Made by a program: the position numbers and the translations under genes. Of a stretch of 64,000 nt of DNA, positions 1-64,000 are shown piece after piece (the first letter of the stretch is position 1; each line of letters starts with the position of its first letter). The notes beneath the pieces are model-generated. The model was not told where the DNA came from, made no database searches, and saw nothing but the letters and a program-made list of their open reading frames with translations. Location of the stretch: NCBI GenBank assembly GCA_017416845.1, contig JAFQBA010000112.1, positions 1 through 64,000 on the forward strand, written 5' to 3'. The stretch is from Clostridia bacterium (GTDB lineage Bacteria; Bacillota; Clostridia; UMGS1810).

Positions 1-870
1 AGAGAAGCTGCTCTTGATAAGATTTTACCAATGCAGCAGGGCGACTTTGAGCAGTTGTATGAGGCTCTTGAGGGTAATCCTGTAACAATCCGTTTCCTTG
101 ATCCTCCTCTTCATGAGTTCGTTCCCACAGAAGAGGCTGACATTGCTGCTCTTGCTAAAACTCAGGGCAAGACTGTTGAAGATATCAAAGCTATCAACAA
201 TTCACTTCACGAATTCAACCCCATGATGGGTCACCGTGGATGCCGTCTCGCAGTAACATATCCCGAAATCGCTAAGATGCAGACAAAGGCTGTTATCCGT
301 GCGGCAATCAATGTTAAGAAAGCTCACCCCGATTGGAACCTCGTTCCCGAAATCATGATTCCTCTCGTTGGCGAAATCAAAGAGCTCAAATATGTTAAAA
401 ACGATGTTGTTGCAACAGCTGACGCTGAAATCGCTGCTGCAGGTGTAGAACTCAAGTACGAAGTTGGTACTATGATCGAAATCCCCAGAGCTGCTCTCAC
501 AGCTGACGACATCGCTAAAGAAGCTGAATTCTTCTGCTTCGGTACAAACGACCTTACACAGATGACCTACGGTTTCTCCAGAGATGACGCTGGTAAATTC
601 CTCACAGCTTACTATGATGCAAAAATCTTCGAAAATGATCCCTTTGCAAAACTTGACCAGACAGGTGTTGGTAAACTCATGGAAATGGCTGTTGAACTCG
701 GTAAAAAGGTTCGTCCCGACATGCACTGCGGTATCTGCGGTGAACACGGCGGTGACCCTGTATCCGTTGAATTCTGCCACAAAATCGGTCTTGATTACGT
801 ATCCTGCTCACCTTTCCGTGTGCCGATTGCACGCTTAGCAGCTGCACAGGCTAAGATTGCAGAAATGTAA
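1..870 (+). CDS. ppdK: Pyruvate, phosphate dikinase, C-terminal part (cut by window start)
   Basis: This is the last 289 residues of PPDK, which interconverts pyruvate, ATP and phosphate with PEP, AMP and pyrophosphate in the cytoplasm. The frame is open from base 1, so the start lies upstream; the full enzyme is usually about 870-890 residues. The visible part is the TIM-barrel PEP/pyruvate domain. It holds the GTMIEIPRAA metal-binding stretch, FGTNDLTQ, and near the end the catalytic cysteine in GICGEHGGDP. The frame is intact to a TAA stop and is followed by a terminator. In anaerobic Firmicutes the enzyme commonly runs in the glycolytic direction. Identification is firm. Confidence 0.97.
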   Translation, partial: REAALDKILPMQQGDFEQLYEALEGNPVTIRFLDPPLHEFVPTEEADIAALAKTQGKTVEDIKAINNSLHEFNPMMGHRGCRLAVTYPEIAKMQTKAVIRAAINVKKAHPDWNLVPEIMIPLVGEIKELKYVKNDVVATADAEIAAAGVELKYEVGTMIEIPRAALTADDIAKEAEFFCFGTNDLTQMTYGFSRDDAGKFLTAYYDAKIFENDPFAKLDQTGVGKLMEMAVELGKKVRPDMHCGICGEHGGDPVSVEFCHKIGLDYVSCSPFRVPIARLAAAQAKIAEM

Positions 871-909
871 TTTGTTAATAGGTAATACTATAAATCAAAT
901 AAAAAAATT

Positions 910-943
910 GACCTTGCAAAAGAAATTTTGCAGGGTCTTTTTT
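910..943 (+). terminator. Rho-independent terminator of ppdK
   Basis: A 12-bp stem (910-921 with 926-937, one G-U pair) encloses a GAAA loop and runs into six Ts. It lies 40 bases after the ppdK stop. Confidence 0.9.
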
Positions 944-1003
944 ATGCAGTGGAGTGTACTATTTGATTTATAACAAACATTGATATTTTATGAAAAGTGA
1001 ATT

Positions 1004-1035
1004 CAAAAGACATTATTTTTTTGTTGATGTCCTCT
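1004..1035 (+). promoter_or_regulatory. Upstream box shared with the gene at 8357
   Basis: The stretch CAAAAGACATTAT, a T-run, GTT and TGTC-CT recurs at 8255-8286. Both copies begin 102-103 bases before the start codon of a secreted LamG-type gene. A TATAAT at 1071-1076 could be the -10 element here, but no good -35 is visible. The box would lie upstream of the polymerase, where an activator such as an AraC protein could bind; that role is inference. Confidence 0.45.
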
Positions 1036-1106
1036 GAAATCATAGAATAATTTTAATTTGTATGGTAAAATATAATTAATTATTCACATATAAAGGAGTG
1101 GATTTT

Positions 1107-4100
1107 ATGAAAAAGATACTAAGCTTATTTTTGATGCTGACGTTGATTGCAACTTGCTTTGCATCAGTGTCAATGTTAAGCGTTTCGGCACATCAGAATC
1201 TGAGCGAAAAAATCACCTTTGACGAGATTAACACAGCAAATGCCACCGGCTACAAATACGGAACAGGCAATTTTGCCCGTGAAGAGGGTGTTTCAGCAAA
1301 ATCAATTGAGCAATACACCTCAAACGGCAAATTCACAAACTTCCACTATAATGACTATGCATATGCGGATGTTGTGAAAGCTCCCGACAATAAATACGGA
1401 ATGAGTCTCGGTATTCATCATTCCTTCAATCCGTCCACAGCCTCCGGCGCAAACCCTTATGTTCAGGTTAACTATACATCAAATGTGAAATACACCGGCA
1501 CAATTCACACAACCTTTTCAATTTATGTGACCGAAGCTAATCAGTATATTCAAAGAGCTTTCCTTTTAAGATCAAGCGAAAACTCGAGCTACAGAAAATA
1601 CCCCGTTATGTTTGATTATGGCACAGGCAGAAGCATTCAGTTCTTCGGCACCAACACCGGCTATCAGTATTCACCGGAAAAGTGGTACGACTTTGACATA
1701 ACCTACAATATTGATTCAATGGAATATCACATTATCTGCCTTGAAGACGGCGAGCTTCTCATCGACAAAATGGGAATTGACGGTGGTCAGAAATATTCCT
1801 ACTGTGATTTGTTTATTTTCTATCACGGTCCCACCAAAGAAGCCTACGGCGATCAGCAGGGATATTGGGACAACTTCTTTATTGAATCGGTCAACAGATT
1901 TGAAATTCCAAAAACCGGTTCATCAAAAGAAATCTGGCAGTTTGAAGATTTTGTAAAGCAGGAATTCACAGGCGGTCTCGGAATGCCTGCAAGCCCCAGA
2001 GGTACTTGGGGACTTGGTTATCAGGGTTCAACAGCACTTGAAATTGTAAAGTCTGTAACCGACGTTAAAACCGACAACATGGAAATCGAACCGAACCTTG
2101 GCAAGAGCATTGCCTTTGGTATTCCCGAAACCTACAATGCAGAAACTGCTGTTGACGGAAAGAATGACTATTCCTATCCTCAGCTCAGATACACATTGAA
2201 TTCAAAGCTTCCCGATAAGTTCCAGTTTGCATTTTCATTAAAACCCTACACCTGCGGAACGGTTCACCTTTATGCAAAGGGTTCAAATGCTTTTAATCCC
2301 GTTAAGGTTGACGGCGGCAATCTTTATGTTATGAACACAAGGATTGCAAGCTATCCTCTCGACAAGGACGACTGGTATGACTTTGACATTAAAGTTGACG
2401 GTGCAACGGGCTTTTATGATATAACAGTAACAAACCGCACATCACCCTCTCAGGGTTCTTATCACGAAACCGGCTTTAATGACGGCATAATAACTTACTG
2501 GGATGCATCAAGTAATATTGTATATTTCCAGCATTCAACCGGCGCAATTCAAAAATATGTATATCTTGATAATATCTACTTTGGCGAGCTTCCCGAAAGT
2601 GAAGTTCCAAATGTGACAATGGCTGACATAAGTGCAGAAGCAACAACAGATGCCGCCGGCACAGCAACATGTCAAATGCCTTTTGCAACTGCATTTGCAG
2701 GTCATCAGTTTGGTGCAAGACTCACCTTTGAGGGCACTGCCCCCACAGTTATGCTTGGTGATACTGCTATTGATGTGTCAGGGTTTATTCCCGGCACATA
2801 TCCTCTTGTTATCAAAATGATGAACAACAATCCGCCGGAATTTACAGTTAAGTTTGACGGTCTTGATATTCCGATTTCAATGGACACAGTTCCTGCTGCA
2901 ATCACTCTCACAGCTCCTGCAGGTGAGGGCAACAAGGCAAGCCTTACAAACATTACATACAAGTCTTTCAATCTCCTTGAAGCCACAAGCCAAAAGGTAT
3001 TAACCGACTTTAAAGCTTCCGAAGATGTATCAATAGAATTTTCAAATACAATTTCCGAAATTCAATCCGTAACGGTTTATGAACCCTACGGCGAACTCAA
3101 GGAAGATTACGTTGTTGAATCAACATCTGAAATTTCCGGAGACGGAAAATCAATAAGCATCAGCTTTGACAAAGAAAAAGAAAAACACTATCACATCGCA
3201 TACACAGTTAAAGATGCCTACGGTGCAACTCTCACCGATTTTGTGGAAGTGGACACCGAGCTTATGTTATATCACTGTGACGGCATAAAGATTTACAACA
3301 ACGAAGGAAATGAAGCATCATTTCTCCCAAGAGGTATGCTTGACATCAGAGCCGAAGTTTCCACCGGAGACGGAGTTAAACGTAACGGCTATATGTGGGC
3401 GGCATTGTATGACGAAAACGGTAAAATGAAAGATATGGAAATTACCCCTGTGGAATTTGATGTGTCACCTTTTGAATACATTATGTTCCTCGATGTTCCC
3501 GATGACGGTAAGGCATACAGGGTAAAAGCAGGTGTTATGGCTGAAAATATGGCTCCTGTTGCTTACAAGGAACTGGCAAGTCAGGTAATTATTTTCAGAC
3601 TCGACGACATAAAGACAAGCACCTACAGTAAATACGCAGAGCTTGTTTCGTGGGCAGTAGAGGAGGAAGTTCCCCTTTCTCTCGGTATGGTTTGTAACTC
3701 AATTGATGAAGGCAACGATGACTACATTCAGTCGGTGAAAAACATGGTTGAAACTGGATTCGTTGAAATCTGGTGTCATGGCTATGACCATGAGTACCAC
3801 GAAGGCACAGGCATAACTTCCGAGTTCACAAATCAGACTGCCGAGTATCAGGCAGAAATACTTAAAAAATGCTATGACCACGTGTATGAAAAAACCGACG
3901 GTGTTGTTGAAATACATTCCCTTGCAACACCATCCGGCGGATATGACGAAAACACCTATAAAGCACTTGAAATGCTCCCCGAATACACAACCTTTATGGG
4001 AAATTCGACTATTCCCTATGATGGAAACGGATTTATGAATCTTACAAATTGTCTTTGGATGGAAAGCGGAACAGGTGTTTTAAAATCACTTGCAGACCTC

Positions 4101-4268
4101 AAGCCCTACTACACCGACCGCACAACAGGCGATTATATGATATTTGCAGGTCACGGTGGTTACTGGGATGAAACAAGTGTTCAGACCTTTAAGGATTTTG
4201 TTGAATTCCTTAAAACAACAGACGTTGCATTTATGACTCCCACACAGTATTATAACTTTGTAAATTAA
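1107..4268 (+). CDS. Secreted LamG-like protein with C-terminal polysaccharide-deacetylase-like domain (paralogue 1)
   Basis: The protein is 1053 residues from the ATG at 1107, 8 bases after AAAGGAG. A GTG at 1098 overlaps that ribosome binding site and is rejected. Residues 1-31 are a signal peptide. Two concanavalin/LamG-like beta-sandwiches follow (about 33-260 and 275-505), then a smaller beta module, an Ig-like domain, and a module with the pattern YRVKAGV...APV. The C-terminus from about residue 828 resembles a NodB-type deacetylase: RLDD near 831-834 and HGYDH at 891-895 supply the Asp-His-His metal set, and ATPSGGY is a likely third motif. It probably removes acyl groups from an extracellular glycan; the substrate is unknown. 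It is followed by a paralogue (4355), 86 bases downstream. Confidence 0.8.
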   Translation: MKKILSLFLMLTLIATCFASVSMLSVSAHQNLSEKITFDEINTANATGYKYGTGNFAREEGVSAKSIEQYTSNGKFTNFHYNDYAYADVVKAPDNKYGMSLGIHHSFNPSTASGANPYVQVNYTSNVKYTGTIHTTFSIYVTEANQYIQRAFLLRSSENSSYRKYPVMFDYGTGRSIQFFGTNTGYQYSPEKWYDFDITYNIDSMEYHIICLEDGELLIDKMGIDGGQKYSYCDLFIFYHGPTKEAYGDQQGYWDNFFIESVNRFEIPKTGSSKEIWQFEDFVKQEFTGGLGMPASPRGTWGLGYQGSTALEIVKSVTDVKTDNMEIEPNLGKSIAFGIPETYNAETAVDGKNDYSYPQLRYTLNSKLPDKFQFAFSLKPYTCGTVHLYAKGSNAFNPVKVDGGNLYVMNTRIASYPLDKDDWYDFDIKVDGATGFYDITVTNRTSPSQGSYHETGFNDGIITYWDASSNIVYFQHSTGAIQKYVYLDNIYFGELPESEVPNVTMADISAEATTDAAGTATCQMPFATAFAGHQFGARLTFEGTAPTVMLGDTAIDVSGFIPGTYPLVIKMMNNNPPEFTVKFDGLDIPISMDTVPAAITLTAPAGEGNKASLTNITYKSFNLLEATSQKVLTDFKASEDVSIEFSNTISEIQSVTVYEPYGELKEDYVVESTSEISGDGKSISISFDKEKEKHYHIAYTVKDAYGATLTDFVEVDTELMLYHCDGIKIYNNEGNEASFLPRGMLDIRAEVSTGDGVKRNGYMWAALYDENGKMKDMEITPVEFDVSPFEYIMFLDVPDDGKAYRVKAGVMAENMAPVAYKELASQVIIFRLDDIKTSTYSKYAELVSWAVEEEVPLSLGMVCNSIDEGNDDYIQSVKNMVETGFVEIWCHGYDHEYHEGTGITSEFTNQTAEYQAEILKKCYDHVYEKTDGVVEIHSLATPSGGYDENTYKALEMLPEYTTFMGNSTIPYDGNGFMNLTNCLWMESGTGVLKSLADLKPYYTDRTTGDYMIFAGHGGYWDETSVQTFKDFVEFLKTTDVAFMTPTQYYNFVN

Positions 4269-4284
4269 CAATCCCACAGTACAT

Positions 4285-4327
4285 TACCACTTAAGTGGTA
4301 TATATAAAAGGAATCAAAATTTGATTC
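4285..4327. promoter_or_regulatory. Two palindromes between tandem paralogues
   Basis: TACCACTTAAGTGGTA (4285-4300) is a perfect 16-bp palindrome. Ten bases on, GAATCAAA-A-TTTGATTC (4311-4327) is a second perfect inverted repeat, just before the AGGAGG of the next gene. They could be protein binding sites or RNA hairpins that set the ratio of the two products. No function is established. Confidence 0.4.
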
Positions 4328-4354
4328 TGCATTCAATATAAGGAGGAAAGTTTT

Positions 4355-7300
4355 ATGAAAGCAAAAAAATTTTTGAGTATGTTTCTCACATTCTCAATTA
4401 TCATCTCGTGTTTTGCATCATTGTCGGTAATTAATGTATCGGCACATCAGAACTATCGTGATGAAATAACCTTTGACGAAATCGACGATTTCAATGTGAC
4501 AGGTTACAAATACGGAACAGGCAACTTTACAAGAGAAGAAGGCACTGCCGCCAATGGTCTTGAAAAGTATTCAACCTATGGCAAGCTCACAAACTTCAGC
4601 TACAACGACACCTCACATGTTGATGTTGCAAGTGCACCTGACACAAGATACGGCAAGAGCCTTGGTGTTTATCACACAGCCACAGCCATTTCCACCAACC
4701 CCTATGTTCAGGTGTCCTACACCCCCGGCGGAAACACCGCAACAAAGGTATACGGCACAGTTCACCTCACATCATCACTCTATGTGACCGAGGCTGCACA
4801 GTATATTCAAAGAGCTCTGCTCCTCAGATCAAGCGAAAACTCCGGCTATAGAAAATACCCCATCTTGTTTGATTACGGTACAGGCAGAAGCATCAAAATC
4901 TTTGGTGAAGCATCAGGCAAACAATATTCACCAAACAAATGGTACGATTTTGATGTTATCTACAACATCGACACCATGGAATACCACGTTAGAATCTGGG
5001 AAGACAACACCCTTATCATCGACAAAATGGGCGTTGACGGCGGAACACAATACAGCTACTGCGATCTTGTAGTTCTCTATCACGGACCAACCAAAGAAGC
5101 ATATGGCACTCAGTACGGTTACTGGGATAACTTTGTTTTTGAAAGCACCAATGAATTTAGCATTCCTACAACAGGCACTTCCGCTTCAAAAGAAGTTTAT
5201 GATTTTGAAAACTTTGAAAAGCAGGTTAACGGTGTGACAAATGTTGGTATTCCTGCTTCGTCAAGAGGAACATGGTCTCTCGGTTATCAGGGTTCAACTG
5301 ACCTTGAAATCTTAAAGACTGTTACCGATGAAAAAACAGATGATATGGAAGTTGCCCCCAATCTTGGCAAGAGTGTAGCATTCGGTAGCTTTACAAAATA
5401 TGAAGAAGCAACCGCTCTTGATGGCAAAAATGACTATTTATATCCTCAGTTCAGATATAATTTCAACAGCGGAACCTGGGCTAAAAAGTTCCAGGTGGCA
5501 TTTTCTGCAAGATTTATTCAAAACGGAACACTGAACCTTTATATGAAAGGTTCAAACCAGTGTAATCTTTTCAGAGCAGACGGACACAATTTATACCTTT
5601 TTGGTGTGAGAGATAAGACATTTACCTTTAACGCTACCGACTGGTTTGATATAAACATTCTCATAGACGCATCAACAGGATACTACAGTGTGGACATCAA
5701 AAACCGCACTTCTCCCTCAAAGCCATCATTCCACACCGAAGCGTTTGACTCCACAATAACAACTGCATGGGCAAGAACAGACAAGATAATATACCTCCAG
5801 GAAGGCACCGGTGCAAATGCAAAATATGTTTACCTTGACAATATCTACTGGGGCGAAGCATCAGACAGCGACTTCCCGGAAACTGCTTCAATTCCCGATG
5901 CAACAGCTGTTGCCACTGCCGAAGCAGAAGCGGCAGCTACAACATATTTCCCCTTTGTTGACACAGGTGCAGGCAAATTTGTAACCGCAAATCTCACCTT
6001 TGCAGGCACAGCTCCAACCTTCAACCTTGGCGGCGAAGCAATTGACATTTCGGCTCTCCAGCCCGGCACATACCCCGTAACTCTTAAGCTTCTCAATGCC
6101 GAAACCGACACCGTTACACTGACAATTGACGGAACCAATTACCCTGTGGCACTCACAGCACTTCCTTCAAGCCTCGTGCTCACTGCTCCCGCAGGTGAAG
6201 GCAACACGGCATCCTTTACCGATGTAGATTACAAAACAATGGATGAATTCAAAATTACAAACAATTTGTCCGCAGAGCTTTTTGATCCCGATGATGATGT
6301 TGTTATCAACTTCTCAACAAAGCTTGTTAACCCTTCAGCCGACAGCATCAAGGTATACAAACCTACCGGCACAATCAGTGAAAGCAATGAAATTACCGAA
6401 AAAACCGTGACATTTGCTCCCGACGGCAAGAGCGTTTCAATTGCTTTTGACAAAGCATATGACACTCACTATCACATTACCCTCGACGGTCTCACCGACG
6501 AATTCGGAAGCACACTTTCAGACATTGCAGAATTTGACACTCAGCTTCCCGACCTTGTGATGTCAGACATAAGATTCTTCAGAGGCACAGGCGAAAATGA
6601 AGAAGCACTTTCACTTCTCACTCCCGGTGAGGTTAAGGCTTCAATGAACATTACTGCAAACAACGGCACCGATTTTGAGCTTTTCTTTGCTCTTGCTCTC
6701 TATCAGGATGATACACTTATTGTTGCAGACACAACAAATATTGATGCTTCAAGCGAAAAATCAGAACCGGTTCTCTCGGTAACCGTTCCCAATGACGGAA
6801 AGGAATATAAAGTAAAAGCCTTTGCATGGAGAGCTGACAATGCAAAGCCCATGTTTAAATCAAGAGTTCTCCGTGGCGCAACCGAAGAACCCATTGCCAT
6901 TATAAAGCTTGACGATTTTGGTAAAACAAGTGATCTTGCAATCTGGAACGAGGTTGCAAACTGGGCGAAGGATCAGGATGTTAAAATGAGCTATGGTCTT
7001 ATGGGTTATGCAATCAATCAGGAAGACTACGGTAAGTCACACGCGGCAGCTGTTGCAAAGCTTGCAAACAATCCCATGATTGAGGTTTGGTCTCACGGCT
7101 ATAACTGGCAGACAGGTTATTTTACATCAGAAGATGAAGAAGTTCAGGCAAACGAATTTGCCGAAAGTAACCGTGTTGCCGGTGAAGCAGGCTTTGAAAT
7201 GAATGCATTTAATCCTCCTTCAAACGGAATGAATGATACAACTGTTAAGGTTCTTAACGAACAGTTCCCCAACTACACAACCGTAATGCTTATGAGAGAT

Positions 7301-7591
7301 TCCGAACCGACATTTTCGTATGCTGACAACAAACTTACATTTCTCTGGAGAAACATTAAAACCGAATCAGTTTCAACAAGTAACACTGACGAAGTTGAAA
7401 ATTTAAAGACAAGATGGAATAGTCAGAAGGAAGCCGGTGCAGATTATGTTGTTCTTCAGCTTCATCCCGGCGGCTGGTCCGGTAACAGGGCATCTCAGGA
7501 AAGATTCTATGAGTTTATTCTCTGGCTCAAAGATCAGGGCGTTGTATTCATGCATCCCTCGGAATACACCGAATATGTAAATGGTAAATAA
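4355..7591 (+). CDS. Secreted LamG-like protein with deacetylase-like domain, altered metal motif (paralogue 2)
   Basis: This 1078-residue protein is the tandem paralogue of the 1107 gene; the two align from signal peptide to C-terminus, and the first 260 residues are the most alike. ATG 4355 follows AGGAGG at 4341. The order is signal peptide (1-31), two LamG-like domains, a beta module, an Ig-like domain, the YKVKAFAW module, and a deacetylase-like end. KLDD near 851-854 keeps the catalytic Asp pair. The His-x-x-x-His motif reads HGYNW near 913-917, so the second metal-binding His is Trp. LHPGGW may match the late motif. It may be an inactive, substrate-binding or altered version of paralogue 1. 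Confidence 0.78.
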   Translation: MKAKKFLSMFLTFSIIISCFASLSVINVSAHQNYRDEITFDEIDDFNVTGYKYGTGNFTREEGTAANGLEKYSTYGKLTNFSYNDTSHVDVASAPDTRYGKSLGVYHTATAISTNPYVQVSYTPGGNTATKVYGTVHLTSSLYVTEAAQYIQRALLLRSSENSGYRKYPILFDYGTGRSIKIFGEASGKQYSPNKWYDFDVIYNIDTMEYHVRIWEDNTLIIDKMGVDGGTQYSYCDLVVLYHGPTKEAYGTQYGYWDNFVFESTNEFSIPTTGTSASKEVYDFENFEKQVNGVTNVGIPASSRGTWSLGYQGSTDLEILKTVTDEKTDDMEVAPNLGKSVAFGSFTKYEEATALDGKNDYLYPQFRYNFNSGTWAKKFQVAFSARFIQNGTLNLYMKGSNQCNLFRADGHNLYLFGVRDKTFTFNATDWFDINILIDASTGYYSVDIKNRTSPSKPSFHTEAFDSTITTAWARTDKIIYLQEGTGANAKYVYLDNIYWGEASDSDFPETASIPDATAVATAEAEAAATTYFPFVDTGAGKFVTANLTFAGTAPTFNLGGEAIDISALQPGTYPVTLKLLNAETDTVTLTIDGTNYPVALTALPSSLVLTAPAGEGNTASFTDVDYKTMDEFKITNNLSAELFDPDDDVVINFSTKLVNPSADSIKVYKPTGTISESNEITEKTVTFAPDGKSVSIAFDKAYDTHYHITLDGLTDEFGSTLSDIAEFDTQLPDLVMSDIRFFRGTGENEEALSLLTPGEVKASMNITANNGTDFELFFALALYQDDTLIVADTTNIDASSEKSEPVLSVTVPNDGKEYKVKAFAWRADNAKPMFKSRVLRGATEEPIAIIKLDDFGKTSDLAIWNEVANWAKDQDVKMSYGLMGYAINQEDYGKSHAAAVAKLANNPMIEVWSHGYNWQTGYFTSEDEEVQANEFAESNRVAGEAGFEMNAFNPPSNGMNDTTVKVLNEQFPNYTTVMLMRDSEPTFSYADNKLTFLWRNIKTESVSTSNTDEVENLKTRWNSQKEAGADYVVLQLHPGGWSGNRASQERFYEFILWLKDQGVVFMHPSEYTEYVNGK

Positions 7592-7621
7592 AAAGACATC
7601 AAAAGTGTGATTATGTCTTTT
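7591..7621 (+). terminator. Weak hairpin after paralogue 2
   Basis: AAAAGACAT (7591-7599) pairs with ATGTCTTTT (7613-7621). The stem ends in four Ts, with no longer T-run. It is probably the end of the transcript begun before 1107. Confidence 0.55.
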
Positions 7622-7628
7622 CACAACC

Positions 7629-7657
7629 TTGTCGAATTCGGCGGTGAATGATATAAT
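7629..7657 (+). promoter_or_regulatory. Promoter-like sequence upstream of the repeat terminator
   Basis: TTGTCG (7629-7634), a 17-base spacer and TATAAT (7652-7657) form a sigma-A-type promoter in a gene-free stretch. Transcription from about 7664 would run only some 75 bases to the terminator-like repeat at 7687-7738. Confidence 0.5.
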
Positions 7658-7663
7658 TACGTT

Positions 7664-7738
7664 GTAAAAACTTAATAGCTTACACGGCGCTGTCTCTCAG
7701 CTAATTCATAAAACTTTTCCTGAGGCAGCGCTTTTTTT
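7664..7738 (+). ncRNA. Candidate small RNA between promoter and terminator
   Basis: The predicted transcript is about 75 nt. It contains no convincing reading frame and ends in the hairpin and T-run of the repeat unit. Evidence is limited to the promoter and terminator; the second copy of the repeat lacks a good promoter. Confidence 0.3.
7687..7738 (+). repeat. Terminator-like dispersed repeat, copy 1
   Basis: GCGCTG-TCTCTCAG pairs with CTGAGGCAGCGC and runs into seven Ts. The loop with TAATTCATAAAACTTTTC is nearly identical in copy 2 (9584-9636). Conserved loops are not needed for termination, so this looks like a copied unit. The two copies are in the same orientation and flank the 8357 gene. 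Confidence 0.75.
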
Positions 7739-7836
7739 ATGTAGTGAAAAAATGAGAAATGACAAATGTGAAATGAAGGTTCAAACTCGCTGCAGGCGAG
7801 TTTGTTTATAATATCAAAATGCATTTTCAAATTGTG

Positions 7837-8236
7837 GTTTGTCCACATAGAGATTAGGAATAAGGGAATAGGGATTAGGGTTTCAAATTGGGGTTTATCG
7901 CTGAGTTTAACACAAGGGCGTGAGCCTTCCCCCTGGTGGGGAAGGTGGCAAGCTTGCTTGACGGATGAGGGGATAGTGACACTCCAAGAAAAGAGCACTT
8001 GTGCGAATTTGATTGGTTAGTGGAGCGTTAGAAAGCAGTATTTTCAGTGGTTTGAACTATTTTCAAATTTGTATTTGAAATTACTTTCTTTTGGTTCCCC
8101 TCATCAGTCACCATACGGTGACAGCTTCCCCACCAGGGGGAAGCCTCACACATCAACCCAATCTCATCTCCCCGACAAACTCCAATTTGAACTCCTAATC
8201 CCTATTCCCTAATCCCTAATCACTATGTGGACAAAC
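7837..8236. mobile_element. MITE-like inverted-repeat element, 400 bp
   Basis: The ends GTTTGTCCACATAG (7837-7850) and CTATGTGGACAAAC (8223-8236) are perfect inverted repeats. The arms continue inward for about 60 bases through a GGGAATAGGGATTAGG stretch and its complement. A second nested pair holds CCTTCCCCCTGGTGGGGAAG (from 7926) and its complement near 8125-8144, with ATGAGGGG and CCCCTCAT at the inner edges. No transposase is present and the frames inside are non-coding. From memory, repeats with this CCCCCTGGTGGGG core occur in gut Clostridia genomes. A non-autonomous element is the best reading. Confidence 0.75.
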
Positions 8237-8254
8237 TCAAATTTATATGCGAAG

Positions 8255-8286
8255 ACAAAAGACATTATGTTTTTGTTTCTGTCTCC
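8255..8286 (+). promoter_or_regulatory. Upstream box shared with the gene at 1107
   Basis: This is the second copy of the CAAAAGACATTAT box. It begins 102 bases before ATG 8357 and 63 bases before the TATAAT, matching the layout at 1004-1035. Confidence 0.45.
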
Positions 8287-8294
8287 TTACACCA

Positions 8295-8323
8295 TTGTTT
8301 GAATAAACACTCTATACTATAAT
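8295..8323 (+). promoter_or_regulatory. Promoter of the 8357 gene
   Basis: TTGTTT (8295-8300), a 17-base spacer and TATAAT (8318-8323) lie 34 bases before the start codon. Confidence 0.7.
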
Positions 8324-8356
8324 AAAGATAGAATTTTGACATTGGAGGTTTAATTT

Positions 8357-9532
8357 ATGATGAAAAAATTTTTAAGAATAGCCATAGCATCGTTTATGAT
8401 TGCGTCTTCAAGCAATGCTATGGCATACGAAATTCAACCGGATATTGCTGAAAAAGTTGTTGTTTCCGAGTCTGAGACAGTATACAGAAGCTTAAAAACC
8501 AAAGAAGACGGGGAAATGGTTGCAAAGGTTAATATTCCTCAGTCTTTGTTTGACAGCGGAATAGAGAGTGCAAAGCTTTATGTTGCAAGTTACAGCGGTA
8601 CAAATGTTAAAGAACTCGACAAAATTGCCGTTAAAGACATAACATCTGCCGATGCAGGACTTGAAATTGTAACTCCGGCAATTGCTGTTGATGCCAATCA
8701 GGAGGTTCGTGCTTATCTTTGGGATGGAACGACCGTTAAACCCATTTCCATGAAGGATGAACTTCCTTCAAAAGAGGCAGCACTTTTCTATGATTTCGAA
8801 AATTTTAAAATAGGCGATACAATCAACGATTCCTCGATTTCTCTCATAGGTTCTCTTGTAACCGCAGCAGCCGACCCCGAAGAAGGCGGCACACGTGGAA
8901 ATGTTGCAAAATTCCTTGGTACATATGATGCGGTAACAGGAAGTACAACCGGTTGGACGTTTAGTATACGTGAGCTCAAAACAAATCGTACAAAAATTAA
9001 TCAGCGTGGAGGCACTGTTGCTGTAGACTATGAATATGATCTGTACATCCCAAGAGAATATGCTTATGACAAAGCAGATGGCAGTGATTATATAGACAAC
9101 ACAATCTTCCAGATTAAATTCGGTGAATATAGAATGGCAGCTTTTCAGATGATGATTTGCACTGATAATAACCGAATCCAGTTCCAAAATATGAGTGACA
9201 GGGTTACAAGCGGTTGGGTAAACTATCAGAACTGGGCAGATGTGACTGGAAAAGACCTTTATGACAGATGGATTCCCATGAAAATTGAAACCCGCCCCTT
9301 TGTTACTATTAATCCCGAAACAGGAAAAGAAGTTGTTACAAATGATTACAGTGAATCCTTTATCTATTTTGACGGTGTATGTGTCGGTCATGTAATCGGC
9401 AAGAACAATGCCGTATCGTCGTTTAACACCGCATACAATGGAATTGAAGGAAGACTCTATTTCTCATGTAATGAAGCTCGTTATAGTGTATCAAGAGCGG
9501 TATATATGGATAATTTCAAAGTTTCTCTGTAA
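8357..9532 (+). CDS. Secreted LamG-like protein of unknown function
   Basis: The protein has 391 residues. ATG 8357 lies 8 bases after GGAGG. Residues 1-23 are a signal peptide ending near AMAYE. Residues about 40-135 resemble the small beta module of the larger neighbours and end in VRAYLWDGTTVKP. The rest (about 145-391) is a single concanavalin/LamG-like beta-sandwich with YDRWIPMKI and a closing YMDNFKVSL strand. There is no SLH domain, LPxTG or transmembrane anchor, so it is probably released or held by other proteins. It has its own promoter and terminator-like repeat. Function is not recognised; glycan binding is a guess from the fold. Confidence 0.75.
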   Translation: MMKKFLRIAIASFMIASSSNAMAYEIQPDIAEKVVVSESETVYRSLKTKEDGEMVAKVNIPQSLFDSGIESAKLYVASYSGTNVKELDKIAVKDITSADAGLEIVTPAIAVDANQEVRAYLWDGTTVKPISMKDELPSKEAALFYDFENFKIGDTINDSSISLIGSLVTAAADPEEGGTRGNVAKFLGTYDAVTGSTTGWTFSIRELKTNRTKINQRGGTVAVDYEYDLYIPREYAYDKADGSDYIDNTIFQIKFGEYRMAAFQMMICTDNNRIQFQNMSDRVTSGWVNYQNWADVTGKDLYDRWIPMKIETRPFVTINPETGKEVVTNDYSESFIYFDGVCVGHVIGKNNAVSSFNTAYNGIEGRLYFSCNEARYSVSRAVYMDNFKVSL

Positions 9533-9583
9533 AAATTAAAATAAATAACGAATAACAAATATCAGTTTATATAATACAAATAA

Positions 9584-9636
9584 AAAGCGTTGTCTCAGTT
9601 AATTCATAAAACTTTTCCTGAGGCAGCGCTTTTTTT
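9584..9636 (+). terminator. Terminator-like dispersed repeat, copy 2
   Basis: AAGCGTTGTCTCAG pairs with CTGAGGCAGCGCTT (G-U pairs allowed) and runs into Ts. It ends the 8357 transcript and repeats the unit at 7687-7738. Confidence 0.8.
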
Positions 9637-9673
9637 GTAGGATTAGTGGTAAGAGAATAGAGGATAGGTGTGT

Positions 9674-9702
9674 AAAAAAAAAAGAGCCGTTTCCGGCTCT
9701 TT
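9674..9702 (-). terminator. Terminator of the minus-strand AraC operon
   Basis: A perfect 9-bp stem (9681-9689 with 9694-9702) with a 4-base loop is followed on the minus strand by a T-run. It lies just past the AraC stop codon. Confidence 0.88.
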
Positions 9703-9709
9703 CAAAATA

Positions 9710-10588
9710 TTATAATCTGTTTTTTTCTCTGTATTCCGACGGTAGTATTCCGTAATATTTTTTGAAGATATAATAAAAACCTTTAAGGGAAGAATATCCC
9801 AATTCATTTGTTATTGCAGTTACTGACTTTTCGGTTTCCAAAAGAAGTTCAGATGCTTTAATCATTCTCATTTGAACAATCAGCTCACGGAAGTTGACTC
9901 CATAGTGCTTGGCGATAATTCTGCTTGTCTGCTTTTTTGATAAACACAAAATCTTTGCAATGGCATCAAGTTCAATGTCTTGATTGAATTTGTTGTTAAT
10001 TATATAGTCAATTATGCGTATACGGTTCATATTACTGTCGGGGGAAATGCTTCTTTTCGAACTTTTCGCCTTTCCGACTTTGGAAATCTTCAAAATATCA
10101 ATCAGCAATTCACAAAAATAAACTCCGGATGAGTAGTGATTGTTTGTGAGAAATTCTCTTGATATTTTTTCGGTAATATCGGTAAGTGACGGTCTGTTTT
10201 TGATATAGATATACTCATCACAAAGAAATTTGCTAATCATATCATACATGTCCACTTCAGTCTTAAGCGAGTTTTTTGAATAGGAAAAATAAAAAGAAAA
10301 CACATCGCAGTCGGCTGATGTCGAAATTACACAGTGCGCAACCGTCGGTGCTATTATGATTATGTCATTTTCTTTTATTGTGACATCTTTGTCTTCAAAT
10401 TGTATGGTTATTTCGCCGCTTTTTACATAAAATATCTCATAATATAAGTGTCTGTGAAGATGAGAACCGAAAATGTTGTTAATTTCAAGTCCAAACTGCG
10501 CGCCGGTATAAATTTTTAAATTAAGGTTTTCCAGATTCACTGAAGATTCGTAAGTGACTTTTTCAAGATTGGAATCTGTGTAGTTCAT
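9710..10588 (-). CDS. AraC-family transcriptional regulator
   Basis: This is a 292-residue one-component regulator. The N-terminal cupin-like sensor domain (about 20-125) contains HRHLYYEIFYVKSG, typical of sugar-responsive AraC proteins. The C-terminal double helix-turn-helix (about 190-288) ends with the family signature LGYSSLKGFYYIFKKYYG and the PSEYR motif. ATG 10588 follows a GGAGG on the minus strand. It is the third gene of a probable operon with the aldolase and FG-GAP genes and probably regulates them or nearby surface-protein genes. The ligand is unknown. Confidence 0.9.
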   Translation of the reverse strand: MNYTDSNLEKVTYESSVNLENLNLKIYTGAQFGLEINNIFGSHLHRHLYYEIFYVKSGEITIQFEDKDVTIKENDIIIIAPTVAHCVISTSADCDVFSFYFSYSKNSLKTEVDMYDMISKFLCDEYIYIKNRPSLTDITEKISREFLTNNHYSSGVYFCELLIDILKISKVGKAKSSKRSISPDSNMNRIRIIDYIINNKFNQDIELDAIAKILCLSKKQTSRIIAKHYGVNFRELIVQMRMIKASELLLETEKSVTAITNELGYSSLKGFYYIFKKYYGILPSEYREKNRL

Positions 10589-10619
10589 CGTTTTAACCTC
10601 CTGCAGTCATTTCTGAGTA

Positions 10620-13397
10620 TTATTCAAAATCGACAGTTACTTCCGTTACTCTTGGCGTTCCTGCTCCGCACCTTGCACCGAGTTCAAGTTTATATTGCAA
10701 AAATCCTTTGAGGTTGAGCTTGGTTATGTCATCGCCGTTTTCTACAGATTCACTCCATTTGGTGTTATCCAGTTCTTGAATACTTGATGCACAACGAAGT
10801 TGCATTTTAACCCATGTGCTTTTGCCGTTTTGGGCAATCCACGATACTTTCGTTGCTGTCATACCGTCCGGGATCTCAAAGGTTTCAGAAACATAATACT
10901 CCGAGTCGCTTCTGTCCATTATGTTACCCACATCAACCGTAGACATTCCGTGAGGGCCTCTGCCCGGTAGGGGAGTGTATCTTTCTGTGTTAATACCGTC
11001 GGGACCACCCCAATATACAAATGATTCGCAAACATGGTTACCTTGCTTTTTGTGTGATGCAACAGCAAGATCAATATATCCGTCACCGTTAAAGTCGCCC
11101 GAAAGGCATCCTGTTCCGGAATTGTTGAAAATGCGTTTTTTGTTATCCTGATAGAATATACCGTCTTTTGAACCGAAATATATAACCGAATCAGTATCTC
11201 TTGTTCTCACACCATAATAAGCGCAGGCATAAATATCAAGAATTCCGTCATTGTTGAAGTCCTGAATGGTAAGGTCATTAATGCAAAAAGCCGGAAGCTG
11301 TGTCTTGCGGTTTTCTTTGTAGCCGTCGGGACCGCCCCAGTAAATTGTAATATATGATTCTTTCACTTGAGATTTGCCAAGAGCTGTAAACCCACCGAGA
11401 ACAAGGTCTAAATAGCCGTTGCCGTTAAGGTCTGCGGCATTGCCGGTTACTGCACCGTCGGTTGCAAGAGTTTGCATATTTTCGGTTGAAAATCCGTCAG
11501 GACCGCCCCAAAGTATGAATGAATTTGTGCCGTAGAGCTGGGGAACAAAAAGGTCGAGCCAGCCGTCACCGTTAAAGTCGGCGCAAAACATGTTTCTCAT
11601 ACCGCCAAACTGATTTATGAGTCCGTTTTCTTCTTCGCAGTATTGAGGGTCTTCATCTTCGCCGGGCCATGTGAATGGGTCGCACAGTTCGGGCTTTGGA
11701 CCCATTATTATTTTTTGGGGGTTTTCAAGGTCAAAGCCGTTGGGTCCGCCCTCAAAAATAAGCATAAGGCGGCTTCTGAGACTTGTTGCAACAACATCAA
11801 GATATCCCGAATGTCTGAAATCTCCAATAACACAGCTGTGACCGAGAATGACGGGGAGTGAAGTTTTATTTTGAGGGTCAAATCCGTCCTTGCTTCCCCA
11901 AAATATTTCGCATCCGGGGTCTTCCCATGGAGTGTTTTCGGAGCAGTTTACAACCAAAACATCAGGGTGTCCTGAGTCATTGAGGTCTGCAGGGATAAGG
12001 TCAACCGCCGCACACCCCGGCAGGGTGATGGTCCGCTCTGCGCTAAAACCGTCGGGACCTCCAAGGAAAAATGCAACATCTTCAAATCCTTTTGAAAGTT
12101 CACCTTCGTGATTGATTACAACAGTCTGTCTTCTGCCGTCAGTATAGGTTATGCCGTTTAAAATAACATTTGCATCCCAGGAAGGTATTTTTGCAAGTAA
12201 AGTTTCATTTCCGTTTTCGTCAAAAGAAAAAATGGAGGAATCAAGCTCGTTTCGGTCTCTTTCACCACCTTGACAAGCAAAAAGAACATTTTTGCCATCT
12301 TTGCAAATAGGCGAAATCGTGAGAGAACGCGGATATCTGATGGGAATGTGGGTAGCATTTGACACATCATAGCCTGAATCTCCCCACAAAACCATAATTT
12401 CTGTTTCGGTGTCACGGTCAAAAGAAAGAGCGATTGCAATGTCGCACCCACCGTTATTTTTAAGATCACCTGCAACAACGTGCATAATGCCTCTGTAACG
12501 AAGTGATGGAATTTCCATCAGCTTTTCATAATCAAAACATGTAAAGCGGTACTCTTCGTGTGGGATTTTTCCGTTTTGCCAGCTATCGAGAATAACGTCA
12601 GCATTTTCAACACGGACAGTCATTGGCTTGCCGTTAATGTTTAAAATGCTTGTCTTCCACGGGAACCATCCGCTTGCTATTCTACCTGCAGTGGTTGAAC
12701 CGCGCACGTCAATTTTCATCGAAGCACCAAAATCGGTTTTTCTCTCGGGATTTATTCCGTCTTCACCGCCCCAGTAGACAGTTTGACTTCCGTCTCCTTG
12801 ATGCATAACGTAAAGATCGTCATAGCCGTCACCGTCGAGATCACCAACTGCCATTGTAAGACCGTTTATATTGACATCTTCAAAAACCGACGGTTCAATG
12901 CCTTGCGGTGTTTGATAAAAAATGCGCATTTTTTCGCCTGCTAAAAATGCCAGTGCTTTTTTGCCGCAATTCTTAAAATCGCCGGCAACCACTGCAGAAG
13001 CCCCGAAAACCCGAAGCTCACTGCGGTATTTTTCGGATAGTCCCGTTTCGCTTCCGTAATAAATTATGGCAGAAACATCGGTATGAACCCCATCGTGCTG
13101 ACAGGCAAGAATCAAATCTTGACAACCGTCACCGTTAAGGTCTGTGAGACAAGCGTCAAATGCTCCGTAGGTCGGAAGACGCAAAGGTTCACTTTTGATA
13201 CTGTCATAAACAAACACCGGCGGGCGTTCATTCATAGAGTGGCTGTTTGCAAGGGGCAGGTCAAACCATCCGTCACCATTCACGTCAAAATTATGTATTC
13301 TCTGAAGCACTCCTTTTCGTGAAACATATATGTTTTGTCCGCCGTTTCCAAAGGTGCCTTTTCTAAATTCTTCAAATCCTTTTTTTGTCCATTTCAT
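10620..13397 (-). CDS. FG-GAP/VCBS repeat protein without signal peptide
   Basis: The protein has 925 residues from ATG 13397, which follows GGAG with a 7-base gap. A longer frame to 13514 runs into the upstream aldolase gene and is rejected. About ten calcium-binding-like repeats of the type DFNGDGYIDLAVA are seen, many followed by YWGGPDG, so it should fold as one or more integrin-alpha-type beta-propellers. A C-terminal beta domain of about 110 residues follows. There is no N-terminal signal peptide or membrane segment, which is unusual because most FG-GAP proteins are exported. It lies 22 bases after the aldolase stop and 31 bases before the AraC start. Its role is unknown. Confidence 0.82.
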   Translation of the reverse strand: MKWTKKGFEEFRKGTFGNGGQNIYVSRKGVLQRIHNFDVNGDGWFDLPLANSHSMNERPPVFVYDSIKSEPLRLPTYGAFDACLTDLNGDGCQDLILACQHDGVHTDVSAIIYYGSETGLSEKYRSELRVFGASAVVAGDFKNCGKKALAFLAGEKMRIFYQTPQGIEPSVFEDVNINGLTMAVGDLDGDGYDDLYVMHQGDGSQTVYWGGEDGINPERKTDFGASMKIDVRGSTTAGRIASGWFPWKTSILNINGKPMTVRVENADVILDSWQNGKIPHEEYRFTCFDYEKLMEIPSLRYRGIMHVVAGDLKNNGGCDIAIALSFDRDTETEIMVLWGDSGYDVSNATHIPIRYPRSLTISPICKDGKNVLFACQGGERDRNELDSSIFSFDENGNETLLAKIPSWDANVILNGITYTDGRRQTVVINHEGELSKGFEDVAFFLGGPDGFSAERTITLPGCAAVDLIPADLNDSGHPDVLVVNCSENTPWEDPGCEIFWGSKDGFDPQNKTSLPVILGHSCVIGDFRHSGYLDVVATSLRSRLMLIFEGGPNGFDLENPQKIIMGPKPELCDPFTWPGEDEDPQYCEEENGLINQFGGMRNMFCADFNGDGWLDLFVPQLYGTNSFILWGGPDGFSTENMQTLATDGAVTGNAADLNGNGYLDLVLGGFTALGKSQVKESYITIYWGGPDGYKENRKTQLPAFCINDLTIQDFNNDGILDIYACAYYGVRTRDTDSVIYFGSKDGIFYQDNKKRIFNNSGTGCLSGDFNGDGYIDLAVASHKKQGNHVCESFVYWGGPDGINTERYTPLPGRGPHGMSTVDVGNIMDRSDSEYYVSETFEIPDGMTATKVSWIAQNGKSTWVKMQLRCASSIQELDNTKWSESVENGDDITKLNLKGFLQYKLELGARCGAGTPRVTEVTVDFE

Positions 13398-13419
13398 AAG
13401 TAAACTCCAATTAAATCTA

Positions 13420-14289
13420 TCAAAGATAGGGAATAATTTCCTTTGCAATGAGTTCTTTGTCCGCTTTTGTTGGTTCGTCAAATGGATGGCGGCACACACC
13501 AAAGTTAAATCCAAGCTGATTTAGAACTTCTTTTTCAGCCTGCATAACACCGATTTTGCAAAGCACGGTAATGATTTTGTTTGCTTCTTGCTGAATCTTT
13601 TGCGCTTCTGCAATTTTCCCCTGACCAAAGAGCTCATATATTTTAACAAATTTGTCCGCCATAAGGTTATATGTACTTCCGATTGCACCGTCTGCACCCA
13701 TAACAAGACCCGAAAGGAGCATCTCATCAAAACCGTTGTATACGATTTTGGTAGGAAAGTTTGTCTTGCACTGTTCAAGAGTGAAAAAGTCGTTTGATGT
13801 ATATTTAATTCCCAAAAATCTTTCGTCCGAAAGAAAACTTGCCATTTCCTGTGTGCTCATACTTACGCCCGAAAAAAGCGGAATGTGATAAACAAGCATA
13901 GGGAGGGCTCCTTCGTCTGCAAGACGTGTATAGTAATTTTTGATTTCTTCAAAAGTGAATTTGTAGTAGAAAGGACTTACCGATGAAATTGCATCATAGC
14001 CAAGCTTTGTTGCGTGCTTGGCAAGCTCTGTTGCTTCCGACTCATTAATAGAGCCTATGTGTGCAATAAGTGTGGAATTGGGTGCGCAGGATTTAACAAT
14101 TTCCATAACCTGCTTTCTTTCTTCGGTTGAAAGAAGAAAAGCTTCACCGGTGCTTCCGCACACGTAAAAACCCTTTACCCCTTTTCCAAGACAAAACTTA
14201 ACCAGCTTTTCAAGCTCTTTTTCATTAATTTTGTTGGCACTGTCAAAAGGAGTGAGCAGTGCCGTAAAAATACCTTTATATTTATTCAT
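13420..14289 (-). CDS. DapA/NanA-family aldolase, probable N-acetylneuraminate lyase
   Basis: The protein is 289 residues, normal for this TIM-barrel class I aldolase family. Visible family residues are GSTGE (45-49, carboxylate binding), the catalytic Tyr 134 in VYHIP, and the Schiff-base Lys 162 in GIKYTSNDFF. The YHIPLFSGV and IKYTSNDFF contexts resemble N-acetylneuraminate lyases more than dihydrodipicolinate synthase. It would then split sialic acid into N-acetylmannosamine and pyruvate in the cytoplasm. No nanE, nanK or transporter is nearby, so another keto-acid aldol substrate is possible. ATG 14289 follows GGAGGT. It is the first gene of the probable three-gene minus-strand operon. 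Confidence 0.8.
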   Translation of the reverse strand: MNKYKGIFTALLTPFDSANKINEKELEKLVKFCLGKGVKGFYVCGSTGEAFLLSTEERKQVMEIVKSCAPNSTLIAHIGSINESEATELAKHATKLGYDAISSVSPFYYKFTFEEIKNYYTRLADEGALPMLVYHIPLFSGVSMSTQEMASFLSDERFLGIKYTSNDFFTLEQCKTNFPTKIVYNGFDEMLLSGLVMGADGAIGSTYNLMADKFVKIYELFGQGKIAEAQKIQQEANKIITVLCKIGVMQAEKEVLNQLGFNFGVCRHPFDEPTKADKELIAKEIIPYL

Positions 14290-14370
14290 GATTACACCTC
14301 CGTATTGTTTATATTATAATGAAAAAATGATGTTAAGTATAGAGATATGTTGCCGTGTTTTTTACTATGG

Positions 14371-14399
14371 TTGCTTTTTGGGATAAAATATGTTACAAT
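14371..14399 (+). promoter_or_regulatory. Promoter of the AraC gene at 14440
   Basis: TTGCTT (14371-14376), a 17-base spacer and TACAAT (14394-14399) form a good promoter. It lies inside the longest reading frame, which is why the downstream ATG 14440 is preferred as the start. Confidence 0.6.
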
Positions 14400-14439
14400 A
14401 TCTGAAGAATTTGAATCTGAAAGTGTGGTCGGTGATAAA

Positions 14440-15249
14440 ATGCCCAATGTCATAATACATCACGAAAAGGGAAAAGACGTTTTCTTCAAAACATGGCACA
14501 GACTTGAACATCACATGATAATATATACATACTCCGATGGCGGAGGTATTGTATGCGCTGAAAAAATATATCCCATAAAAAAGGGGACTCTTTGCTTTAT
14601 CGGTGCAGGAAAATATTTTTACACCATGGCTGACAATCCTGATATATATGATCGAAGCAAATTTTTTGTTATGCCCGATGTTGTGCAGAAAATCTTTAAC
14701 TTCTTTTCTGATGACAACAGTTTTCGAGTTTTTTCCGAGGGTGGATTTGTATATTCGGTTGTTGATGAATCCGAAAGAGACGATGTTGAAAATATTTTTG
14801 CCGATATTGAAAAATACAATGGCGGAGCATATTTTGATGAAATGGTTGTTTCATGTTGCATAAAGCTCCTTGTTCAGATATGCAAAAATACCATTGAACA
14901 TATTGCACCTGTAGCAGGGACCATGAATATGGCAATAGACTACATAAACAGCAATATATTTAAAAGTATTACAATTGATGACATATGCGAAGCAATTCAC
15001 ATGAGTAAATATCATTTTTGTCGCAGATTTCATGAGTTTTCGGGGCTTACGGTTATGAACTATATCCTCAAAACACGCATAGTGCTTGCCAAAAACATTC
15101 TTCTCAGCGAAAAGGTGTCTGTCTCCGATGTCAGCAATCGTTGCGGATTCAGCAGTATTTCATATTTTTGTCGTGTATTTAAGGCCGAAACCGGGCTGAC
15201 ACCACTTGCCTACAGAAAAAGAGCCATGTATTATGAACCGACCTCCTAA
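14440..15249 (+). CDS. AraC-family transcriptional regulator
   Basis: The protein has 269 residues from ATG 14440 (GGTG 6 bases upstream). The frame is open back to 14347 but the promoter lies within that extension. The N-terminus (about 1-150) is a cupin-like sensing region with HRLEHHMIIYTYSDGG. The C-terminal AraC helix-turn-helix pair lies at about 165-265, with DICEAIHMSKYHFCRRF in the first and VSNRCGFSSISYFCRVF in the second. The gene is divergent from the aldolase operon across a short intergenic region, so it probably regulates that operon and itself. Confidence 0.88.
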   Translation: MPNVIIHHEKGKDVFFKTWHRLEHHMIIYTYSDGGGIVCAEKIYPIKKGTLCFIGAGKYFYTMADNPDIYDRSKFFVMPDVVQKIFNFFSDDNSFRVFSEGGFVYSVVDESERDDVENIFADIEKYNGGAYFDEMVVSCCIKLLVQICKNTIEHIAPVAGTMNMAIDYINSNIFKSITIDDICEAIHMSKYHFCRRFHEFSGLTVMNYILKTRIVLAKNILLSEKVSVSDVSNRCGFSSISYFCRVFKAETGLTPLAYRKRAMYYEPTS

Positions 15250-15286
15250 TCGTTAGATTTTTGGTCTAACTTTCGGGGGTCGGTTC
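15235..15286 (+). terminator. Long hairpin at the end of the AraC gene
   Basis: GAACCGACCTCC (15235-15246, overlapping the last codons) pairs with GGGGTCGGTTC (15276-15286), and GTTAGA pairs with TCTAAC inside. No immediate T-run follows; a T-run starts 13 bases later, so termination is only probable. Confidence 0.5.
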
Positions 15287-15381
15287 AAAATGTAATCGTA
15301 TTTTTTTAACATATTTGATATTGAAGAATATAAGTCGGATTACATAGTTATACTACGTGGAAAAATTTTGAAAAATAATGC

Positions 15382-15410
15382 TTGACAATTGGGATAATTT
15401 GTGTTAATAT
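15382..15410 (+). promoter_or_regulatory. rpoB promoter
   Basis: TTGACA (15382-15387), a 17-base spacer and TAATAT (15405-15410) form a strong sigma-A promoter 177 bases before the rpoB start. rpoBC is therefore transcribed alone here, since no rplJ-rplL genes precede it. Confidence 0.85.
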
Positions 15411-15416
15411 TATAAA

Positions 15417-15586
15417 TTGCAGTTATAGCCGTTTTTATGGATTTTCGATTGTGCATAATCACGGTTTTTTGTGCATGGAAACAATCCGAATTATGCATTA
15501 TTACTGTGTTTGTGTGACTCGTCCTCACGCAAGCAGAAAAGATTTTATCTTTTCGCAGCAAAAAAAATATATGAGGTGATAGAAAC
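15417..15586 (+). promoter_or_regulatory. Structured rpoB 5' leader
   Basis: The leader is about 170 nt and holds no convincing gene. GATTGT (15447-15452) can pair with ACAATC (15481-15486), and the adjoining GCATAAT (15453-15459) can pair with ATTATGC (15490-15496). The order of the arms means the two helices cannot nest in one hairpin, so they compete or form a pseudoknot. A third hairpin, GAAAAGAT with ATCTTTTC (15536-15554), lies just upstream of the AGGTGAT ribosome binding site. Control of RNA polymerase synthesis by this leader is inference. Confidence 0.45.
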
Positions 15587-18500
15587 ATGGTACATCCTAT
15601 CAAGCTTGGTAAGAACGAACGTATGAGCTATTCCAGAATCGACGAAGTTCTCGAGATGCCAAACTTAATTGAGGTGCAAAAGAATTCATACCAGTGGTTT
15701 ATCGAAAAAGGTTTAAAAGAGGTACTTGAAGATGTATCTCCGATTTGCGATTTTTCGGGAAATCTTGTGCTTGAATTCGATGATTACTATCTGGATGAAA
15801 ATCCGAAGTATTCAATTGAAGAGTGTAAAGCGCGTGATGCCACATATTCAAAGCCCCTTAAAATTAAGGTGAGACTCATCAACAAAGAGACCGGCGAAGT
15901 TAAGGAACAGGAAATCTTCATGGGAGAATTCCCGCTCATGACCGATCAGGGTACCTTCATTATAAACGGTGCCGAAAGAGTTATCGTCAGCCAGGTTGTC
16001 CGTTCTCCGGGCATCTACTTTGCAATGCAACATGACAAAACCGGTAAAGAGCTCTACGATGCTACCGTTATACCGAACCGCGGTGCGTGGTTGGAATATG
16101 AAACCGATTCCAATGACGTTTTCTCCGTGCGCATAGACAGAACCAGAAAACTTCCTGTAACTGTCCTCATCCGTGCACTTGGTCTCAACACAAATGCTGA
16201 GATTCTTGAAATGTTCGGCTATGATGAAAAAATCAACACCACCCTCGAAAAGGATTTCACAACTAATTCCGAAGAGGCATTAATTGAAATATACAAGAAA
16301 CTCCGTCCCGGTGAGCCTCCCACGGTTGAGAGTGCAACCACCCTTATCAACGGACTTTTCTTCGATGCAAAGCGCTATGACCTTTCAAGAGTTGGCCGTT
16401 TCAAATTCAACAAAAAGCTCTCGCTTAGTGCCCGCATCAAAAATCAAACCCTTTCAAAACCTGTTGTAGACGAAGAAACAGGCGAAATTCTTGCTGAAGC
16501 AGGCGAGTGCATCAGCGCCGAAAAAGCCGCTATTTTGGAAAAAGCCGGCATCAACACCGTTTGGGTAAAAGTTGAAGACAAAGAAATCAAAATATTCACC
16601 AATGACATGGTTAATATTTTTGATCATATATCTCCCGAGCTTGCCGAAGCTATTGCAGAATATGATATCAATGAGAAAGTTAAGTTCAGCGTTCTCAAGG
16701 AAATTCTTTCTGCATCAGACGATATCGAAGAGCTCAAAAAGCTTATCAAAGAAAGAATTACCGATCTCATTCCCAAGCATATTATCACAGAAGATATTTA
16801 TGCTTCCATCAACTATCACAATAACATTGTATACGGAATCGGTACAACCGATGACATCGACCACCTCGGTAACCGTAGACTTCGTGCAGTTGGTGAACTT
16901 TTGCAGAATCAGTTCCGCATCGGTCTTTCAAGACTTGAAAGAGTTGTAAGAGAAAGAATGACAATTCAAGATCTCGACGTTGTTACGCCTCAACTTCTCA
17001 TAAATTCAAGACCTGTTGTATCTGCAATAAAAGAATTTTTCGGTTCTTCACAGCTTTCACAGTTCATGGATCAGACCAACCCGCTTGCAGAGCTCACTCA
17101 CAAGAGAAGACTTTCGGCTCTTGGTCCCGGCGGTCTCTCAAGAGAACGAGCCGGCTTCGAAGTTCGAGACGTTCACCATTCTCACTACGGCAGAATGTGT
17201 CCTATTGAAACTCCTGAAGGTCCTAACATCGGTCTTATCAACTCACTTGCATGTTATGCACGCATCAATGAATATGGGTTCATTGAAGCTCCTTACAGAA
17301 AATTTGATAAGGAAACTCTCAAGGTTACCGATGAAATTTCATATATGACAGCAGACGTGGAAGATAACTACATGGTTGCTCCCGCATCTGAAAAGCTTGC
17401 AGAAGACGGTTCTTTTGTTAACGACAAGGTTATTGTTCGTTACAGAGACGAATTCATCGAAGTTGATCCATCAAAGGTTGACTACGTTGACGTTTCTCCC
17501 AAGCAGATTGTATCTGTCGCCACAGCAATGATTCCCTTCCTTGAAAACGATGACGCCGTTCGTGCGCTCATGGGTTCAAACATGCAGCGTCAGGCAGTGC
17601 CTCTTCTCAAGACAGAATCTCCAATTGTCGGCACAGGTATGGAATATAAAGCAGCAAAAGACTCCGGCGTTTGTGTTCTTGCAAAAGAAGACGGTGTAGT
17701 TATCAGAGTAGGTGCAGATGAAGTTCTTGTTCGTGAAGATGATGGAAATGTACGCAGCTACAAATTTATCAAATTCCTCCGTTCAAACCAGAGCACCTGC
17801 ATAAACCAGAAGCCAATCGTATCAAACGGCGAAAGAGTTAAAAAAGGTGACATCATTGCCGACGGTCCTTCAACCGCAAACGGTGAAATCTCCCTCGGTA
17901 AAAACATTCTCATCGGCTTTATGACATGGGAAGGTTACAACTACGAGGATGCTATCCTCATCAATGAACGCCTTGTAAAAGAAGATGTATTCACATCAAT
18001 TCACATAGAAGAATATGAGTGCGAAGCCCGTGACACCAAACTCGGTGCCGAAGAAATCACCCGTGACATTTCAAACGTTGGTGAAGATGCACTCAAAGAT
18101 ATCGACGAAAGAGGTATTGTCCGCATAGGTGCCGAAGTAAGAGCAGGGGATATCCTTGTCGGTAAAGTAACTCCCAAGGGAGAAACCGAGCTTTCTGCTG
18201 AAGAAAGACTCCTGCGTGCAATCTTCGGCGAAAAAGCAAGAGATGTAAGAGATACATCGCTTCGTGTACCTCACGGTGAATCCGGTATCGTTGTAGATGT
18301 TAAAATATTTACCCGTGAAAACGGCGACGAGCTCCCTCCCGGAGTAAATCAGCTTGTTCGTTGCTACATCGCTCAGAAGAGAAAAATCTCTGTGGGTGAC
18401 AAAATGGCAGGACGTCACGGTAACAAGGGTGTTATTTCCAGAATTCTTCCCGAAGAAGATATGCCTTTCCTTCCCGACGGTACACCTCTTCAGATTGTGC

Positions 18501-19438
18501 TCAACCCCCTCGGTGTACCTTCCCGAATGAACATCGGACAGGTTCTCGAAGTTCATCTTGGTTATGCCGCAAAGGCTCTCGGATGGAAGATTGCAACTCC
18601 CGTATTTGACGGTGCAAATGAAAAAGACATTTTCGAAACTCTCGAAATGGCAGGCAAATCTCTTGATGGTAAAACAGTTCTCTATGACGGTCGTACCGGT
18701 GATCCCTTTGACAGCCCGGTAACTGTTGGATATATGTATTATCTCAAGCTTCACCACCTCGTTGACGACAAAATCCACGCTCGTTCAACAGGACCTTACT
18801 CATTGGTTACCCAGCAGCCTCTCGGCGGTAAAGCGCAGTTCGGCGGTCAGAGATTTGGTGAGATGGAAGTTTGGGCACTGGAAGCATATGGTGCCGCATA
18901 CACACTCCAGGAAATTCTCACAGTTAAGTCCGATGATGTTGTTGGTCGTGTTAAAACATATGAGTCAATTGTCAAAGGCGAAAATGTTCCAAAGCCCGGT
19001 GTTCCCGAATCATTCAAAGTTCTTATTAAAGAACTTCAGAGTTTGGGTCTCGATGTTCAGGTGCTTGATGCAAATGATGAGGTAATTCCCATTAGAGAAA
19101 CAGATTATGATGATGAAGATACAGATCTTCGTCTCAATCTTGAAGGTAACGAAGAAGACTTCTTTGACGGATATGATGCCGATGAAGATCTTGGTGACGA
19201 AACTGATGAAGATCTCGGCGATGAACTCGACGACGAAGACGATATTGATGAACTCGACTTTGACGATGACAAAGACGATGATTTTGAAGATCTCGACATA
19301 CTTGCTACCACAGCATTTGACGATTTAGAAGCTCCCGACGTTCTTGACATGGGAGATGATTATATAGTTGATTTTGATGATATTGAAGACCTTGACAGCT
19401 CAATTGATTCAATAGAAGATGATTTTGGTGATCAATAA
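15587..19438 (+). CDS. rpoB: DNA-directed RNA polymerase subunit beta with acidic C-terminal tail
   Basis: This 1283-residue protein is the beta subunit of RNA polymerase. The rifampicin-binding cluster runs from about residue 486 to 545 and keeps the sensitive-type residues D495, H505 and S510 (E. coli 516, 526, 531). The C-terminal [20 protein letters not shown] clamp region is present. Beyond about residue 1170 an extension of roughly 112 residues is about half Asp and Glu. ATG 15587 follows AGGTGAT. rpoC starts 15 bases downstream. The identity is certain; the role of the tail is unknown. Confidence 0.99.
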
Positions 19439-19453
19439 GAAAGGAGATAGCTT

Positions 19454-22400
19454 ATGTCAGCATTTAATGATTTTGAATCTATAAAGATTGGTTTGGCTTC
19501 TCCCGAAAAAATCAGGGAATGGTCACACGGCGAAGTTAAAAAGCCGGAAACAATAAACTACAGAACCCTCAAGCCTGAAAGAGACGGACTTTTCTGCGAA
19601 AAGATTTTCGGACCTCAGAAGGACTGGGAGTGTTACTGCGGTAAATACAAAAGAATTAGATATAAAGGTATTGTCTGCGACCGATGCGGTGTTGAAGTAA
19701 CACGGTCCAAGGTTCGTAGAGAACGTATGGGACACATTGAGCTTGCAGCTCCCGTGTCACATATCTGGTATTTCAAAGGTATTCCCAGCCGTATGGGTCT
19801 CATTCTTGACATGTCTCCGAGAATTCTTGAGAAAATTCTCTATTTTGCATCATATGTAGTTATTGATGCAGGAAAGACCGAGCTTGAAGAAAAGCAGACT
19901 CTTACAGAAAAAGAATACAGAGATTTCACCGAAAAATACGGCAGAGACGGATTTAAGGCAGGTATGGGTGCAGAAGCTGTTAAAGAGCTTCTCAAAAACA
20001 TCAATCTTGAAGAACTCTCAAGAGAACTCAAGGAAGAACTCGACGCTTCACAGGGTCAGAAAAAAATCCGTATTGCTAAAAGACTTGAAGTTGTAGAATC
20101 GTTCAGACTTTCCGGCAATAAGCCCGAATGGATGGTTATGGATGTTGTTCCTGTTATTCCTCCCGAAATCAGACCAATGGTTCAGCTCGACGGCGGAAGA
20201 TTTGCAACATCTGACCTCAATGACCTCTACAGAAGAGTCATCAACAGAAACAACCGTCTTAAAAGACTTTTAGAGCTTGAAGCTCCCGACATCATTGTTC
20301 GCAATGAAAAGAGAATGCTTCAAGAAGCTGTTGATGCTCTCATCGACAACGGCAGAAGAGGTCGCCCCGTAACAGGTCCCGGAAACAGACCTCTCAAATC
20401 ACTTTCCGATATGCTTAAAGGTAAACAGGGCCGTTTCCGTCAGAACCTTCTCGGTAAGCGTGTTGACTACTCCGGCCGTTCGGTTATCGTTGTAGGACCT
20501 AATCTTAAAATATATCAGTGCGGTCTTCCTAAGGAAATGGCACTTGAACTCTTCAAACCCTTCGTAATGAAGAAGCTTGTTGAAGACGGACTTTGCCACA
20601 ACATCAAGAGCGCAAAGCGTATGGTAGAAAGAGTTCGTCCCGAGGTTTGGGATATGCTTGAAGATGTTATCAAAGAGCATCCCGTATTCCTCAACCGTGC
20701 TCCTACACTTCACCGCCTTGGTATTCAGGCTTTCGAACCTGTTCTTGTTGAAGGCAGAGCCATCAAGCTCCATCCTCTCGTATGTACAGCGTTCAACGCC
20801 GACTTCGACGGTGACCAGATGGCTGTTCACGTTCCTCTTTCACCGGAAGCTCAGGCTGAAGCAAGATTCCTCATGCTTTCGGCAAACAACCTCCTTAAAC
20901 CTCAGGATGGTAAACCTGTTGTAGTTCCTACACAGGATATGGTTCTCGGTAGTTACTACCTCACCATTATCAAACCCAAAGAGGTTAAAATTCTCGATCC
21001 CGGTGACACCGGTTTTGAAGCAGGAGATATAGTTTGCTACCTCAGCAAGCAGGAATTTAACAAAAACAACAAAAAGGCTATTACAAAAGGTCTTGGTCTT
21101 CACTGGATGAACATCGAACTTGAAGCCGAAGGAAAGAAACCTGCCACATTCACCGAAGAAGGCTGTTTCCCCGGTGAAATTGGTGAAGGCAAAGTGTTCT
21201 CAAGCTTCGACGAAGTTCTCATGGCATATGACGGTGGTGCACTCGGTCTTCATGCGCCGATTCGTGTTATCAACACCAAGATTATAGACGGCAAAGAAGA
21301 ATCTGCTATCATTGATGCAACAGCAGGTAAGATTATCTTCAACGAAAATGTTCCTCAGGATATCCGCCTTGTTGACAGAAGCGTTGAAGGTCCCTTTGTA
21401 CTCGAAATAGGCATGGATTTTGTTGCCGACAAAAAAGGTCTTGGAAAAATCTTTGACTACTGCATCAAAGAGCACGGTACAACTGTTACTGCCGGTGTTC
21501 TTGACCATATTAAAGCCCTCGGTTACAAATTCTCTACAAGAGGTGCACTCACAATCAGCGTATCCGACATCATCATCCCCGAAACCAAGCAGGAACATCT
21601 TGATTCTGCTCAGGAAAAGGTTGACAAGATTACAAAACAGTTCAGACGTGGTCTTATCAGCGATGAAGAAAGATACGGCAAGGTTATCAGTGCTTGGAAC
21701 GAAGCAGTTGATGACATTTCAAATGACCTTATCGACAATCTCGATCAGTATAACCCCATCTACATGATGGCAACTTCCGGTGCCCGTGGTAGTAAGGACC
21801 AGATTAAACAGCTCGCAGGTATGCGTGGTCTTATGGCTGATACTTCCGGTCGAGCAATCGAAATCCCCATCAAGGCTAACTTCCGTGAAGGTCTTAACGT
21901 TTTGGAATACTTCATTTCGACTCACGGTGCCCGTAAAGGTCTTGCCGATACAGCTCTTCGTACAGCCGACTCCGGTTACCTCACAAGAAGACTTGTCGAC
22001 GTATCTCAGGATGTTATCATTCGTGAAGATGACTGTGGCATTAAGAGCGGTGTTGTTGTTAAAGCAATCACCGACGGTAACGAAGTTATCGAAGGACTCA
22101 AAGACCGTCTTAACGGTAGAGTTGCGCTCAACGATGTTATTAATCCTGCAACAGGAGAAGTTATTGTTGAAGCAGACGGCCTCATCAATGAAGACATTGC
22201 AAAAGCTATTTGCGATGCAGGCATTGAAGAAGTTGAAATCAGAAGCATACTCACATGTAAAGCCCGCATCGGCGTTTGTGCAAAATGTTACGGTTCAAAC
22301 CTTTCAACCGCAGAGCTTGTTAACGCAGGTGAAGCAGTTGGTATCATTGCGGCTCAGTCCATCGGTGAACCCGGTACTCAGCTTACAATGAGAACATTCC

Positions 22401-23200
22401 ACACAGGCGGTGTTGCCGGTGATGATATTACCCAGGGTCTCCCCAGAGTCGAAGAACTCTTTGAAGCTCGTAAACCTAAGGGTGTTGCAATTCTTGCAAA
22501 CGAAAACGGTACTGTTAAAATTGAGGAGAACAAGAAGAAGAGAGAAGTTGTTATTACCGATGAAAACGGCGTAACAGCAAACTACCTCATTCCCTACGGT
22601 TCAAGACTCAAAGTTACCGACGGTCAGCAGGTTATTGCAGGTGATGAACTCACAGAAGGTTCAATCTATCCTCAGGATCTCCTTGCAATCAAAGGCAAAA
22701 TCTCCGACCAGGCAGGTCTTACCGCTGTTACCGACTATCTCACAAGAGAAGTTCAGCGTGTATACCGTCTCCAGGGTATTGATATCAACGATAAGCATAT
22801 TGAAGTTATCGTAAGACAGATGATAAGAAAAGTCCGCATTGAAGATCCCGGTGACAGTAATCTTCTCATCGGTTCAATGGTTGACAGAAGTGAATTTGAA
22901 GCAGTTTGCGAAGAAATGGCAGAAAAAGGTCTCTCCAAGCCTGTTTCTAAACCCGTTCTCCTTGGTATCACCAAGACTGCTCTTGCAACAGATTCCTTCC
23001 TCTCAGCGGCTTCCTTCCAGGAAACCACAAGAGTTCTTACCGATGCTGCAATCAAAGGTAAGAAAGATCCTCTTATCGGTCTTAAAGAAAACGTTATTAT
23101 CGGTAAGCTTATCCCTGCAGGTACAGGTCTTCCTGTATATCAGAATGTTGAGGTTGTTACACCTATCATTCACGCAGACGATTATATGGAAACAAAATAA
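19454..23200 (+). CDS. rpoC: DNA-directed RNA polymerase subunit beta'
   Basis: The protein has 1248 residues, usual for Firmicutes beta'. The N-terminal zinc site is visible as CYCG...CDRCG (about 59-80). The catalytic magnesium loop [12 protein letters not shown] lies at about 447-459. The second zinc site is [13 protein letters not shown], and the trigger-loop and bridge-helix region with the [18 protein letters not shown] stretch is intact. It follows rpoB by 15 bases with its own AAAGGAG site and ends in a strong terminator, so rpoBC is a two-gene transcript. Confidence 0.99.
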
Positions 23201-23211
23201 TCAAATAAATC

Positions 23212-23248
23212 AAAAGACAGCACTTCAAAATGAGGTGCTGTCTTTTTT
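23212..23248 (+). terminator. rpoBC terminator
   Basis: AAAAGACAGCACTTCA pairs with TGAGGTGCTGTCTTTT across a short loop and is followed by further Ts. Confidence 0.93.
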
Positions 23249-23268
23249 GGTGCAATTATAGATGATGT

Positions 23269-23321
23269 AAAAAATAGCCCGGACAATCAAAATTTCAATA
23301 TTTGTTGCTGGGGCTATTTTT
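23269..23321 (-). terminator. Terminator of the AraC gene at 23330, possibly bidirectional
   Basis: AAAAAATAGCCC pairs with GGGCTATTTTT across an interior with partial pairing. It has A-runs and T-runs on both sides and lies between two convergent genes. Confidence 0.75.
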
Positions 23322-23329
23322 AACATTTT

Positions 23330-24172
23330 TTATTTGTTTGATTTTTTGTTATAAGAATCCATTCGGTATTTTTTGGGGCTTGTCCCCATGTATTTTTTAA
23401 ATATTTTCATGAAATGTACAACATCTAAAAATCCTACAGAATATACTATTTCTTTTATTTCAAGGTCAGTCTCCTTTAGGAGTCTGCATGCTTCGTGAAG
23501 TCTCTTGTTAATAATATAGTTTTTTAAAGTAATATCCGTATCACGTTTGAAAACTCTGCACATATAAGAATGGCTTACATTAAAATAACTGCATATGCCG
23601 GTTATTGTAAGATTAGCATTAAAATAGTTCTGATTAACGAAGTCTTTGGCTCTTTCAGAAAGTGAAATCATGTTTTTGGAGTGACTTCTGTTGTTAAGAT
23701 CTATTACTTTGAAAAATGATGATAATGCTTCTGAATAGCCCACTTTTTCATTTCTTTCATATTTACCCAGTACTTCCATCAAAATAGAACATATTTTGGG
23801 AAAATTTTTGCACGACATAACGGGATTGTGCGAACTCAGTTGCAGTTTATTTGCGTAATCTTTTGCACCCTTTCCCACAAAATTGAACCATATATATTCC
23901 CATTTGTTGTTTTTGTCGGGATGATAAAAAAAGCGAACACCCGGAGGAACATAAAACATGTCACCGGCATTTATGTGGGTTGTTTTGTCTTCCATTTTTA
24001 TATGACCGCTTCCGCTAAGAACAATATGCAGGGTGTGATAGTCCTGAATGCGTACAAAGTCGAAAGGCTTTGTAATGTTCATATTGTCATATCCGATACC
24101 TTTTAAAGTTATATCATTCTCGGAATGATCAAAGGACGACATATAAATATTTGGGGTGTTCATAAACGCCAT
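23330..24172 (-). CDS. AraC-family transcriptional regulator
   Basis: The protein has 280 residues from ATG 24172, which lies 8 bases after GAGGAG. A TTG at 24193 would sit before that site and is rejected. The N-terminal cupin-like domain (about 20-125) contains YHTLHIVLSGSGHIKMEDK. The C-terminal helix-turn-helix pair (about 175-275) contains YFNVSHSYMCRVFKRD and VGFLDVVHFMKIFKKYMG, followed by SPKKYR. It is divergent from the SLH-protein operon at 24394 and is the probable regulator of that operon. Confidence 0.9.
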   Translation of the reverse strand: MAFMNTPNIYMSSFDHSENDITLKGIGYDNMNITKPFDFVRIQDYHTLHIVLSGSGHIKMEDKTTHINAGDMFYVPPGVRFFYHPDKNNKWEYIWFNFVGKGAKDYANKLQLSSHNPVMSCKNFPKICSILMEVLGKYERNEKVGYSEALSSFFKVIDLNNRSHSKNMISLSERAKDFVNQNYFNANLTITGICSYFNVSHSYMCRVFKRDTDITLKNYIINKRLHEACRLLKETDLEIKEIVYSVGFLDVVHFMKIFKKYMGTSPKKYRMDSYNKKSNK

Positions 24173-24195
24173 TTCTTCATCTCCTCTCTGCAAAT

Positions 24196-24224
24196 ATAAT
24201 AAATAATAATCATTTTGTTGTCAA
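24196..24224 (-). promoter_or_regulatory. Promoter of the AraC gene (minus strand)
   Basis: Read on the minus strand, TTGACA (24224-24219), a 17-base spacer and TATTAT (24201-24196) form a near-consensus promoter 23 bases before ATG 24172. Confidence 0.8.
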
Positions 24225-24229
24225 TAAAA

Positions 24230-24351
24230 GTGTAAAAAAACACAATGTTGATATAAGAAAACACATTTACACGAAGTGCTGATTATTGCTATTCTATAGT
24301 AGAGTAAAGCAAACCAAAAATATTGATGCACATGTGTAAAAAACATCAATA
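24230..24351. promoter_or_regulatory. Repeated GTGTAAA boxes in the divergent intergenic region
   Basis: GTGTAAAAAA occurs at 24230-24239 and 24334-24343, and its core as TTTACAC (inverted) at 24266-24272. The third box lies inside a perfect inverted repeat, TATTGATG (24321-24328) and CATCAATA (24344-24351). The first box touches the -35 of the AraC promoter. These are candidate operators for the adjacent regulator. Confidence 0.4.
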
Positions 24352-24393
24352 GAAAAGTTATAAAAAAACAATAAAATTCGGAGGGCAATGTAT

Positions 24394-26055
24394 ATGAAAA
24401 AAATGTTGGCGTCTTTGCTGTGTCTTATTATTATACTCTCGGGAGCTGTCTATGCAAAGAACCCCGAGAACAGTATAAACTTTTCTTTTGACTCGGGTTC
24501 TTCTTATCTTAATATAGTTGGGAAATTCTCAGACAAACCCTATGAACCGATTACCATGATTTTAACCGGCTCTTCCGACAAAAGCTTTTCATCGGCTAAA
24601 ACTCCCGAAATTATGTTTTTATATGTTTCCGATTCAAACGGTACAATTAAAATCAGTGAAAAAATTTCATCATCGCTTCCCGGTGGCAGATATGATGTTA
24701 TTCTTACGGGGCAGAATTCAAAATATGAAAATTATTTCATTTTCATGAATCCCTCCGATGCAGACACTCTTGCTCTGATTGACACCATCAACAATGCATC
24801 TTCGGGCGATGAAGTCAAAACCATTGTCAAATCCGATGACAATGCGGCGAAGCTTGGAATTGACCTTGCCGATTTATATGTTGGTTCATATTGTGACAAG
24901 GCACTAGATGAAATTGTTGATTGCAAAGACTTTGTTGAAAACAATGAATACACTCCCTCGTCTTTTCTTGATATGTTCTCTAAACTCATAGCCATTGAAA
25001 TGATAAACGACGGTCATGTGTATGATGCAATGTCGGGTTATGCATCGTGTTTCGGAACAACACTTGAAATCTATGAGAGTGAAAACGCCGAAACCGATTC
25101 AAATTTTGAAAAGCTTTTGAAAAATGCAAAATTTTCGGTTGATAACCTTGAAAACACATATAACGAACTTTTGCTTGCGGCAAAAATCAAATCTGCCAAA
25201 AACTGGTCATATTTGCAGGACATTGTTCTTGAAAATGCCGATGCACTTGATATTGACACCGAAGATTACAATTCCGTAAAAAAATCTTCACGTTATAAGG
25301 TTTTCGAACAAATGTTTGATAAAATCCATTCCTTTGAAAGCATTTCAGACATAAAGCTTTCCTTTGAAAATGCCGTGAAAGCTGTTTTAAAACAGCAGGA
25401 AGCTTCCAAAAAGGATACGGGCTCAGGCGGCGGAGGATTTGGAGGGAGTTCTTCAATTACAGTTCCTGCACAGGTTGCCCCGATTGTCGTAGCACCCTCT
25501 GTAACCGAAACAACTCCAAAAGCAGAATTTAATGATATTGAAAATCATTTTGCGAAGGATTATATAATAAGCCTTGCATCCGACGGTGTTATAAGCGGTT
25601 ACGGTGACGGTAACTTCTTGCCCGAAGGATATATAACCAGAGCAGAATTTGCCAAAATTATTTCGCTTCGCTTTGATATCGAAAAAGCAGGCGATAAGCA
25701 ATATGATGATGTATCGGAATCCGATTGGTTTGCTCCTTATGTTGGCTCGCTTTCATCAAGTGGAATAATCATGGGCTATAACGGAAAATTTAATCCCAAT
25801 GATTATATTACAAGACAAGATGCTATGGTCATTTGTATGAGAGTCAGCGAATATTTGTCCAAAAAATTTGACGGCACACGCACCTTTGCTGACTCCGGAA
25901 AAATATCTGATTATGCAAAAGAATCCGTTGAAACACTTGGCGCAAACGGAATAATAAACGGTGACGGGGAAGCATTTCGTCCCCTTGACAATATCACACG
26001 CGGCGAAACTGCAGCCATAATATGCAGATTATATAACGCAATTTATCAACAGTAA
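24394..26055 (+). CDS. S-layer homology (SLH) domain surface protein
   Basis: The protein has 553 residues. ATG 24394 lies 8 bases after GGAGGG; ATG 24388 is only 2 bases from it and is rejected. A signal peptide covers residues 1-22. A region of unknown, largely helical character follows to about 350, with a DTGSGGGGFGGSS linker near it. Three SLH domains fill the C-terminus (about 378-430, 438-490 and 500-550), each with the family TRAE/TRQD/TRGE motif. SLH domains anchor proteins to pyruvylated secondary cell-wall polymers. It heads the probable operon ending with the heparinase-like gene. Confidence 0.9.
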   Translation: MKKMLASLLCLIIILSGAVYAKNPENSINFSFDSGSSYLNIVGKFSDKPYEPITMILTGSSDKSFSSAKTPEIMFLYVSDSNGTIKISEKISSSLPGGRYDVILTGQNSKYENYFIFMNPSDADTLALIDTINNASSGDEVKTIVKSDDNAAKLGIDLADLYVGSYCDKALDEIVDCKDFVENNEYTPSSFLDMFSKLIAIEMINDGHVYDAMSGYASCFGTTLEIYESENAETDSNFEKLLKNAKFSVDNLENTYNELLLAAKIKSAKNWSYLQDIVLENADALDIDTEDYNSVKKSSRYKVFEQMFDKIHSFESISDIKLSFENAVKAVLKQQEASKKDTGSGGGGFGGSSSITVPAQVAPIVVAPSVTETTPKAEFNDIENHFAKDYIISLASDGVISGYGDGNFLPEGYITRAEFAKIISLRFDIEKAGDKQYDDVSESDWFAPYVGSLSSSGIIMGYNGKFNPNDYITRQDAMVICMRVSEYLSKKFDGTRTFADSGKISDYAKESVETLGANGIINGDGEAFRPLDNITRGETAAIICRLYNAIYQQ

Positions 26056-26078
26056 ATCAATATTATACGGAGTAGATT

Positions 26079-26750
26079 ATGTATAAAACAGAAACTCATC
26101 TTCACACTGCAGAAACCAGTGATTGCGGTCATATAAAAGCAAAGGATATGGTTGAGCTTTATCATGAGGCAGGTTACAAAACGCTATTTATAACAGATCA
26201 CCTTATTTCGTGGTTTTTTGACGGACTAAAAAATATGAGCTGGGAAGAAAAAGTTGAAAGATTTATGTCAGGATACACCGAAGCCAAAAAGGCAGGCGAT
26301 AGCCTTGGGATGAATGTTATTTTGTCGGCGGAATACCGATTTAAAGACTGTCCCAATGACTATCTTGTGTATGGTATCGACAGGGATTTTCTTCTGAAGT
26401 TTCCCGATGTTACAAACATGACCCCGGGGGAGTTTTACAATGCCACTCGGGATGATAATATTTTTATTGTTCAGGCTCATCCATGCAGGGACCATGTTTG
26501 CTATCCGACACCGGAATTTGTTGATGCCATTGAAGCTGTTAACACAAATCCAAGGCATGACAATTTTACGGATGAGAGTTATGAGATTGCACAAAAACAC
26601 AATCTTCCTGTAACCGGAGGCTCCGATTCACATGTTTTCGATGATGTGGCTCTGTGTGCGGTTGTAACCGAACACGAGATTAAAACAGCTTCAGATTATA
26701 TTGAGCTTTTAAAAGAAAATAAGCTCACAATATTTGAAAATAAAAAATAA
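26079..26750 (+). CDS. PHP-domain metal-dependent phosphoesterase-like protein
   Basis: The protein has 223 residues and no signal peptide, so it is cytoplasmic. PHP-family metal ligands are visible: H7 and H9 in THLHT, D40-H41 in ITDHL, E85 in SAEYRF, the His of QAHPCRDH, and D and H in GGSDSH near the end. Members hydrolyse phosphoesters with a trinuclear metal site; the length suits the small stand-alone group rather than DNA polymerase or histidinol phosphatase. It lies 23 bases after the SLH gene and 67 before the next. A sugar-phosphate or nucleotide substrate is possible; none can be named. Confidence 0.85.
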   Translation: MYKTETHLHTAETSDCGHIKAKDMVELYHEAGYKTLFITDHLISWFFDGLKNMSWEEKVERFMSGYTEAKKAGDSLGMNVILSAEYRFKDCPNDYLVYGIDRDFLLKFPDVTNMTPGEFYNATRDDNIFIVQAHPCRDHVCYPTPEFVDAIEAVNTNPRHDNFTDESYEIAQKHNLPVTGGSDSHVFDDVALCAVVTEHEIKTASDYIELLKENKLTIFENKK

Positions 26751-26817
26751 CTCATTTGATTTGCCCTTTGTAAGAAAGCAAAAATCTGGTTTGAAAAAAT
26801 TGTACATGGAGGATAAT

Positions 26818-29481
26818 ATGAAAAAAGCAACTTTAAAAAACTGCTTGTCAGTGTTGATTTCTTTTTTAATCATGAGTTCTTCTTTTGGTGTGCTTGCAAT
26901 GGATAATGCAACCAAGAACCAAAGTGCGGATAGTATTACCGCGGAAACCGAACAGGCAATGGAACTTCTTGATGCTCTTGATTTCAATCTGCCTGAGTTT
27001 GAATCAGCTTCGGAAATTGTCACAAGAGGTGAGTTTGTTTATGTGTTGATGCAGGCTTTGGGCTACAATCCCTCGGAAAGTGCGGCATCAACTTCGTTTT
27101 CCGATGTCAGTCTTGGGGATTATTTTGCAAATGCAATCGAAAGCGCACTTGATATGGGAATTGTTTCCCAAGACGAAATGTTTTATCCTCACAGAAGCAT
27201 AACTGCAAACGAGGCATACAAAATGATGGTTGTTTCACTTGGAATGACCCATAGGGCTAACAGCAGGGGCGGTTATCCGCACGGATTTTTTGCTGTTGCG
27301 AAGGAATGTGACCTTGCTTCGGGAATCGAACTTTACGGCAGTGATTCTGTTTCAAGAAATGAATTCTATGTCCTTATGACAAATCTTCTTAAAACGCCAA
27401 TATTTGAGACAACCGGCATAGTAAACGGCGATGCAAAAATGACCGATGAATACACTGTTATGGAGCGTTATTTTGATGTGTATGAGACAGAAGGTGTAGT
27501 TTTTGCCGATGAATTCACATCTCTTTATGATTGTGATTCCCACGAAGAAAACGGTTTTGTTCAGGTAGGGGATACAACCTACAAATGCAGTTTCCTTCCA
27601 AAGCTTGGCTATAATGCAACCATTTATGTTAAGCGTTCAAGCTCTTCAAAGGATGAAATCATATATGCAACCTACGAAAACAACAAGGTTTTAAAAACAC
27701 AAACTGCTGATTTGACATTTGTGAATTCTTCAAGATTCGAATGCGAAAATGAAGACGGAGATATTAAATCTGTGAGCTTTATCAATTCACCTTCTTACAT
27801 ATACAATGGCAAAGCAGATGTTAAAATTCTTTCGTCCGGGCTAACAAATTTTGATGCAACCGTGGAATTTGTGGATAACGACCTGAACGGAAAATATGAT
27901 GTTGTAAAAATATGGGAGTCAAAAGATTTCTTGGTTGACTATGTAAATGCAGAAGATGAATACATATCGGGTAACAATTCTCCCGGAATTGAGCTTGCTG
28001 ATTCCTCGGACAAAAAATATTTTATCACTATAGACGGAGTGAGAGCTTCGCTTTCCGATGTGAAACCGGGAACAATTGCATCGTGCTTTGTTTCCCGTGA
28101 CGGATTTCTCATAAATATTGATGTCAGCACAAAAAAAGTATCGGGCAAAATTGAGGGCTACGATAACAGTCGGAATTCAGTGATTGTAAACGGAATCCGC
28201 CATAAATACAGCAAAGCTTTTGAAGATAATTTTAAAGCTGTTGCATCAATCGGCACATCGGGTACACTTCTTTTATCCGGCAGAGGAATAGCCGAAGCAT
28301 TCATTTGCGAGTCTGAAAGCAGTATGGACTATGGATATCTTATCGACATAAAAAAGACCACGGGTCTTGATGGTGCGGTAAAAATTAAGCTTTGCACATC
28401 TCAAAGTGACATCACGGTTTTTGATGTATCCGAAAAGGTCATGTTAAACGGAGCAGGAAAGAAAAACTCCGATGATTTGGTTTCGGTTTTTGCTCCTTCA
28501 GGGGTGGCAAATGAACAGCTCATAAGATACGCTGTTGACAAGGACGGGAAAATTTCTAAAATTGATACTCAGGATAAAACAGGATTTCTTAAAGGTGATG
28601 AAAGTGATATTGACAACCTCACACTCTATAAATTCCCATCAAATCTAACTGGTAATGTCTCTTTCCTCAAATCAACCTCAATTGTATTTCCGTTTTTTGA
28701 GGTTTCGGATTCTGCGGTAATGTTTAGAATATGCACAAACAAGGAGCTTTCGGATGAACAGCGTTATCGTGCCTGCAATGCCAAAAACTATTTGTCAAAC
28801 ACAGCCGCCGGAATGAAAGCCCGTCTCACAAAAGTGTATAATGTCACAAGGGATAACGTGGCAGGAGCTTTGGTTGTGACAAGTGATAACGTAGGAAGAC
28901 CAATAGATGAATATTCAACCGGCGGTGTAATTCACAGTGTTACAGATGCACTCACAGATAATGGCACAAGAGGTCTCAAAGTTGTCATTGTAAAAGGGCA
29001 AAACTACGAAACTTACTATATCAATGATGAAGAAGTTCTTCGAGCTGCAGATTCCAATGCAAGCTTTGACAACCCTTGCATTGAACCCGGTGATGCAGTG
29101 AGAATATCTGTTGGCGACAGCGAAACACTGGAGGCAATAACCCTTGATTTTGATTATTCAGCTTCAAAGGTGCTTGAATCATCCACAAGTCACAATGCAA
29201 TTTGCAGATATTATTTTGGTGAAATCTATGACAAATTCGGTGACAAAATAATGGTTGTTCAAAAAGATGTCAACGATAGTTCGCCTGAGATTACAAATGA
29301 TACTATGCGTTATGTGTGGAGAGTATCGGGAATCATTCCCATATTCGATACAGAGAAAAACGAAATCTATCATTCAACGGCAGATGACATAAGAACATAT
29401 CTGTCCTCCGGCGACGGATGCAGTAAGGTTCTTGTGAGAACCTCCAATGGTTCTGTTACGTACATGGTTATATACAGATAG
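26818..29481 (+). CDS. Secreted SLH-domain protein with large unknown region
   Basis: The protein has 887 residues from ATG 26818, 5 bases after GGAGG; the frame is open further upstream inside the PHP gene. Residues 1-27 are a signal peptide. Two or more N-terminal SLH domains lie at about 45-200, with VTRGEF, FSDVSLGDYFANAIESALDM and SRNEF. The remaining 680 residues are beta-rich, with short units such as KVSGKIEGYDNSRNSVIVNG, and match nothing I recognise. It is probably wall-anchored. The gene is 21 bases before the heparinase-type gene, suggesting both products work on the outer surface. Confidence 0.82.
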   Translation: MKKATLKNCLSVLISFLIMSSSFGVLAMDNATKNQSADSITAETEQAMELLDALDFNLPEFESASEIVTRGEFVYVLMQALGYNPSESAASTSFSDVSLGDYFANAIESALDMGIVSQDEMFYPHRSITANEAYKMMVVSLGMTHRANSRGGYPHGFFAVAKECDLASGIELYGSDSVSRNEFYVLMTNLLKTPIFETTGIVNGDAKMTDEYTVMERYFDVYETEGVVFADEFTSLYDCDSHEENGFVQVGDTTYKCSFLPKLGYNATIYVKRSSSSKDEIIYATYENNKVLKTQTADLTFVNSSRFECENEDGDIKSVSFINSPSYIYNGKADVKILSSGLTNFDATVEFVDNDLNGKYDVVKIWESKDFLVDYVNAEDEYISGNNSPGIELADSSDKKYFITIDGVRASLSDVKPGTIASCFVSRDGFLINIDVSTKKVSGKIEGYDNSRNSVIVNGIRHKYSKAFEDNFKAVASIGTSGTLLLSGRGIAEAFICESESSMDYGYLIDIKKTTGLDGAVKIKLCTSQSDITVFDVSEKVMLNGAGKKNSDDLVSVFAPSGVANEQLIRYAVDKDGKISKIDTQDKTGFLKGDESDIDNLTLYKFPSNLTGNVSFLKSTSIVFPFFEVSDSAVMFRICTNKELSDEQRYRACNAKNYLSNTAAGMKARLTKVYNVTRDNVAGALVVTSDNVGRPIDEYSTGGVIHSVTDALTDNGTRGLKVVIVKGQNYETYYINDEEVLRAADSNASFDNPCIEPGDAVRISVGDSETLEAITLDFDYSASKVLESSTSHNAICRYYFGEIYDKFGDKIMVVQKDVNDSSPEITNDTMRYVWRVSGIIPIFDTEKNEIYHSTADDIRTYLSSGDGCSKVLVRTSNGSVTYMVIYR

Positions 29482-29502
29482 TCAGTGAAAGGAGATGTAT
29501 TG

Positions 29503-32500
29503 ATGAAAAACAGAATAATCGCAATACTTGTATGCATTATACTTTTTGTCGGCACAGTGCCGCTTCCTTTCTTGGCTCACGCCAAAGCAAGTGAACTTGT
29601 ACTCAATGAATCCTTCAATCAATATATGACAAACGAAGTACTCTATGAGCTTGATGCCCGTTCAATAGCATATTACATAAGAGAATACCGTGACGGCGAA
29701 AAGGGAATATTTTTGTCAACCCTTAAAAGTGGTGCAGGTCTTAGTTACAAATTTACCCAAACTCAAAATGCCTGTGTGTCTTTTGATGTTTTGTCAACAG
29801 GGGAAACCCTGGTCGGAAGCTTTAATCTCATTGATTCCAAAGGTACTTCACTCACTGCTTTAAGATTTGAAAAGCGTCATCAGATTACCACATCAAACGG
29901 CAAACATATCGGAGGATACGGCAAAAACAATATCACCAATGTGGCAATTGTCGTTGATGAAAAAAATGCGTGCCTCAATATATATATAAACGGAAAACTT
30001 ATGGCGGCAAAAGTAAAAATGCTCACCAAAGCCATAACCGATGTTTCGTCAATCGGATTTTCTTTTGACACTGCCCCGGAAGATGATAACAATGCCGGTG
30101 TAATCATTGACAACATCAATGTTCACGGCGGCGGCAAAATCCTTGACAAATATCCCGTGGCAGACTTTAATCCGGAAACAGCTCCTCCGGTGGACGTAAA
30201 GCTTGAAGGCAATGCCGCAGGGGGAAAGGTGCTTGATGTTAATTTTGACCAGCAGCCTTCTTTCACAATTGCGGCAAAAGAGAACATAATTGAACGAATT
30301 GCCGAAAATGAAACCAACATGGCATCACTTCACGAGCGAACAAACACTTCCGATTTTCACACCGATGTCAAAGGGGTTTCCTCACTGTCGGATTATGTTG
30401 TTTATGAGTATGACATAAAAATTCTTAATATTGCAGAAACTGCAATGCGTGTTTGGCTAAAAGATGTGAATGCCAAATACTCCTCAATGTGTATTTTCCA
30501 AAAGAACGGTAATCTTACTCTCGGAGGATTTTCCACAAAGCTTTCAGGGGACAGATGGTATCGAATTTCAACAGTTTATAACTACTTTGAACGTACAAGA
30601 GATTACTATATCGACGGAAAGCTTGTGTATGAAAACGATCCCATAGAAGCAGACCTCGGAACAGCGGCAGATATAGATGTTTTCAGATTTCACGTGGAAG
30701 CAAAATCTTCCGTAGAGGGAAACCGAGCAAAGTTTTTGCTCGATAACATCAGGGTGTATGAAACCAAAGAGCCTGTGGAAGATTTGAGCACACTTTCGAG
30801 AACCGTCAGCATAGACCGCAACCTTTCGGTGTTTGACAGTGAGAAAAAATTCGAAAATTATCTTAAAGGCTACACAAGTCTTCACACCCGAAGCGGTGTC
30901 GTAATTCATAACGGCAAAAGACACACACTTCCAACGGTTCCCGAGGGCCTTGGCACAGATGCAATGGTTGTTGCCGATGAAATCTGTTCGGTAATCGCAG
31001 TTAAATGTGAAATCTCCGACAATGCACTGACAATAGACGGCAAAGCGGTTGAACCGTCAAAATATAAAGTCAAAGACGGAAAAACATATATTAATGTCAA
31101 CACTCTTTTTGAAGATATCCTTGGCAAAAAGGTATATTCCGACAGCACTACTTTGAGTGACGGTCTTGTTGTTGCAGGTGATGAAACCTTTACACCACCT
31201 TCCGACGAAGCGGAACTTCAGCTTTTCAACAACTACACCTTCTTTGTGCGTCCCGATGAAGAAGCAATAAAAACAGCTTATGAAAACTCACCAAACAAAG
31301 GCGAACATCCCCGTATTCACGCAACTGCTGCAGACTTTGAAAGACTTCGAAGCGAAATTAAGTCGGGCAACAAAAAAGAACTCTTTAATCAGATTATTGA
31401 AAGAGCCGATGAATATGTGGCAAATGATGTTGCAGTGAAATATGAACTTCGTGACGGCACAAGGCTTTTGGATGTTTGCCGTGATGTTCTTCGCAATATG
31501 TATGTGCTTGGTATGGCATATCAGCTCACCGGTGAACAAAAATATGCCCGCAGAGCGTGGACAGATTTAGAAGCTGTTTCAAACTTTCCCGACTGGCATC
31601 CCGGTCATTCTCTTGACCCTGCCGAAATGAGTGCGGCGGTTTCAATTGGCTATGACTGGATGTACGAGGCTTTCACTCCCGAGCAGAGAAGCATTATTGA
31701 AAAAGGTATATATAACAATCTCTTTTATGTGACCTGTAATTCACTGCAGAGCAAAAAAGGACTCCTGTCGGGTGGATTTACCACCAATATGAATCATAAC
31801 CTCATAATAAGCAGTGGTATCTCCATGGGTGCAATGTGCTTTATGGATGTTTATCCCGAAATAAGCTCCTATATTCTTTCAAACACAATAAGAGCTATCG
31901 GCAATGCCATTTATAACTACGGACCTGACGGTGCATGGGTAGAAGGTCCTCACTACTGGGAATATTCAACCCAATATACCACAAAACTGCTGTCTTCTCT
32001 TGACAGTGCAATTGGTAATGATTTCAGACTGAGCCTTGTGGAAGGTCTTTCTACTGCGGCAGACTTTATCATGAATCTTCAGTCTGACATAGGAATTTTC
32101 AACTACGGTGACGGTGCAGTTGCAAGACAATATGTTCCCGAAATTCTCTGGCTTGCCCACAAATATAATCTTGACTATGTAACACCTGCATGGCTCGAGC
32201 TTTCAGGTCTTTCCATGAACGGCTATGAAGACAGAGTTCTTGCACTTCTCTGGCTCGATGCCAATGTGACAAAAGGCGAAATAACAATGCCAACCTCTGC
32301 CTTTTACAAAGGCGAAAACGTTGTCACCTTCAGAGACAAATGGACAAAAGAAAACGGCACATTTGTTGGCATACACGGCGGTCAGACAATAGTAAATCAT
32401 TCACATCTCGACGGTGGTTCATTTGTCTTTGACTCCATGGGAGTGCGATGGGCGCAGGATCCCGGTTCAGGTCCATATGACCTTCCGGACTGCTGGGATA

Positions 32501-33783
32501 CCGTGAACGGAGGCAGATGGAAATATTATATGACCCGTGCCGAAGCTCACAACAGTCTTGTTATAAACCCCGATTCAGAGCCCGACCACAACCCGTTTTC
32601 AAAGGTTACAATAGACCGATTTGAAGAAAAGCCAAAAGGCGGTATAGCGGTTGCAAACACAACAGAACTCTATTTGGATGATGCTCTTTCGGCAAGACGT
32701 GGTTTCTTCTTTACCGATAACCGTCAGAGCCTTGTTATCCGTGATGAAATAACTCTCAAAAAGAAGAGCGATGTATATTGGTTTATGCAAACCAAAGCAG
32801 ATGTAACCGTGACCGAAGATGGGGCAATGCTCTCTTATGACGGTAAGCGACTAAAACTTGAAGCAGTGAGTGATGCAAAGCTTGAAATTACATCAGGCGA
32901 AAGTGTTCCGCTTCCCACTTCTCCGGTCATGAAAAAAGACCTTATGCCCGGTATGAACAGAATTGTAATAAAATTTACTGCATCCGGCGACACGGCAATA
33001 ACGGTAAAACTCACGCCCTACGGTATCGGTTCAAGCGACGTAGCGGAATATCACAAAAGCATAGATTCCTGGTCTGTAGCTGACGGATCGATTGAAAGCT
33101 TTACTCCTCCCGAACTCAAGGGTGCTTATGCAGATTCAAAGCCTCTTAACTTCAATTCGGGAAAAACCGCAACAATTGGCATAGCCGGCGGGAAAAATGC
33201 AAAATATCCCCTTATTACAGCCGATGTTGACCAATCAAAATATAATATTGAAATCATTGATGAAAGAGAACTTGACTTCACTGCAATAAAAGTGACCGAT
33301 AAAACAAATTCTCTCAACACATCCACCTGGATTGTGAGCTATAAAATAGTTCCCGAACCAATGGAATTTGACGGTATGGTATCGCTTCCGGTTTCGTCGG
33401 TAACCGTAAGCTCCGAGCCTCAACCCGAAAACCATGTGTACAACATTTTCGACTCCGACCTTTCCACCAAGTGGGCAACAAAGGGCGAAAATCAGTGGAT
33501 TATCCTTGAACTTGCCGAAGAATCGGTTGCAGACAATCTCATGATTGCTTTCGGCTCGGGTGATGTTCGTCAGACCTTCTTTGATATCAGCGTGTCAACC
33601 GACGGAGTAAACTATGAAAAGCTCTATGACGGTCTCTCTTTGGGCGGCACATTAAATCACGAAAAACATAGCCTTGGCGGCAAAAAAGTAAAGTACATTA
33701 AACTTGGTTTCCACGGTAACACCCAAGCAGGACGTGGCGGATGGACATCAGTTCAGGAAGTGGTAGTTACACGAAACAAGTAA
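29503..33783 (+). CDS. Secreted heparinase II/III-type polysaccharide lyase with LamG and discoidin domains
   Basis: The protein has 1426 residues. ATG 29503 lies 8 bases after AAAGGAG; a GTG at 29485 sits before that site and is rejected. A signal peptide (1-28) is followed by two LamG-like domains (about 30-215 and 240-430) and a short stalk-like domain. The alpha/alpha toroid of a heparinase II/III-like lyase starts at HPRIHATAADFERL (about 605), with EGPHYWEYS near 813. The beta-sandwich half contains HSHLDGGSF near 965 and AEAHNSLVINPD. The last 135 residues are an F5/8 type C (discoidin) domain. The family cleaves uronic-acid polysaccharides such as heparin-type glycans or alginate. The substrate here is not known. 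It is the last gene of the probable operon. Confidence 0.85.
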   Translation: MKNRIIAILVCIILFVGTVPLPFLAHAKASELVLNESFNQYMTNEVLYELDARSIAYYIREYRDGEKGIFLSTLKSGAGLSYKFTQTQNACVSFDVLSTGETLVGSFNLIDSKGTSLTALRFEKRHQITTSNGKHIGGYGKNNITNVAIVVDEKNACLNIYINGKLMAAKVKMLTKAITDVSSIGFSFDTAPEDDNNAGVIIDNINVHGGGKILDKYPVADFNPETAPPVDVKLEGNAAGGKVLDVNFDQQPSFTIAAKENIIERIAENETNMASLHERTNTSDFHTDVKGVSSLSDYVVYEYDIKILNIAETAMRVWLKDVNAKYSSMCIFQKNGNLTLGGFSTKLSGDRWYRISTVYNYFERTRDYYIDGKLVYENDPIEADLGTAADIDVFRFHVEAKSSVEGNRAKFLLDNIRVYETKEPVEDLSTLSRTVSIDRNLSVFDSEKKFENYLKGYTSLHTRSGVVIHNGKRHTLPTVPEGLGTDAMVVADEICSVIAVKCEISDNALTIDGKAVEPSKYKVKDGKTYINVNTLFEDILGKKVYSDSTTLSDGLVVAGDETFTPPSDEAELQLFNNYTFFVRPDEEAIKTAYENSPNKGEHPRIHATAADFERLRSEIKSGNKKELFNQIIERADEYVANDVAVKYELRDGTRLLDVCRDVLRNMYVLGMAYQLTGEQKYARRAWTDLEAVSNFPDWHPGHSLDPAEMSAAVSIGYDWMYEAFTPEQRSIIEKGIYNNLFYVTCNSLQSKKGLLSGGFTTNMNHNLIISSGISMGAMCFMDVYPEISSYILSNTIRAIGNAIYNYGPDGAWVEGPHYWEYSTQYTTKLLSSLDSAIGNDFRLSLVEGLSTAADFIMNLQSDIGIFNYGDGAVARQYVPEILWLAHKYNLDYVTPAWLELSGLSMNGYEDRVLALLWLDANVTKGEITMPTSAFYKGENVVTFRDKWTKENGTFVGIHGGQTIVNHSHLDGGSFVFDSMGVRWAQDPGSGPYDLPDCWDTVNGGRWKYYMTRAEAHNSLVINPDSEPDHNPFSKVTIDRFEEKPKGGIAVANTTELYLDDALSARRGFFFTDNRQSLVIRDEITLKKKSDVYWFMQTKADVTVTEDGAMLSYDGKRLKLEAVSDAKLEITSGESVPLPTSPVMKKDLMPGMNRIVIKFTASGDTAITVKLTPYGIGSSDVAEYHKSIDSWSVADGSIESFTPPELKGAYADSKPLNFNSGKTATIGIAGGKNAKYPLITADVDQSKYNIEIIDERELDFTAIKVTDKTNSLNTSTWIVSYKIVPEPMEFDGMVSLPVSSVTVSSEPQPENHVYNIFDSDLSTKWATKGENQWIILELAEESVADNLMIAFGSGDVRQTFFDISVSTDGVNYEKLYDGLSLGGTLNHEKHSLGGKKVKYIKLGFHGNTQAGRGGWTSVQEVVVTRNK

Positions 33784-33800
33784 ACCTGAACTTTATGTTA

Positions 33801-33842
33801 TATCCTTCACAACCAACGCTGTAGTGTCGGTTGTGAAGGATA
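33801..33842 (+). terminator. Perfect 14-bp hairpin after the heparinase-type gene
   Basis: TATCCTTCACAACC (33801-33814) pairs perfectly with GGTTGTGAAGGATA (33829-33842). No T-run follows, so termination is not assured. It abuts the inverted-repeat element at 33841 and its loop (ACCAACGCT) resembles that element's ends. Confidence 0.45.
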
Positions 33843-34115
33843 GCCTTAACCACCAACACTAAAGGCGGTTATAAAATATAAATTTCGCCTCACTCATCGT
33901 TAAAATCCTCGGAAATATTAACATATTCCCTGCGTTTTTGCCTTGACTGAGACAAAATTTATTATTTTAAAACTCCGAAGGACCTCAAATGGATGAATTT
34001 TTGAGGATATTTTGGTGCGGAGGACGCAGGAAGGCTTCCGCCTTTCAAGGACGACAAATCAAAAGATACCGAAAATTCGCCATTTGTGGCATCTTCAGTG
34101 TTGGTTGTTAAGGCT
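33841..34115. mobile_element. Second MITE-like inverted-repeat element, 275 bp
   Basis: TAGCCTTAACCACCAACACT (33841-33860) is inverted at 34096-34115 with one mismatch. The interior is non-coding and itself structured: CCTGCGT and ACGCAGG face each other, and CCTCAAA with TTTTGAGG form a hairpin. No transposase is present. It occupies most of the 412-base gap between two operons. It is unrelated in sequence to the element at 7837-8236. Confidence 0.6.
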
Positions 34116-34195
34116 AGACTCAATACATATCGGAGACTATCACAAAATTTAGCATTTATTCACTGTTTCTGATAATGAAAATGAGGAGGAATACA

Positions 34196-35446
34196 ATGTA
34201 TAAAAAAATTACAAATGTTTTCATTACGGCATTAATGCTTATTACAATGAGTATTTCGTCTCCTGTCTTTGCAGGCGGTGCATCAGACAGAGGAAGCGAA
34301 TTAAATCCATATGAAAGCAGTTTAGGTACAACGGGAGTAACAATAACTTCGTCAAGCTTTAACGGGAAAGCGGAGGGGTTTGCGGGCAAATCACCTCAAG
34401 ATACGGTTAAGAAAATAACACTCACCCAAGACAGTGGTACTCTTCCTATAGGAAGTGCAGGAATAAATGGCGGATATCCGCGTTATGCATATCGCTCCGG
34501 CTTTGATTTCACTTCCAATCCCGAAGCAACTTTTCAGTTTAACGTATACGCAGACGGAGATACCATCGCAGGCTTTACATTCCATTATTATGATTTGATC
34601 AGATGGACACCCGACGGTAAATTATACGGCATTACCACTGCCGCTTCGTGGGCGACAACTGAAGCAGAAATCGGGAAACTGGAGAGAGGACGCTGGCACA
34701 CAATTGCCATGACATTCAACAGCGAAACTTTGGAGCAGAAAATTTATGCTGACGGAGAGTTTCTTGCCACAATCACAAGATGTAACTTCTCTGCTTCGAA
34801 TAATTCCATGCGTATCGGAACATATGCAGGCAGCAGCACCGGTGTTGTTGCAATAGACGATGTATATTCATATCCGGGAGCATATGACCCGACCATCGAC
34901 TCGGTTACAGTAATGGATGATGAAAATGTAAAGTTTGAAGATGGCACAATTACATATGATGAAGAAATGTTTGTTGACGTTGAATCTTTTAAAGAATATT
35001 TGACAACTATTTGCTCTTGTGACGAAATCATAATCTGCGACAAAAACTATATGCCGGCAGATTGCATTTTGCCGTCGGAAGGATATTGTCTTATAGTTCC
35101 CGAATCGGGAGTTGGTTTTGTAACATACGACTTTCAGGCATTGTTTTTTTTATCGGATGTTACGGCGGTTTGGGATGGTGAACAGATAAAAGTATCTGCT
35201 TTAGCGACTAATAATCATATAGATGGTAAGAATGTTACCATGATTGTTTCTTTGAGAGATTCTGACGGCTATCTTTCAAAGGTGTATTCATCACCAACAA
35301 AAAATGTAACTTCCAAAGAGGAGTTTGTCATAGAAAACATTGAAGCAAACGGCGGTTCGGCATATGTCTTTTTCACAGAAGACTGGAATTCTATAAGAGC
35401 AGTATCGCCCGTGATTATCAATGTGACAGAAAATTTGAACCCATAA
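34196..35446 (+). CDS. Secreted LamG-domain protein (duplicated N-terminal domain)
   Basis: The protein has 416 residues from ATG 34196, 5 bases after AGGAGGA. Residues 1-27 are a signal peptide. Residues about 30-230 form a LamG-like beta-sandwich that is close to 90 percent identical to the same domain in the next gene, for example YPRYAYRSGFDFTSNPEATF in both. The remaining 185 residues are unrelated to the neighbour except for a final module resembling those of other secreted proteins here. No anchor is seen. It starts a probable seven-gene operon; a glycan-binding role is inferred from the fold. Confidence 0.8.
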   Translation: MYKKITNVFITALMLITMSISSPVFAGGASDRGSELNPYESSLGTTGVTITSSSFNGKAEGFAGKSPQDTVKKITLTQDSGTLPIGSAGINGGYPRYAYRSGFDFTSNPEATFQFNVYADGDTIAGFTFHYYDLIRWTPDGKLYGITTAASWATTEAEIGKLERGRWHTIAMTFNSETLEQKIYADGEFLATITRCNFSASNNSMRIGTYAGSSTGVVAIDDVYSYPGAYDPTIDSVTVMDDENVKFEDGTITYDEEMFVDVESFKEYLTTICSCDEIIICDKNYMPADCILPSEGYCLIVPESGVGFVTYDFQALFFLSDVTAVWDGEQIKVSALATNNHIDGKNVTMIVSLRDSDGYLSKVYSSPTKNVTSKEEFVIENIEANGGSAYVFFTEDWNSIRAVSPVIINVTENLNP

Positions 35447-35484
35447 AAATTATACATATAAATTAAATTTTAGGAGGAAAAAAC

Positions 35485-37581
35485 ATGTTGAAAAAATCAC
35501 TAAGTATTTTTATGGTTGTTATAATGCTTTTAACAATGAGCATTACATCACAAGTCTTTGCATCCTCAAACAAAGGAAATGCATTGAATCCCTATGAGAG
35601 CAGTTTGGGTACAACCGGAGCAACAATAACTTCTTCAAGCTTTAACGGAAATGCCGAGGGTTTTGCCGGCAAATTGGCTCAGGACACAGTTAAGAAAATC
35701 ACCCTTACCGAAGAAAGCGGTACTCTTCCGATTGGAAGTGCAGGTGTAAATGGCGGATATCCACGTTATGCATATCGTTCCGGCTTTGATTTCACATCAA
35801 ATCCCGAAGCAACTTTCCAGTTTAACATATACGCAGACGGAGATACCATTGCAGGTTTTACGTTCCACTATTATGATTTAATAAGATGGACACCCGACGG
35901 TAAATTATACGGCATTACCACTGCCGCTTCGTGGGCAACAACAGAAGCTGTAATTGGTAAACTTGAACGAGGACGTTGGCATACAATTGCTGTAACCTTC
36001 GATAGCGAAACTTTAGAACAGGATATTTATGCAGATGGTGAGTTCCTTGCCACAATCACAAGATGCAGCTTTGCTGCTTCGAATAATACCATGCGTATCG
36101 GAACCTATGCAGGCAGCAATAAGGGTGTTGTTGCAATTGATGATGTGTATACATATCCGGGAGCATATGACCCGACAAATGAAATTGTGACACTTGCCGG
36201 CGGTGACGAAAGAATGACAATTAATTCAGACTCAAAAACCATCATATGCCAAGAAGATGCATTTGCAGATGCCGCAAGCTTTAACAAAGCAGTTGAAATC
36301 GCTTTTGATGCAAATTATGCAGTTCTCTATGATTTCGATTTGACAGTTCCTGCCACAGACTTTGCGTATGGTGTTGTAGCAATTAACTCCAAAAACGGTA
36401 TTGGCTATGACTATTACAAAGTTTATGACGGAACAGTTATTGAAGAAAACTTTGATGATGGTGCCATTGACACTTCAAAACTCGTAATTCAAAATTGCGA
36501 AGGCGATTACACTGCAGAATACATCGGCGGTTTGGGTACAAAATCGGCAGATGACAAGGCACTTGTTCTCTATCCTGCAGACAAAGATGTGAAAGCTGAT
36601 AACTATAACGAACCATCACTTAATCTTAAAGACCAGAACGGTTTTAACGATGAAATCATAACTATTGAGGCTGATGTATATAAAAATGACCTTGCAACAA
36701 CCTCTTATATATACACAAAATACTGGAATCTTGACAAAGCCACACCCGGTCAAAGCTGGCTCAATCTTGTTACATTCTCAAACTATGGTCAGATACACAT
36801 CGCAGGCAAAGATAAAATGCCATACAAGGCAAACCGCTGGTACAAAATAGCAGCAACATATACAAGGGAAAAATCCGGATTTGACATATATGTTAACGGA
36901 CAGTTCGTTGATTTTGTGGCTATCACCAATAATCACACAGCTGTTGCAAATTATTTTCAGGTTGTATCACGCTATGACCTTTCAGAAAAACAAATTCCCG
37001 ACCGTCAGCTTAACTCAAAAATAGCAATAGATAACTACAGAGTATATCTTGCACCCTACATTGCAGACGGTGACAATGCAACAATAACTGTAAGCGGTGA
37101 TCTTAAGCTCAGCAAAAACAATATCATTGCAAAAGACTATACAAATTATACCAAAGCACAGATTATGAATATGGTAACTGCTCCTGTTTCATATGAAATC
37201 TACACTGACAACACATACACAACTGCCCTTGCAGACGATGACAAAATTACCGCAGACAGTGTACTCGTTTCAAAATCGTCAGACGGCGAGGCTGTTGAAT
37301 ACTATATCTTCAGTGAAGGTTCGATAGGCTATCTTAACTTTGAGCAGGCTGACGGAAAAATCACCGTATCGGTTAGTTCAACAGTGGCAGACAGCACAGG
37401 TTACATATTTGCTCTTGCCGAATATGACGGAAACGAGCTTTTAAATGTATCACTTTCAAAAGAACTTAAGTTTATGCAAAATAATGAACACACATTAAAT
37501 TATTCACAAGACAAAACCTACAAGGCGTTTGTGTGGGCAAAAAATCAGGCTCCTGTGAGATTTGCCACGTTTTCAGAATAA
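35485..37581 (+). CDS. Secreted protein with two LamG domains
   Basis: The protein has 698 residues, with TAGGAGG before ATG 35485. A signal peptide (1-27) is followed by the LamG-like domain shared with the 34196 gene (about 30-230), a linker, and a second, different LamG-like domain (about 310-525). A C-terminal beta module ends in YKAFVWAKNQAPVRF, matching the module in the 1107, 4355 and 8357 products. It lies 38 bases after its paralogue and 35 before the GH20 gene. The partial duplication followed by new C-termini points to domain shuffling. Confidence 0.8.
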   Translation: MLKKSLSIFMVVIMLLTMSITSQVFASSNKGNALNPYESSLGTTGATITSSSFNGNAEGFAGKLAQDTVKKITLTEESGTLPIGSAGVNGGYPRYAYRSGFDFTSNPEATFQFNIYADGDTIAGFTFHYYDLIRWTPDGKLYGITTAASWATTEAVIGKLERGRWHTIAVTFDSETLEQDIYADGEFLATITRCSFAASNNTMRIGTYAGSNKGVVAIDDVYTYPGAYDPTNEIVTLAGGDERMTINSDSKTIICQEDAFADAASFNKAVEIAFDANYAVLYDFDLTVPATDFAYGVVAINSKNGIGYDYYKVYDGTVIEENFDDGAIDTSKLVIQNCEGDYTAEYIGGLGTKSADDKALVLYPADKDVKADNYNEPSLNLKDQNGFNDEIITIEADVYKNDLATTSYIYTKYWNLDKATPGQSWLNLVTFSNYGQIHIAGKDKMPYKANRWYKIAATYTREKSGFDIYVNGQFVDFVAITNNHTAVANYFQVVSRYDLSEKQIPDRQLNSKIAIDNYRVYLAPYIADGDNATITVSGDLKLSKNNIIAKDYTNYTKAQIMNMVTAPVSYEIYTDNTYTTALADDDKITADSVLVSKSSDGEAVEYYIFSEGSIGYLNFEQADGKITVSVSSTVADSTGYIFALAEYDGNELLNVSLSKELKFMQNNEHTLNYSQDKTYKAFVWAKNQAPVRFATFSE

Positions 37582-37616
37582 AAGACAACATCTGCTATTG
37601 CTAAAGGAGAATAAAT

Positions 37617-39539
37617 ATGACTCAGCCGCTTATTAAGATTAACATTGTTTCAGATATCAACAGTTTTTCCGAGGGTTTGGCAAAGCTTTGCAATGACTAC
37701 GGATTTGAAATTTGTGCAGAAGGCATTGAGCTGAGTGTTTTTGAAGGAGACGCACTTCGCGTCTCCTTTTTAAAAGGCACAGCAAAAATTGAATATAGCA
37801 GGAAATGTGAATTTTTCAGGGCGTTTGGCTTGCTTCTTGAAGCCATAAGAGATGGTTTGACCGAATTTGAAAGATGTGAAAAAGCAAATTTTGACACCTG
37901 CGGAGGAATGATTGACCTTTCACACGGTGCACTTATGAATGTGAAATCCATAAAAAGTATGATAAAAAAGTTTGCAATGATGGGGCTTAATATGTTCATG
38001 CTCTACCGTGAAGAAAGCTACTGCGTTCCTGAATATGAATATTTTGGCTACATGAGAGGCAGACACACCGATGAAGATATAAAAGAGATTGATGACTATG
38101 CCGCAATGTTTGGAATAGAAATCATTCCGGCAATTCAGACTCTCGGTCATCTTCAAAACACTCTTCGTTGGCACGAGTTTAATTCCATAAGAGATACGGG
38201 CGACTGCCTTCTTGCCGATGAAGAAAAGACATACGAATTTATCGAAGCTATGATTCGTTCGGCGATCAGACCTCTAAGGTCCAAAAGGGTTCACATAGGA
38301 CTTGATGAAACAATGAGCCTCGGAACAGGAGCCTATATGAGCAAACACGGATATGTCCCAAGAGAAGAAATTTTTTGCAGACATTTAAACAGGGTTTGTG
38401 ATATATGCAAAAAATATGATTTAAAACCTATCATCTGGGGAGATATGTTTTTCCGCATAGGAGGAGGAACCGATGGTTATGCACTGACAAACAAAACCAT
38501 CCCCAAGAAAATAGCAGACCTGATTCCCGAAAACACAGAGCTTACATCGTGGGATTACAGCAGTGTGAACGAATCTGACATACAAGAAAATTTATCTGCA
38601 TTGAAACATACCGGACGGAATGTATGGTTTGCCGGGGCGGTTCACGACTGGCACGGTTTTTGTGTAAACTATTATCACACTGTTAAAGCATCTCAAACAG
38701 CTCTTTCTGCGTGCAAAAAAGAGGGTATAAAGGATGTGTTTATAACCACTTGGGGTGATGATAGTCCAGAAAGAGACTATTTTTGTAATTTGCTTGGTTA
38801 TCAGCTATATGCAGAGCATATGTACGGTGATTCGCCCGATTTTTCAGCTGTGAAAAAAAGACACGATTTTTGTGTGGGGAGCAGTAGTGACATGATTCTT
38901 GCAATTTCGGACATTGACAACCCCGAAAAACAAAATACCGAAGCTCACAAAACAAATTCTAAAAGAGTTCTCGACGGAGTAGGGGACATAATAAATCCCT
39001 CAAAATATCTAATGTGGCAAGACCCAATAGCCGGGCTTTTTGATTATGAAGCGGCAAAATTTAATTTTAAAGAGCATTTTAAAACTCAAAAGGGTATTCT
39101 TCAAGCCTTCAAAGGGAAATATCCCGAATTTGAAAAATGTCTTGATTTTTATATTGAGCTTTGCGAGGTTCTTGAACATAAGTGCAACATAGGACTTGAA
39201 ATGAAAGATGCCTATGATAAAGGTGACAAGAAACAGCTTTCCCTTTATGCATCGGAAAAACTTCCCGAGCTTGCCGAAATGGTTGAAAAACTGTGGGTTT
39301 TAAACCGTGAGCTGTGGTTTGAACGCCATGATGCTTTTGGCTTTGAGGTTTTAGACAGAAGATACGGAAATCTTTCTTTCAGAATTAAAACAAGCATCTA
39401 CCGCCTCAATAAATTTATTAACGGAGATGTAGAAAAGATAGAAGAGCTTGAAGAAAAAAGACTTCCTCCCACAAAAATAAAAGATCGCATTGCCTACCAG
39501 AACGGCTGGCTTGAAATATCCACTGCATGGGGCAGATAA
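37617..39539 (+). CDS. Glycoside hydrolase family 20-type beta-N-acetylhexosaminidase, cytoplasmic
   Basis: The protein has 640 residues without a signal peptide. The TIM-barrel begins near residue 90 (GGMIDLSHGALMNVKSIKSM), and the catalytic Asp-Glu pair of GH20 is seen as D230-E231 in HIGLDETM. IIWGDMFFR and WGDDSPERDYF are further barrel-strand motifs. GH20 enzymes remove terminal GlcNAc or GalNAc by substrate-assisted catalysis. The missing signal peptide means the substrate must be an imported oligosaccharide. A helical C-terminal region of about 180 residues follows the barrel. It is the third gene of the probable operon. Confidence 0.85.
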   Translation: MTQPLIKINIVSDINSFSEGLAKLCNDYGFEICAEGIELSVFEGDALRVSFLKGTAKIEYSRKCEFFRAFGLLLEAIRDGLTEFERCEKANFDTCGGMIDLSHGALMNVKSIKSMIKKFAMMGLNMFMLYREESYCVPEYEYFGYMRGRHTDEDIKEIDDYAAMFGIEIIPAIQTLGHLQNTLRWHEFNSIRDTGDCLLADEEKTYEFIEAMIRSAIRPLRSKRVHIGLDETMSLGTGAYMSKHGYVPREEIFCRHLNRVCDICKKYDLKPIIWGDMFFRIGGGTDGYALTNKTIPKKIADLIPENTELTSWDYSSVNESDIQENLSALKHTGRNVWFAGAVHDWHGFCVNYYHTVKASQTALSACKKEGIKDVFITTWGDDSPERDYFCNLLGYQLYAEHMYGDSPDFSAVKKRHDFCVGSSSDMILAISDIDNPEKQNTEAHKTNSKRVLDGVGDIINPSKYLMWQDPIAGLFDYEAAKFNFKEHFKTQKGILQAFKGKYPEFEKCLDFYIELCEVLEHKCNIGLEMKDAYDKGDKKQLSLYASEKLPELAEMVEKLWVLNRELWFERHDAFGFEVLDRRYGNLSFRIKTSIYRLNKFINGDVEKIEELEEKRLPPTKIKDRIAYQNGWLEISTAWGR

Positions 39540-39555
39540 AATATGAGGTGAGACT

Positions 39556-40374
39556 GTGTTTAAAATAGGACTTTCAACCTGTTCAAAAGAAATTAACGAA
39601 AAACTTTTTTGTGATTACAGCAAAAGTGGCATTGAATATATGGAAATAAGTCTTTCTGGTGCTCAAAATATTGACTTTGACTACAAAATGGTTTATAATT
39701 TATCTCAAAAATATAACATAAAACTGTGGTCATATCATCTTCCTATAATTCCTTTTTATGAGCTTGACCTCTCAAATCCGCATATGTGCAACGGTGCAAT
39801 AAAACACTTTTGCACTCTAATGGAAAAAGTGGCAGATATCGGTGTTAAAACCTTTGTTGTTCATCCAAGTGTCGAACCTATAAACGACAGTGATCGCCCC
39901 GACAGGATTGAATGCTCAAAGCATTCAATTGCCCGACTTTCGCAGTTTGCAAAAAAGCTCGGAGCAGTTGTTGCAGTTGAAGATCTTCCAAGGAGCTGTC
40001 TCGGTAATTGCTCGGGAGAAATAAAAGAACTCATAAGCCTTGATGATTCTCTCGGAGTATGCTTCGACACCAATCATTTGCCTAAGGAAGACCCCGTTGA
40101 CTTTATGCACGCTATTGGTGACAAAATCATCACAACTCACATTTCGGATTATGATTTTGCAGACGAAAAACACTGGATGCCGGGCGAGGGCAAAAACAAC
40201 TGGTATGAAATTTACAAAGCATTAAATGAAGTCGGATACAAAGGGCCGTGGCTTTATGAAGTTGGATTTTCTTGCCCGGACACAATCACACGAAGCCGTG
40301 ATCTTGGTTGTGCCGATTTTGCAAAAAATGCCAACGAAATATTTGAAAACAAAAAAATTAATGTTTCATATTAA
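39556..40374 (+). CDS. Sugar phosphate isomerase/epimerase-type TIM-barrel protein
   Basis: The protein has 272 residues. The start is GTG 39556, with GAGGTGA 4 bases upstream. It belongs to the xylose-isomerase-like / AP-endonuclease-2 superfamily. Metal-binding residues of that fold are seen in VEDLPRSCLGN (Glu), VCFDTNHLPKED (Asp and His), TTHISDYD (His), and the final Glu in LYEVGF. Members isomerise or epimerise free or phosphorylated sugars. The gene is 16 bases after the GH20 gene and 24 before the DUF4434 gene, so it probably handles a sugar from the same glycan. Confidence 0.85.
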   Translation: MFKIGLSTCSKEINEKLFCDYSKSGIEYMEISLSGAQNIDFDYKMVYNLSQKYNIKLWSYHLPIIPFYELDLSNPHMCNGAIKHFCTLMEKVADIGVKTFVVHPSVEPINDSDRPDRIECSKHSIARLSQFAKKLGAVVAVEDLPRSCLGNCSGEIKELISLDDSLGVCFDTNHLPKEDPVDFMHAIGDKIITTHISDYDFADEKHWMPGEGKNNWYEIYKALNEVGYKGPWLYEVGFSCPDTITRSRDLGCADFAKNANEIFENKKINVSY

Positions 40375-40398
40375 CATCAGAACGGAGAGAATGAAAAA

Positions 40399-41295
40399 AT
40401 GAAAAAAGGGCCAATCACAGGTACATTTATCGATGAAATTACATATGACATCCCGTCTTCAAACTGGTCATTGGATCAGTGGAAAGCTGATTTTGACAAT
40501 ATGCAGGAGATAGGCATAGACACGGTGATTTTTATCCGCGGAGGACTTGAGGATAAATCCGTATTTCCGTCAAAAGTGCTCGGCACTCCCTATGCAGATG
40601 ATTTTGCAAGCTTTGTTTTTGAAGAAACTTCAAAACGCAACATGGATGTTTTCTTTGGAATGTACATTTCAAATCTTGACTGGAATGGCGGAGATGCTAA
40701 AGGCGAAATCCGAAAAAACATTCTTTTTACCGATGAAGTCTACAAAAGATACGGCGATTATCCTTCGTTTAAAGGCTGGTACATTCCCCAGGAACAAAGT
40801 CACAATTGTCTTAATTTCGGAGAAATCATGAGAGGTATGTCTGCTATTTGCAAAGACAAAACTCCCGATAAGAACGTTTTTATCAGTCCGTTTTTCCACA
40901 CTCACATCACGGCAGACAAAGACTGGTTCACTCCCCAACAGCACAAGGAAGAATGGGAAAAACTTTTTTCCTATGGCGGGGGCGACATTGACATATGTGC
41001 ATTTCAGGACGGTACCGCACCTATGGATAAAATTGACGAGTTCTACACCATTACCCGTGACCTTTGCGAAAAATATAACATTCGTCACTGGGTTAATGCC
41101 GAAACCTTTGAACGTGATGTAAGGTGTATGTATTATCCCATAACCTTTCAGCTTTTGAGACGCCGACTTGAGCATCACAAAAATTATGCCGAAAAAATCA
41201 TTACCTTTGAATTTTCGCATTTTCTCAGTCCTCAGTCTATCTACCCTTCGGCACAAAACCTTAATAGACTGTATAAGGATTATTATTTAAAATAG
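40399..41295 (+). CDS. DUF4434-type glycosidase-like protein
   Basis: The protein has 298 residues and lacks a signal peptide. The opening ITGTFIDEITYDIPSSNW and the FIRGG motif are typical of DUF4434, a TIM-barrel family related to glycoside hydrolases. E132 in YIPQE and E235 in NAETFE are placed like the acid/base and nucleophile of retaining glycosidases. No activity can be named. It is embedded in the probable operon between the isomerase and the metallo-beta-lactamase-fold gene. Confidence 0.75.
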   Translation: MKKGPITGTFIDEITYDIPSSNWSLDQWKADFDNMQEIGIDTVIFIRGGLEDKSVFPSKVLGTPYADDFASFVFEETSKRNMDVFFGMYISNLDWNGGDAKGEIRKNILFTDEVYKRYGDYPSFKGWYIPQEQSHNCLNFGEIMRGMSAICKDKTPDKNVFISPFFHTHITADKDWFTPQQHKEEWEKLFSYGGGDIDICAFQDGTAPMDKIDEFYTITRDLCEKYNIRHWVNAETFERDVRCMYYPITFQLLRRRLEHHKNYAEKIITFEFSHFLSPQSIYPSAQNLNRLYKDYYLK

Positions 41296-41337
41296 AATTC
41301 TCGTTTAAACATTTTATGAACGAAAGGAGCAATCCTT

Positions 41338-42183
41338 GTGAAAAACGGATATTTAGAATCTGTTATTTACGATTATGACAAAAATTTTGTTTCCTACTGG
41401 GAAGGTATTTTTTCTTCGTTTTCATCCCATAATTCGGGTGACAGAGTGTGGTTTGCAGGACCAAGCGCATATGTTTTTGCCTTCGGTGGTGAAAAATTTG
41501 CCATGGATCTGCAAATCAGACGGCAGAGTGATTTTGAAAAAATAAAACCGAGATTGCACGATTTTGTAAAAGATGTATCATTTGTGCTCATCACACACCA
41601 GCATGACGACCATATGTGTATTCCGCTGATGCGTGAACTAAAGGATACAAACATCCGTTGGTACATACCCCATGACTGCAGTCGGCACCTAATAGAAAGC
41701 TCGGGACTAAAAGATAAAAACATCATAAAGGTGAAACCCGGTGATGTGTTTGAAATCGGAAACCTTACCGTTAAAGCTTTTCACTCTCCCCATGTGAGAG
41801 CAGATGAAAATGAATTATTTGCACAGAGAGGATATGAAATAAGCTCTCATGGGAAAAAATTGTTATTTCCGGGAGATGTGAGAGATTACGATTTTAGTGA
41901 TTATCCTGACTTTGGAAACGTGGACATATGTTTTTCACATCTTTGGGCAGGAAATGATTCGATTAATGAATCACTTTATATGCCAATGCTTAAAAAATTT
42001 GCGGATTTCAATTCGGCGTTTCACGCAAAAAAATATTTTCTGTGTCATCTCTATGAACTTGGCAGAGAAGAAAAATATTTGTGGAGCTACAAGCATGCCG
42101 GAATTGCTAAAGACATGTTTTATGGCAATATTCCCGAAAGTACGATTGAAATACCAAAACTCGGAAACTCTTATGAATTGTAA
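41338..42183 (+). CDS. Metallo-beta-lactamase-fold hydrolase, UlaG-like
   Basis: The protein has 281 residues and starts at GTG 41338, 8 bases after AAAGGAG. The metal-binding signature is H87-Q-H89-D-D91-H92, followed by a downstream His in FHSPHVRAD and an Asp in FPGDVRDYD. The family includes L-ascorbate-6-phosphate lactonase UlaG and related phosphodiesterases. With the neighbouring sugar enzymes, a sugar-lactone or sugar-phosphate substrate is likely but not proven. It is cytoplasmic. Confidence 0.8.
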   Translation: MKNGYLESVIYDYDKNFVSYWEGIFSSFSSHNSGDRVWFAGPSAYVFAFGGEKFAMDLQIRRQSDFEKIKPRLHDFVKDVSFVLITHQHDDHMCIPLMRELKDTNIRWYIPHDCSRHLIESSGLKDKNIIKVKPGDVFEIGNLTVKAFHSPHVRADENELFAQRGYEISSHGKKLLFPGDVRDYDFSDYPDFGNVDICFSHLWAGNDSINESLYMPMLKKFADFNSAFHAKKYFLCHLYELGREEKYLWSYKHAGIAKDMFYGNIPESTIEIPKLGNSYEL

Positions 42184-42200
42184 GAAAGGCAAGAGTGCAA

Positions 42201-43112
42201 ATGAACGTTACATTTGGAGTGTGTGCAGACCTGCATACGGAATTTATTCATGATGCACCAAAACGCATGGAAGAATTTTTGAATTATTGCAAAAGAGAAA
42301 ATGTCGATTTTTGCGTAAACCTTGGTGATTTTTGTCCTCCGGGTGAACTTAATGCAGAACATAAAAAAGAAATTTTCTCCAAGATAAAAAGTTTTAATAT
42401 TCCTTTTTATCATGTTTTGGGTAATCATGACATGGATGAGAATTCAAAGGATAATGTGTTGAGTTTTTTGGAAGTGAACGACGCTCATACTTCATTCGAT
42501 TTTGGCGGTGTTCATTTTGTTATTCTCGATGCCTGCCACTTCAGAACCGGCAATGGCTATGAATCCTATGACAACGGTAACTACAAATATGCTCATGGTG
42601 ATGATGTTCCGTTTTTGCCACCGTCGGAGCTTGAATGGCTTGAAAAAGATCTTTCCGCAGCCCGATATCCTGCTGTCGTATTTTCCCATCAGAGCCTCAT
42701 CGAAAGCCGAAGCGGAATCAGAAACCCCGAGGATTTTAGAAATATAATAAAGAAGTCTCCCAATGGGATTATAATGGCAATGTGCGGCCATGAACATGTT
42801 GACAGAGCCGAATTTTCCGATGGCGTGTGGTATGTTTGCATAAACAGCATGAGCTACTATTGGGCAGGCGAGAACTATCAACACGAAACCTATGGAGAGA
42901 AAATCGAAAAATTATATCCGCTGCTTAAAATGGTGTTTCCCTATAAAGACTCTGTTTTTGCAATAGTCGAGGTTTCGGATGAATCGGTTTCAATAAAGGG
43001 AAAACAGTCCGAAATTGTGGGAGCATTACCCGAAGACATGAACTTTAAAAAAAGAGGATTTAGCGAAAGAATCAGTGCATCGATTGAAGATAAGATTTTG
43101 AATTTGAAATAA
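42201..43112 (+). CDS. Calcineurin-like metallophosphoesterase
   Basis: The protein has 303 residues from ATG 42201. A GTG at 42195 lies nearer the AAAGG site, so the start could be two codons earlier. The family metal motifs are all present: CADLH near the start, NLGDF, LGNHDMD, FSHQSLI and CGHEHVD. There is no signal peptide, so it is cytoplasmic, unlike many secreted relatives. It is the last gene of the probable operon, 17 bases after the previous stop. It may hydrolyse a phosphodiester or phosphomonoester derived from the glycan. Confidence 0.85.
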   Translation: MNVTFGVCADLHTEFIHDAPKRMEEFLNYCKRENVDFCVNLGDFCPPGELNAEHKKEIFSKIKSFNIPFYHVLGNHDMDENSKDNVLSFLEVNDAHTSFDFGGVHFVILDACHFRTGNGYESYDNGNYKYAHGDDVPFLPPSELEWLEKDLSAARYPAVVFSHQSLIESRSGIRNPEDFRNIIKKSPNGIIMAMCGHEHVDRAEFSDGVWYVCINSMSYYWAGENYQHETYGEKIEKLYPLLKMVFPYKDSVFAIVEVSDESVSIKGKQSEIVGALPEDMNFKKRGFSERISASIEDKILNLK

Positions 43113-43133
43113 TAATGATACAAATATATCAAA

Positions 43134-43988
43134 TTATTTTTTGCTGCGACTACGATATTCACCGGGTGTCATTTTGGTTGTTTTTGAAAAAGCTGAAAGA
43201 AATCCCCTTGCAGAATTATAGCCTATACGCGATGCCACTTGTGAAAGTGTCAGGTTAGTTTCTCTCAGCAGTTGTTTGGCAAGTTGAATTCTCATTTCGG
43301 TTTTTACTGTTCGGAAACTTTTACCATATAGTGATTTAATAATTACAGCTACGCGTTTTGGTGAAAGGCATAGCCTGTTTGCAATAAAGTCAAGATCAAT
43401 ATCATCTGTGAGATTTTGTGCTATGAGACTGTCTATTTCATAACTGTAATTTCTTCCGGATTTTGATATAATAGCAGTATGTTCTTTATCAGGAAGCTGT
43501 CGGTTCAACGAATCATAGAGAGAAAATGTCAGTGCGCTTAAAATATAACAAATTCTGTCTTTTTTTCCAAAGCATTCCGAGTCGGAAATTTCAGAAAATT
43601 GATTCAGATAATACCCGACTGCGGAGGCATCATGCAGAATGTTTGCGGATATTCTTGAAAAAACGCGCTCGAATTCGCTGTATGTGTCTTCGCATCCACG
43701 CTGCTTCCCTGTTCTTGAAAATGCAAAGTACATATTGATCTTTTTGGTGTTATTCTCGGTAAATGATTGATGATACTGCGTGGGAGCAATAATCATTGCC
43801 TGGTTTTTATCTATGATAAATGTTTCACTTTCGGTACGTATTGTTACCTTACCGTTCCACACAAAAAAAAGCTCATAATTTGTATGGGCATGTACTTTTG
43901 AACGGGATGGTCTTCCTGAGAATGCATCGGTTGTAAATCTGAATTTTGCATTGCCGAGTATGAGTTCGGTTTCCTGAAATTCTGACAT
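43134..43988 (-). CDS. AraC-family transcriptional regulator
   Basis: The protein has 284 residues with GAGGTG before ATG 43988. The N-terminal cupin-like domain (about 15-110) contains HAHTNYELFFVWNGKVTI. The helix-turn-helix pair lies at about 185-280, with LDFIANRLCLSPKRVAVI and IGYNSARGFLSAFSKT, then PGEYRSR. It is convergent with the preceding operon and divergent from the gene at 44140. It may control both. Confidence 0.9.
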   Translation of the reverse strand: MSEFQETELILGNAKFRFTTDAFSGRPSRSKVHAHTNYELFFVWNGKVTIRTESETFIIDKNQAMIIAPTQYHQSFTENNTKKINMYFAFSRTGKQRGCEDTYSEFERVFSRISANILHDASAVGYYLNQFSEISDSECFGKKDRICYILSALTFSLYDSLNRQLPDKEHTAIISKSGRNYSYEIDSLIAQNLTDDIDLDFIANRLCLSPKRVAVIIKSLYGKSFRTVKTEMRIQLAKQLLRETNLTLSQVASRIGYNSARGFLSAFSKTTKMTPGEYRSRSKK

Positions 43989-44057
43989 GATTATTCACCT
44001 CGTGTTGCAGAGAAATAACAGGTCGTTTTTTTCAAAGCACTTAGTCTGTCGTTTCAC

Positions 44058-44087
44058 TTGACATTGTACGCTTGTACGCTGTATAAT
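44058..44087 (+). promoter_or_regulatory. Promoter of the 44140 gene with direct-repeat operator
   Basis: TTGACA (44058-44063) and TATAAT (44082-44087) match the consensus exactly with an 18-base spacer. The spacer is a perfect direct repeat, TTGTACGC at 44064-44071 and 44072-44079. A regulator bound there would block the promoter; the adjacent AraC protein is the first candidate. Confidence 0.75.
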
Positions 44088-44139
44088 GACATTATACTAA
44101 AGAAAGGGCATAAATGCAAGTAAAAGGAGAGAAAAATTT

Positions 44140-45120
44140 ATGATTTCATGCACAGAATTCATTCCGCTTTACAGCGAATTTTTTAAATATCTCGAAGCTC
44201 GTGACGGAGAGGAAGCGGTTCAAAAATATTGGATTCACATTTCTGATACCAGCATAGGCGACAAAACAAACCCCAACAGTCTTGCTTCAAAATGCGAACT
44301 CTACGGCGGTTTTGGCGGTGCAAAAGCCTATTGGGGTCACACTCTCACCGAGGAGGCGTGTGATTTCATAAAGCTCTATGACTATGAAAGGAATTTCATT
44401 TTCAGTCACATGCGTCATTGCCCATCAAGAGGAATGCTGAACGATTTTGAACATGTTGAACCCTATCACAATTATTGCGAACATTGCAATGTAATCTACA
44501 GCCGTGTTCTTGAAAAATACGGAATTGAATACATCAGAGACAATTCCAAAACAGAAAATGCCGAATGCAGATCCATTCTTTATGAAAAAGGCAAAAAACC
44601 CGATTTTGATTGGAAAAACATTGCCGATGAAGAGCTTCATGCTCTTGCAAACGGCGACACTGTTCAGGTTGTTGACCTCAAAACCGAAGATAATAAATAC
44701 CTTCACCGTGATTTTCACCTTCTCGGTGACAATGCTCTTAAATATTGTGGTGATACCTACGGCGCAGGTGCAGTTAAGGACTTTCTTTCATGCTATGTTA
44801 AAAACTATTATTCTCCCATAATCAAAAACATCAGAGAAAACGGACTCAAAGCACTAAAGGCTTGGATTGAAAAGATATATGAAATTGAAGAATCAAGCGA
44901 ACTTTGTCACACCGAGCTTAAAGATAACAGCCTGACGGTTACAATTGACAAATCTCCGGTTATTGAATATATGCACTCTCTCAATCAGGAGCCTACAGAG
45001 TATTACATAGAAGAAACCAAAACTCTCTACGCTGTTATTGCCGATGAATGTAACATGAGCTTTAGCCTTGAATATTACAATGAAGACGGTGGTACAAAAT
45101 TTGTTTTCGAAAACAAATAA
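44140..45120 (+). CDS. Unrecognised cytoplasmic protein
   Basis: The protein has 326 residues with AAAGGAG before ATG 44140. I do not recognise the family. Visible features are a CEHCNVIYSRVLEKYG segment near residue 110, an RDFHLLGDNALKYCGDTYGA segment near 190, a helical stretch, and a C-terminal beta-rich part. There is no signal peptide or membrane segment. A resemblance to small amide hydrolases of the L-2-amino-thiazoline-4-carboxylate hydrolase type was considered but not established. It has its own consensus promoter and probably forms a transcript with the 37-codon frame after it. Confidence 0.7.
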   Translation: MISCTEFIPLYSEFFKYLEARDGEEAVQKYWIHISDTSIGDKTNPNSLASKCELYGGFGGAKAYWGHTLTEEACDFIKLYDYERNFIFSHMRHCPSRGMLNDFEHVEPYHNYCEHCNVIYSRVLEKYGIEYIRDNSKTENAECRSILYEKGKKPDFDWKNIADEELHALANGDTVQVVDLKTEDNKYLHRDFHLLGDNALKYCGDTYGAGAVKDFLSCYVKNYYSPIIKNIRENGLKALKAWIEKIYEIEESSELCHTELKDNSLTVTIDKSPVIEYMHSLNQEPTEYYIEETKTLYAVIADECNMSFSLEYYNEDGGTKFVFENK

Positions 45121-45134
45121 AAGGAGAGACTGCC

Positions 45135-45248
45135 ATGCTTGAATTTGGATTTTATGAATTTGTATATGAATCGCGAGCCGGTTCCAATTGTCTCGAAAAA
45201 GAAGCCGGCTACATTATGGCAGAAAAACTTGTTTCAATGAAAAAGTAA
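45135..45248 (+). CDS. Small 37-residue protein or gene remnant
   Basis: AAGGAGA is followed by ATG 45135 and an open frame of 37 codons starting MLEFGFYEFVYESRAG and ending EKLVSMKK. The spacing to the previous stop is 14 bases. The good ribosome binding site supports translation. It could also be the 5' stub of a lost gene, since the promoter of the next gene begins at its stop codon. No family is recognised. Confidence 0.4.
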   Translation: MLEFGFYEFVYESRAGSNCLEKEAGYIMAEKLVSMKK

Positions 45249-45249
45249 C

Positions 45250-45278
45250 TCGACATTTTGTGGGATATGTGATATACT
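45250..45278 (+). promoter_or_regulatory. Promoter of the pseudouridine synthase gene
   Basis: TCGACA (45250-45255), a 17-base spacer and TATACT (45273-45278) lie 42 bases before ATG 45320. Confidence 0.65.
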
Positions 45279-45319
45279 GATAATATCACTTTAATATCAC
45301 TTCGTAAAAAGGTTATGTT

Positions 45320-45976
45320 ATGAAAATCATATTTGAAAATCCCGATATTTTAATATGCGAAAAACCCGTGGGTATTTCCTCGCAAAACACACCAAAGGTT
45401 GATGGCATGGCAGATGAAGTTAAGATGTACTGCGGCTATGGTGCAGTCATAAACCGTCTCGACACTTTGGTCGGAGGGGTAATCCTTTTTGCCAAAAACC
45501 AAGAATTTGCCGCACATCTTTCAAAGCTTGCTGCCGAAAGAACCATCGACAAAACCTATCTTGCGATTGTCGAAGGCGTGCCCGAAGAGGTAAAAGGGAT
45601 ATATCAGGATTTGCTTTTCAAGGATTCACGCAAAAACAAGTCGTTTGTTGTGAAAAGAGAACGCAAGGGTGTTAAAAAAGCATCTCTTGAGTATGAGGTT
45701 ATGGAAAGTGCCAATTTCAACGGCAAGACTTTGACCTTGGTGAAAATCAAGCTTCACACCGGTCGCACCCATCAGATAAGAGTTCAGTTTTCTTCTCGCA
45801 AAATGCCCCTTTGCGGTGACGGAAAATACGGAAGTAAAGATAACGGGTGCACCGTTGCATTGTGGTCTCACAAATTAGCTTTTTCGGATGTTTCAGGTGA
45901 TATTGAGGGTGTTTCATATCCGCCAAGTGAGAACTATCCGTGGAATTTGTTCAAAACAAATCTTGAAAATTTGTGA
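45320..45976 (+). CDS. RluA-family pseudouridine synthase
   Basis: The protein has 218 residues. It converts uridine to pseudouridine in rRNA or tRNA. The catalytic motif is INRLDTLVGG (usual form HRLD), with the essential Asp near residue 50. HTGRTHQIRVQF, the conserved RNA-binding and catalytic stretch, is near 150. There is no S4 domain, so it is the short form of the family. The exact uridine target cannot be told from sequence alone. Confidence 0.9.
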   Translation: MKIIFENPDILICEKPVGISSQNTPKVDGMADEVKMYCGYGAVINRLDTLVGGVILFAKNQEFAAHLSKLAAERTIDKTYLAIVEGVPEEVKGIYQDLLFKDSRKNKSFVVKRERKGVKKASLEYEVMESANFNGKTLTLVKIKLHTGRTHQIRVQFSSRKMPLCGDGKYGSKDNGCTVALWSHKLAFSDVSGDIEGVSYPPSENYPWNLFKTNLENL

Positions 45977-45995
45977 TATTTTATGAATATTTACA

Positions 45996-46024
45996 TTGAC
46001 AAATAAAATTAATAGTGTTATAAT
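45996..46024 (+). promoter_or_regulatory. infC operon promoter (perfect consensus)
   Basis: TTGACA (45996-46001), a 17-base spacer and TATAAT (46019-46024) match the sigma-A consensus exactly. Confidence 0.93.
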
Positions 46025-46030
46025 ACTTTA

Positions 46031-46135
46031 GAAAGCAAAGCAGAGGTCCACCTCTCACCTTACGGTTTAAAGGTATCGGTAAGGTTAATACTTATTCTGA
46101 CATGTATAAGTGGGTGGATTTCGCCCACTTTTTTT
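46031..46135 (+). promoter_or_regulatory. infC attenuator leader, L20-leader-like
   Basis: The leader ends in an intrinsic terminator, AAGTGGG (46108-46114) pairing with CCCACTT (46124-46130) plus a T-run, placed before the first gene. Upstream GTCCACC (46047-46053) can pair with the GGGTGGA of the terminator stem and so act as an antiterminator. In Firmicutes the infC-rpmI-rplT operon is commonly controlled by L20 binding its leader; the position and layout fit that, although I could not test a covariance model. Confidence 0.7.
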
Positions 46136-46181
46136 GTGCGAAATCTGTTAATGCTTAATCGTTTTATGGAGGTGTTTTGTC

Positions 46182-46691
46182 ATCAGTAACAAAGACTTGT
46201 TGATTAATGAAGAAATCAAAGACAAAGAGGTCAGATTAATCGATCACGACGGCACACAGCTCGATATTGTCACAATCGATGTTGCCATGAAAAAAGCAGA
46301 GGAAAGAGGAATGGATCTTGTTAAGATTGCTCCTCAGGCTAAGCCTCCCGTCTGCAAAATTATGGACTACGGAAAATATCGTTTCGAAATGGCAAAAAGA
46401 GAAAAGGAAGCCAAGAAGAATCAAAAGGTTGTAAGCATCAAGGAAATCAAAATGAGTCCTTCAATCGATGTTCACGATTTTGATACAAAGGTTAATCACA
46501 CCAAAAAGTTCTTAAGTTCGGGTGACAAAGTCAAAATAACCGTTCGCTTCAGAGGAAGAGAGCTTCACCACACCCAACTCGGAAACGAACTTCTTGCAAA
46601 ATTTGCAGATGCAGTATCTGAGATTGGTAGTGTTGAAAAACCTGCTAAACTCGAAGGAAGAAACATGGCTATGACAGTAGCACCAAAATAA
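46182..46691 (+). CDS. infC: Translation initiation factor IF-3, apparent AUC start codon
   Basis: The protein has 169 residues if it starts at the ATC codon at 46182. GGAGGTG lies 7 bases upstream, and the codons then read ISNKDLLINEEIK, the usual IF-3 N-terminus. No ATG, GTG or TTG exists in frame between the upstream stop (46149) and a TTG at 46197, which is 22 bases from the ribosome binding site. E. coli and B. subtilis infC use AUU, which lets IF-3 repress its own translation; AUC would serve the same way. The core NIF and C-terminal IF3 domains are intact, with KPPVCKIMDYGK and the final KLEGRNMAM stretch. Confidence 0.95.
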   Translation: MSNKDLLINEEIKDKEVRLIDHDGTQLDIVTIDVAMKKAEERGMDLVKIAPQAKPPVCKIMDYGKYRFEMAKREKEAKKNQKVVSIKEIKMSPSIDVHDFDTKVNHTKKFLSSGDKVKITVRFRGRELHHTQLGNELLAKFADAVSEIGSVEKPAKLEGRNMAMTVAPK

Positions 46692-46736
46692 TAAGACTAT
46701 TATACTTAAAATAATCGGAAGGAGTGTACCAAGACT

Positions 46737-46934
46737 ATGCCTAAAATCAAAACTCATAGAGGTGCGGCAAAAAGATTCGGTCTTACCAAAAACGGAAAGG
46801 TAAAGAAAAATCAAGCTTTCAGAAGACACATTCTTACAAAGAAATCCACAAAGAGAAAGAGAGCTCTCAGAAAGCATACTTATGCTTCTGCAGCAAATGC
46901 AGCTACAATCAAGAGACTCATTTTGTACAAATAA
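46737..46934 (+). CDS. rpmI: 50S ribosomal protein L35
   Basis: The protein has 65 basic residues beginning [20 protein letters not shown], the family's usual start. It is second in infC-rpmI-rplT, 45 bases after infC. Confidence 0.98.
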
Positions 46935-46954
46935 TATAGAGGGAGGCGTTATTA

Positions 46955-47311
46955 ATGGCTAGAGTTAAAGGCGCTATGGCGACCAGAAAAAGACGTAAAA
47001 GAGTTTTAAAACTTGCAAAAGGATACAGAGGCGCAAAGAGCAAATGTTTCAGAACTGCGAAACAGGCGGTTATGAAATCACTTGTTTATGCATACATTGG
47101 CAGAAAACAGAGAAAGAGAGACTTCAGAAAGCTCTGGATTACAAGAATCAGTGCTGCTGCTAAAATGAACGGAATCAACTATTCACAGTTCATGAACGGT
47201 CTCAAAAAAGCAGGAGTAGACATCAACAGAAAGATGCTCTCCGAAATTGCTATCGCAGATCCCGCTGCTTTCACACAGCTCGTTGAAACAGCAAAAGCTG
47301 CTCGCAACTAA
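46955..47311 (+). CDS. rplT: 50S ribosomal protein L20
   Basis: The protein has 118 residues beginning [19 protein letters not shown], normal for L20. GAGGGAGG precedes ATG 46955. It binds 23S rRNA early in assembly and, in related bacteria, represses its own operon through the leader upstream of infC. Confidence 0.99.
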
Positions 47312-47330
47312 TTTAATATTTGAAATAAGG

Positions 47331-47364
47331 TGCAATCGTTGCAATTTGCGGCGGTTGCATTTTT
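47331..47364 (+). terminator. Terminator of infC-rpmI-rplT
   Basis: TGCAATCG (47331-47338) pairs with CGGTTGCA (47352-47359) and runs into Ts. Confidence 0.8.
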
Positions 47365-47389
47365 GCTTTTCACATTAATCGGTGTTTTT

Positions 47390-47445
47390 ATTTAAAAAGG
47401 CGTTATTTCAATCAGTGATAAAATCACCGTTTGAGATAACGCCTT
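47390..47445 (-). terminator. Terminator of the beta-propeller gene
   Basis: AAGGCGTTAT-TTCAA pairs with TTGAGATAACGCCTT, with an inner GTGAT-AAA-ATCAC helix. On the minus strand it is followed by a T-run. Confidence 0.88.
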
Positions 47446-47473
47446 CAATTATTGTTAATGCTATTGCTTAAAA

Positions 47474-48955
47474 TCAGTTGAATTTAAATGAATAAAGATG
47501 AGCGTCCTTTAGTTCAATCTTCATTCTCACGGCTTTTCCGTTAAGGTCGGAAAGTGGATTTTCAAAATTAACCTTTCTGTCAACACTATCACCAAAGAGG
47601 TAAATGCTCTTGTAACCGTCAAGCTCATTTCCTTCCTCGTCACAAAGTGTAATTTTCATTCCACCGTATGCTGCAGTGGAAAAGTTAATTTCAAGCTCAT
47701 TACCTTCAAAAGTAAATGGCTTTGTGAGGATTTCTCCGCCATTATATTTTGCATACCATGAGAAGAATCCGTCAAGCCTCATTGTGTATCTTCTGAAATT
47801 CACCGGTTGAACATGATAGCCTTCGCCAACATAGAGGGAAAGCTCGTTTGGTGCACCGGGAATGTCGGATTCGGTCTCTTCCATTCCGTATGCCCAAAAA
47901 CAGTCACCATACCACCAGCTTGCATCACTTTCGGGACCCGGAGTAAAAAAAGCTTCGTCCGTACGATTGAAGTTGAAGCCGTCGCGAGAAGTCATGAGAA
48001 TGGAATCGGTGATGGCAAGGCCTTCTCTGCCGTAGTTTTCAATCCACACATTTCTGTGTCCCCAAAGAGGCATATTTTTGTAGTTTTCAACGTCTGCTCT
48101 TCTGTCAATATATCTTGTGGGCATTGCGAGAAACATATCTTTTGCTCTGGGATATTTTATGATCTGATTTGTATAATATTGGATGTCTTCTTCAACTGTG
48201 TCGTCGATGAAATTAATCTGACCGTGTTCTTCAAAATGAATAAAATCTTTTGAGGTTGCCACTCTGATGTCTCTTATCTCATCAGCATCTCCGTCCATTT
48301 TGTAAATGTCTTTTGCTTTGTTTTTATACTCGGAATACTTCGGAGGGTGGACACCTCTGTAGAACACAAAATACTGCTCGGTTTCCTTGTCCCACAGCAT
48401 AACATTGTATGAATCAAAGTCACCGTGGAGATTGAGGATTCTGCCTTCTTTTGTAAAATGAATTCCGTCGGGGCTGGTGTGAAGCAATAGCTTTGCCTCA
48501 TCATTTACGGGAGCAAGCTTAAGCGCTTTAAACTTTTCATCAGGCGGACAATCCGGATTTTCGTCATAAAAGATCGAAAAATTGTCAACATATTTGTTTT
48601 CAAAGTGAATAACATTGTTTTCTGTTCCGTTAATGTCATAGAGACCCAATTTTGGGCGTTTGAATGTGATTGCATCCTTGCTTGTTGCCATACAAAACAT
48701 GGGTGCAACAGATCTTTGATATTTGCCATCAGCATTTAAAACCGAAGAATCCGCACGGTAATAGAAACGATATTCATTGCCGCATTTTTGAATTGATGCG
48801 TAGCCGTTGTTCATTCCGTCCCAAGATTTTTCTGCGTGGAATGCAATGTTTTTCTTTTCGGGTTTGTGCATTCGGAGTTCTGTATTCTCTGTTTTGTCAA
48901 TCAGCATGTCATCCCAGCAGAGATGACGGTTATTTCCAAGATTATATACGGTCAT
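47474..48955 (-). CDS. Five-bladed beta-propeller glycosidase-like protein
   Basis: The protein has 493 residues from ATG 48955; a GTG at 48964 lies within the GGGTGAT ribosome binding site and is rejected. The sequence is rich in propeller-blade repeats such as ATSKDAITFKRPKLGLYD, HTSPDGIHFTKEGR and MTSRDGFNFNRTD, as in the GH32/GH43/GH62 fold group. A C-terminal beta-sandwich of about 95 residues follows. There is no signal peptide. Acidic catalytic residues cannot be assigned with certainty, so activity is uncertain. It stands alone between housekeeping genes with its own promoter and terminator. Confidence 0.75.
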   Translation of the reverse strand: MTVYNLGNNRHLCWDDMLIDKTENTELRMHKPEKKNIAFHAEKSWDGMNNGYASIQKCGNEYRFYYRADSSVLNADGKYQRSVAPMFCMATSKDAITFKRPKLGLYDINGTENNVIHFENKYVDNFSIFYDENPDCPPDEKFKALKLAPVNDEAKLLLHTSPDGIHFTKEGRILNLHGDFDSYNVMLWDKETEQYFVFYRGVHPPKYSEYKNKAKDIYKMDGDADEIRDIRVATSKDFIHFEEHGQINFIDDTVEEDIQYYTNQIIKYPRAKDMFLAMPTRYIDRRADVENYKNMPLWGHRNVWIENYGREGLAITDSILMTSRDGFNFNRTDEAFFTPGPESDASWWYGDCFWAYGMEETESDIPGAPNELSLYVGEGYHVQPVNFRRYTMRLDGFFSWYAKYNGGEILTKPFTFEGNELEINFSTAAYGGMKITLCDEEGNELDGYKSIYLFGDSVDRKVNFENPLSDLNGKAVRMKIELKDAHLYSFKFN

Positions 48956-48987
48956 AAATATCACCCTTTATTTTTAGTGTTTTGTTT

Positions 48988-49016
48988 ATTATATTTTATA
49001 AAACCGATTGAGTCAA
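48988..49016 (-). promoter_or_regulatory. Promoter of the beta-propeller gene (minus strand)
   Basis: On the minus strand TTGACT (49016-49011), a 17-base spacer and TATAAT (48993-48988) lie 32 bases before ATG 48955. Confidence 0.8.
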
Positions 49017-49072
49017 TGCTATTATAGGACAAATTATTCGAAATAGTGTCTTTGAATATCGCCACGTTGTAT

Positions 49073-49101
49073 TTGCATTATCATTTTGATTGTGATATAA
49101 T
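49073..49101 (+). promoter_or_regulatory. Promoter of the YeiH-type gene
   Basis: TTGCAT (49073-49078), a 17-base spacer and TATAAT (49096-49101) lie 67 bases before ATG 49169. Confidence 0.75.
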
Positions 49102-49168
49102 TAAAAAGAATTTACAGATGATAATTCACCATCTGCATAATATAATAACACTATACGGAGGAAAACAT

Positions 49169-50188
49169 ATGAAAATACTTAAGAATATCTGTGGCATGAT
49201 TCCGGGTATTGCATTGTCTGTTGTTATTGCAACGGTTGCAAAAATCATAGAAAGCCTGTTACCCATACATATCATTGGTGCTTCGGTTATAGCACTGTTT
49301 ATAGGAATGATTGTAAATCATTTTTTGAAAATTGATTGTTTGAAACCCGGAATTAAGTTTACATCAAAAAAGATTTTGAAATTTGCAATTGTGCTCCTCG
49401 GAGCATCGCTCAGTGTGAAAGTAATACTTTCTGTCGGAAAGCTGTCACTTGCCGTAATGGTGTTTACATTGCTTACATGCTTTGGAGGAGGATATTTTAT
49501 AGGCAAAGCACTAAAGCTAAACTGGAAGCTTTCGAATCTTATTTCAGCAGGAACCGGAATTTGCGGCGGTTCTGCAATTGCCGCCATTGCACCTGTTATA
49601 GATGCCGATGATTCAGACATTGCCTATGCATTGTCTGCAACCTTTTTGTTTGATATGGCTATGATAATTTTGTTCCCGATTATGGGTAAAATGCTCGGGC
49701 TCAGTGACATGGCATATGGCTTGTGGGCAGGAACTGCGGTAAATGACACTTCCAGTGTTGTTGCGGCAGGCTATGCCTATAGCGAGGGTGCAGGTGATTT
49801 TGCTACAATGGTAAAACTCACAAGAACGCTTTCCATAATACCGACGGTGCTTATTTTTTCGGTAATAAGCATGAGACTCAAACGCAAAGAATGCATCGGG
49901 GCAAAGCGCACAAAAACTAATGTGCTGAGCCTGTTTCCATGGTTTATTCTTGGCTTTGTGGTAATGGCTGTTGTTAACAGTGCAGGCTTCATTCCGGCAG
50001 AGGTTTCATCATATGCAAAAGATGTGAGCAAATTTCTCATGGTTTGTGCACTGGCGGCAATTGGCTTGAACACAAGCTTTAAAGATATGAAAAAATCGGG
50101 CATTAATCCAATGATTCACGGCTTTGTAATATCAGCGCTGGTGGTTGTTGTGGCAATTGGCGTTGAGTGGTGCATGGGATTGGTGTGA
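49169..50188 (+). CDS. YeiH/UPF0324-family putative sulfate-type exporter
   Basis: The protein has 339 residues from ATG 49169, shortly after GGAGG; the longer frame from 49046 contains the promoter and is rejected. It has about ten hydrophobic segments throughout. Family motifs are GTGICGGSAIAAIAPVI and GLWAGTAVNDTSSVVAAGYAYS. The family is annotated as putative sulfate or sulfonate exporter on limited evidence. It has its own promoter. Confidence 0.85.
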   Translation: MKILKNICGMIPGIALSVVIATVAKIIESLLPIHIIGASVIALFIGMIVNHFLKIDCLKPGIKFTSKKILKFAIVLLGASLSVKVILSVGKLSLAVMVFTLLTCFGGGYFIGKALKLNWKLSNLISAGTGICGGSAIAAIAPVIDADDSDIAYALSATFLFDMAMIILFPIMGKMLGLSDMAYGLWAGTAVNDTSSVVAAGYAYSEGAGDFATMVKLTRTLSIIPTVLIFSVISMRLKRKECIGAKRTKTNVLSLFPWFILGFVVMAVVNSAGFIPAEVSSYAKDVSKFLMVCALAAIGLNTSFKDMKKSGINPMIHGFVISALVVVVAIGVEWCMGLV

Positions 50189-50271
50189 AATCCGTTGGAG
50201 AGCACTATTAACACATTTGAAAATTAAAAATATGAAAAAAGACAAATATCTGACAATCGGGAGAGCGAAAA

Positions 50272-51039
50272 ATGAAATATTATAACATAACCTTCAGTCC
50301 GACAGGCGGCACCAAAAAAGTTGCCGACATAGTTGCAAAAGGAATAGGCGGAGAGTGGGAGAGTGTTGAGCTTTGTGTTTCAAAGACCGACATAATCCCT
50401 CACACATTTTCAAAGGATGACATTTGCATAATTGCAGTGCCGTCATTTGGCGGAAGAGTTCCCGAAATTAATGTGGAACGAATAAGAAATTTAAAAGGCA
50501 ACGGTGCAAGAGCAATTCTTTTGTGTGTATATGGCAACCGCGCCTATGAAGACACTTTGACAGAGCTTTTTGACGAAGCTTCAAATGCCGGCTTTAAGTG
50601 CATTTGTGCAATCGGTGCAATAGCCGAGCATTCAATCGCAAGACAGTTTGCCTCAGGAAGACCCGATGCCGATGACGAAAAAGACCTCACTGATTTTGCA
50701 AAGCAAATTTCCAATAAAATAAAAAGCGCAGATTGCAATTTTAAAGATGAAATCCCCGGAAATCGCAATCCTTACAAGGAACGCGGAAAATCAACCTCCA
50801 AACCCGAAACAAGCCAAAACTGCATAGGGTGCGGAGTGTGTGCAAAGGGATGTCCTGCGGGAGCCATCAGCTTTGATAACCCGTCACAAACCGATAATGA
50901 TAAATGCATTTCCTGCATGAAGTGCATAAGCGTTTGTCCCCTTGGTGCAAGGGCACTTGGTGACACTGTTTTAAATGCTGTTTCCGATCGACTGGGCAAA
51001 GTATGCAATGACAGAAAACAAAATGAACTTTTCATATAA
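50272..51039 (+). CDS. EFR1-type ferredoxin (flavodoxin-like domain plus two 4Fe-4S clusters)
   Basis: The protein has 255 residues. The N-terminal flavodoxin-like domain has the FMN-loop SPTGGTKKVAD at about 9-19. The C-terminus has two 4Fe-4S motifs, with cysteines at 184, 187, 190, 194 and at 212, 215, 218, 222. Such EFR1 proteins carry electrons in anaerobes; the partner is not known. It is 84 bases after YeiH and 15 before the alcohol dehydrogenase, so it probably leads that transcript. Confidence 0.88.
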   Translation: MKYYNITFSPTGGTKKVADIVAKGIGGEWESVELCVSKTDIIPHTFSKDDICIIAVPSFGGRVPEINVERIRNLKGNGARAILLCVYGNRAYEDTLTELFDEASNAGFKCICAIGAIAEHSIARQFASGRPDADDEKDLTDFAKQISNKIKSADCNFKDEIPGNRNPYKERGKSTSKPETSQNCIGCGVCAKGCPAGAISFDNPSQTDNDKCISCMKCISVCPLGARALGDTVLNAVSDRLGKVCNDRKQNELFI

Positions 51040-51054
51040 AATCGGAGGATAATT

Positions 51055-52218
51055 ATGCTACACGATTTCACTTATTATAACCCAACAAAAATATATTTCG
51101 GAAAAGATTCAATGAATAATCTTTCAAAAGAGCTTGCCTGCTATGGCAAAAATATACTTCTTCTCTACGGAAAAAACTCTATCAAAAAAATCGGGCTCTA
51201 TGATGAGGTTTTAAAAATATTAAAAGAGTGCGAAAAAAATGTAACGGAACTGTCCGGAATCAAACCTAACCCTTCATATTCTCAGGTACTTGAGGGGGCG
51301 AGACTTGTTCGTGAAAATAATATCGATTTGATTTTGGCTGTTGGCGGAGGATCTGTCATTGACTGTGCAAAAGCAATTTCCGTGTCAAGCTATGCCAAGG
51401 GTAATCCGTGGCAAAGATATTGGATTGATTTTGAAGAGGTGGACAACGAAATTGTTCCGGTGGGGTCAATTCTCACAATGACCGGCACCGCATCGGAAAT
51501 GAATGCAGGAAGTGTAATCACCAATGAAGAGGTTACCGTTAAAACCGGAAGAGTATTCAATCCCGATGTGAATCCGAAGTTTTCGATTTTGAATCCCGAA
51601 TTAACCTACTCGGTTCCTCAAAAACAAATGGTCAGTGGAATTTTTGACGTTATGAGTCATCTGATGGAGCAATATTTTTCAGGCGAAGATGACAACACAA
51701 CTGACTATGTAATTGAAGCTGTTATGAAATCACTGATTAACAGTTCCAAAACAGCCATAAAAAATCCTAAAGACTATGAAGCACGAAGCAACATCATGTG
51801 GTGTGCAACTCTCGGTCTCAATTCCGTAACCGGACTTTCCAAAACCCAGGATTGGCAGGTTCACAACATTGAGCATCAGCTTGGTGCCTACACCGACTGT
51901 CCTCATGGCCTTGGACTTGCTGTTATTTCCATGCCGTATTACAGATATATTTATAAAAACGGCATTGACAAATTTGTGCGCTTTGCCAAAAACGTGTGGA
52001 ATGTAAATCCCGACGGAAAAACCAAAGAAGAGATTGCCGGTGAGGGCATTTCATGCCTCGAAAGCTTTGCAAAAGAGCTTGGAATTCCGCTCACTCTTCG
52101 AGAGCTTGGTGCAACGGAGGATATGCTCGAAAAAATTGCCTTCTCAACCTATGAGGGCGGCGGATACAAATATATGACTCACAAAGATATTCTTAATGTG
52201 TTGAAGGAATGTTATTAA
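51055..52218 (+). CDS. Iron-containing alcohol dehydrogenase, BdhA/YugJ type
   Basis: The protein has 387 residues, normal for the family. The nucleotide-binding motif is GGGSVIDCAKAIS at about 98-110. Metal-ligand regions are FDVMSHLMEQYF (Asp and His) and HNIEHQLGAYTDCPHGLGLA (two His). It probably reduces an aldehyde or ketone with NAD(P)H during fermentation. GGAGG precedes ATG 51055. It is followed 3 bases on by yjbR-like and then sir2-like genes, so the four form a likely operon with EFR1. Confidence 0.93.
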   Translation: MLHDFTYYNPTKIYFGKDSMNNLSKELACYGKNILLLYGKNSIKKIGLYDEVLKILKECEKNVTELSGIKPNPSYSQVLEGARLVRENNIDLILAVGGGSVIDCAKAISVSSYAKGNPWQRYWIDFEEVDNEIVPVGSILTMTGTASEMNAGSVITNEEVTVKTGRVFNPDVNPKFSILNPELTYSVPQKQMVSGIFDVMSHLMEQYFSGEDDNTTDYVIEAVMKSLINSSKTAIKNPKDYEARSNIMWCATLGLNSVTGLSKTQDWQVHNIEHQLGAYTDCPHGLGLAVISMPYYRYIYKNGIDKFVRFAKNVWNVNPDGKTKEEIAGEGISCLESFAKELGIPLTLRELGATEDMLEKIAFSTYEGGGYKYMTHKDILNVLKECY

Positions 52219-52221
52219 GAT

Positions 52222-52578
52222 ATGAAAACAAGACAAGATGCAATTAACTTTTGCCTATCATTGAAAAATACATATGAAGACTATCCTTTTCGTGATCACA
52301 ACTGGACAATAATGCGCCACAACGACAGCAAAAAAATGTTTGCCGCCATATATGAACGGCAAGGCAACATATGGATAAATGTCAAATGCGACCCGATGCT
52401 GACCTACATGTGGCGATCTGCCTTTGATGCTGTTGTTCCTGCCTATCATATGAACAAATGGCACTGGAATTCCATAATTCTTGACGGAAGCATTCCATGT
52501 GAGGATATAATGAAAATGGTTTCCGACAGCTACGAATTGACCAAGCCCAAAAGAAAGGGAAAAAAAGATGATAAATGA
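52222..52578 (+). CDS. MmcQ/YjbR-family protein
   Basis: The protein has 118 residues. The DUF419/YjbR fold is recognised by the opening RQDAINFCLSLKNTYEDYPF and by WINVKCDP and PAYHMNKWHWNSI. Members are often annotated as DNA-binding, without a known target. The ribosome binding site is weak, which suggests translation coupling with the gene before. It overlaps the Sir2 gene by 11 bases. Confidence 0.88.
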   Translation: MKTRQDAINFCLSLKNTYEDYPFRDHNWTIMRHNDSKKMFAAIYERQGNIWINVKCDPMLTYMWRSAFDAVVPAYHMNKWHWNSIILDGSIPCEDIMKMVSDSYELTKPKRKGKKDDK

Positions 52579-53302
52579 ATTTGCTAAAATGATAAAAGAG
52601 TGTGACAACATTGTTTTCTTTGGCGGTGCGGGAGTTTCAACCGAAAGCGGCGTAAAGGATTATCGCAGTAAAGACGGACTATATGCAACCGTAAAGGAAT
52701 ATGGCATCTCACCCGAAGAGATTCTCAGTCACGATTTCTTTTTTCAACACACGGATGTTTTCTATGATTTCTACAGAAAATATTTCATAATTGATGCCAT
52801 GCCCAACAGTGCTCACAAAGCCCTTGCATCCCTTGAAGAAATGGGTAGGCTTAAAGCTGTTATAACACAGAATATAGACGGTCTTCACCAAAGAGCAGGG
52901 AGCAAAAACGTAATTGAGCTTCATGGTACAGCGGAGGAATTTTATTGCGTTTCATGCGGAAAAAAAGCCTATACGAAAACTGTTCTTGATTCAATAAAAA
53001 CCAAAAACATTCCAAAGTGCGAGCACTGTAATTCTTTGCTTAAACCAAAGGTTGTTCTCTATGGCGAAAATCTATATGACGGTGTTGCGGAATCGGCAAT
53101 TGACAAAATTGAAAATGCCGATATGTTAATTGTTGGCGGAACTTCACTTGCAGTGTATCCTGCCGCTTCCTTTGTACGCTATTTCGGAGGCAAATATATT
53201 GTTATGATAAATAAGTCCGAAACAAAATATGACGGCAATGCGAGCATGGTAATAAGAGAAAACATAGGTGAAGTATTTGAAAGAGTTATGGAGATAATCT
53301 GA
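52568..53302 (+). CDS. NAD-dependent protein deacylase, Sir2 family
   Basis: The protein has 244 residues. NAD-binding motifs are GGAGVSTESGVKDYRS at about 20-35 and TQNIDGLHQRAG near 98. The catalytic His lies in IELHGT. Four zinc cysteines are seen as CVSC and CEHC with a 22-residue spacer. It removes acetyl or other acyl groups from lysines using NAD. It overlaps the YjbR gene by 11 bases. Confidence 0.95.
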   Translation: MINEFAKMIKECDNIVFFGGAGVSTESGVKDYRSKDGLYATVKEYGISPEEILSHDFFFQHTDVFYDFYRKYFIIDAMPNSAHKALASLEEMGRLKAVITQNIDGLHQRAGSKNVIELHGTAEEFYCVSCGKKAYTKTVLDSIKTKNIPKCEHCNSLLKPKVVLYGENLYDGVAESAIDKIENADMLIVGGTSLAVYPAASFVRYFGGKYIVMINKSETKYDGNASMVIRENIGEVFERVMEII

Positions 53303-53303
53303 C

Positions 53304-53672
53304 ATGAACAAAAAGAAAATTGCAACAGGCTTTGCTATTCTTGCGGCAGGTCTCTATGCTATTAATGTGCCGCTTTCAAAGCTTCTTTTGCATCATTGTT
53401 CACCAACAATGATGGCGGCTTTTTTGTATCTTGGTGCCGCAAAAACCAGTGCCTTTTATTCGGTGGCTCCGTTTCTCGGCGTTATGTTCAGCATGGCTCT
53501 TCAGCATAACCATGAACACGGACATATTCACACTCACAAACATCGTCATGGTGATATGGTTCATAGTCACAGGCACTCTCACACTCACTCCCATTTTCAC
53601 AGTCATGGCACAGACATTGAAACCCACAATCATAAGCATGTTTTTGATGTTCATGTTCATATCCATCCATAA
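53304..53672 (+). pseudogene. Internally deleted DMT/EamA transporter with His-rich tail
   Basis: The frame has 122 codons. Residues 1-43 match the first two membrane segments of EamA-type transporters, ending MAAFLYLGA. The text then jumps to AAKTSAFYSVAPFLGVMFSM, which belongs near the ninth to tenth segments. The join falls at an LGA that occurs in both places (53430-53438). About 200 residues are missing without loss of frame. The tail (about residues 68-122) is very rich in His, as in some full-length clostridial relatives, and could bind zinc or nickel. It may be a dead remnant or a small membrane metal-binding protein. It follows the Sir2 gene by one base. Confidence 0.6.
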
Positions 53673-53704
53673 ATCATAAATCGATTGGGGTTATAGAATA
53701 TTGC

Positions 53705-53741
53705 AAAAAAAGAGATTATTCTATGAATAATCTCTTTTTTT
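53705..53741. terminator. Bidirectional terminator between the DMT remnant and tRNA-Leu
   Basis: A 15-bp perfect stem, AAAAAAGAGATTATT with AATAATCTCTTTTTT, and a CTATG loop have an A-run on one side and a T-run on the other. Confidence 0.92.
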
Positions 53742-53744
53742 ATA

Positions 53745-53828
53745 TGCCGGTGGTCGGGGTCGAACCGACACGGTATTGCTACCACGAGATTTTGAGTCTC
53801 GCACGTCTGCCAATTCCATCACACCGGC
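53745..53828 (-). tRNA. tRNA-Leu (anticodon CAA)
   Basis: The 84-nt gene on the minus strand folds as a class II tRNA. The acceptor arms are GCCGGTG and CACCGGC with discriminator A. The anticodon loop CTCAAAA between CGAGA and TCTCG gives anticodon CAA, reading UUG. A long variable arm follows, and the T-arm is GTCGGTTCGACCCCGAC. The CCA end is not encoded. Confidence 0.97.
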
Positions 53829-53851
53829 ATGTTTAATTAAATGACTTAAAT

Positions 53852-53880
53852 ATAATACCATAAATGATAAAATAATGCAA
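53852..53880 (-). promoter_or_regulatory. Promoter of tRNA-Leu (minus strand)
   Basis: On the minus strand TTGCAT (53880-53875), a 17-base spacer and TATTAT (53857-53852) lie 23 bases before the tRNA. Confidence 0.8.
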
Positions 53881-53920
53881 GTGTTTTTTTAAAAATTTTT
53901 TAAAAATTTTGGTGGTAAGT

Positions 53921-53949
53921 TTGACAAAGAAAAGATTTTATGATATTAT
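53921..53949 (+). promoter_or_regulatory. rnpB promoter
   Basis: TTGACA (53921-53926), a 17-base spacer and TATTAT (53944-53949) place the start at about 53957, exactly where the RNase P RNA helix P1 begins. Confidence 0.9.
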
Positions 53950-53956
53950 AGGTTTC

Positions 53957-54289
53957 GAGCAAATCAGACAACTGCGGGCAGAAGCCGTAAGGCTCTGCAT
54001 GAGGAAAGTCCGGGCATCGCAGAGCAGGGTGCCGGGTAACTCCCGGTGGAGGTAACTCTAAGGAAAGTGCAACAGAAAAAAACCGCCACTTATGTGGTAA
54101 GGATGAAAAGGCGAGGTAAGAGCTCACCGCGATTCGGGAGATCGAATTGGCGTGTAAACCCCACTTGATGCAACACCCAAGCATAACACTAAAGCTTGCT
54201 CGGCTGTTTTTGGGTGGCTTGAGGTATACAGAAATGTATATCCTAGATAGATAGTTGTCTAATACAGAACCCGGCTTACAGATTTGCTC
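53957..54289 (+). ncRNA. rnpB: RNase P RNA, bacterial class A
   Basis: The RNA is about 333 nt and matures the 5' ends of tRNAs. GAGCAAATC at the 5' end pairs with GATTTGCTC at the 3' end (P1). Conserved blocks are GAGGAAAGTCCGGGC, CAACAGAAA, AACCCCACTTGATGCAAC and the final ACAGAACCCGGCTTAC. Promoter and terminator fit both ends. Confidence 0.97.
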
Positions 54290-54301
54290 ATACTTGACAA
54301 T

Positions 54302-54336
54302 AACCCCCATTTCATTCAGAAATGAGGGTTGTTTTT
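54302..54336 (+). terminator. rnpB terminator
   Basis: AACCCCCATTTC pairs with GAAATGAGGGTT (one mismatch) across ATTCA and is followed by GTTTTT. Confidence 0.9.
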
Positions 54337-54358
54337 ATATATTGATGTTACTGTTGAA

Positions 54359-55720
54359 TTAAACAGCTGAATAGAATGCTTTATAAGCTTTGTAAGCCAT
54401 ATAAACATCAATTTTACTTGCTACCTCATAAGGTGCATGCATTGAAAGGAGAGGCACTCCGCAATCAATTGTATCAATATCAAGATTTGCAACGAATTGC
54501 GCAACTGTTCCGCCGCCTCCCTGATCGACTTTGCCAAGCTCGCTCATCTGCCATGCAACATCGGCATCATTGAGAATTTTTCTGATTTTTGCAACGAATT
54601 CTGCATTTGCATCGGAGGTACCTGATTTTCCTCTTGCACCGGTAAATTTTGCAAAAGCAACACCTTCACCGAGATATGCGCTGTTCATTGGTTCTGAAAC
54701 TGATTTGTAATTCGGATCCATCGCACAGGTTACATCGGAAGAGAGACACATAGAGTTTGTCAGCGAATCTCTGAGTAAAATATCAGAATAGTTCTTGCTT
54801 TGTTTTTCAATGAGGTGTGCAACGAAATTTTCAAAGAATCGAGACTGCATACCGGTATTTCCCATCGAACCTATTTCCTCTTTGTCCGCAAGATAGCATA
54901 TTGCAGTTTTTTGTGGTTTCTCTGTTTCCATTATTGCTTTAAGAGCGGTGAAAGCACAAACACGGTCATCCTGACCATATGCGGCAACCATTGATGAATC
55001 AAGACCGAGACTTCTTGCATTGAAATTGGGTACAAGCTCAAATTCGGCACTAATGAAGTCTTCTTCTTCAATCTGATATTTTTCTTTGAGAATGTCAATT
55101 ATTGTCTGTTTGTATTTGTCCTTTTCACAATCTGACGGAATTGACCCTGCAAGCACATTCAAATCTTCTCCGGTAAAAACTGAACGCATTTTTTTGTCCA
55201 TTTGATCAGCGGCAAGATGAGGGAGAAGGTCGGTGACCGTAAACACAGGATCATTTTCGTTTTCACCGATGTTAACATCGATAACGGTTCCGTCCTGAAG
55301 AACAGCTACTCCAATAAGCGACAAAGGAATTGCTGTCCACTGATATTTTTTAATACCTCCGTAGTAGTGCGTCTTAAATAGTGCCATGTTGCTGTCTTCA
55401 TAAAGAGGTATTTGTTTAAGGTCAAGTCGAGGGCTGTCTATGTGTGCTGCAACAAGGTTAAATCCGTTTTCTGCTTTTTCTTTACCTATAACCGCAAGAA
55501 TAATGTTTTTTCCGCGATTTATTTTGTATACTTTCATTCCTGCTTTAAGTTGTGTTACACTGTCAAAATCTTTAAAGCCGGCCGCTTCTGCCAGTCTTCT
55601 CGAATAAGCTGTGCAAAGCCTCTCTGTTTTTGAATTATTTAAAAATTTGATATAATCATCACAAAATCTGAAAACAATCTTTTTGTCTTTTACTTTTTCC
55701 CATGCTGATTTTCTTTCCAT
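54359..55720 (-). CDS. apeA: M18-family aminopeptidase
   Basis: The protein has 453 residues, a normal length. Zinc-binding motifs of the M18 family are AAHIDSPR near residue 93, GQDDRVCAF (bridging Asp) and DKEEIGSMGNTG (catalytic Glu pair). The C-terminal LLSMHAPYEVASKIDVY supplies the last His. It removes N-terminal, often acidic, residues from peptides in the cytoplasm. ATG 55720 follows AGGAGGT. It is convergent with rnpB. Confidence 0.95.
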   Translation of the reverse strand: MERKSAWEKVKDKKIVFRFCDDYIKFLNNSKTERLCTAYSRRLAEAAGFKDFDSVTQLKAGMKVYKINRGKNIILAVIGKEKAENGFNLVAAHIDSPRLDLKQIPLYEDSNMALFKTHYYGGIKKYQWTAIPLSLIGVAVLQDGTVIDVNIGENENDPVFTVTDLLPHLAADQMDKKMRSVFTGEDLNVLAGSIPSDCEKDKYKQTIIDILKEKYQIEEEDFISAEFELVPNFNARSLGLDSSMVAAYGQDDRVCAFTALKAIMETEKPQKTAICYLADKEEIGSMGNTGMQSRFFENFVAHLIEKQSKNYSDILLRDSLTNSMCLSSDVTCAMDPNYKSVSEPMNSAYLGEGVAFAKFTGARGKSGTSDANAEFVAKIRKILNDADVAWQMSELGKVDQGGGGTVAQFVANLDIDTIDCGVPLLSMHAPYEVASKIDVYMAYKAYKAFYSAV

Positions 55721-55749
55721 GATATTACCTCCTAAAAATTATATACAAT

Positions 55750-55778
55750 ATTTTAATACATATATTGGCAAATTGCAA
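55750..55778 (-). promoter_or_regulatory. Promoter of the M18 aminopeptidase (minus strand)
   Basis: On the minus strand TTGCAA (55778-55773), a 17-base spacer and TAAAAT (55755-55750) lie about 29 bases before ATG 55720. Confidence 0.65.
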
Positions 55779-55817
55779 GATTTTTATTAATTAATAATTT
55801 AAAATAAGGCATTTGTC

Positions 55818-55846
55818 TTGCATATACGGTTTTTTTAATATATAAT
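55818..55846 (+). promoter_or_regulatory. glf promoter
   Basis: TTGCAT (55818-55823), a 17-base spacer and TATAAT (55841-55846) lie 31 bases before ATG 55878. Confidence 0.78.
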
Positions 55847-55877
55847 ATAACCAATATTACTTAAGGAGTTCGATTAA

Positions 55878-56975
55878 ATGTACGATTATCTGATAGTAGG
55901 AGCAGGCTTATTCGGAGCAGTTTTTGCGCACGAGGCAGTAAAAAAAGGAAAAAGTTGTCTGGTTATTGATAAACGGAATCATGTTGGCGGGAATGTTTAT
56001 ACCGAAGAAATTGAAGGTATAAACGTCCATAAATACGGAGCACATATTTTCCATACAAATGATAAATATGTGTGGGATTATGTCAATTCATTTGCTGAAT
56101 TTAACCGATACACAAACTCTCCCATTGCAATATACGGAGATGAGGTATATAATCTTCCGTTTAATATGAACACCTTCAGCAAGTTATGGAATATTAAAAG
56201 TCCGGATGAAGCAAAGAGCATTATTGAAAGACAGAAAACGGAGGCCGGCATAGATGAACCTCAGAATCTTGAAGAGCAGGCAATCAGTCTTGTGGGTACG
56301 GATGTATACACCAAGCTTGTAAAGGGATACACTGCAAAACAATGGGGAAAATCTCCCAAGGATCTTCCGAGTTTTATTATAAAGCGTTTGCCTGTGAGAT
56401 ATACATATGATAATAATTATTTTAATGACAGGTATCAGGGTATTCCGCAAGGAGGATACACACGCATTATAGAAAAAATGCTTGAAGGAAGTGACGTTCG
56501 TCTCAATACGGATTTCTATTGTGACAGAGAAAACCTCGGGATGCTTGCAAATAAAATTGTTTTTACGGGAACAATAGACAGATATTATGATTATTGTTTT
56601 GGGAAACTTGAATATCGATCACTTCTTTTTGAAACAGAAGTTATGGACAAGGATAATTTTCAAGGGAACGCTGTTGTGAATTATACTTCCCTTGACGTTC
56701 CGTATACAAGAATAATTGAACATAAACATTTTGAATTCGGAACGCAGGAGAAAACTGTTGTCACAAAAGAGTATCCTGCCGAATTCGATTCGACCGGTGA
56801 ACCATATTATCCGATAAATGATGAAAAAAATAATGAATTATATAATAAATACAGAAGGCTTGCCGAAAAAGAAGAAAACGTTGTTTTTGGCGGCAGACTA
56901 GGAATGTATAAGTATTACGATATGCATGTTGTAATAAAAGAAGCTCTTGAACTTTCGAAAAAAATGCTTGTATAA
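55878..56975 (+). CDS. glf: UDP-galactopyranose mutase
   Basis: The protein has 365 residues, normal length. The FAD-binding motif is GAGLFGAVFAHE near residue 8. Substrate and flavin residues are in KRNHVGGNVYTE, YGAHIFHTN and KGYTAKQWGKSP. The C-terminal GRLGMYKYYDMH is typical. It makes UDP-galactofuranose for surface polysaccharides. No other polysaccharide gene is adjacent. It is convergent with the small gene at 56981. Confidence 0.96.
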   Translation: MYDYLIVGAGLFGAVFAHEAVKKGKSCLVIDKRNHVGGNVYTEEIEGINVHKYGAHIFHTNDKYVWDYVNSFAEFNRYTNSPIAIYGDEVYNLPFNMNTFSKLWNIKSPDEAKSIIERQKTEAGIDEPQNLEEQAISLVGTDVYTKLVKGYTAKQWGKSPKDLPSFIIKRLPVRYTYDNNYFNDRYQGIPQGGYTRIIEKMLEGSDVRLNTDFYCDRENLGMLANKIVFTGTIDRYYDYCFGKLEYRSLLFETEVMDKDNFQGNAVVNYTSLDVPYTRIIEHKHFEFGTQEKTVVTKEYPAEFDSTGEPYYPINDEKNNELYNKYRRLAEKEENVVFGGRLGMYKYYDMHVVIKEALELSKKMLV

Positions 56976-56980
56976 AAATG

Positions 56981-57193
56981 TTAATCAATTTCAAAATCCT
57001 CTTTGGAGAATTTTCCGAAGAGGTTTTTCTTTTTGGGGGTATATTTACATATATCATAGCTGAATTTTTTGCATGAATCGTCAGCACTTTTTGTTTCTTT
57101 TGTAATATCACATAAAAATAAAGTTTCATCAATGCTCAAAAGTGCATATTCGCACATACTGCAAGATGGAATTTTGGTACCTCTTATTCGCAT
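56981..57193 (-). CDS. Small cysteine-rich protein, possible zinc binding
   Basis: The protein has 70 residues from ATG 57193, with AGAGGTG upstream on the minus strand. The frame is open further but that part overlaps the promoter region. Six cysteines occur, the first two as CSMC, and the C-terminal third is lysine-rich. No family is firmly recognised; a zinc-ribbon-like fold is possible. It is a single gene convergent with glf and divergent from cysE. Confidence 0.6.
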   Translation of the reverse strand: MRIRGTKIPSCSMCEYALLSIDETLFLCDITKETKSADDSCKKFSYDICKYTPKKKNLFGKFSKEDFEID

Positions 57194-57273
57194 AAAAACA
57201 CCTCTTTTTATGATTTTATCACGATTTATATAAAAAGTCAAAACTTTTGGCAATAAAATTGTGTAAAAAATAG

Positions 57274-57302
57274 TTGTAATTTTTCGAAAAATTTTATATA
57301 AT
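57274..57302 (+). promoter_or_regulatory. Promoter of cysE-cysS-mrnC
   Basis: TTGTAA (57274-57279), a 17-base spacer and TATAAT (57297-57302) lie 39 bases before ATG 57342. No T-box leader is seen. Confidence 0.75.
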
Positions 57303-57341
57303 AATATATGTATGCAAATATGCGTGAAAATGGGGGTAAAT

Positions 57342-58049
57342 ATGATAGCGTTATACATAATTCTTTCTGTTTTATCTTTGTATTTGATTTTCTTTGTCAT
57401 ATTCGCGGTTATGAATGTTTCTCATATTATGGGCAGAGACCCTGCGGCAAGAAATCCTGTTGAGATTTTTCTTCTATATTCCGGAATTCATGCGGTTGCC
57501 AATCATCGTATAGCACATTTTTTCTATAAAATAAAGCTGTATTTTATTGCTCGTATGATATCTCAGGTTTCAAGGTTTTTTACCGGAATAGAAATTCATC
57601 CGGGAGCTACAATCGGAAAAGGTTTGTTTATTGACCACGGCATGGGTATAGTAATTGGCGAAACAGCTATAATCGGTAACAACTGTACATTGTATCAGAA
57701 TGTTACACTTGGCGGTACCGGAAAAGACAAGGGAAAGCGTCATCCGACTCTTGGGAATAATGTTATGGTTGGCAGCGGTGCAAAGGTTCTCGGTCCGTTT
57801 ACTGTTGGTGACAATTCTAAAATTGCTGCAAATGCCGTAGTACTTTCAGAGGTTCCTGAAAACAGCACATGTGTTGGTGTTCCGGCTAGAGTTGTTCGTA
57901 TAAACAATAAAAAAGTTGCAGCAGATCTTGACCAAATTCATATTCCTGATCCGGTTAGTCAGGAACTTTGCAAAATGTATATAAAAATTGAAGAATTAAC
58001 AAGGAAAATAGAGAAGTTGGAGGAAGAGAAAAATGAAACTTTACAATAG
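57342..58049 (+). CDS. cysE: Serine O-acetyltransferase with N-terminal membrane segment
   Basis: The protein has 235 residues from ATG 57342, 6 bases after GGGGG; the frame extends to 57312 but lacks a ribosome binding site there. A hydrophobic segment covers residues 1-22. Left-handed beta-helix hexapeptide repeats follow, with FIDHGMGIVIGETAIIG (catalytic Asp-His) and TLGGTGKDKGKRHPTLG. It makes O-acetylserine for cysteine synthesis. It overlaps cysS by 17 bases. The membrane segment is unusual among soluble CysE enzymes. Confidence 0.9.
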   Translation: MIALYIILSVLSLYLIFFVIFAVMNVSHIMGRDPAARNPVEIFLLYSGIHAVANHRIAHFFYKIKLYFIARMISQVSRFFTGIEIHPGATIGKGLFIDHGMGIVIGETAIIGNNCTLYQNVTLGGTGKDKGKRHPTLGNNVMVGSGAKVLGPFTVGDNSKIAANAVVLSEVPENSTCVGVPARVVRINNKKVAADLDQIHIPDPVSQELCKMYIKIEELTRKIEKLEEEKNETLQ

Positions 58050-59421
58050 CATGTCCGGAAAAAAAGAAGAGTTTGTTCCAATTGAACCCGGAAAGGTCAG
58101 AATGTATTCGTGCGGTCCTACTGTTTACAATTACTTTCACATCGGAAATGCAAGACCATTTATCATTTTTGACACACTCAGAAGGTATTTCGAATATCGT
58201 GGTTATGATGTGAATTTTGTTCAAAACTTTACCGATATCGACGATAAGATGATAAAAAAAGCCAATGAAGAAAACATTACGGTTAAAGAACTTGCTGATC
58301 GATTTATCGAAGAGTATTTCATCGATGCCAAAGGTCTTGGAATTGATGCGGCAACGGTTCATCCCAGAGCCACGGAAAATATCGACGCTATTATTGCTCT
58401 CATTCAAAAGCTTGAAGAAAAGGGCTTTGCTTATAATGTTAACGGTGATGTTTATTTCAGTGTAAAAAAATTCAAAGAATACGGAAAGCTTTCGCATCAG
58501 CCTCTTGAAAATCTTGAAGCAGGTGCAAGAATAGACGTTGAAGAAAAGAAGCAGGATCCTATGGATTTTGCTGTCTGGAAAGCTCAAAAACCCGGTGAAC
58601 CCGCATGGGAAAGTCCATGGGGCATGGGAAGACCGGGCTGGCATATTGAATGCAGTGCCATGGCAAACAGATATCTTGGCAAAACCATAGACATCCATTC
58701 GGGCGGAAAGGATCTTATTTTCCCACATCACGAAAATGAAATTGCTCAAAGTGAATGTGCCAATGATGCTCCTTTTGCGAACTATTGGCTTCATAACGGT
58801 TATATCAATGTAAATAATCAGAAAATGAGCAAATCTCTCGGAAACTTTTTTACTGTAAGAGATGTTGTAAAGCAGTTTGATTATGTGGTAATCAGGTTCT
58901 TCATGCTTTCTGCACATTACCGCAATCCCATCAACTTCAGTGATGAGCTTCTCACTCAGGCAAAAACAGGTCTTGAACGCATAAACACTTGTATAGACAA
59001 TCTCGTTTTTCTTTCCGGAAATGCACCGGAAGTAAAAGCTGAAGAGAAGGCGCTTGCTGATCTCGTATCCTTTAAGGATGCGTTCATTGCGGCAATGGAC
59101 GATGATATCAATACTGCTGATGCAATTTCGGCTATATTTGACATTGTAAAATATGCAAACACAAACTTCGATGAAACTACACCCAAAAAAGTACTTGATG
59201 AAGCTGTTGCTATTATCAAAGAACTTATGGGCGTTCTCGGAATTCTCAAAGAAGAAAAAAATGATTTTCTTGATTCCGATATTGAAGCACTCATTGAAGA
59301 AAGAAACAATGCACGCAAAAATAAAGATTTTAAACGTGCCGATGAAATCAGAGATATGCTTAAAGATGCAGGCATAGCTCTTGAAGATACACGTGGCGGC
59401 GTAAAATGGAAAAGAGTATAA
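58033..59421 (+). CDS. cysS: Cysteinyl-tRNA synthetase
   Basis: The protein has 462 residues. It charges tRNA-Cys. The zinc cysteine is in YSCGPTVYN, the ATP-binding HIGH-type motif is HIGNA near residue 36, and the KMSKS loop is [11 protein letters not shown] near 264. ATG 58033 follows GGAGG inside the cysE gene. The cysE-cysS-mrnC order is known from Bacillus, where gltX precedes them; gltX is absent here. Confidence 0.98.
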
Positions 59422-59422
59422 T

Positions 59423-59827
59423 ATGACAGATTTTGATATTTCCATAAATCCAAATCAGGTTTCACCGCTTTCTCTTGCGTATATAGGTGATGCAGTTTAC
59501 GAGCTTTATATAAGAAGCTATATTATGCGTGAGGTAAATATGCCGGTATCAAAGCTTCATAAAGCGGCGACACATTACGTCAGTGCCAAGGCTCAGGCGG
59601 AAATTTTTCACAAAATAGAGGACAGGCTTACTGATGCGGAAATTAGCGTATTTAAAAGAGGAAGAAACGCACATTCATATACAAGTGCAAAAAATGCAGA
59701 TATAATAGATTATCGCATATCAACAGGATTTGAAGCACTCATTGGATACACGTATATAAAAAAGGATATAAAACGACTTGAAGAGATTATATCATTTTGC
59801 ATAGATGTTGCTGGATGTATAGAATAA
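59423..59827 (+). CDS. mrnC: Mini-ribonuclease III
   Basis: The protein has 134 residues. It is the catalytic RNase III domain without a double-stranded RNA binding domain. The family signature LAYIGDAVYELYIRSYI lies near residue 18, and KRGRNAHSYT and EALIGYTYI follow. In B. subtilis it matures 23S rRNA. It starts 1 base after the cysS stop. Confidence 0.95.
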   Translation: MTDFDISINPNQVSPLSLAYIGDAVYELYIRSYIMREVNMPVSKLHKAATHYVSAKAQAEIFHKIEDRLTDAEISVFKRGRNAHSYTSAKNADIIDYRISTGFEALIGYTYIKKDIKRLEEIISFCIDVAGCIE

Positions 59828-59867
59828 AATACAGATAATGGACAAAGATAACTTCAGGGGTGGTTTT

Positions 59868-60701
59868 GTGACACTTTTGAAAAGTTATTTTAAATCTGTG
59901 ACAGGAGCTGTCACAGCGGCGGCTGGAGTTGCTTTTTTTCTTGCTCCGAACTCTATTGCTTCGGGTGGAGCAAGCGGGCTTGGAATAGTGTTATACAGTG
60001 GATTTTCTGTTCCGGTGTCGTTTACTGTTATTGCAGTTAATTTTCTTCTTTTTCTGATTGGCTATAAGCTATTGGAACGCAATACTATGATTAAAACAGC
60101 TTTTTCTACAATCGTACTTGCGGTATTTATAGAAATTTTCTCGCATTTTCCTGCGGTAACAGATGATGTTTTTTTATCATCCGTTTTCGGTGGTCTTCTA
60201 TTGGGACTCGGTACAGGATTTGTCATAAGTTCGGGTTCATCAACCGGAGGTAGTGATTTTGCCGCAGTTCTTATACGAAAAAAATTTCATCATATACCTA
60301 TATCGGTTCTGATATTGATTATAGATTTTTCAGTTGTACTGCTTTCTGTTTTTTACAGCAAAGATTATACTTTGGTTTTATATTCTGTTCTTGGCTTATT
60401 TATTACTTCAAAAGCTGTTGATTTTGTGGTGGAAGGATTGAATTTTTCAAAACTTGTGTATATAATAAGCGACGAGAATAAGATGATATCAGAGTTTATT
60501 ATTTCAAATCTGAATAGGGGAGTTACATCTCTTTATGCCAATGGAGTTTACTCTGATTCAGACAAATCAGTACTTATGTGTGCGGTGTCATCAAGGCAAT
60601 TTCCGCAACTTAAAAATTATGTTCTTACAAAGGACAAAAACGCATTTATAATTCTTTCTGAAGCACGTAGTGTATATGGAAAGGGTTTTAAGATGGAATA
60701 G
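59868..60701 (+). CDS. YitT-family membrane protein
   Basis: The protein has 277 residues if it starts at GTG 59868, which follows AGGGGTGG. ATG 59838 would give 287 residues but lacks a ribosome binding site. About five hydrophobic segments cover residues 5-190, with the family motif GSSTGGSDFAAVLIRKK. A C-terminal DUF2179 domain follows. The function of the family is unknown. Confidence 0.88.
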   Translation: MTLLKSYFKSVTGAVTAAAGVAFFLAPNSIASGGASGLGIVLYSGFSVPVSFTVIAVNFLLFLIGYKLLERNTMIKTAFSTIVLAVFIEIFSHFPAVTDDVFLSSVFGGLLLGLGTGFVISSGSSTGGSDFAAVLIRKKFHHIPISVLILIIDFSVVLLSVFYSKDYTLVLYSVLGLFITSKAVDFVVEGLNFSKLVYIISDENKMISEFIISNLNRGVTSLYANGVYSDSDKSVLMCAVSSRQFPQLKNYVLTKDKNAFIILSEARSVYGKGFKME

Positions 60702-60727
60702 AGATTTTCTAAGGAGGTTAACAGGTT

Positions 60728-61576
60728 ATGATCAGTAATACACAGCTTGAACTGACAGCCTACAAAATTCGAAAACACGCTATAGATGGCGTATATAATG
60801 CCGCATCGGGTCATCCGGGAGGTTCGCTTTCTATTGCTGACATTCTATCGGTTCTTTATTTTGACGAGATGAATGTTGATCCTAAAAATCCTGCAAATCC
60901 GAACAGAGACCGATTTGTTCTCTCTAAGGGACACTGTGCGCCGGCTCTTTATGGCGCATTGGCAGAAAGAGGTTTTTTCCCAAAAGAAGATATTGTAACT
61001 TTGAGAAAAACAAACAGTTATCTTCAAGGTCATCCTGACATGAAAGGTGTGCCCGGTGTTGACATGTCAACCGGATCTTTGGGTCAGGGAATCTGTGCAG
61101 CAAACGGTATGGCTCTTGCCGCAAAACTTGATGGTAAGGACTATCGGGTATATACAATCCTTGGTGATGGAGAACTTGAAGAAGGGCAGGTGTGGGAAGC
61201 TGCAATGTTTGCACCGCACTATAAACTCGATAATCTTGTTGCATTTGTCGATTTTAATGGGCTTCAGATAGATGGAGATATAACAGAAGTTATGAATCCA
61301 ACTCCCATAGATAAAAAATTTGAGGCGTTTGGCTGGAATGTAGCTGTTATTGATGCTCACGATTATGATCAGATTAAAGCAGCACTTAAAAATGCCAGAA
61401 AAACAAAAGGCAAACCAACAATGATTGTGGCAAAAAGCGTAAAAGGCAAAGGAGTTTCCTACATGGAAAATAATGCCGCATGGCATGGAAATGCTCCTAA
61501 AGAGCCTGATTACATAACAGCTTGCAATGAACTTAATGCGAAGATTAAAGAACTGGAGGCGAAAGTAAATGTCTGA
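60728..61576 (+). CDS. Transketolase, N-terminal subunit
   Basis: The protein has 282 residues and is half of a split transketolase. The thiamine-diphosphate motif is GDGELEEGQVWEAA near residue 140, and the active-site stretches SGHPGG and SKGHCAPALYG are present. AAGGAGG precedes ATG 60728. It overlaps the C-terminal subunit by 8 bases, so both are made together for the non-oxidative pentose phosphate pathway. Confidence 0.96.
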   Translation: MISNTQLELTAYKIRKHAIDGVYNAASGHPGGSLSIADILSVLYFDEMNVDPKNPANPNRDRFVLSKGHCAPALYGALAERGFFPKEDIVTLRKTNSYLQGHPDMKGVPGVDMSTGSLGQGICAANGMALAAKLDGKDYRVYTILGDGELEEGQVWEAAMFAPHYKLDNLVAFVDFNGLQIDGDITEVMNPTPIDKKFEAFGWNVAVIDAHDYDQIKAALKNARKTKGKPTMIVAKSVKGKGVSYMENNAAWHGNAPKEPDYITACNELNAKIKELEAKVNV

Positions 61577-62510
61577 TATCAAAAAAATTGCAACAAGAGA
61601 ATCTTACGGTGCAGCATTGGCAGAACTCGGAGAAACTCATGACATTATTGTTCTTGACGCAGACCTTTCCAAATCCACCAAAACAGAAGTTTTTAAAAAG
61701 AAATTTCCGGATCGATTTATCAATATGGGTATAGCTGAAGCAAACATGATGAGTACCGCTGCAGGTTTGGCTACATGCGGCAAAATTGTTTTCGCAAGCT
61801 CCTTTGCAATGTTTGCAGCTGGCAGAGCTTTTGAACAGATAAGAAATTCTATTTGTTATCCAAATCTTAATGTTAAAATCGGTGCTACACATGCAGGTAT
61901 TTCTGTAGGTGAAGATGGTGCTACTCATCAGTGTCTCGAAGATATGGGAATTATGAGAACTTTGCCGAATATGATTATCATAAATCCTGCTGACGATACT
62001 GAGGCTAAAGCGGCTGTTAAAGCTGCTGTTGAACATGATGGTCCGGTTTATCTCCGATTTGGAAGACTTGGTGTACCTGTGCTTTTTGATAATAATTATA
62101 AATTTGAAATCGGCAAAGGTGTTCAGCTCAAAGACGGAAATGATGTAACACTTGTTGCAACCGGACTTTTGGTTGGTACAGCACTTGAAGCTGCGGAGTT
62201 ACTTAAGAATGAAGGTATCAACGCGCGGGTAGTTAATATTCACACAATTAAACCCATTGACAAAGATATAATTGTAAAAGCAGCTGAAGAGACAGGCGCA
62301 ATTGTAACTTGTGAAGAACATAATATTATTGGTGGTCTTGGAAGTGCTGTTGCCGAAGTCCTTTGTGAAAATGCTCCTGCACCGATGCTCAGAGTCGGAA
62401 CGAGAGATGTTTTTGGGAAATCAGGAAAACCTGCTGAACTGTTTGAAGAATACGGACTTACGGCAGAAGCTATTTGTGCCAAAGCCAAAAAGGCTATTTC
62501 GTTGAAATAG
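61569..62510 (+). CDS. Transketolase, C-terminal subunit
   Basis: The protein has 313 residues. The pyrimidine-binding domain has the Glu in NMGIAEANM and the FASSFAMFAAGRAFEQIRN stretch. The transketolase C-terminal domain is visible with EHNIIGGLGSAVAE. It pairs with the upstream subunit. Confidence 0.96.
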   Translation: MSDIKKIATRESYGAALAELGETHDIIVLDADLSKSTKTEVFKKKFPDRFINMGIAEANMMSTAAGLATCGKIVFASSFAMFAAGRAFEQIRNSICYPNLNVKIGATHAGISVGEDGATHQCLEDMGIMRTLPNMIIINPADDTEAKAAVKAAVEHDGPVYLRFGRLGVPVLFDNNYKFEIGKGVQLKDGNDVTLVATGLLVGTALEAAELLKNEGINARVVNIHTIKPIDKDIIVKAAEETGAIVTCEEHNIIGGLGSAVAEVLCENAPAPMLRVGTRDVFGKSGKPAELFEEYGLTAEAICAKAKKAISLK

Positions 62511-62552
62511 TATTAACTGTATACAAAATGTTGATAAAGGACGGTGATAAAT

Positions 62553-63317
62553 ATGCATAAGAGCAATGATTCCAAATTGCTGAAACGCAAACGCATTGTA
62601 GCGGTAACATCCCTTGTTGTTGCTGTTCTTCTTATGGTATTTCTTACATACTTTATCATAGTTAAATTTATGAGTACAGCAAAAGGCGGAGTTGAGTTTC
62701 AGGAGTATATTCAAGGATATGGTGCATTCGGATTTTTGGTTGCCGTCGGTCTTCAGATACTTCAAGTATTTATTGCGTTGATTCCCGGAGAAGCTATAGA
62801 AATCGGCTTGGGATATTCGTATGGATGGTTTGTAGGAACAGTTCTTTGCATGGCAGGGGTTGCAATAGGTTCAGCCATGATTTTTCTTCTTACGAAAAAA
62901 TTTGGACTGAAGCTTGTTGAACTATTTGTTTCGTCTAAAAATATTAATGAACTTAGATTTATCAATACAGAAGAAAAAATGAGGCGATTTGCGTTTGTAG
63001 TTTTCTTTATTCCCGGAACTCCCAAAGATTTGTTGACATATTTTATCGGCCTTACAAGAATGACTTTAGGAGAATTTTTGTCTATAACGTTGTTCGCACG
63101 CATTCCATCTGTTGTTTCATCAACAGTAGGCGGGAACTTTATTGGCGAGGGAAAGTATCTTGAGGCAGTAATTTTGTTTGTTATAACCGGTTTAATAAGT
63201 TTTGCAGGATTAAAGCTCTATAATGTGTTTATAAAGAAAATGAAAGAAAAAGCTCAAAGCGGCAATGGTATTATAGCAAAAATCAAAAATAAACACAATG
63301 AATTTAAAAATAAATAA
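62553..63317 (+). CDS. TVP38/TMEM64 (VTT, DedA-like) membrane protein
   Basis: The protein has 254 residues from ATG 62553, preceded by AAAGGACGG. It has about five membrane segments. The VTT-domain motifs are IPGEAIEIGLGYSYGWFVGT, a GVAIGSAMIFLLTKKFG helix, and FIPGTPKDLLTYFIGLTRM. Relatives move lipids between leaflets; the substrate here is unknown. It lies 42 bases after transketolase. Confidence 0.88.
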   Translation: MHKSNDSKLLKRKRIVAVTSLVVAVLLMVFLTYFIIVKFMSTAKGGVEFQEYIQGYGAFGFLVAVGLQILQVFIALIPGEAIEIGLGYSYGWFVGTVLCMAGVAIGSAMIFLLTKKFGLKLVELFVSSKNINELRFINTEEKMRRFAFVVFFIPGTPKDLLTYFIGLTRMTLGEFLSITLFARIPSVVSSTVGGNFIGEGKYLEAVILFVITGLISFAGLKLYNVFIKKMKEKAQSGNGIIAKIKNKHNEFKNK

Positions 63318-63331
63318 AAGGAGGAATCCTA

Positions 63332-63964
63332 GTGTCAGGAAAACAAGTACCCCTTGTTGTAATCAGAAGATTACCAAGGTATCACAGATATCTCGGAGAG
63401 TTATTGAATAATAAAATATACAGGGTTTCTTCTACAGAACTCAGTGAGAAGATGGGCGTAACTGCTTCTCAAATAAGGCAGGATTTAAATTGTTTTGGAG
63501 GGTTTGGACAGCAGGGATACGGATATAACGTAGAAATGCTTTATGATTCCATAACCAAAATATTAGGGTTGAATAATGGTTATAAAACAATAATTATAGG
63601 TGCCGGAAATCTCGGAAAAGCATTGGCTAACTACGGAGGGTTTTCTAAAAGAGGCTTTGAACTCTGTGGTATTTTTGATACTGATGAAAATGTTGTAGGC
63701 GAAGAAGTTGCCGGTATAACTGTGAAAGACTACACGGAACTGTCGGATTTTATCAAGCATGAAAAACCGGATATAGCAATTCTTGCAGTTCCCAAAACAG
63801 CTGTTACCGAGGTGGCAGATGAAGTTGTGCAAAACGGTGTCAAAGCTTTGTGGAATTTTGCGTATGTAGATTTGGATCTTCCGGGAGATGTGCTTGTTGA
63901 AAATGTTCATCTCAGTGACTCTCTGATGACGTTGTCTTATAAGATGAATAAGTATGGAGAATGA
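63332..63964 (+). CDS. rex: Redox-sensing transcriptional repressor Rex
   Basis: The protein has 210 residues and starts at GTG 63332, soon after AGGAGG. The N-terminal winged helix includes VIRRLPRYHRYL and GVTASQIRQDLNCFGGFG. The C-terminal Rossmann domain begins IIIGAGNLGKALANY. Rex senses NADH/NAD and represses fermentation genes; the alcohol dehydrogenase at 51055 is a possible target. Confidence 0.97.
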   Translation: MSGKQVPLVVIRRLPRYHRYLGELLNNKIYRVSSTELSEKMGVTASQIRQDLNCFGGFGQQGYGYNVEMLYDSITKILGLNNGYKTIIIGAGNLGKALANYGGFSKRGFELCGIFDTDENVVGEEVAGITVKDYTELSDFIKHEKPDIAILAVPKTAVTEVADEVVQNGVKALWNFAYVDLDLPGDVLVENVHLSDSLMTLSYKMNKYGE

Positions 63965-63966
63965 CA

Positions 63967-64000
63967 ATGAGAACAGTAGGTTTTTCAGGAAAAAGCGGAT
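63967..64000 (+). CDS. Start of a P-loop-type protein (cut by window end)
   Basis: ATG 63967 lies 2 bases after the rex stop. The visible codons read MRTVGFSGKSG, which looks like the opening strand and P-loop of an NTP-binding protein. Too little is visible to name a family. Confidence 0.5.
   Translation, partial: MRTVGFSGKSG

Follow-up and report, generated by a model that had tools for sequence, protein, structure and literature searches.

A seven-gene glycan cluster lacking a linked importer in a ruminant-gut Clostridia genome, and its possible supply by an unlinked one

A run of seven intact ORFs, all on the + strand (34196-43112; ORF scan), is found in the MAG of an uncultured ruminant-gut Clostridia. 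The run is real but largely lineage-specific. The absence of a transporter is a trait of the genome and of its genus and is not special to this cluster. The reading favoured here, which is given an even chance of being correct, is that of a finishing cluster in the cytosol, supplied by an importer that is encoded elsewhere and shared with other loci, much as in the case of pneumococcal GH20C. The window is the whole stretch of DNA analysed (64,000 nucleotides).

Gene content and boundaries

The features are as follows, sorted by position.

24388-26055, +: upstream secreted SLH protein
26079-26750, +: upstream PHP-domain protein
26734-29481, +: upstream exported protein of 915 aa, without Pfam match
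29485-33783, +: upstream secreted heparinase II/III-like protein with an F5/8 type C domain; possible partner acting outside the cell
33784-34174, no strand: intergenic gap of 391 bases between the upstream secreted-protein genes and the operon; weak promoter-like matches only
34196-35446, +: Lam1, exported LamG (Laminin_G_3) surface protein with signal peptide
35485-37581, +: Lam2, exported, carries two LamG domains; its N-terminal ~240 residues duplicate Lam1
37617-39539, +: GH20, predicted GH20C-type beta-N-acetylhexosaminidase, without signal peptide; GLDE at 228-231
39556-40374, +: ISO, TIM-barrel sugar isomerase/epimerase resembling xylose isomerase (AP_endonuc_2), with metal-site motifs
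40399-41295, +: DUF4434 (PF14488), predicted glycosidase similar to clan GH-A; E132 is the candidate acid/base and E235 the candidate nucleophile
41338-42183, +: MBL, metallohydrolase of the MBL fold (Lactamase_B_2) with an HQHDDH motif; below the curated UlaG cut-off
42195-43112, +: MPP, calcineurin-like metallophosphoesterase (Metallophos)
43134-43988, -: AraC-family regulator with a cupin-like sensor, transcribed towards the operon, which it may regulate

The preliminary description of seven linked genes holds for their presence, integrity and common strand, but not for their spacing, given there as 16-42 bases: the gaps are, in order, 38, 35, 16, 24, 42 and 11 bases, hence 11-42 (the last is 17 bases if MPP begins at ATG 42201). 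The start of Lam1 is placed at 34196, as in the preliminary description, just 3′ of an AGGAGG site; the start of the longer ORF, at 34175, lacks one. The 391-base gap before Lam1 and the convergent AraC gene after MPP make these operon bounds plausible. With 46 promoter-like sites versus 30 expected, and terminators below expectation, the promoter and terminator scan is uninformative.

Laminin_G_3 was confirmed by Pfam in both LamG proteins. Lam2 exceeds the curated cut-off; Lam1 falls just below it (25.4 bits versus 27.6) and above it in the frame-level search (28.2). The two proteins share 221 identities over 347 positions (64%), concentrated in the first ~240 residues. No cell-wall anchor domain was detected in Lam1, and no solved relative of it was found by sequence. 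N-terminal signal sequences, called by a crude hydrophobicity rule and not by SignalP, are present in Lam1 and Lam2 and absent from GH20, ISO, DUF4434, MBL and MPP. The earlier picture of two exported, duplicated LamG proteins is thus borne out by these calls and by the 64% identity, as is, by the same crude rule, the cytosolic location of GH20 and DUF4434. Because neither enzyme has a signal peptide, it had been argued that the substrate must be imported, and this inference is supported.

The Pfam matches agree with the names first given to GH20, the sugar isomerase/epimerase, DUF4434 and the metallophosphoesterase. GH20 matches PF00728 (41.4 bits) and GH20C_C (PF18088; 171.6 bits, 2e-50), both above cut-off. 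Its closest solved relatives are streptococcal GcnA (2epk, 8e-92) and pneumococcal GH20C (5a69, 3e-85), in keeping with a glycan cluster containing a cytosolic GH20 under the hydrophobicity rule. The catalytic Asp-Glu pair is intact: GLDE aligns with GMDE of GcnA. AP_endonuc_2 (ISO), Lactamase_B_2 (MBL) and Metallophos (MPP) were confirmed by Pfam, and the motifs of the latter two are intact (MBL: HQHDDH; MPP: DxH, GD, GNHD, GHxH). No solved relative of MBL or MPP was found by sequence. The MBL protein had been called UlaG-like. Against the UlaG NCBIfam equivalog it scores 28.7 bits, over residues 77-150 only, far under the curated cut-off of 306; its identity with UlaG (L-ascorbate-6-phosphate lactonase) is rejected on this score. 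The suggestion of a phosphorylated glycan has gene names as its basis and finds no specific support, and relatives of MPP adjoin other sugar enzymes in other Clostridia.

DUF4434 and conservation of the run

DUF4434 matches its profile over the full length (PF14488; 190.3 bits, cut-off 30; 7e-56). The structure predicted by AF2 (pLDDT 92) is a (beta/alpha)8 barrel. It shares family and fold with BT_0435 of Bacteroides thetaiotaomicron (PDB 4h41; VIA Z 38.8, 42% identity; sequence E 7e-64). The next folds are Cwp19 (VIA Z 20.9) and GH164 beta-mannosidase (19.7), then GH42 and GH5; the Z scores to these GH-A members (GH164, GH42, GH5) are 18-20. E132 follows strand 4 (124-129) and E235 follows strand 7 (229-234), and both are invariant (12/12 sequences). 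The model points to a clan GH-A-like glycosidase with E132 as predicted acid/base and E235 as predicted nucleophile. The PDB title of 4h41, 'putative alpha-L-fucosidase', is a provisional label, and the other folds closest to DUF4434 here are those of GH-A enzymes. A Pfam search gave no GH29 match to DUF4434, and no GH29 entry is among the structural matches listed. Genes adjoining DUF4434 relatives encode GH130, N-acylglucosamine 2-epimerase and GH78. Nothing was found in the literature under the name DUF4434, and none of the matches listed for PF14488, BT_0435 or 4H41 concerns the protein. DUF4434 now has a concrete catalytic prediction that can be checked by a single assay.

No other genome examined has the full seven-gene set intact; the search covered 98 genomes for each of five genes, together with gene neighbourhoods. 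A conserved seven-gene pathway is rejected because the neighbourhoods of the closest DUF4434, ISO, MPP and MBL relatives differ. In the nearest genome, a sister (G004; rpoC 98.9% identical), the locus is a decayed remnant: the LamG and GH20 genes are absent, the order ISO-DUF4434-MBL-MPP is kept as fragments, and DUF4434 alone remains whole and shows purifying selection. A congener (G001) carries a look-alike run (LamG, LamG, GH20, GH130, AraC, DUF4434) whose LamG and GH20 genes are non-orthologous. The distinct pathway that the preliminary description saw in these seven genes is not upheld by this distribution. On gene order in relatives, which that description took as decisive, the evidence is divided: the intact set is seen only here, but fragments persist in G004 and a similar order exists in G001.

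Importers of the genome and the genus

No ABC, PTS or MFS gene was found by Pfam scan in the cluster, as first reported, or among the window proteins scanned. The whole MAG has four BPD_transp_1 matches and no PTS_EIIC, MFS_2 (GPH porter) or SBP_bac_1 match, in counts that leave out CUT2 (PF02653), SSS porters and the MsmX-type ATPase. BPD_transp_1 matches number 3-6 in each of the six genus genomes (74-91% complete), versus up to 46 in other genera of the family. It is quite improbable that a cluster-specific importer lies in the ~20% of the genome not recovered. The MAG (G000) is indeed 79.5% complete, in 142 contigs, but the low counts recur in 6/6 genus genomes, each of which would need an independent gap.

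An LplB/LplC-like permease pair is present in all six genus genomes (61-86% identity), unlinked to the cluster and adjoining housekeeping genes, not CAZymes. The single Lpl-type pair of the MAG lies on contig C55 with a large lipoprotein binding protein. The latter has no Pfam match and is therefore invisible to a PF01547 search; it matches the structures of Smon0123 (2e-14) and AlgQ (3e-9) and resembles glycosaminoglycan- and alginate-binding proteins. No homologue of it was found in 34 other searched stretches of the genome, window included. A complete lack of sugar ABC importers in the MAG was considered, and was rejected once C55 had been read. Of the 12 GH20-type genes read in this genome, none encodes a signal peptide or adjoins an ABC or PTS gene, as the finishing-cluster reading would have it.

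The Lpl system is not the only conceivable way in, since the MAG has seven MFS_1 genes, several of them near sugar genes: their neighbours include one GH20-type gene each on C78 and C15, and on C69 a regulator together with an isomerase-like gene. Entry of small sugars through such unlinked MFS porters, into the same cytosolic catabolic cluster, is nevertheless considered unlikely: MFS_1 counts are modest (3-9 per genus genome), none lies in the cluster, and GH20C acts on oligosaccharides, which are handled by large Lpl-type binding proteins in known systems (PMC5215778, PMC5430744). A further reading, judged improbable, is that the enzymes serve the turnover of the cell's own material (cell wall, teichoic acid or glycoprotein), with the LamG proteins as unrelated neighbours. 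Half of the 12 GH20-type genes, all without signal peptide, are not beside exported proteins, and DUF4434 is intact in G004 without LamG and GH20 genes, as this reading would have it. LamG/SLH or other exported proteins do, however, adjoin cytosolic GH20 at the other 6/12 loci, and also in G001 and G011, and the rhamnosidases, GH130 and epimerases beside DUF4434 relatives are typical of glycan use.

Proposed route and known systems

In the finishing-cluster reading, the substrate, all catalytic activities and the connection of C55 with the cluster are inferred. The oligosaccharide broken down would contain N-acetylhexosamine in beta-linkage and probably also a beta-mannoside or a comparable beta-glycoside. 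Outside the cell, LamG/SLH proteins, and perhaps the heparinase-like protein, would bind or cleave a polysaccharide or the glycan of a glycoprotein. The resulting fragments would enter via an unlinked importer common to many loci, most likely the C55 Lpl-type pair and its binding protein. In the cytoplasm, GH20C would remove the terminal HexNAc, DUF4434, as a predicted retaining GH-A-like enzyme, would cleave another beta-linkage, and the sugars set free may then be processed by the isomerase, the MBL hydrolase and the phosphoesterase. Importer and cluster are not strictly linked, since G004 keeps the former and has lost the latter.

In the usual description of gut Firmicutes, every set of glycan enzymes has its own importer next to it. 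The carbohydrate-processing locus SP_2141-2146 of Streptococcus pneumoniae also has GH20C in an enzyme cluster, and is served by the unlinked importer NgtS-P1-P2 (a binding protein and two permeases encoded elsewhere, without an ATPase of their own), to which the importer proposed here is likened (PMC5215778). Only GH20C is common to both: the ROK, GH38, GH125, GH92 and GH29 proteins of the pneumococcal locus are replaced here by DUF4434, isomerase, MBL and MPP, with LamG genes in the operon. The gpPULs of Roseburia likewise combine glycoside hydrolase(s) and exported proteins with an AraC regulator next to them. By the gpPUL definition (PMC5320581), the enzyme (GH20 and DUF4434, predicted by Pfam) and the regulator (AraC) are present here; the linked transport system is not. 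Roseburia intestinalis has 35 transporters in 33 gpPUL loci (PMC5320581). The GAG importer of Streptobacillus moniliformis (Smon0121-0123) has a large binding protein and two permeases, as at C55; it lies inside the GAG cluster (PMC5430744), whereas the C55 importer is unlinked.

A broader proposal, tentative and rather doubtful, is that this genus of gut Clostridia relies on a hub importer: many scattered CAZyme loci without transporters, made up of exported LamG/SLH proteins and cytosolic hydrolases, would all be fed by one conserved Lpl-type pair whose binding proteins diverge or duplicate, in place of the usual plan of one importer per locus. No paper on a single permease pair that works with many binding proteins in Clostridia was found in the literature. 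A CAZyme-rich genus with 3-6 ABC-permease matches per genome and one conserved oligosaccharide-type pair would break the importer-per-locus rule; if so, its substrate range could not be read from linked transporters. Two Lpl binding proteins are found in tandem in G001, and that of G004 is 65% identical, versus 85-86% for the permeases.

Layout of the cluster

The source MAG (G000; 3.3 Mb, 142 contigs, 79.5% complete) contains the window as contig C101. Among public genomes, those closest to it are gut Clostridia MAGs, goat and sheep ones included. The cluster and its flanks are as follows.

After rpoB-rpoC: upstream set, encoding an SLH protein, a PHP protein, a 915-aa exported protein and a heparinase II/III-like protein.
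34196-43112, + strand: seven consecutive ORFs encoding two LamG proteins (Lam1, Lam2), GH20C, a xylose-isomerase-like epimerase (isomerase), DUF4434, an MBL-fold hydrolase and a calcineurin-like phosphoesterase (MPP).
Cluster end: AraC gene, convergent.

Intergenic gaps are 38, 35, 16, 24, 42 and 11 bases, good ribosome-binding sites are found at nearly all ORFs, and the N-terminal half is duplicated between Lam1 and Lam2. The seven-gene, same-strand cluster of the preliminary description is correct, because the ORF run, the gene contents, a 391-base gap separating it from the upstream set and the AraC boundary were all found. Secreted SLH and 915-aa-like proteins encoded upstream of a cytosolic GH20 gene recur (window 24388-33783, L087, L033), both within G000 and in a different genus of this family.

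Conservation and decay in related genomes

The cluster is real but for the most part confined to its lineage, and a sister genome shows it in decay; its enzymes are individually ordinary and the genus is transporter-poor. In the nearest sister genome (G004; 98.3% nucleotide identity over the rpoB-rpoC stretch), a remnant (contig C198, L028 11436-13437) directly follows rpoC, and the 16.3 kb preceding the isomerase gene are lacking. Parts have been deleted from within the isomerase, MBL and MPP genes, and the deletion ends share direct repeats of about 9, 8 and 5 bases (lengths read from the sequences); a MAG misassembly is a less likely origin of the remnant. DUF4434 is the sole intact cluster gene. 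Synonymous to non-synonymous differences from the window are 12:1 in DUF4434, rpoC being alike at 41:2, versus 16:23 and 7:10 in the isomerase and MPP fragments (Fisher p 0.001). DUF4434 is thus under purifying selection in G004 and retained in its own right, although the other operon genes are decaying.

A second congener (G001, L019) has the recurring order LamG, LamG, GH20, GH130, AraC, DUF4434. Its LamG (25-30% identity) and GH20 (24%) proteins are distant from those of the window and its DUF4434 is close (84%); the layout is therefore an interchangeable theme rather than an invariable seven-gene pathway. Isomerase and MPP relatives also occur in other sugar clusters. Among the genomes examined, gene order is conserved as fragments in the decayed remnant and in this look-alike.

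The AraC and DUF4434 genes of L019 (9099-10900) overlap by 4 bases, which suggests coupled translation. A 496-aa protein without Pfam match (window 47474-48964; 71% identical to L028 1116-2591) is encoded upstream of rpoB in G004 and far downstream of rpoC in the window; this neighbour of rpoBC has been rearranged.

Predicted enzyme activities

The cluster GH20 is nearest to streptococcal GcnA and pneumococcal GH20C and retains the catalytic D-E pair. The MBL protein, described earlier as UlaG-like, is not UlaG by curated score. A DUF4434 structure model (built from twelve relatives; pLDDT 92) matches 4h41 best (BT_0435; Z 38.8), then Cwp19 (20.9), GH164 beta-mannosidase (19.7), and enzymes of GH42 and GH5. 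Of its glutamates, just E113, E132 and E235 are invariant; the last two sit where strands 4 and 7 end, which in clan GH-A are the sites of the acid/base and the nucleophile. DUF4434 is accordingly predicted to be a retaining beta-glycosidase. The name 'alpha-L-fucosidase' is a putative label in a PDB title; the nearest folds after 4h41 and Cwp19 are GH164, GH42 and GH5. Neighbours of DUF4434 relatives hint at mannoside-like substrates: in gut Clostridia, N-acylglucosamine 2-epimerase (L020 by Pfam; L021, L022 by resemblance) and GH78 rhamnosidase (L020, L021 by Pfam; L022, L024 by resemblance), and GH130 in L019. Four DUF4434-matching genes (663, 393, 924 and 328 aa) in a single stretch of a Candidatus Sumerlaeota MAG (L025 2-9793) form a local expansion of this family without described function.

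Import and the proposed route

The cluster lacks ABC, PTS and MFS genes, as first noted, but this is not cluster-specific. Profile searches of the whole MAG covered PTS_EIIC, MFS_2, SBP_bac_1, BPD_transp_1 and MFS_1: no PTS_EIIC, MFS_2 or SBP_bac_1 was found, and BPD_transp_1 gave four matches. Two are a permease pair on contig C55; from their sequences, the remaining two resemble systems of the amino-acid and phosphate types. The six genomes of the genus have 3-6 BPD_transp_1 matches, other genera of the family up to 46; G006, from a different genus, is equally low (5). All 12 GH20-type genes examined in G000 lack a signal peptide (simple hydrophobicity rule). None of them has an ABC or PTS gene as its neighbour, and 6 adjoin exported proteins.

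The C55 locus (L085 5770-9372) encodes LplB/LplC-like permeases and a 574-aa lipoprotein. The permeases are present in 6/6 genomes of the genus (61-86% identity; L117-L121), which appears importer-poor with a single conserved, unlinked Lpl-type pair. Divergence is greater in the binding protein, which is 65% identical in G004 and occurs in G001 as a tandem pair (40-41%). Its structural relatives are the alginate-binding AlgQ proteins and Smon0123. The latter binds glycosaminoglycan disaccharides (PMC5430744).

In the best-supported reading, based on predicted activities, LamG/SLH and lyase-like proteins would capture and cut a glycan outside, a shared importer unlinked to the cluster would take up the fragments, and GH20C and DUF4434 would finish them in the cytosol with downstream sugar enzymes. 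The pneumococcal GH20C system has the same topology, its enzyme cluster being unlinked to the ATPase-less importer NgtS-P1-P2 (PMC5215778). The cluster is not a gpPUL, the linked transporter being absent. G000 has seven MFS_1 genes, a few near sugar genes, so import through MFS_1 porters remains a rival to the shared importer.

An apparent PstA-type permease ORF (L084 6347-7180), whose end matches a HATPase_c domain, possibly reflects a frameshift or misassembly.
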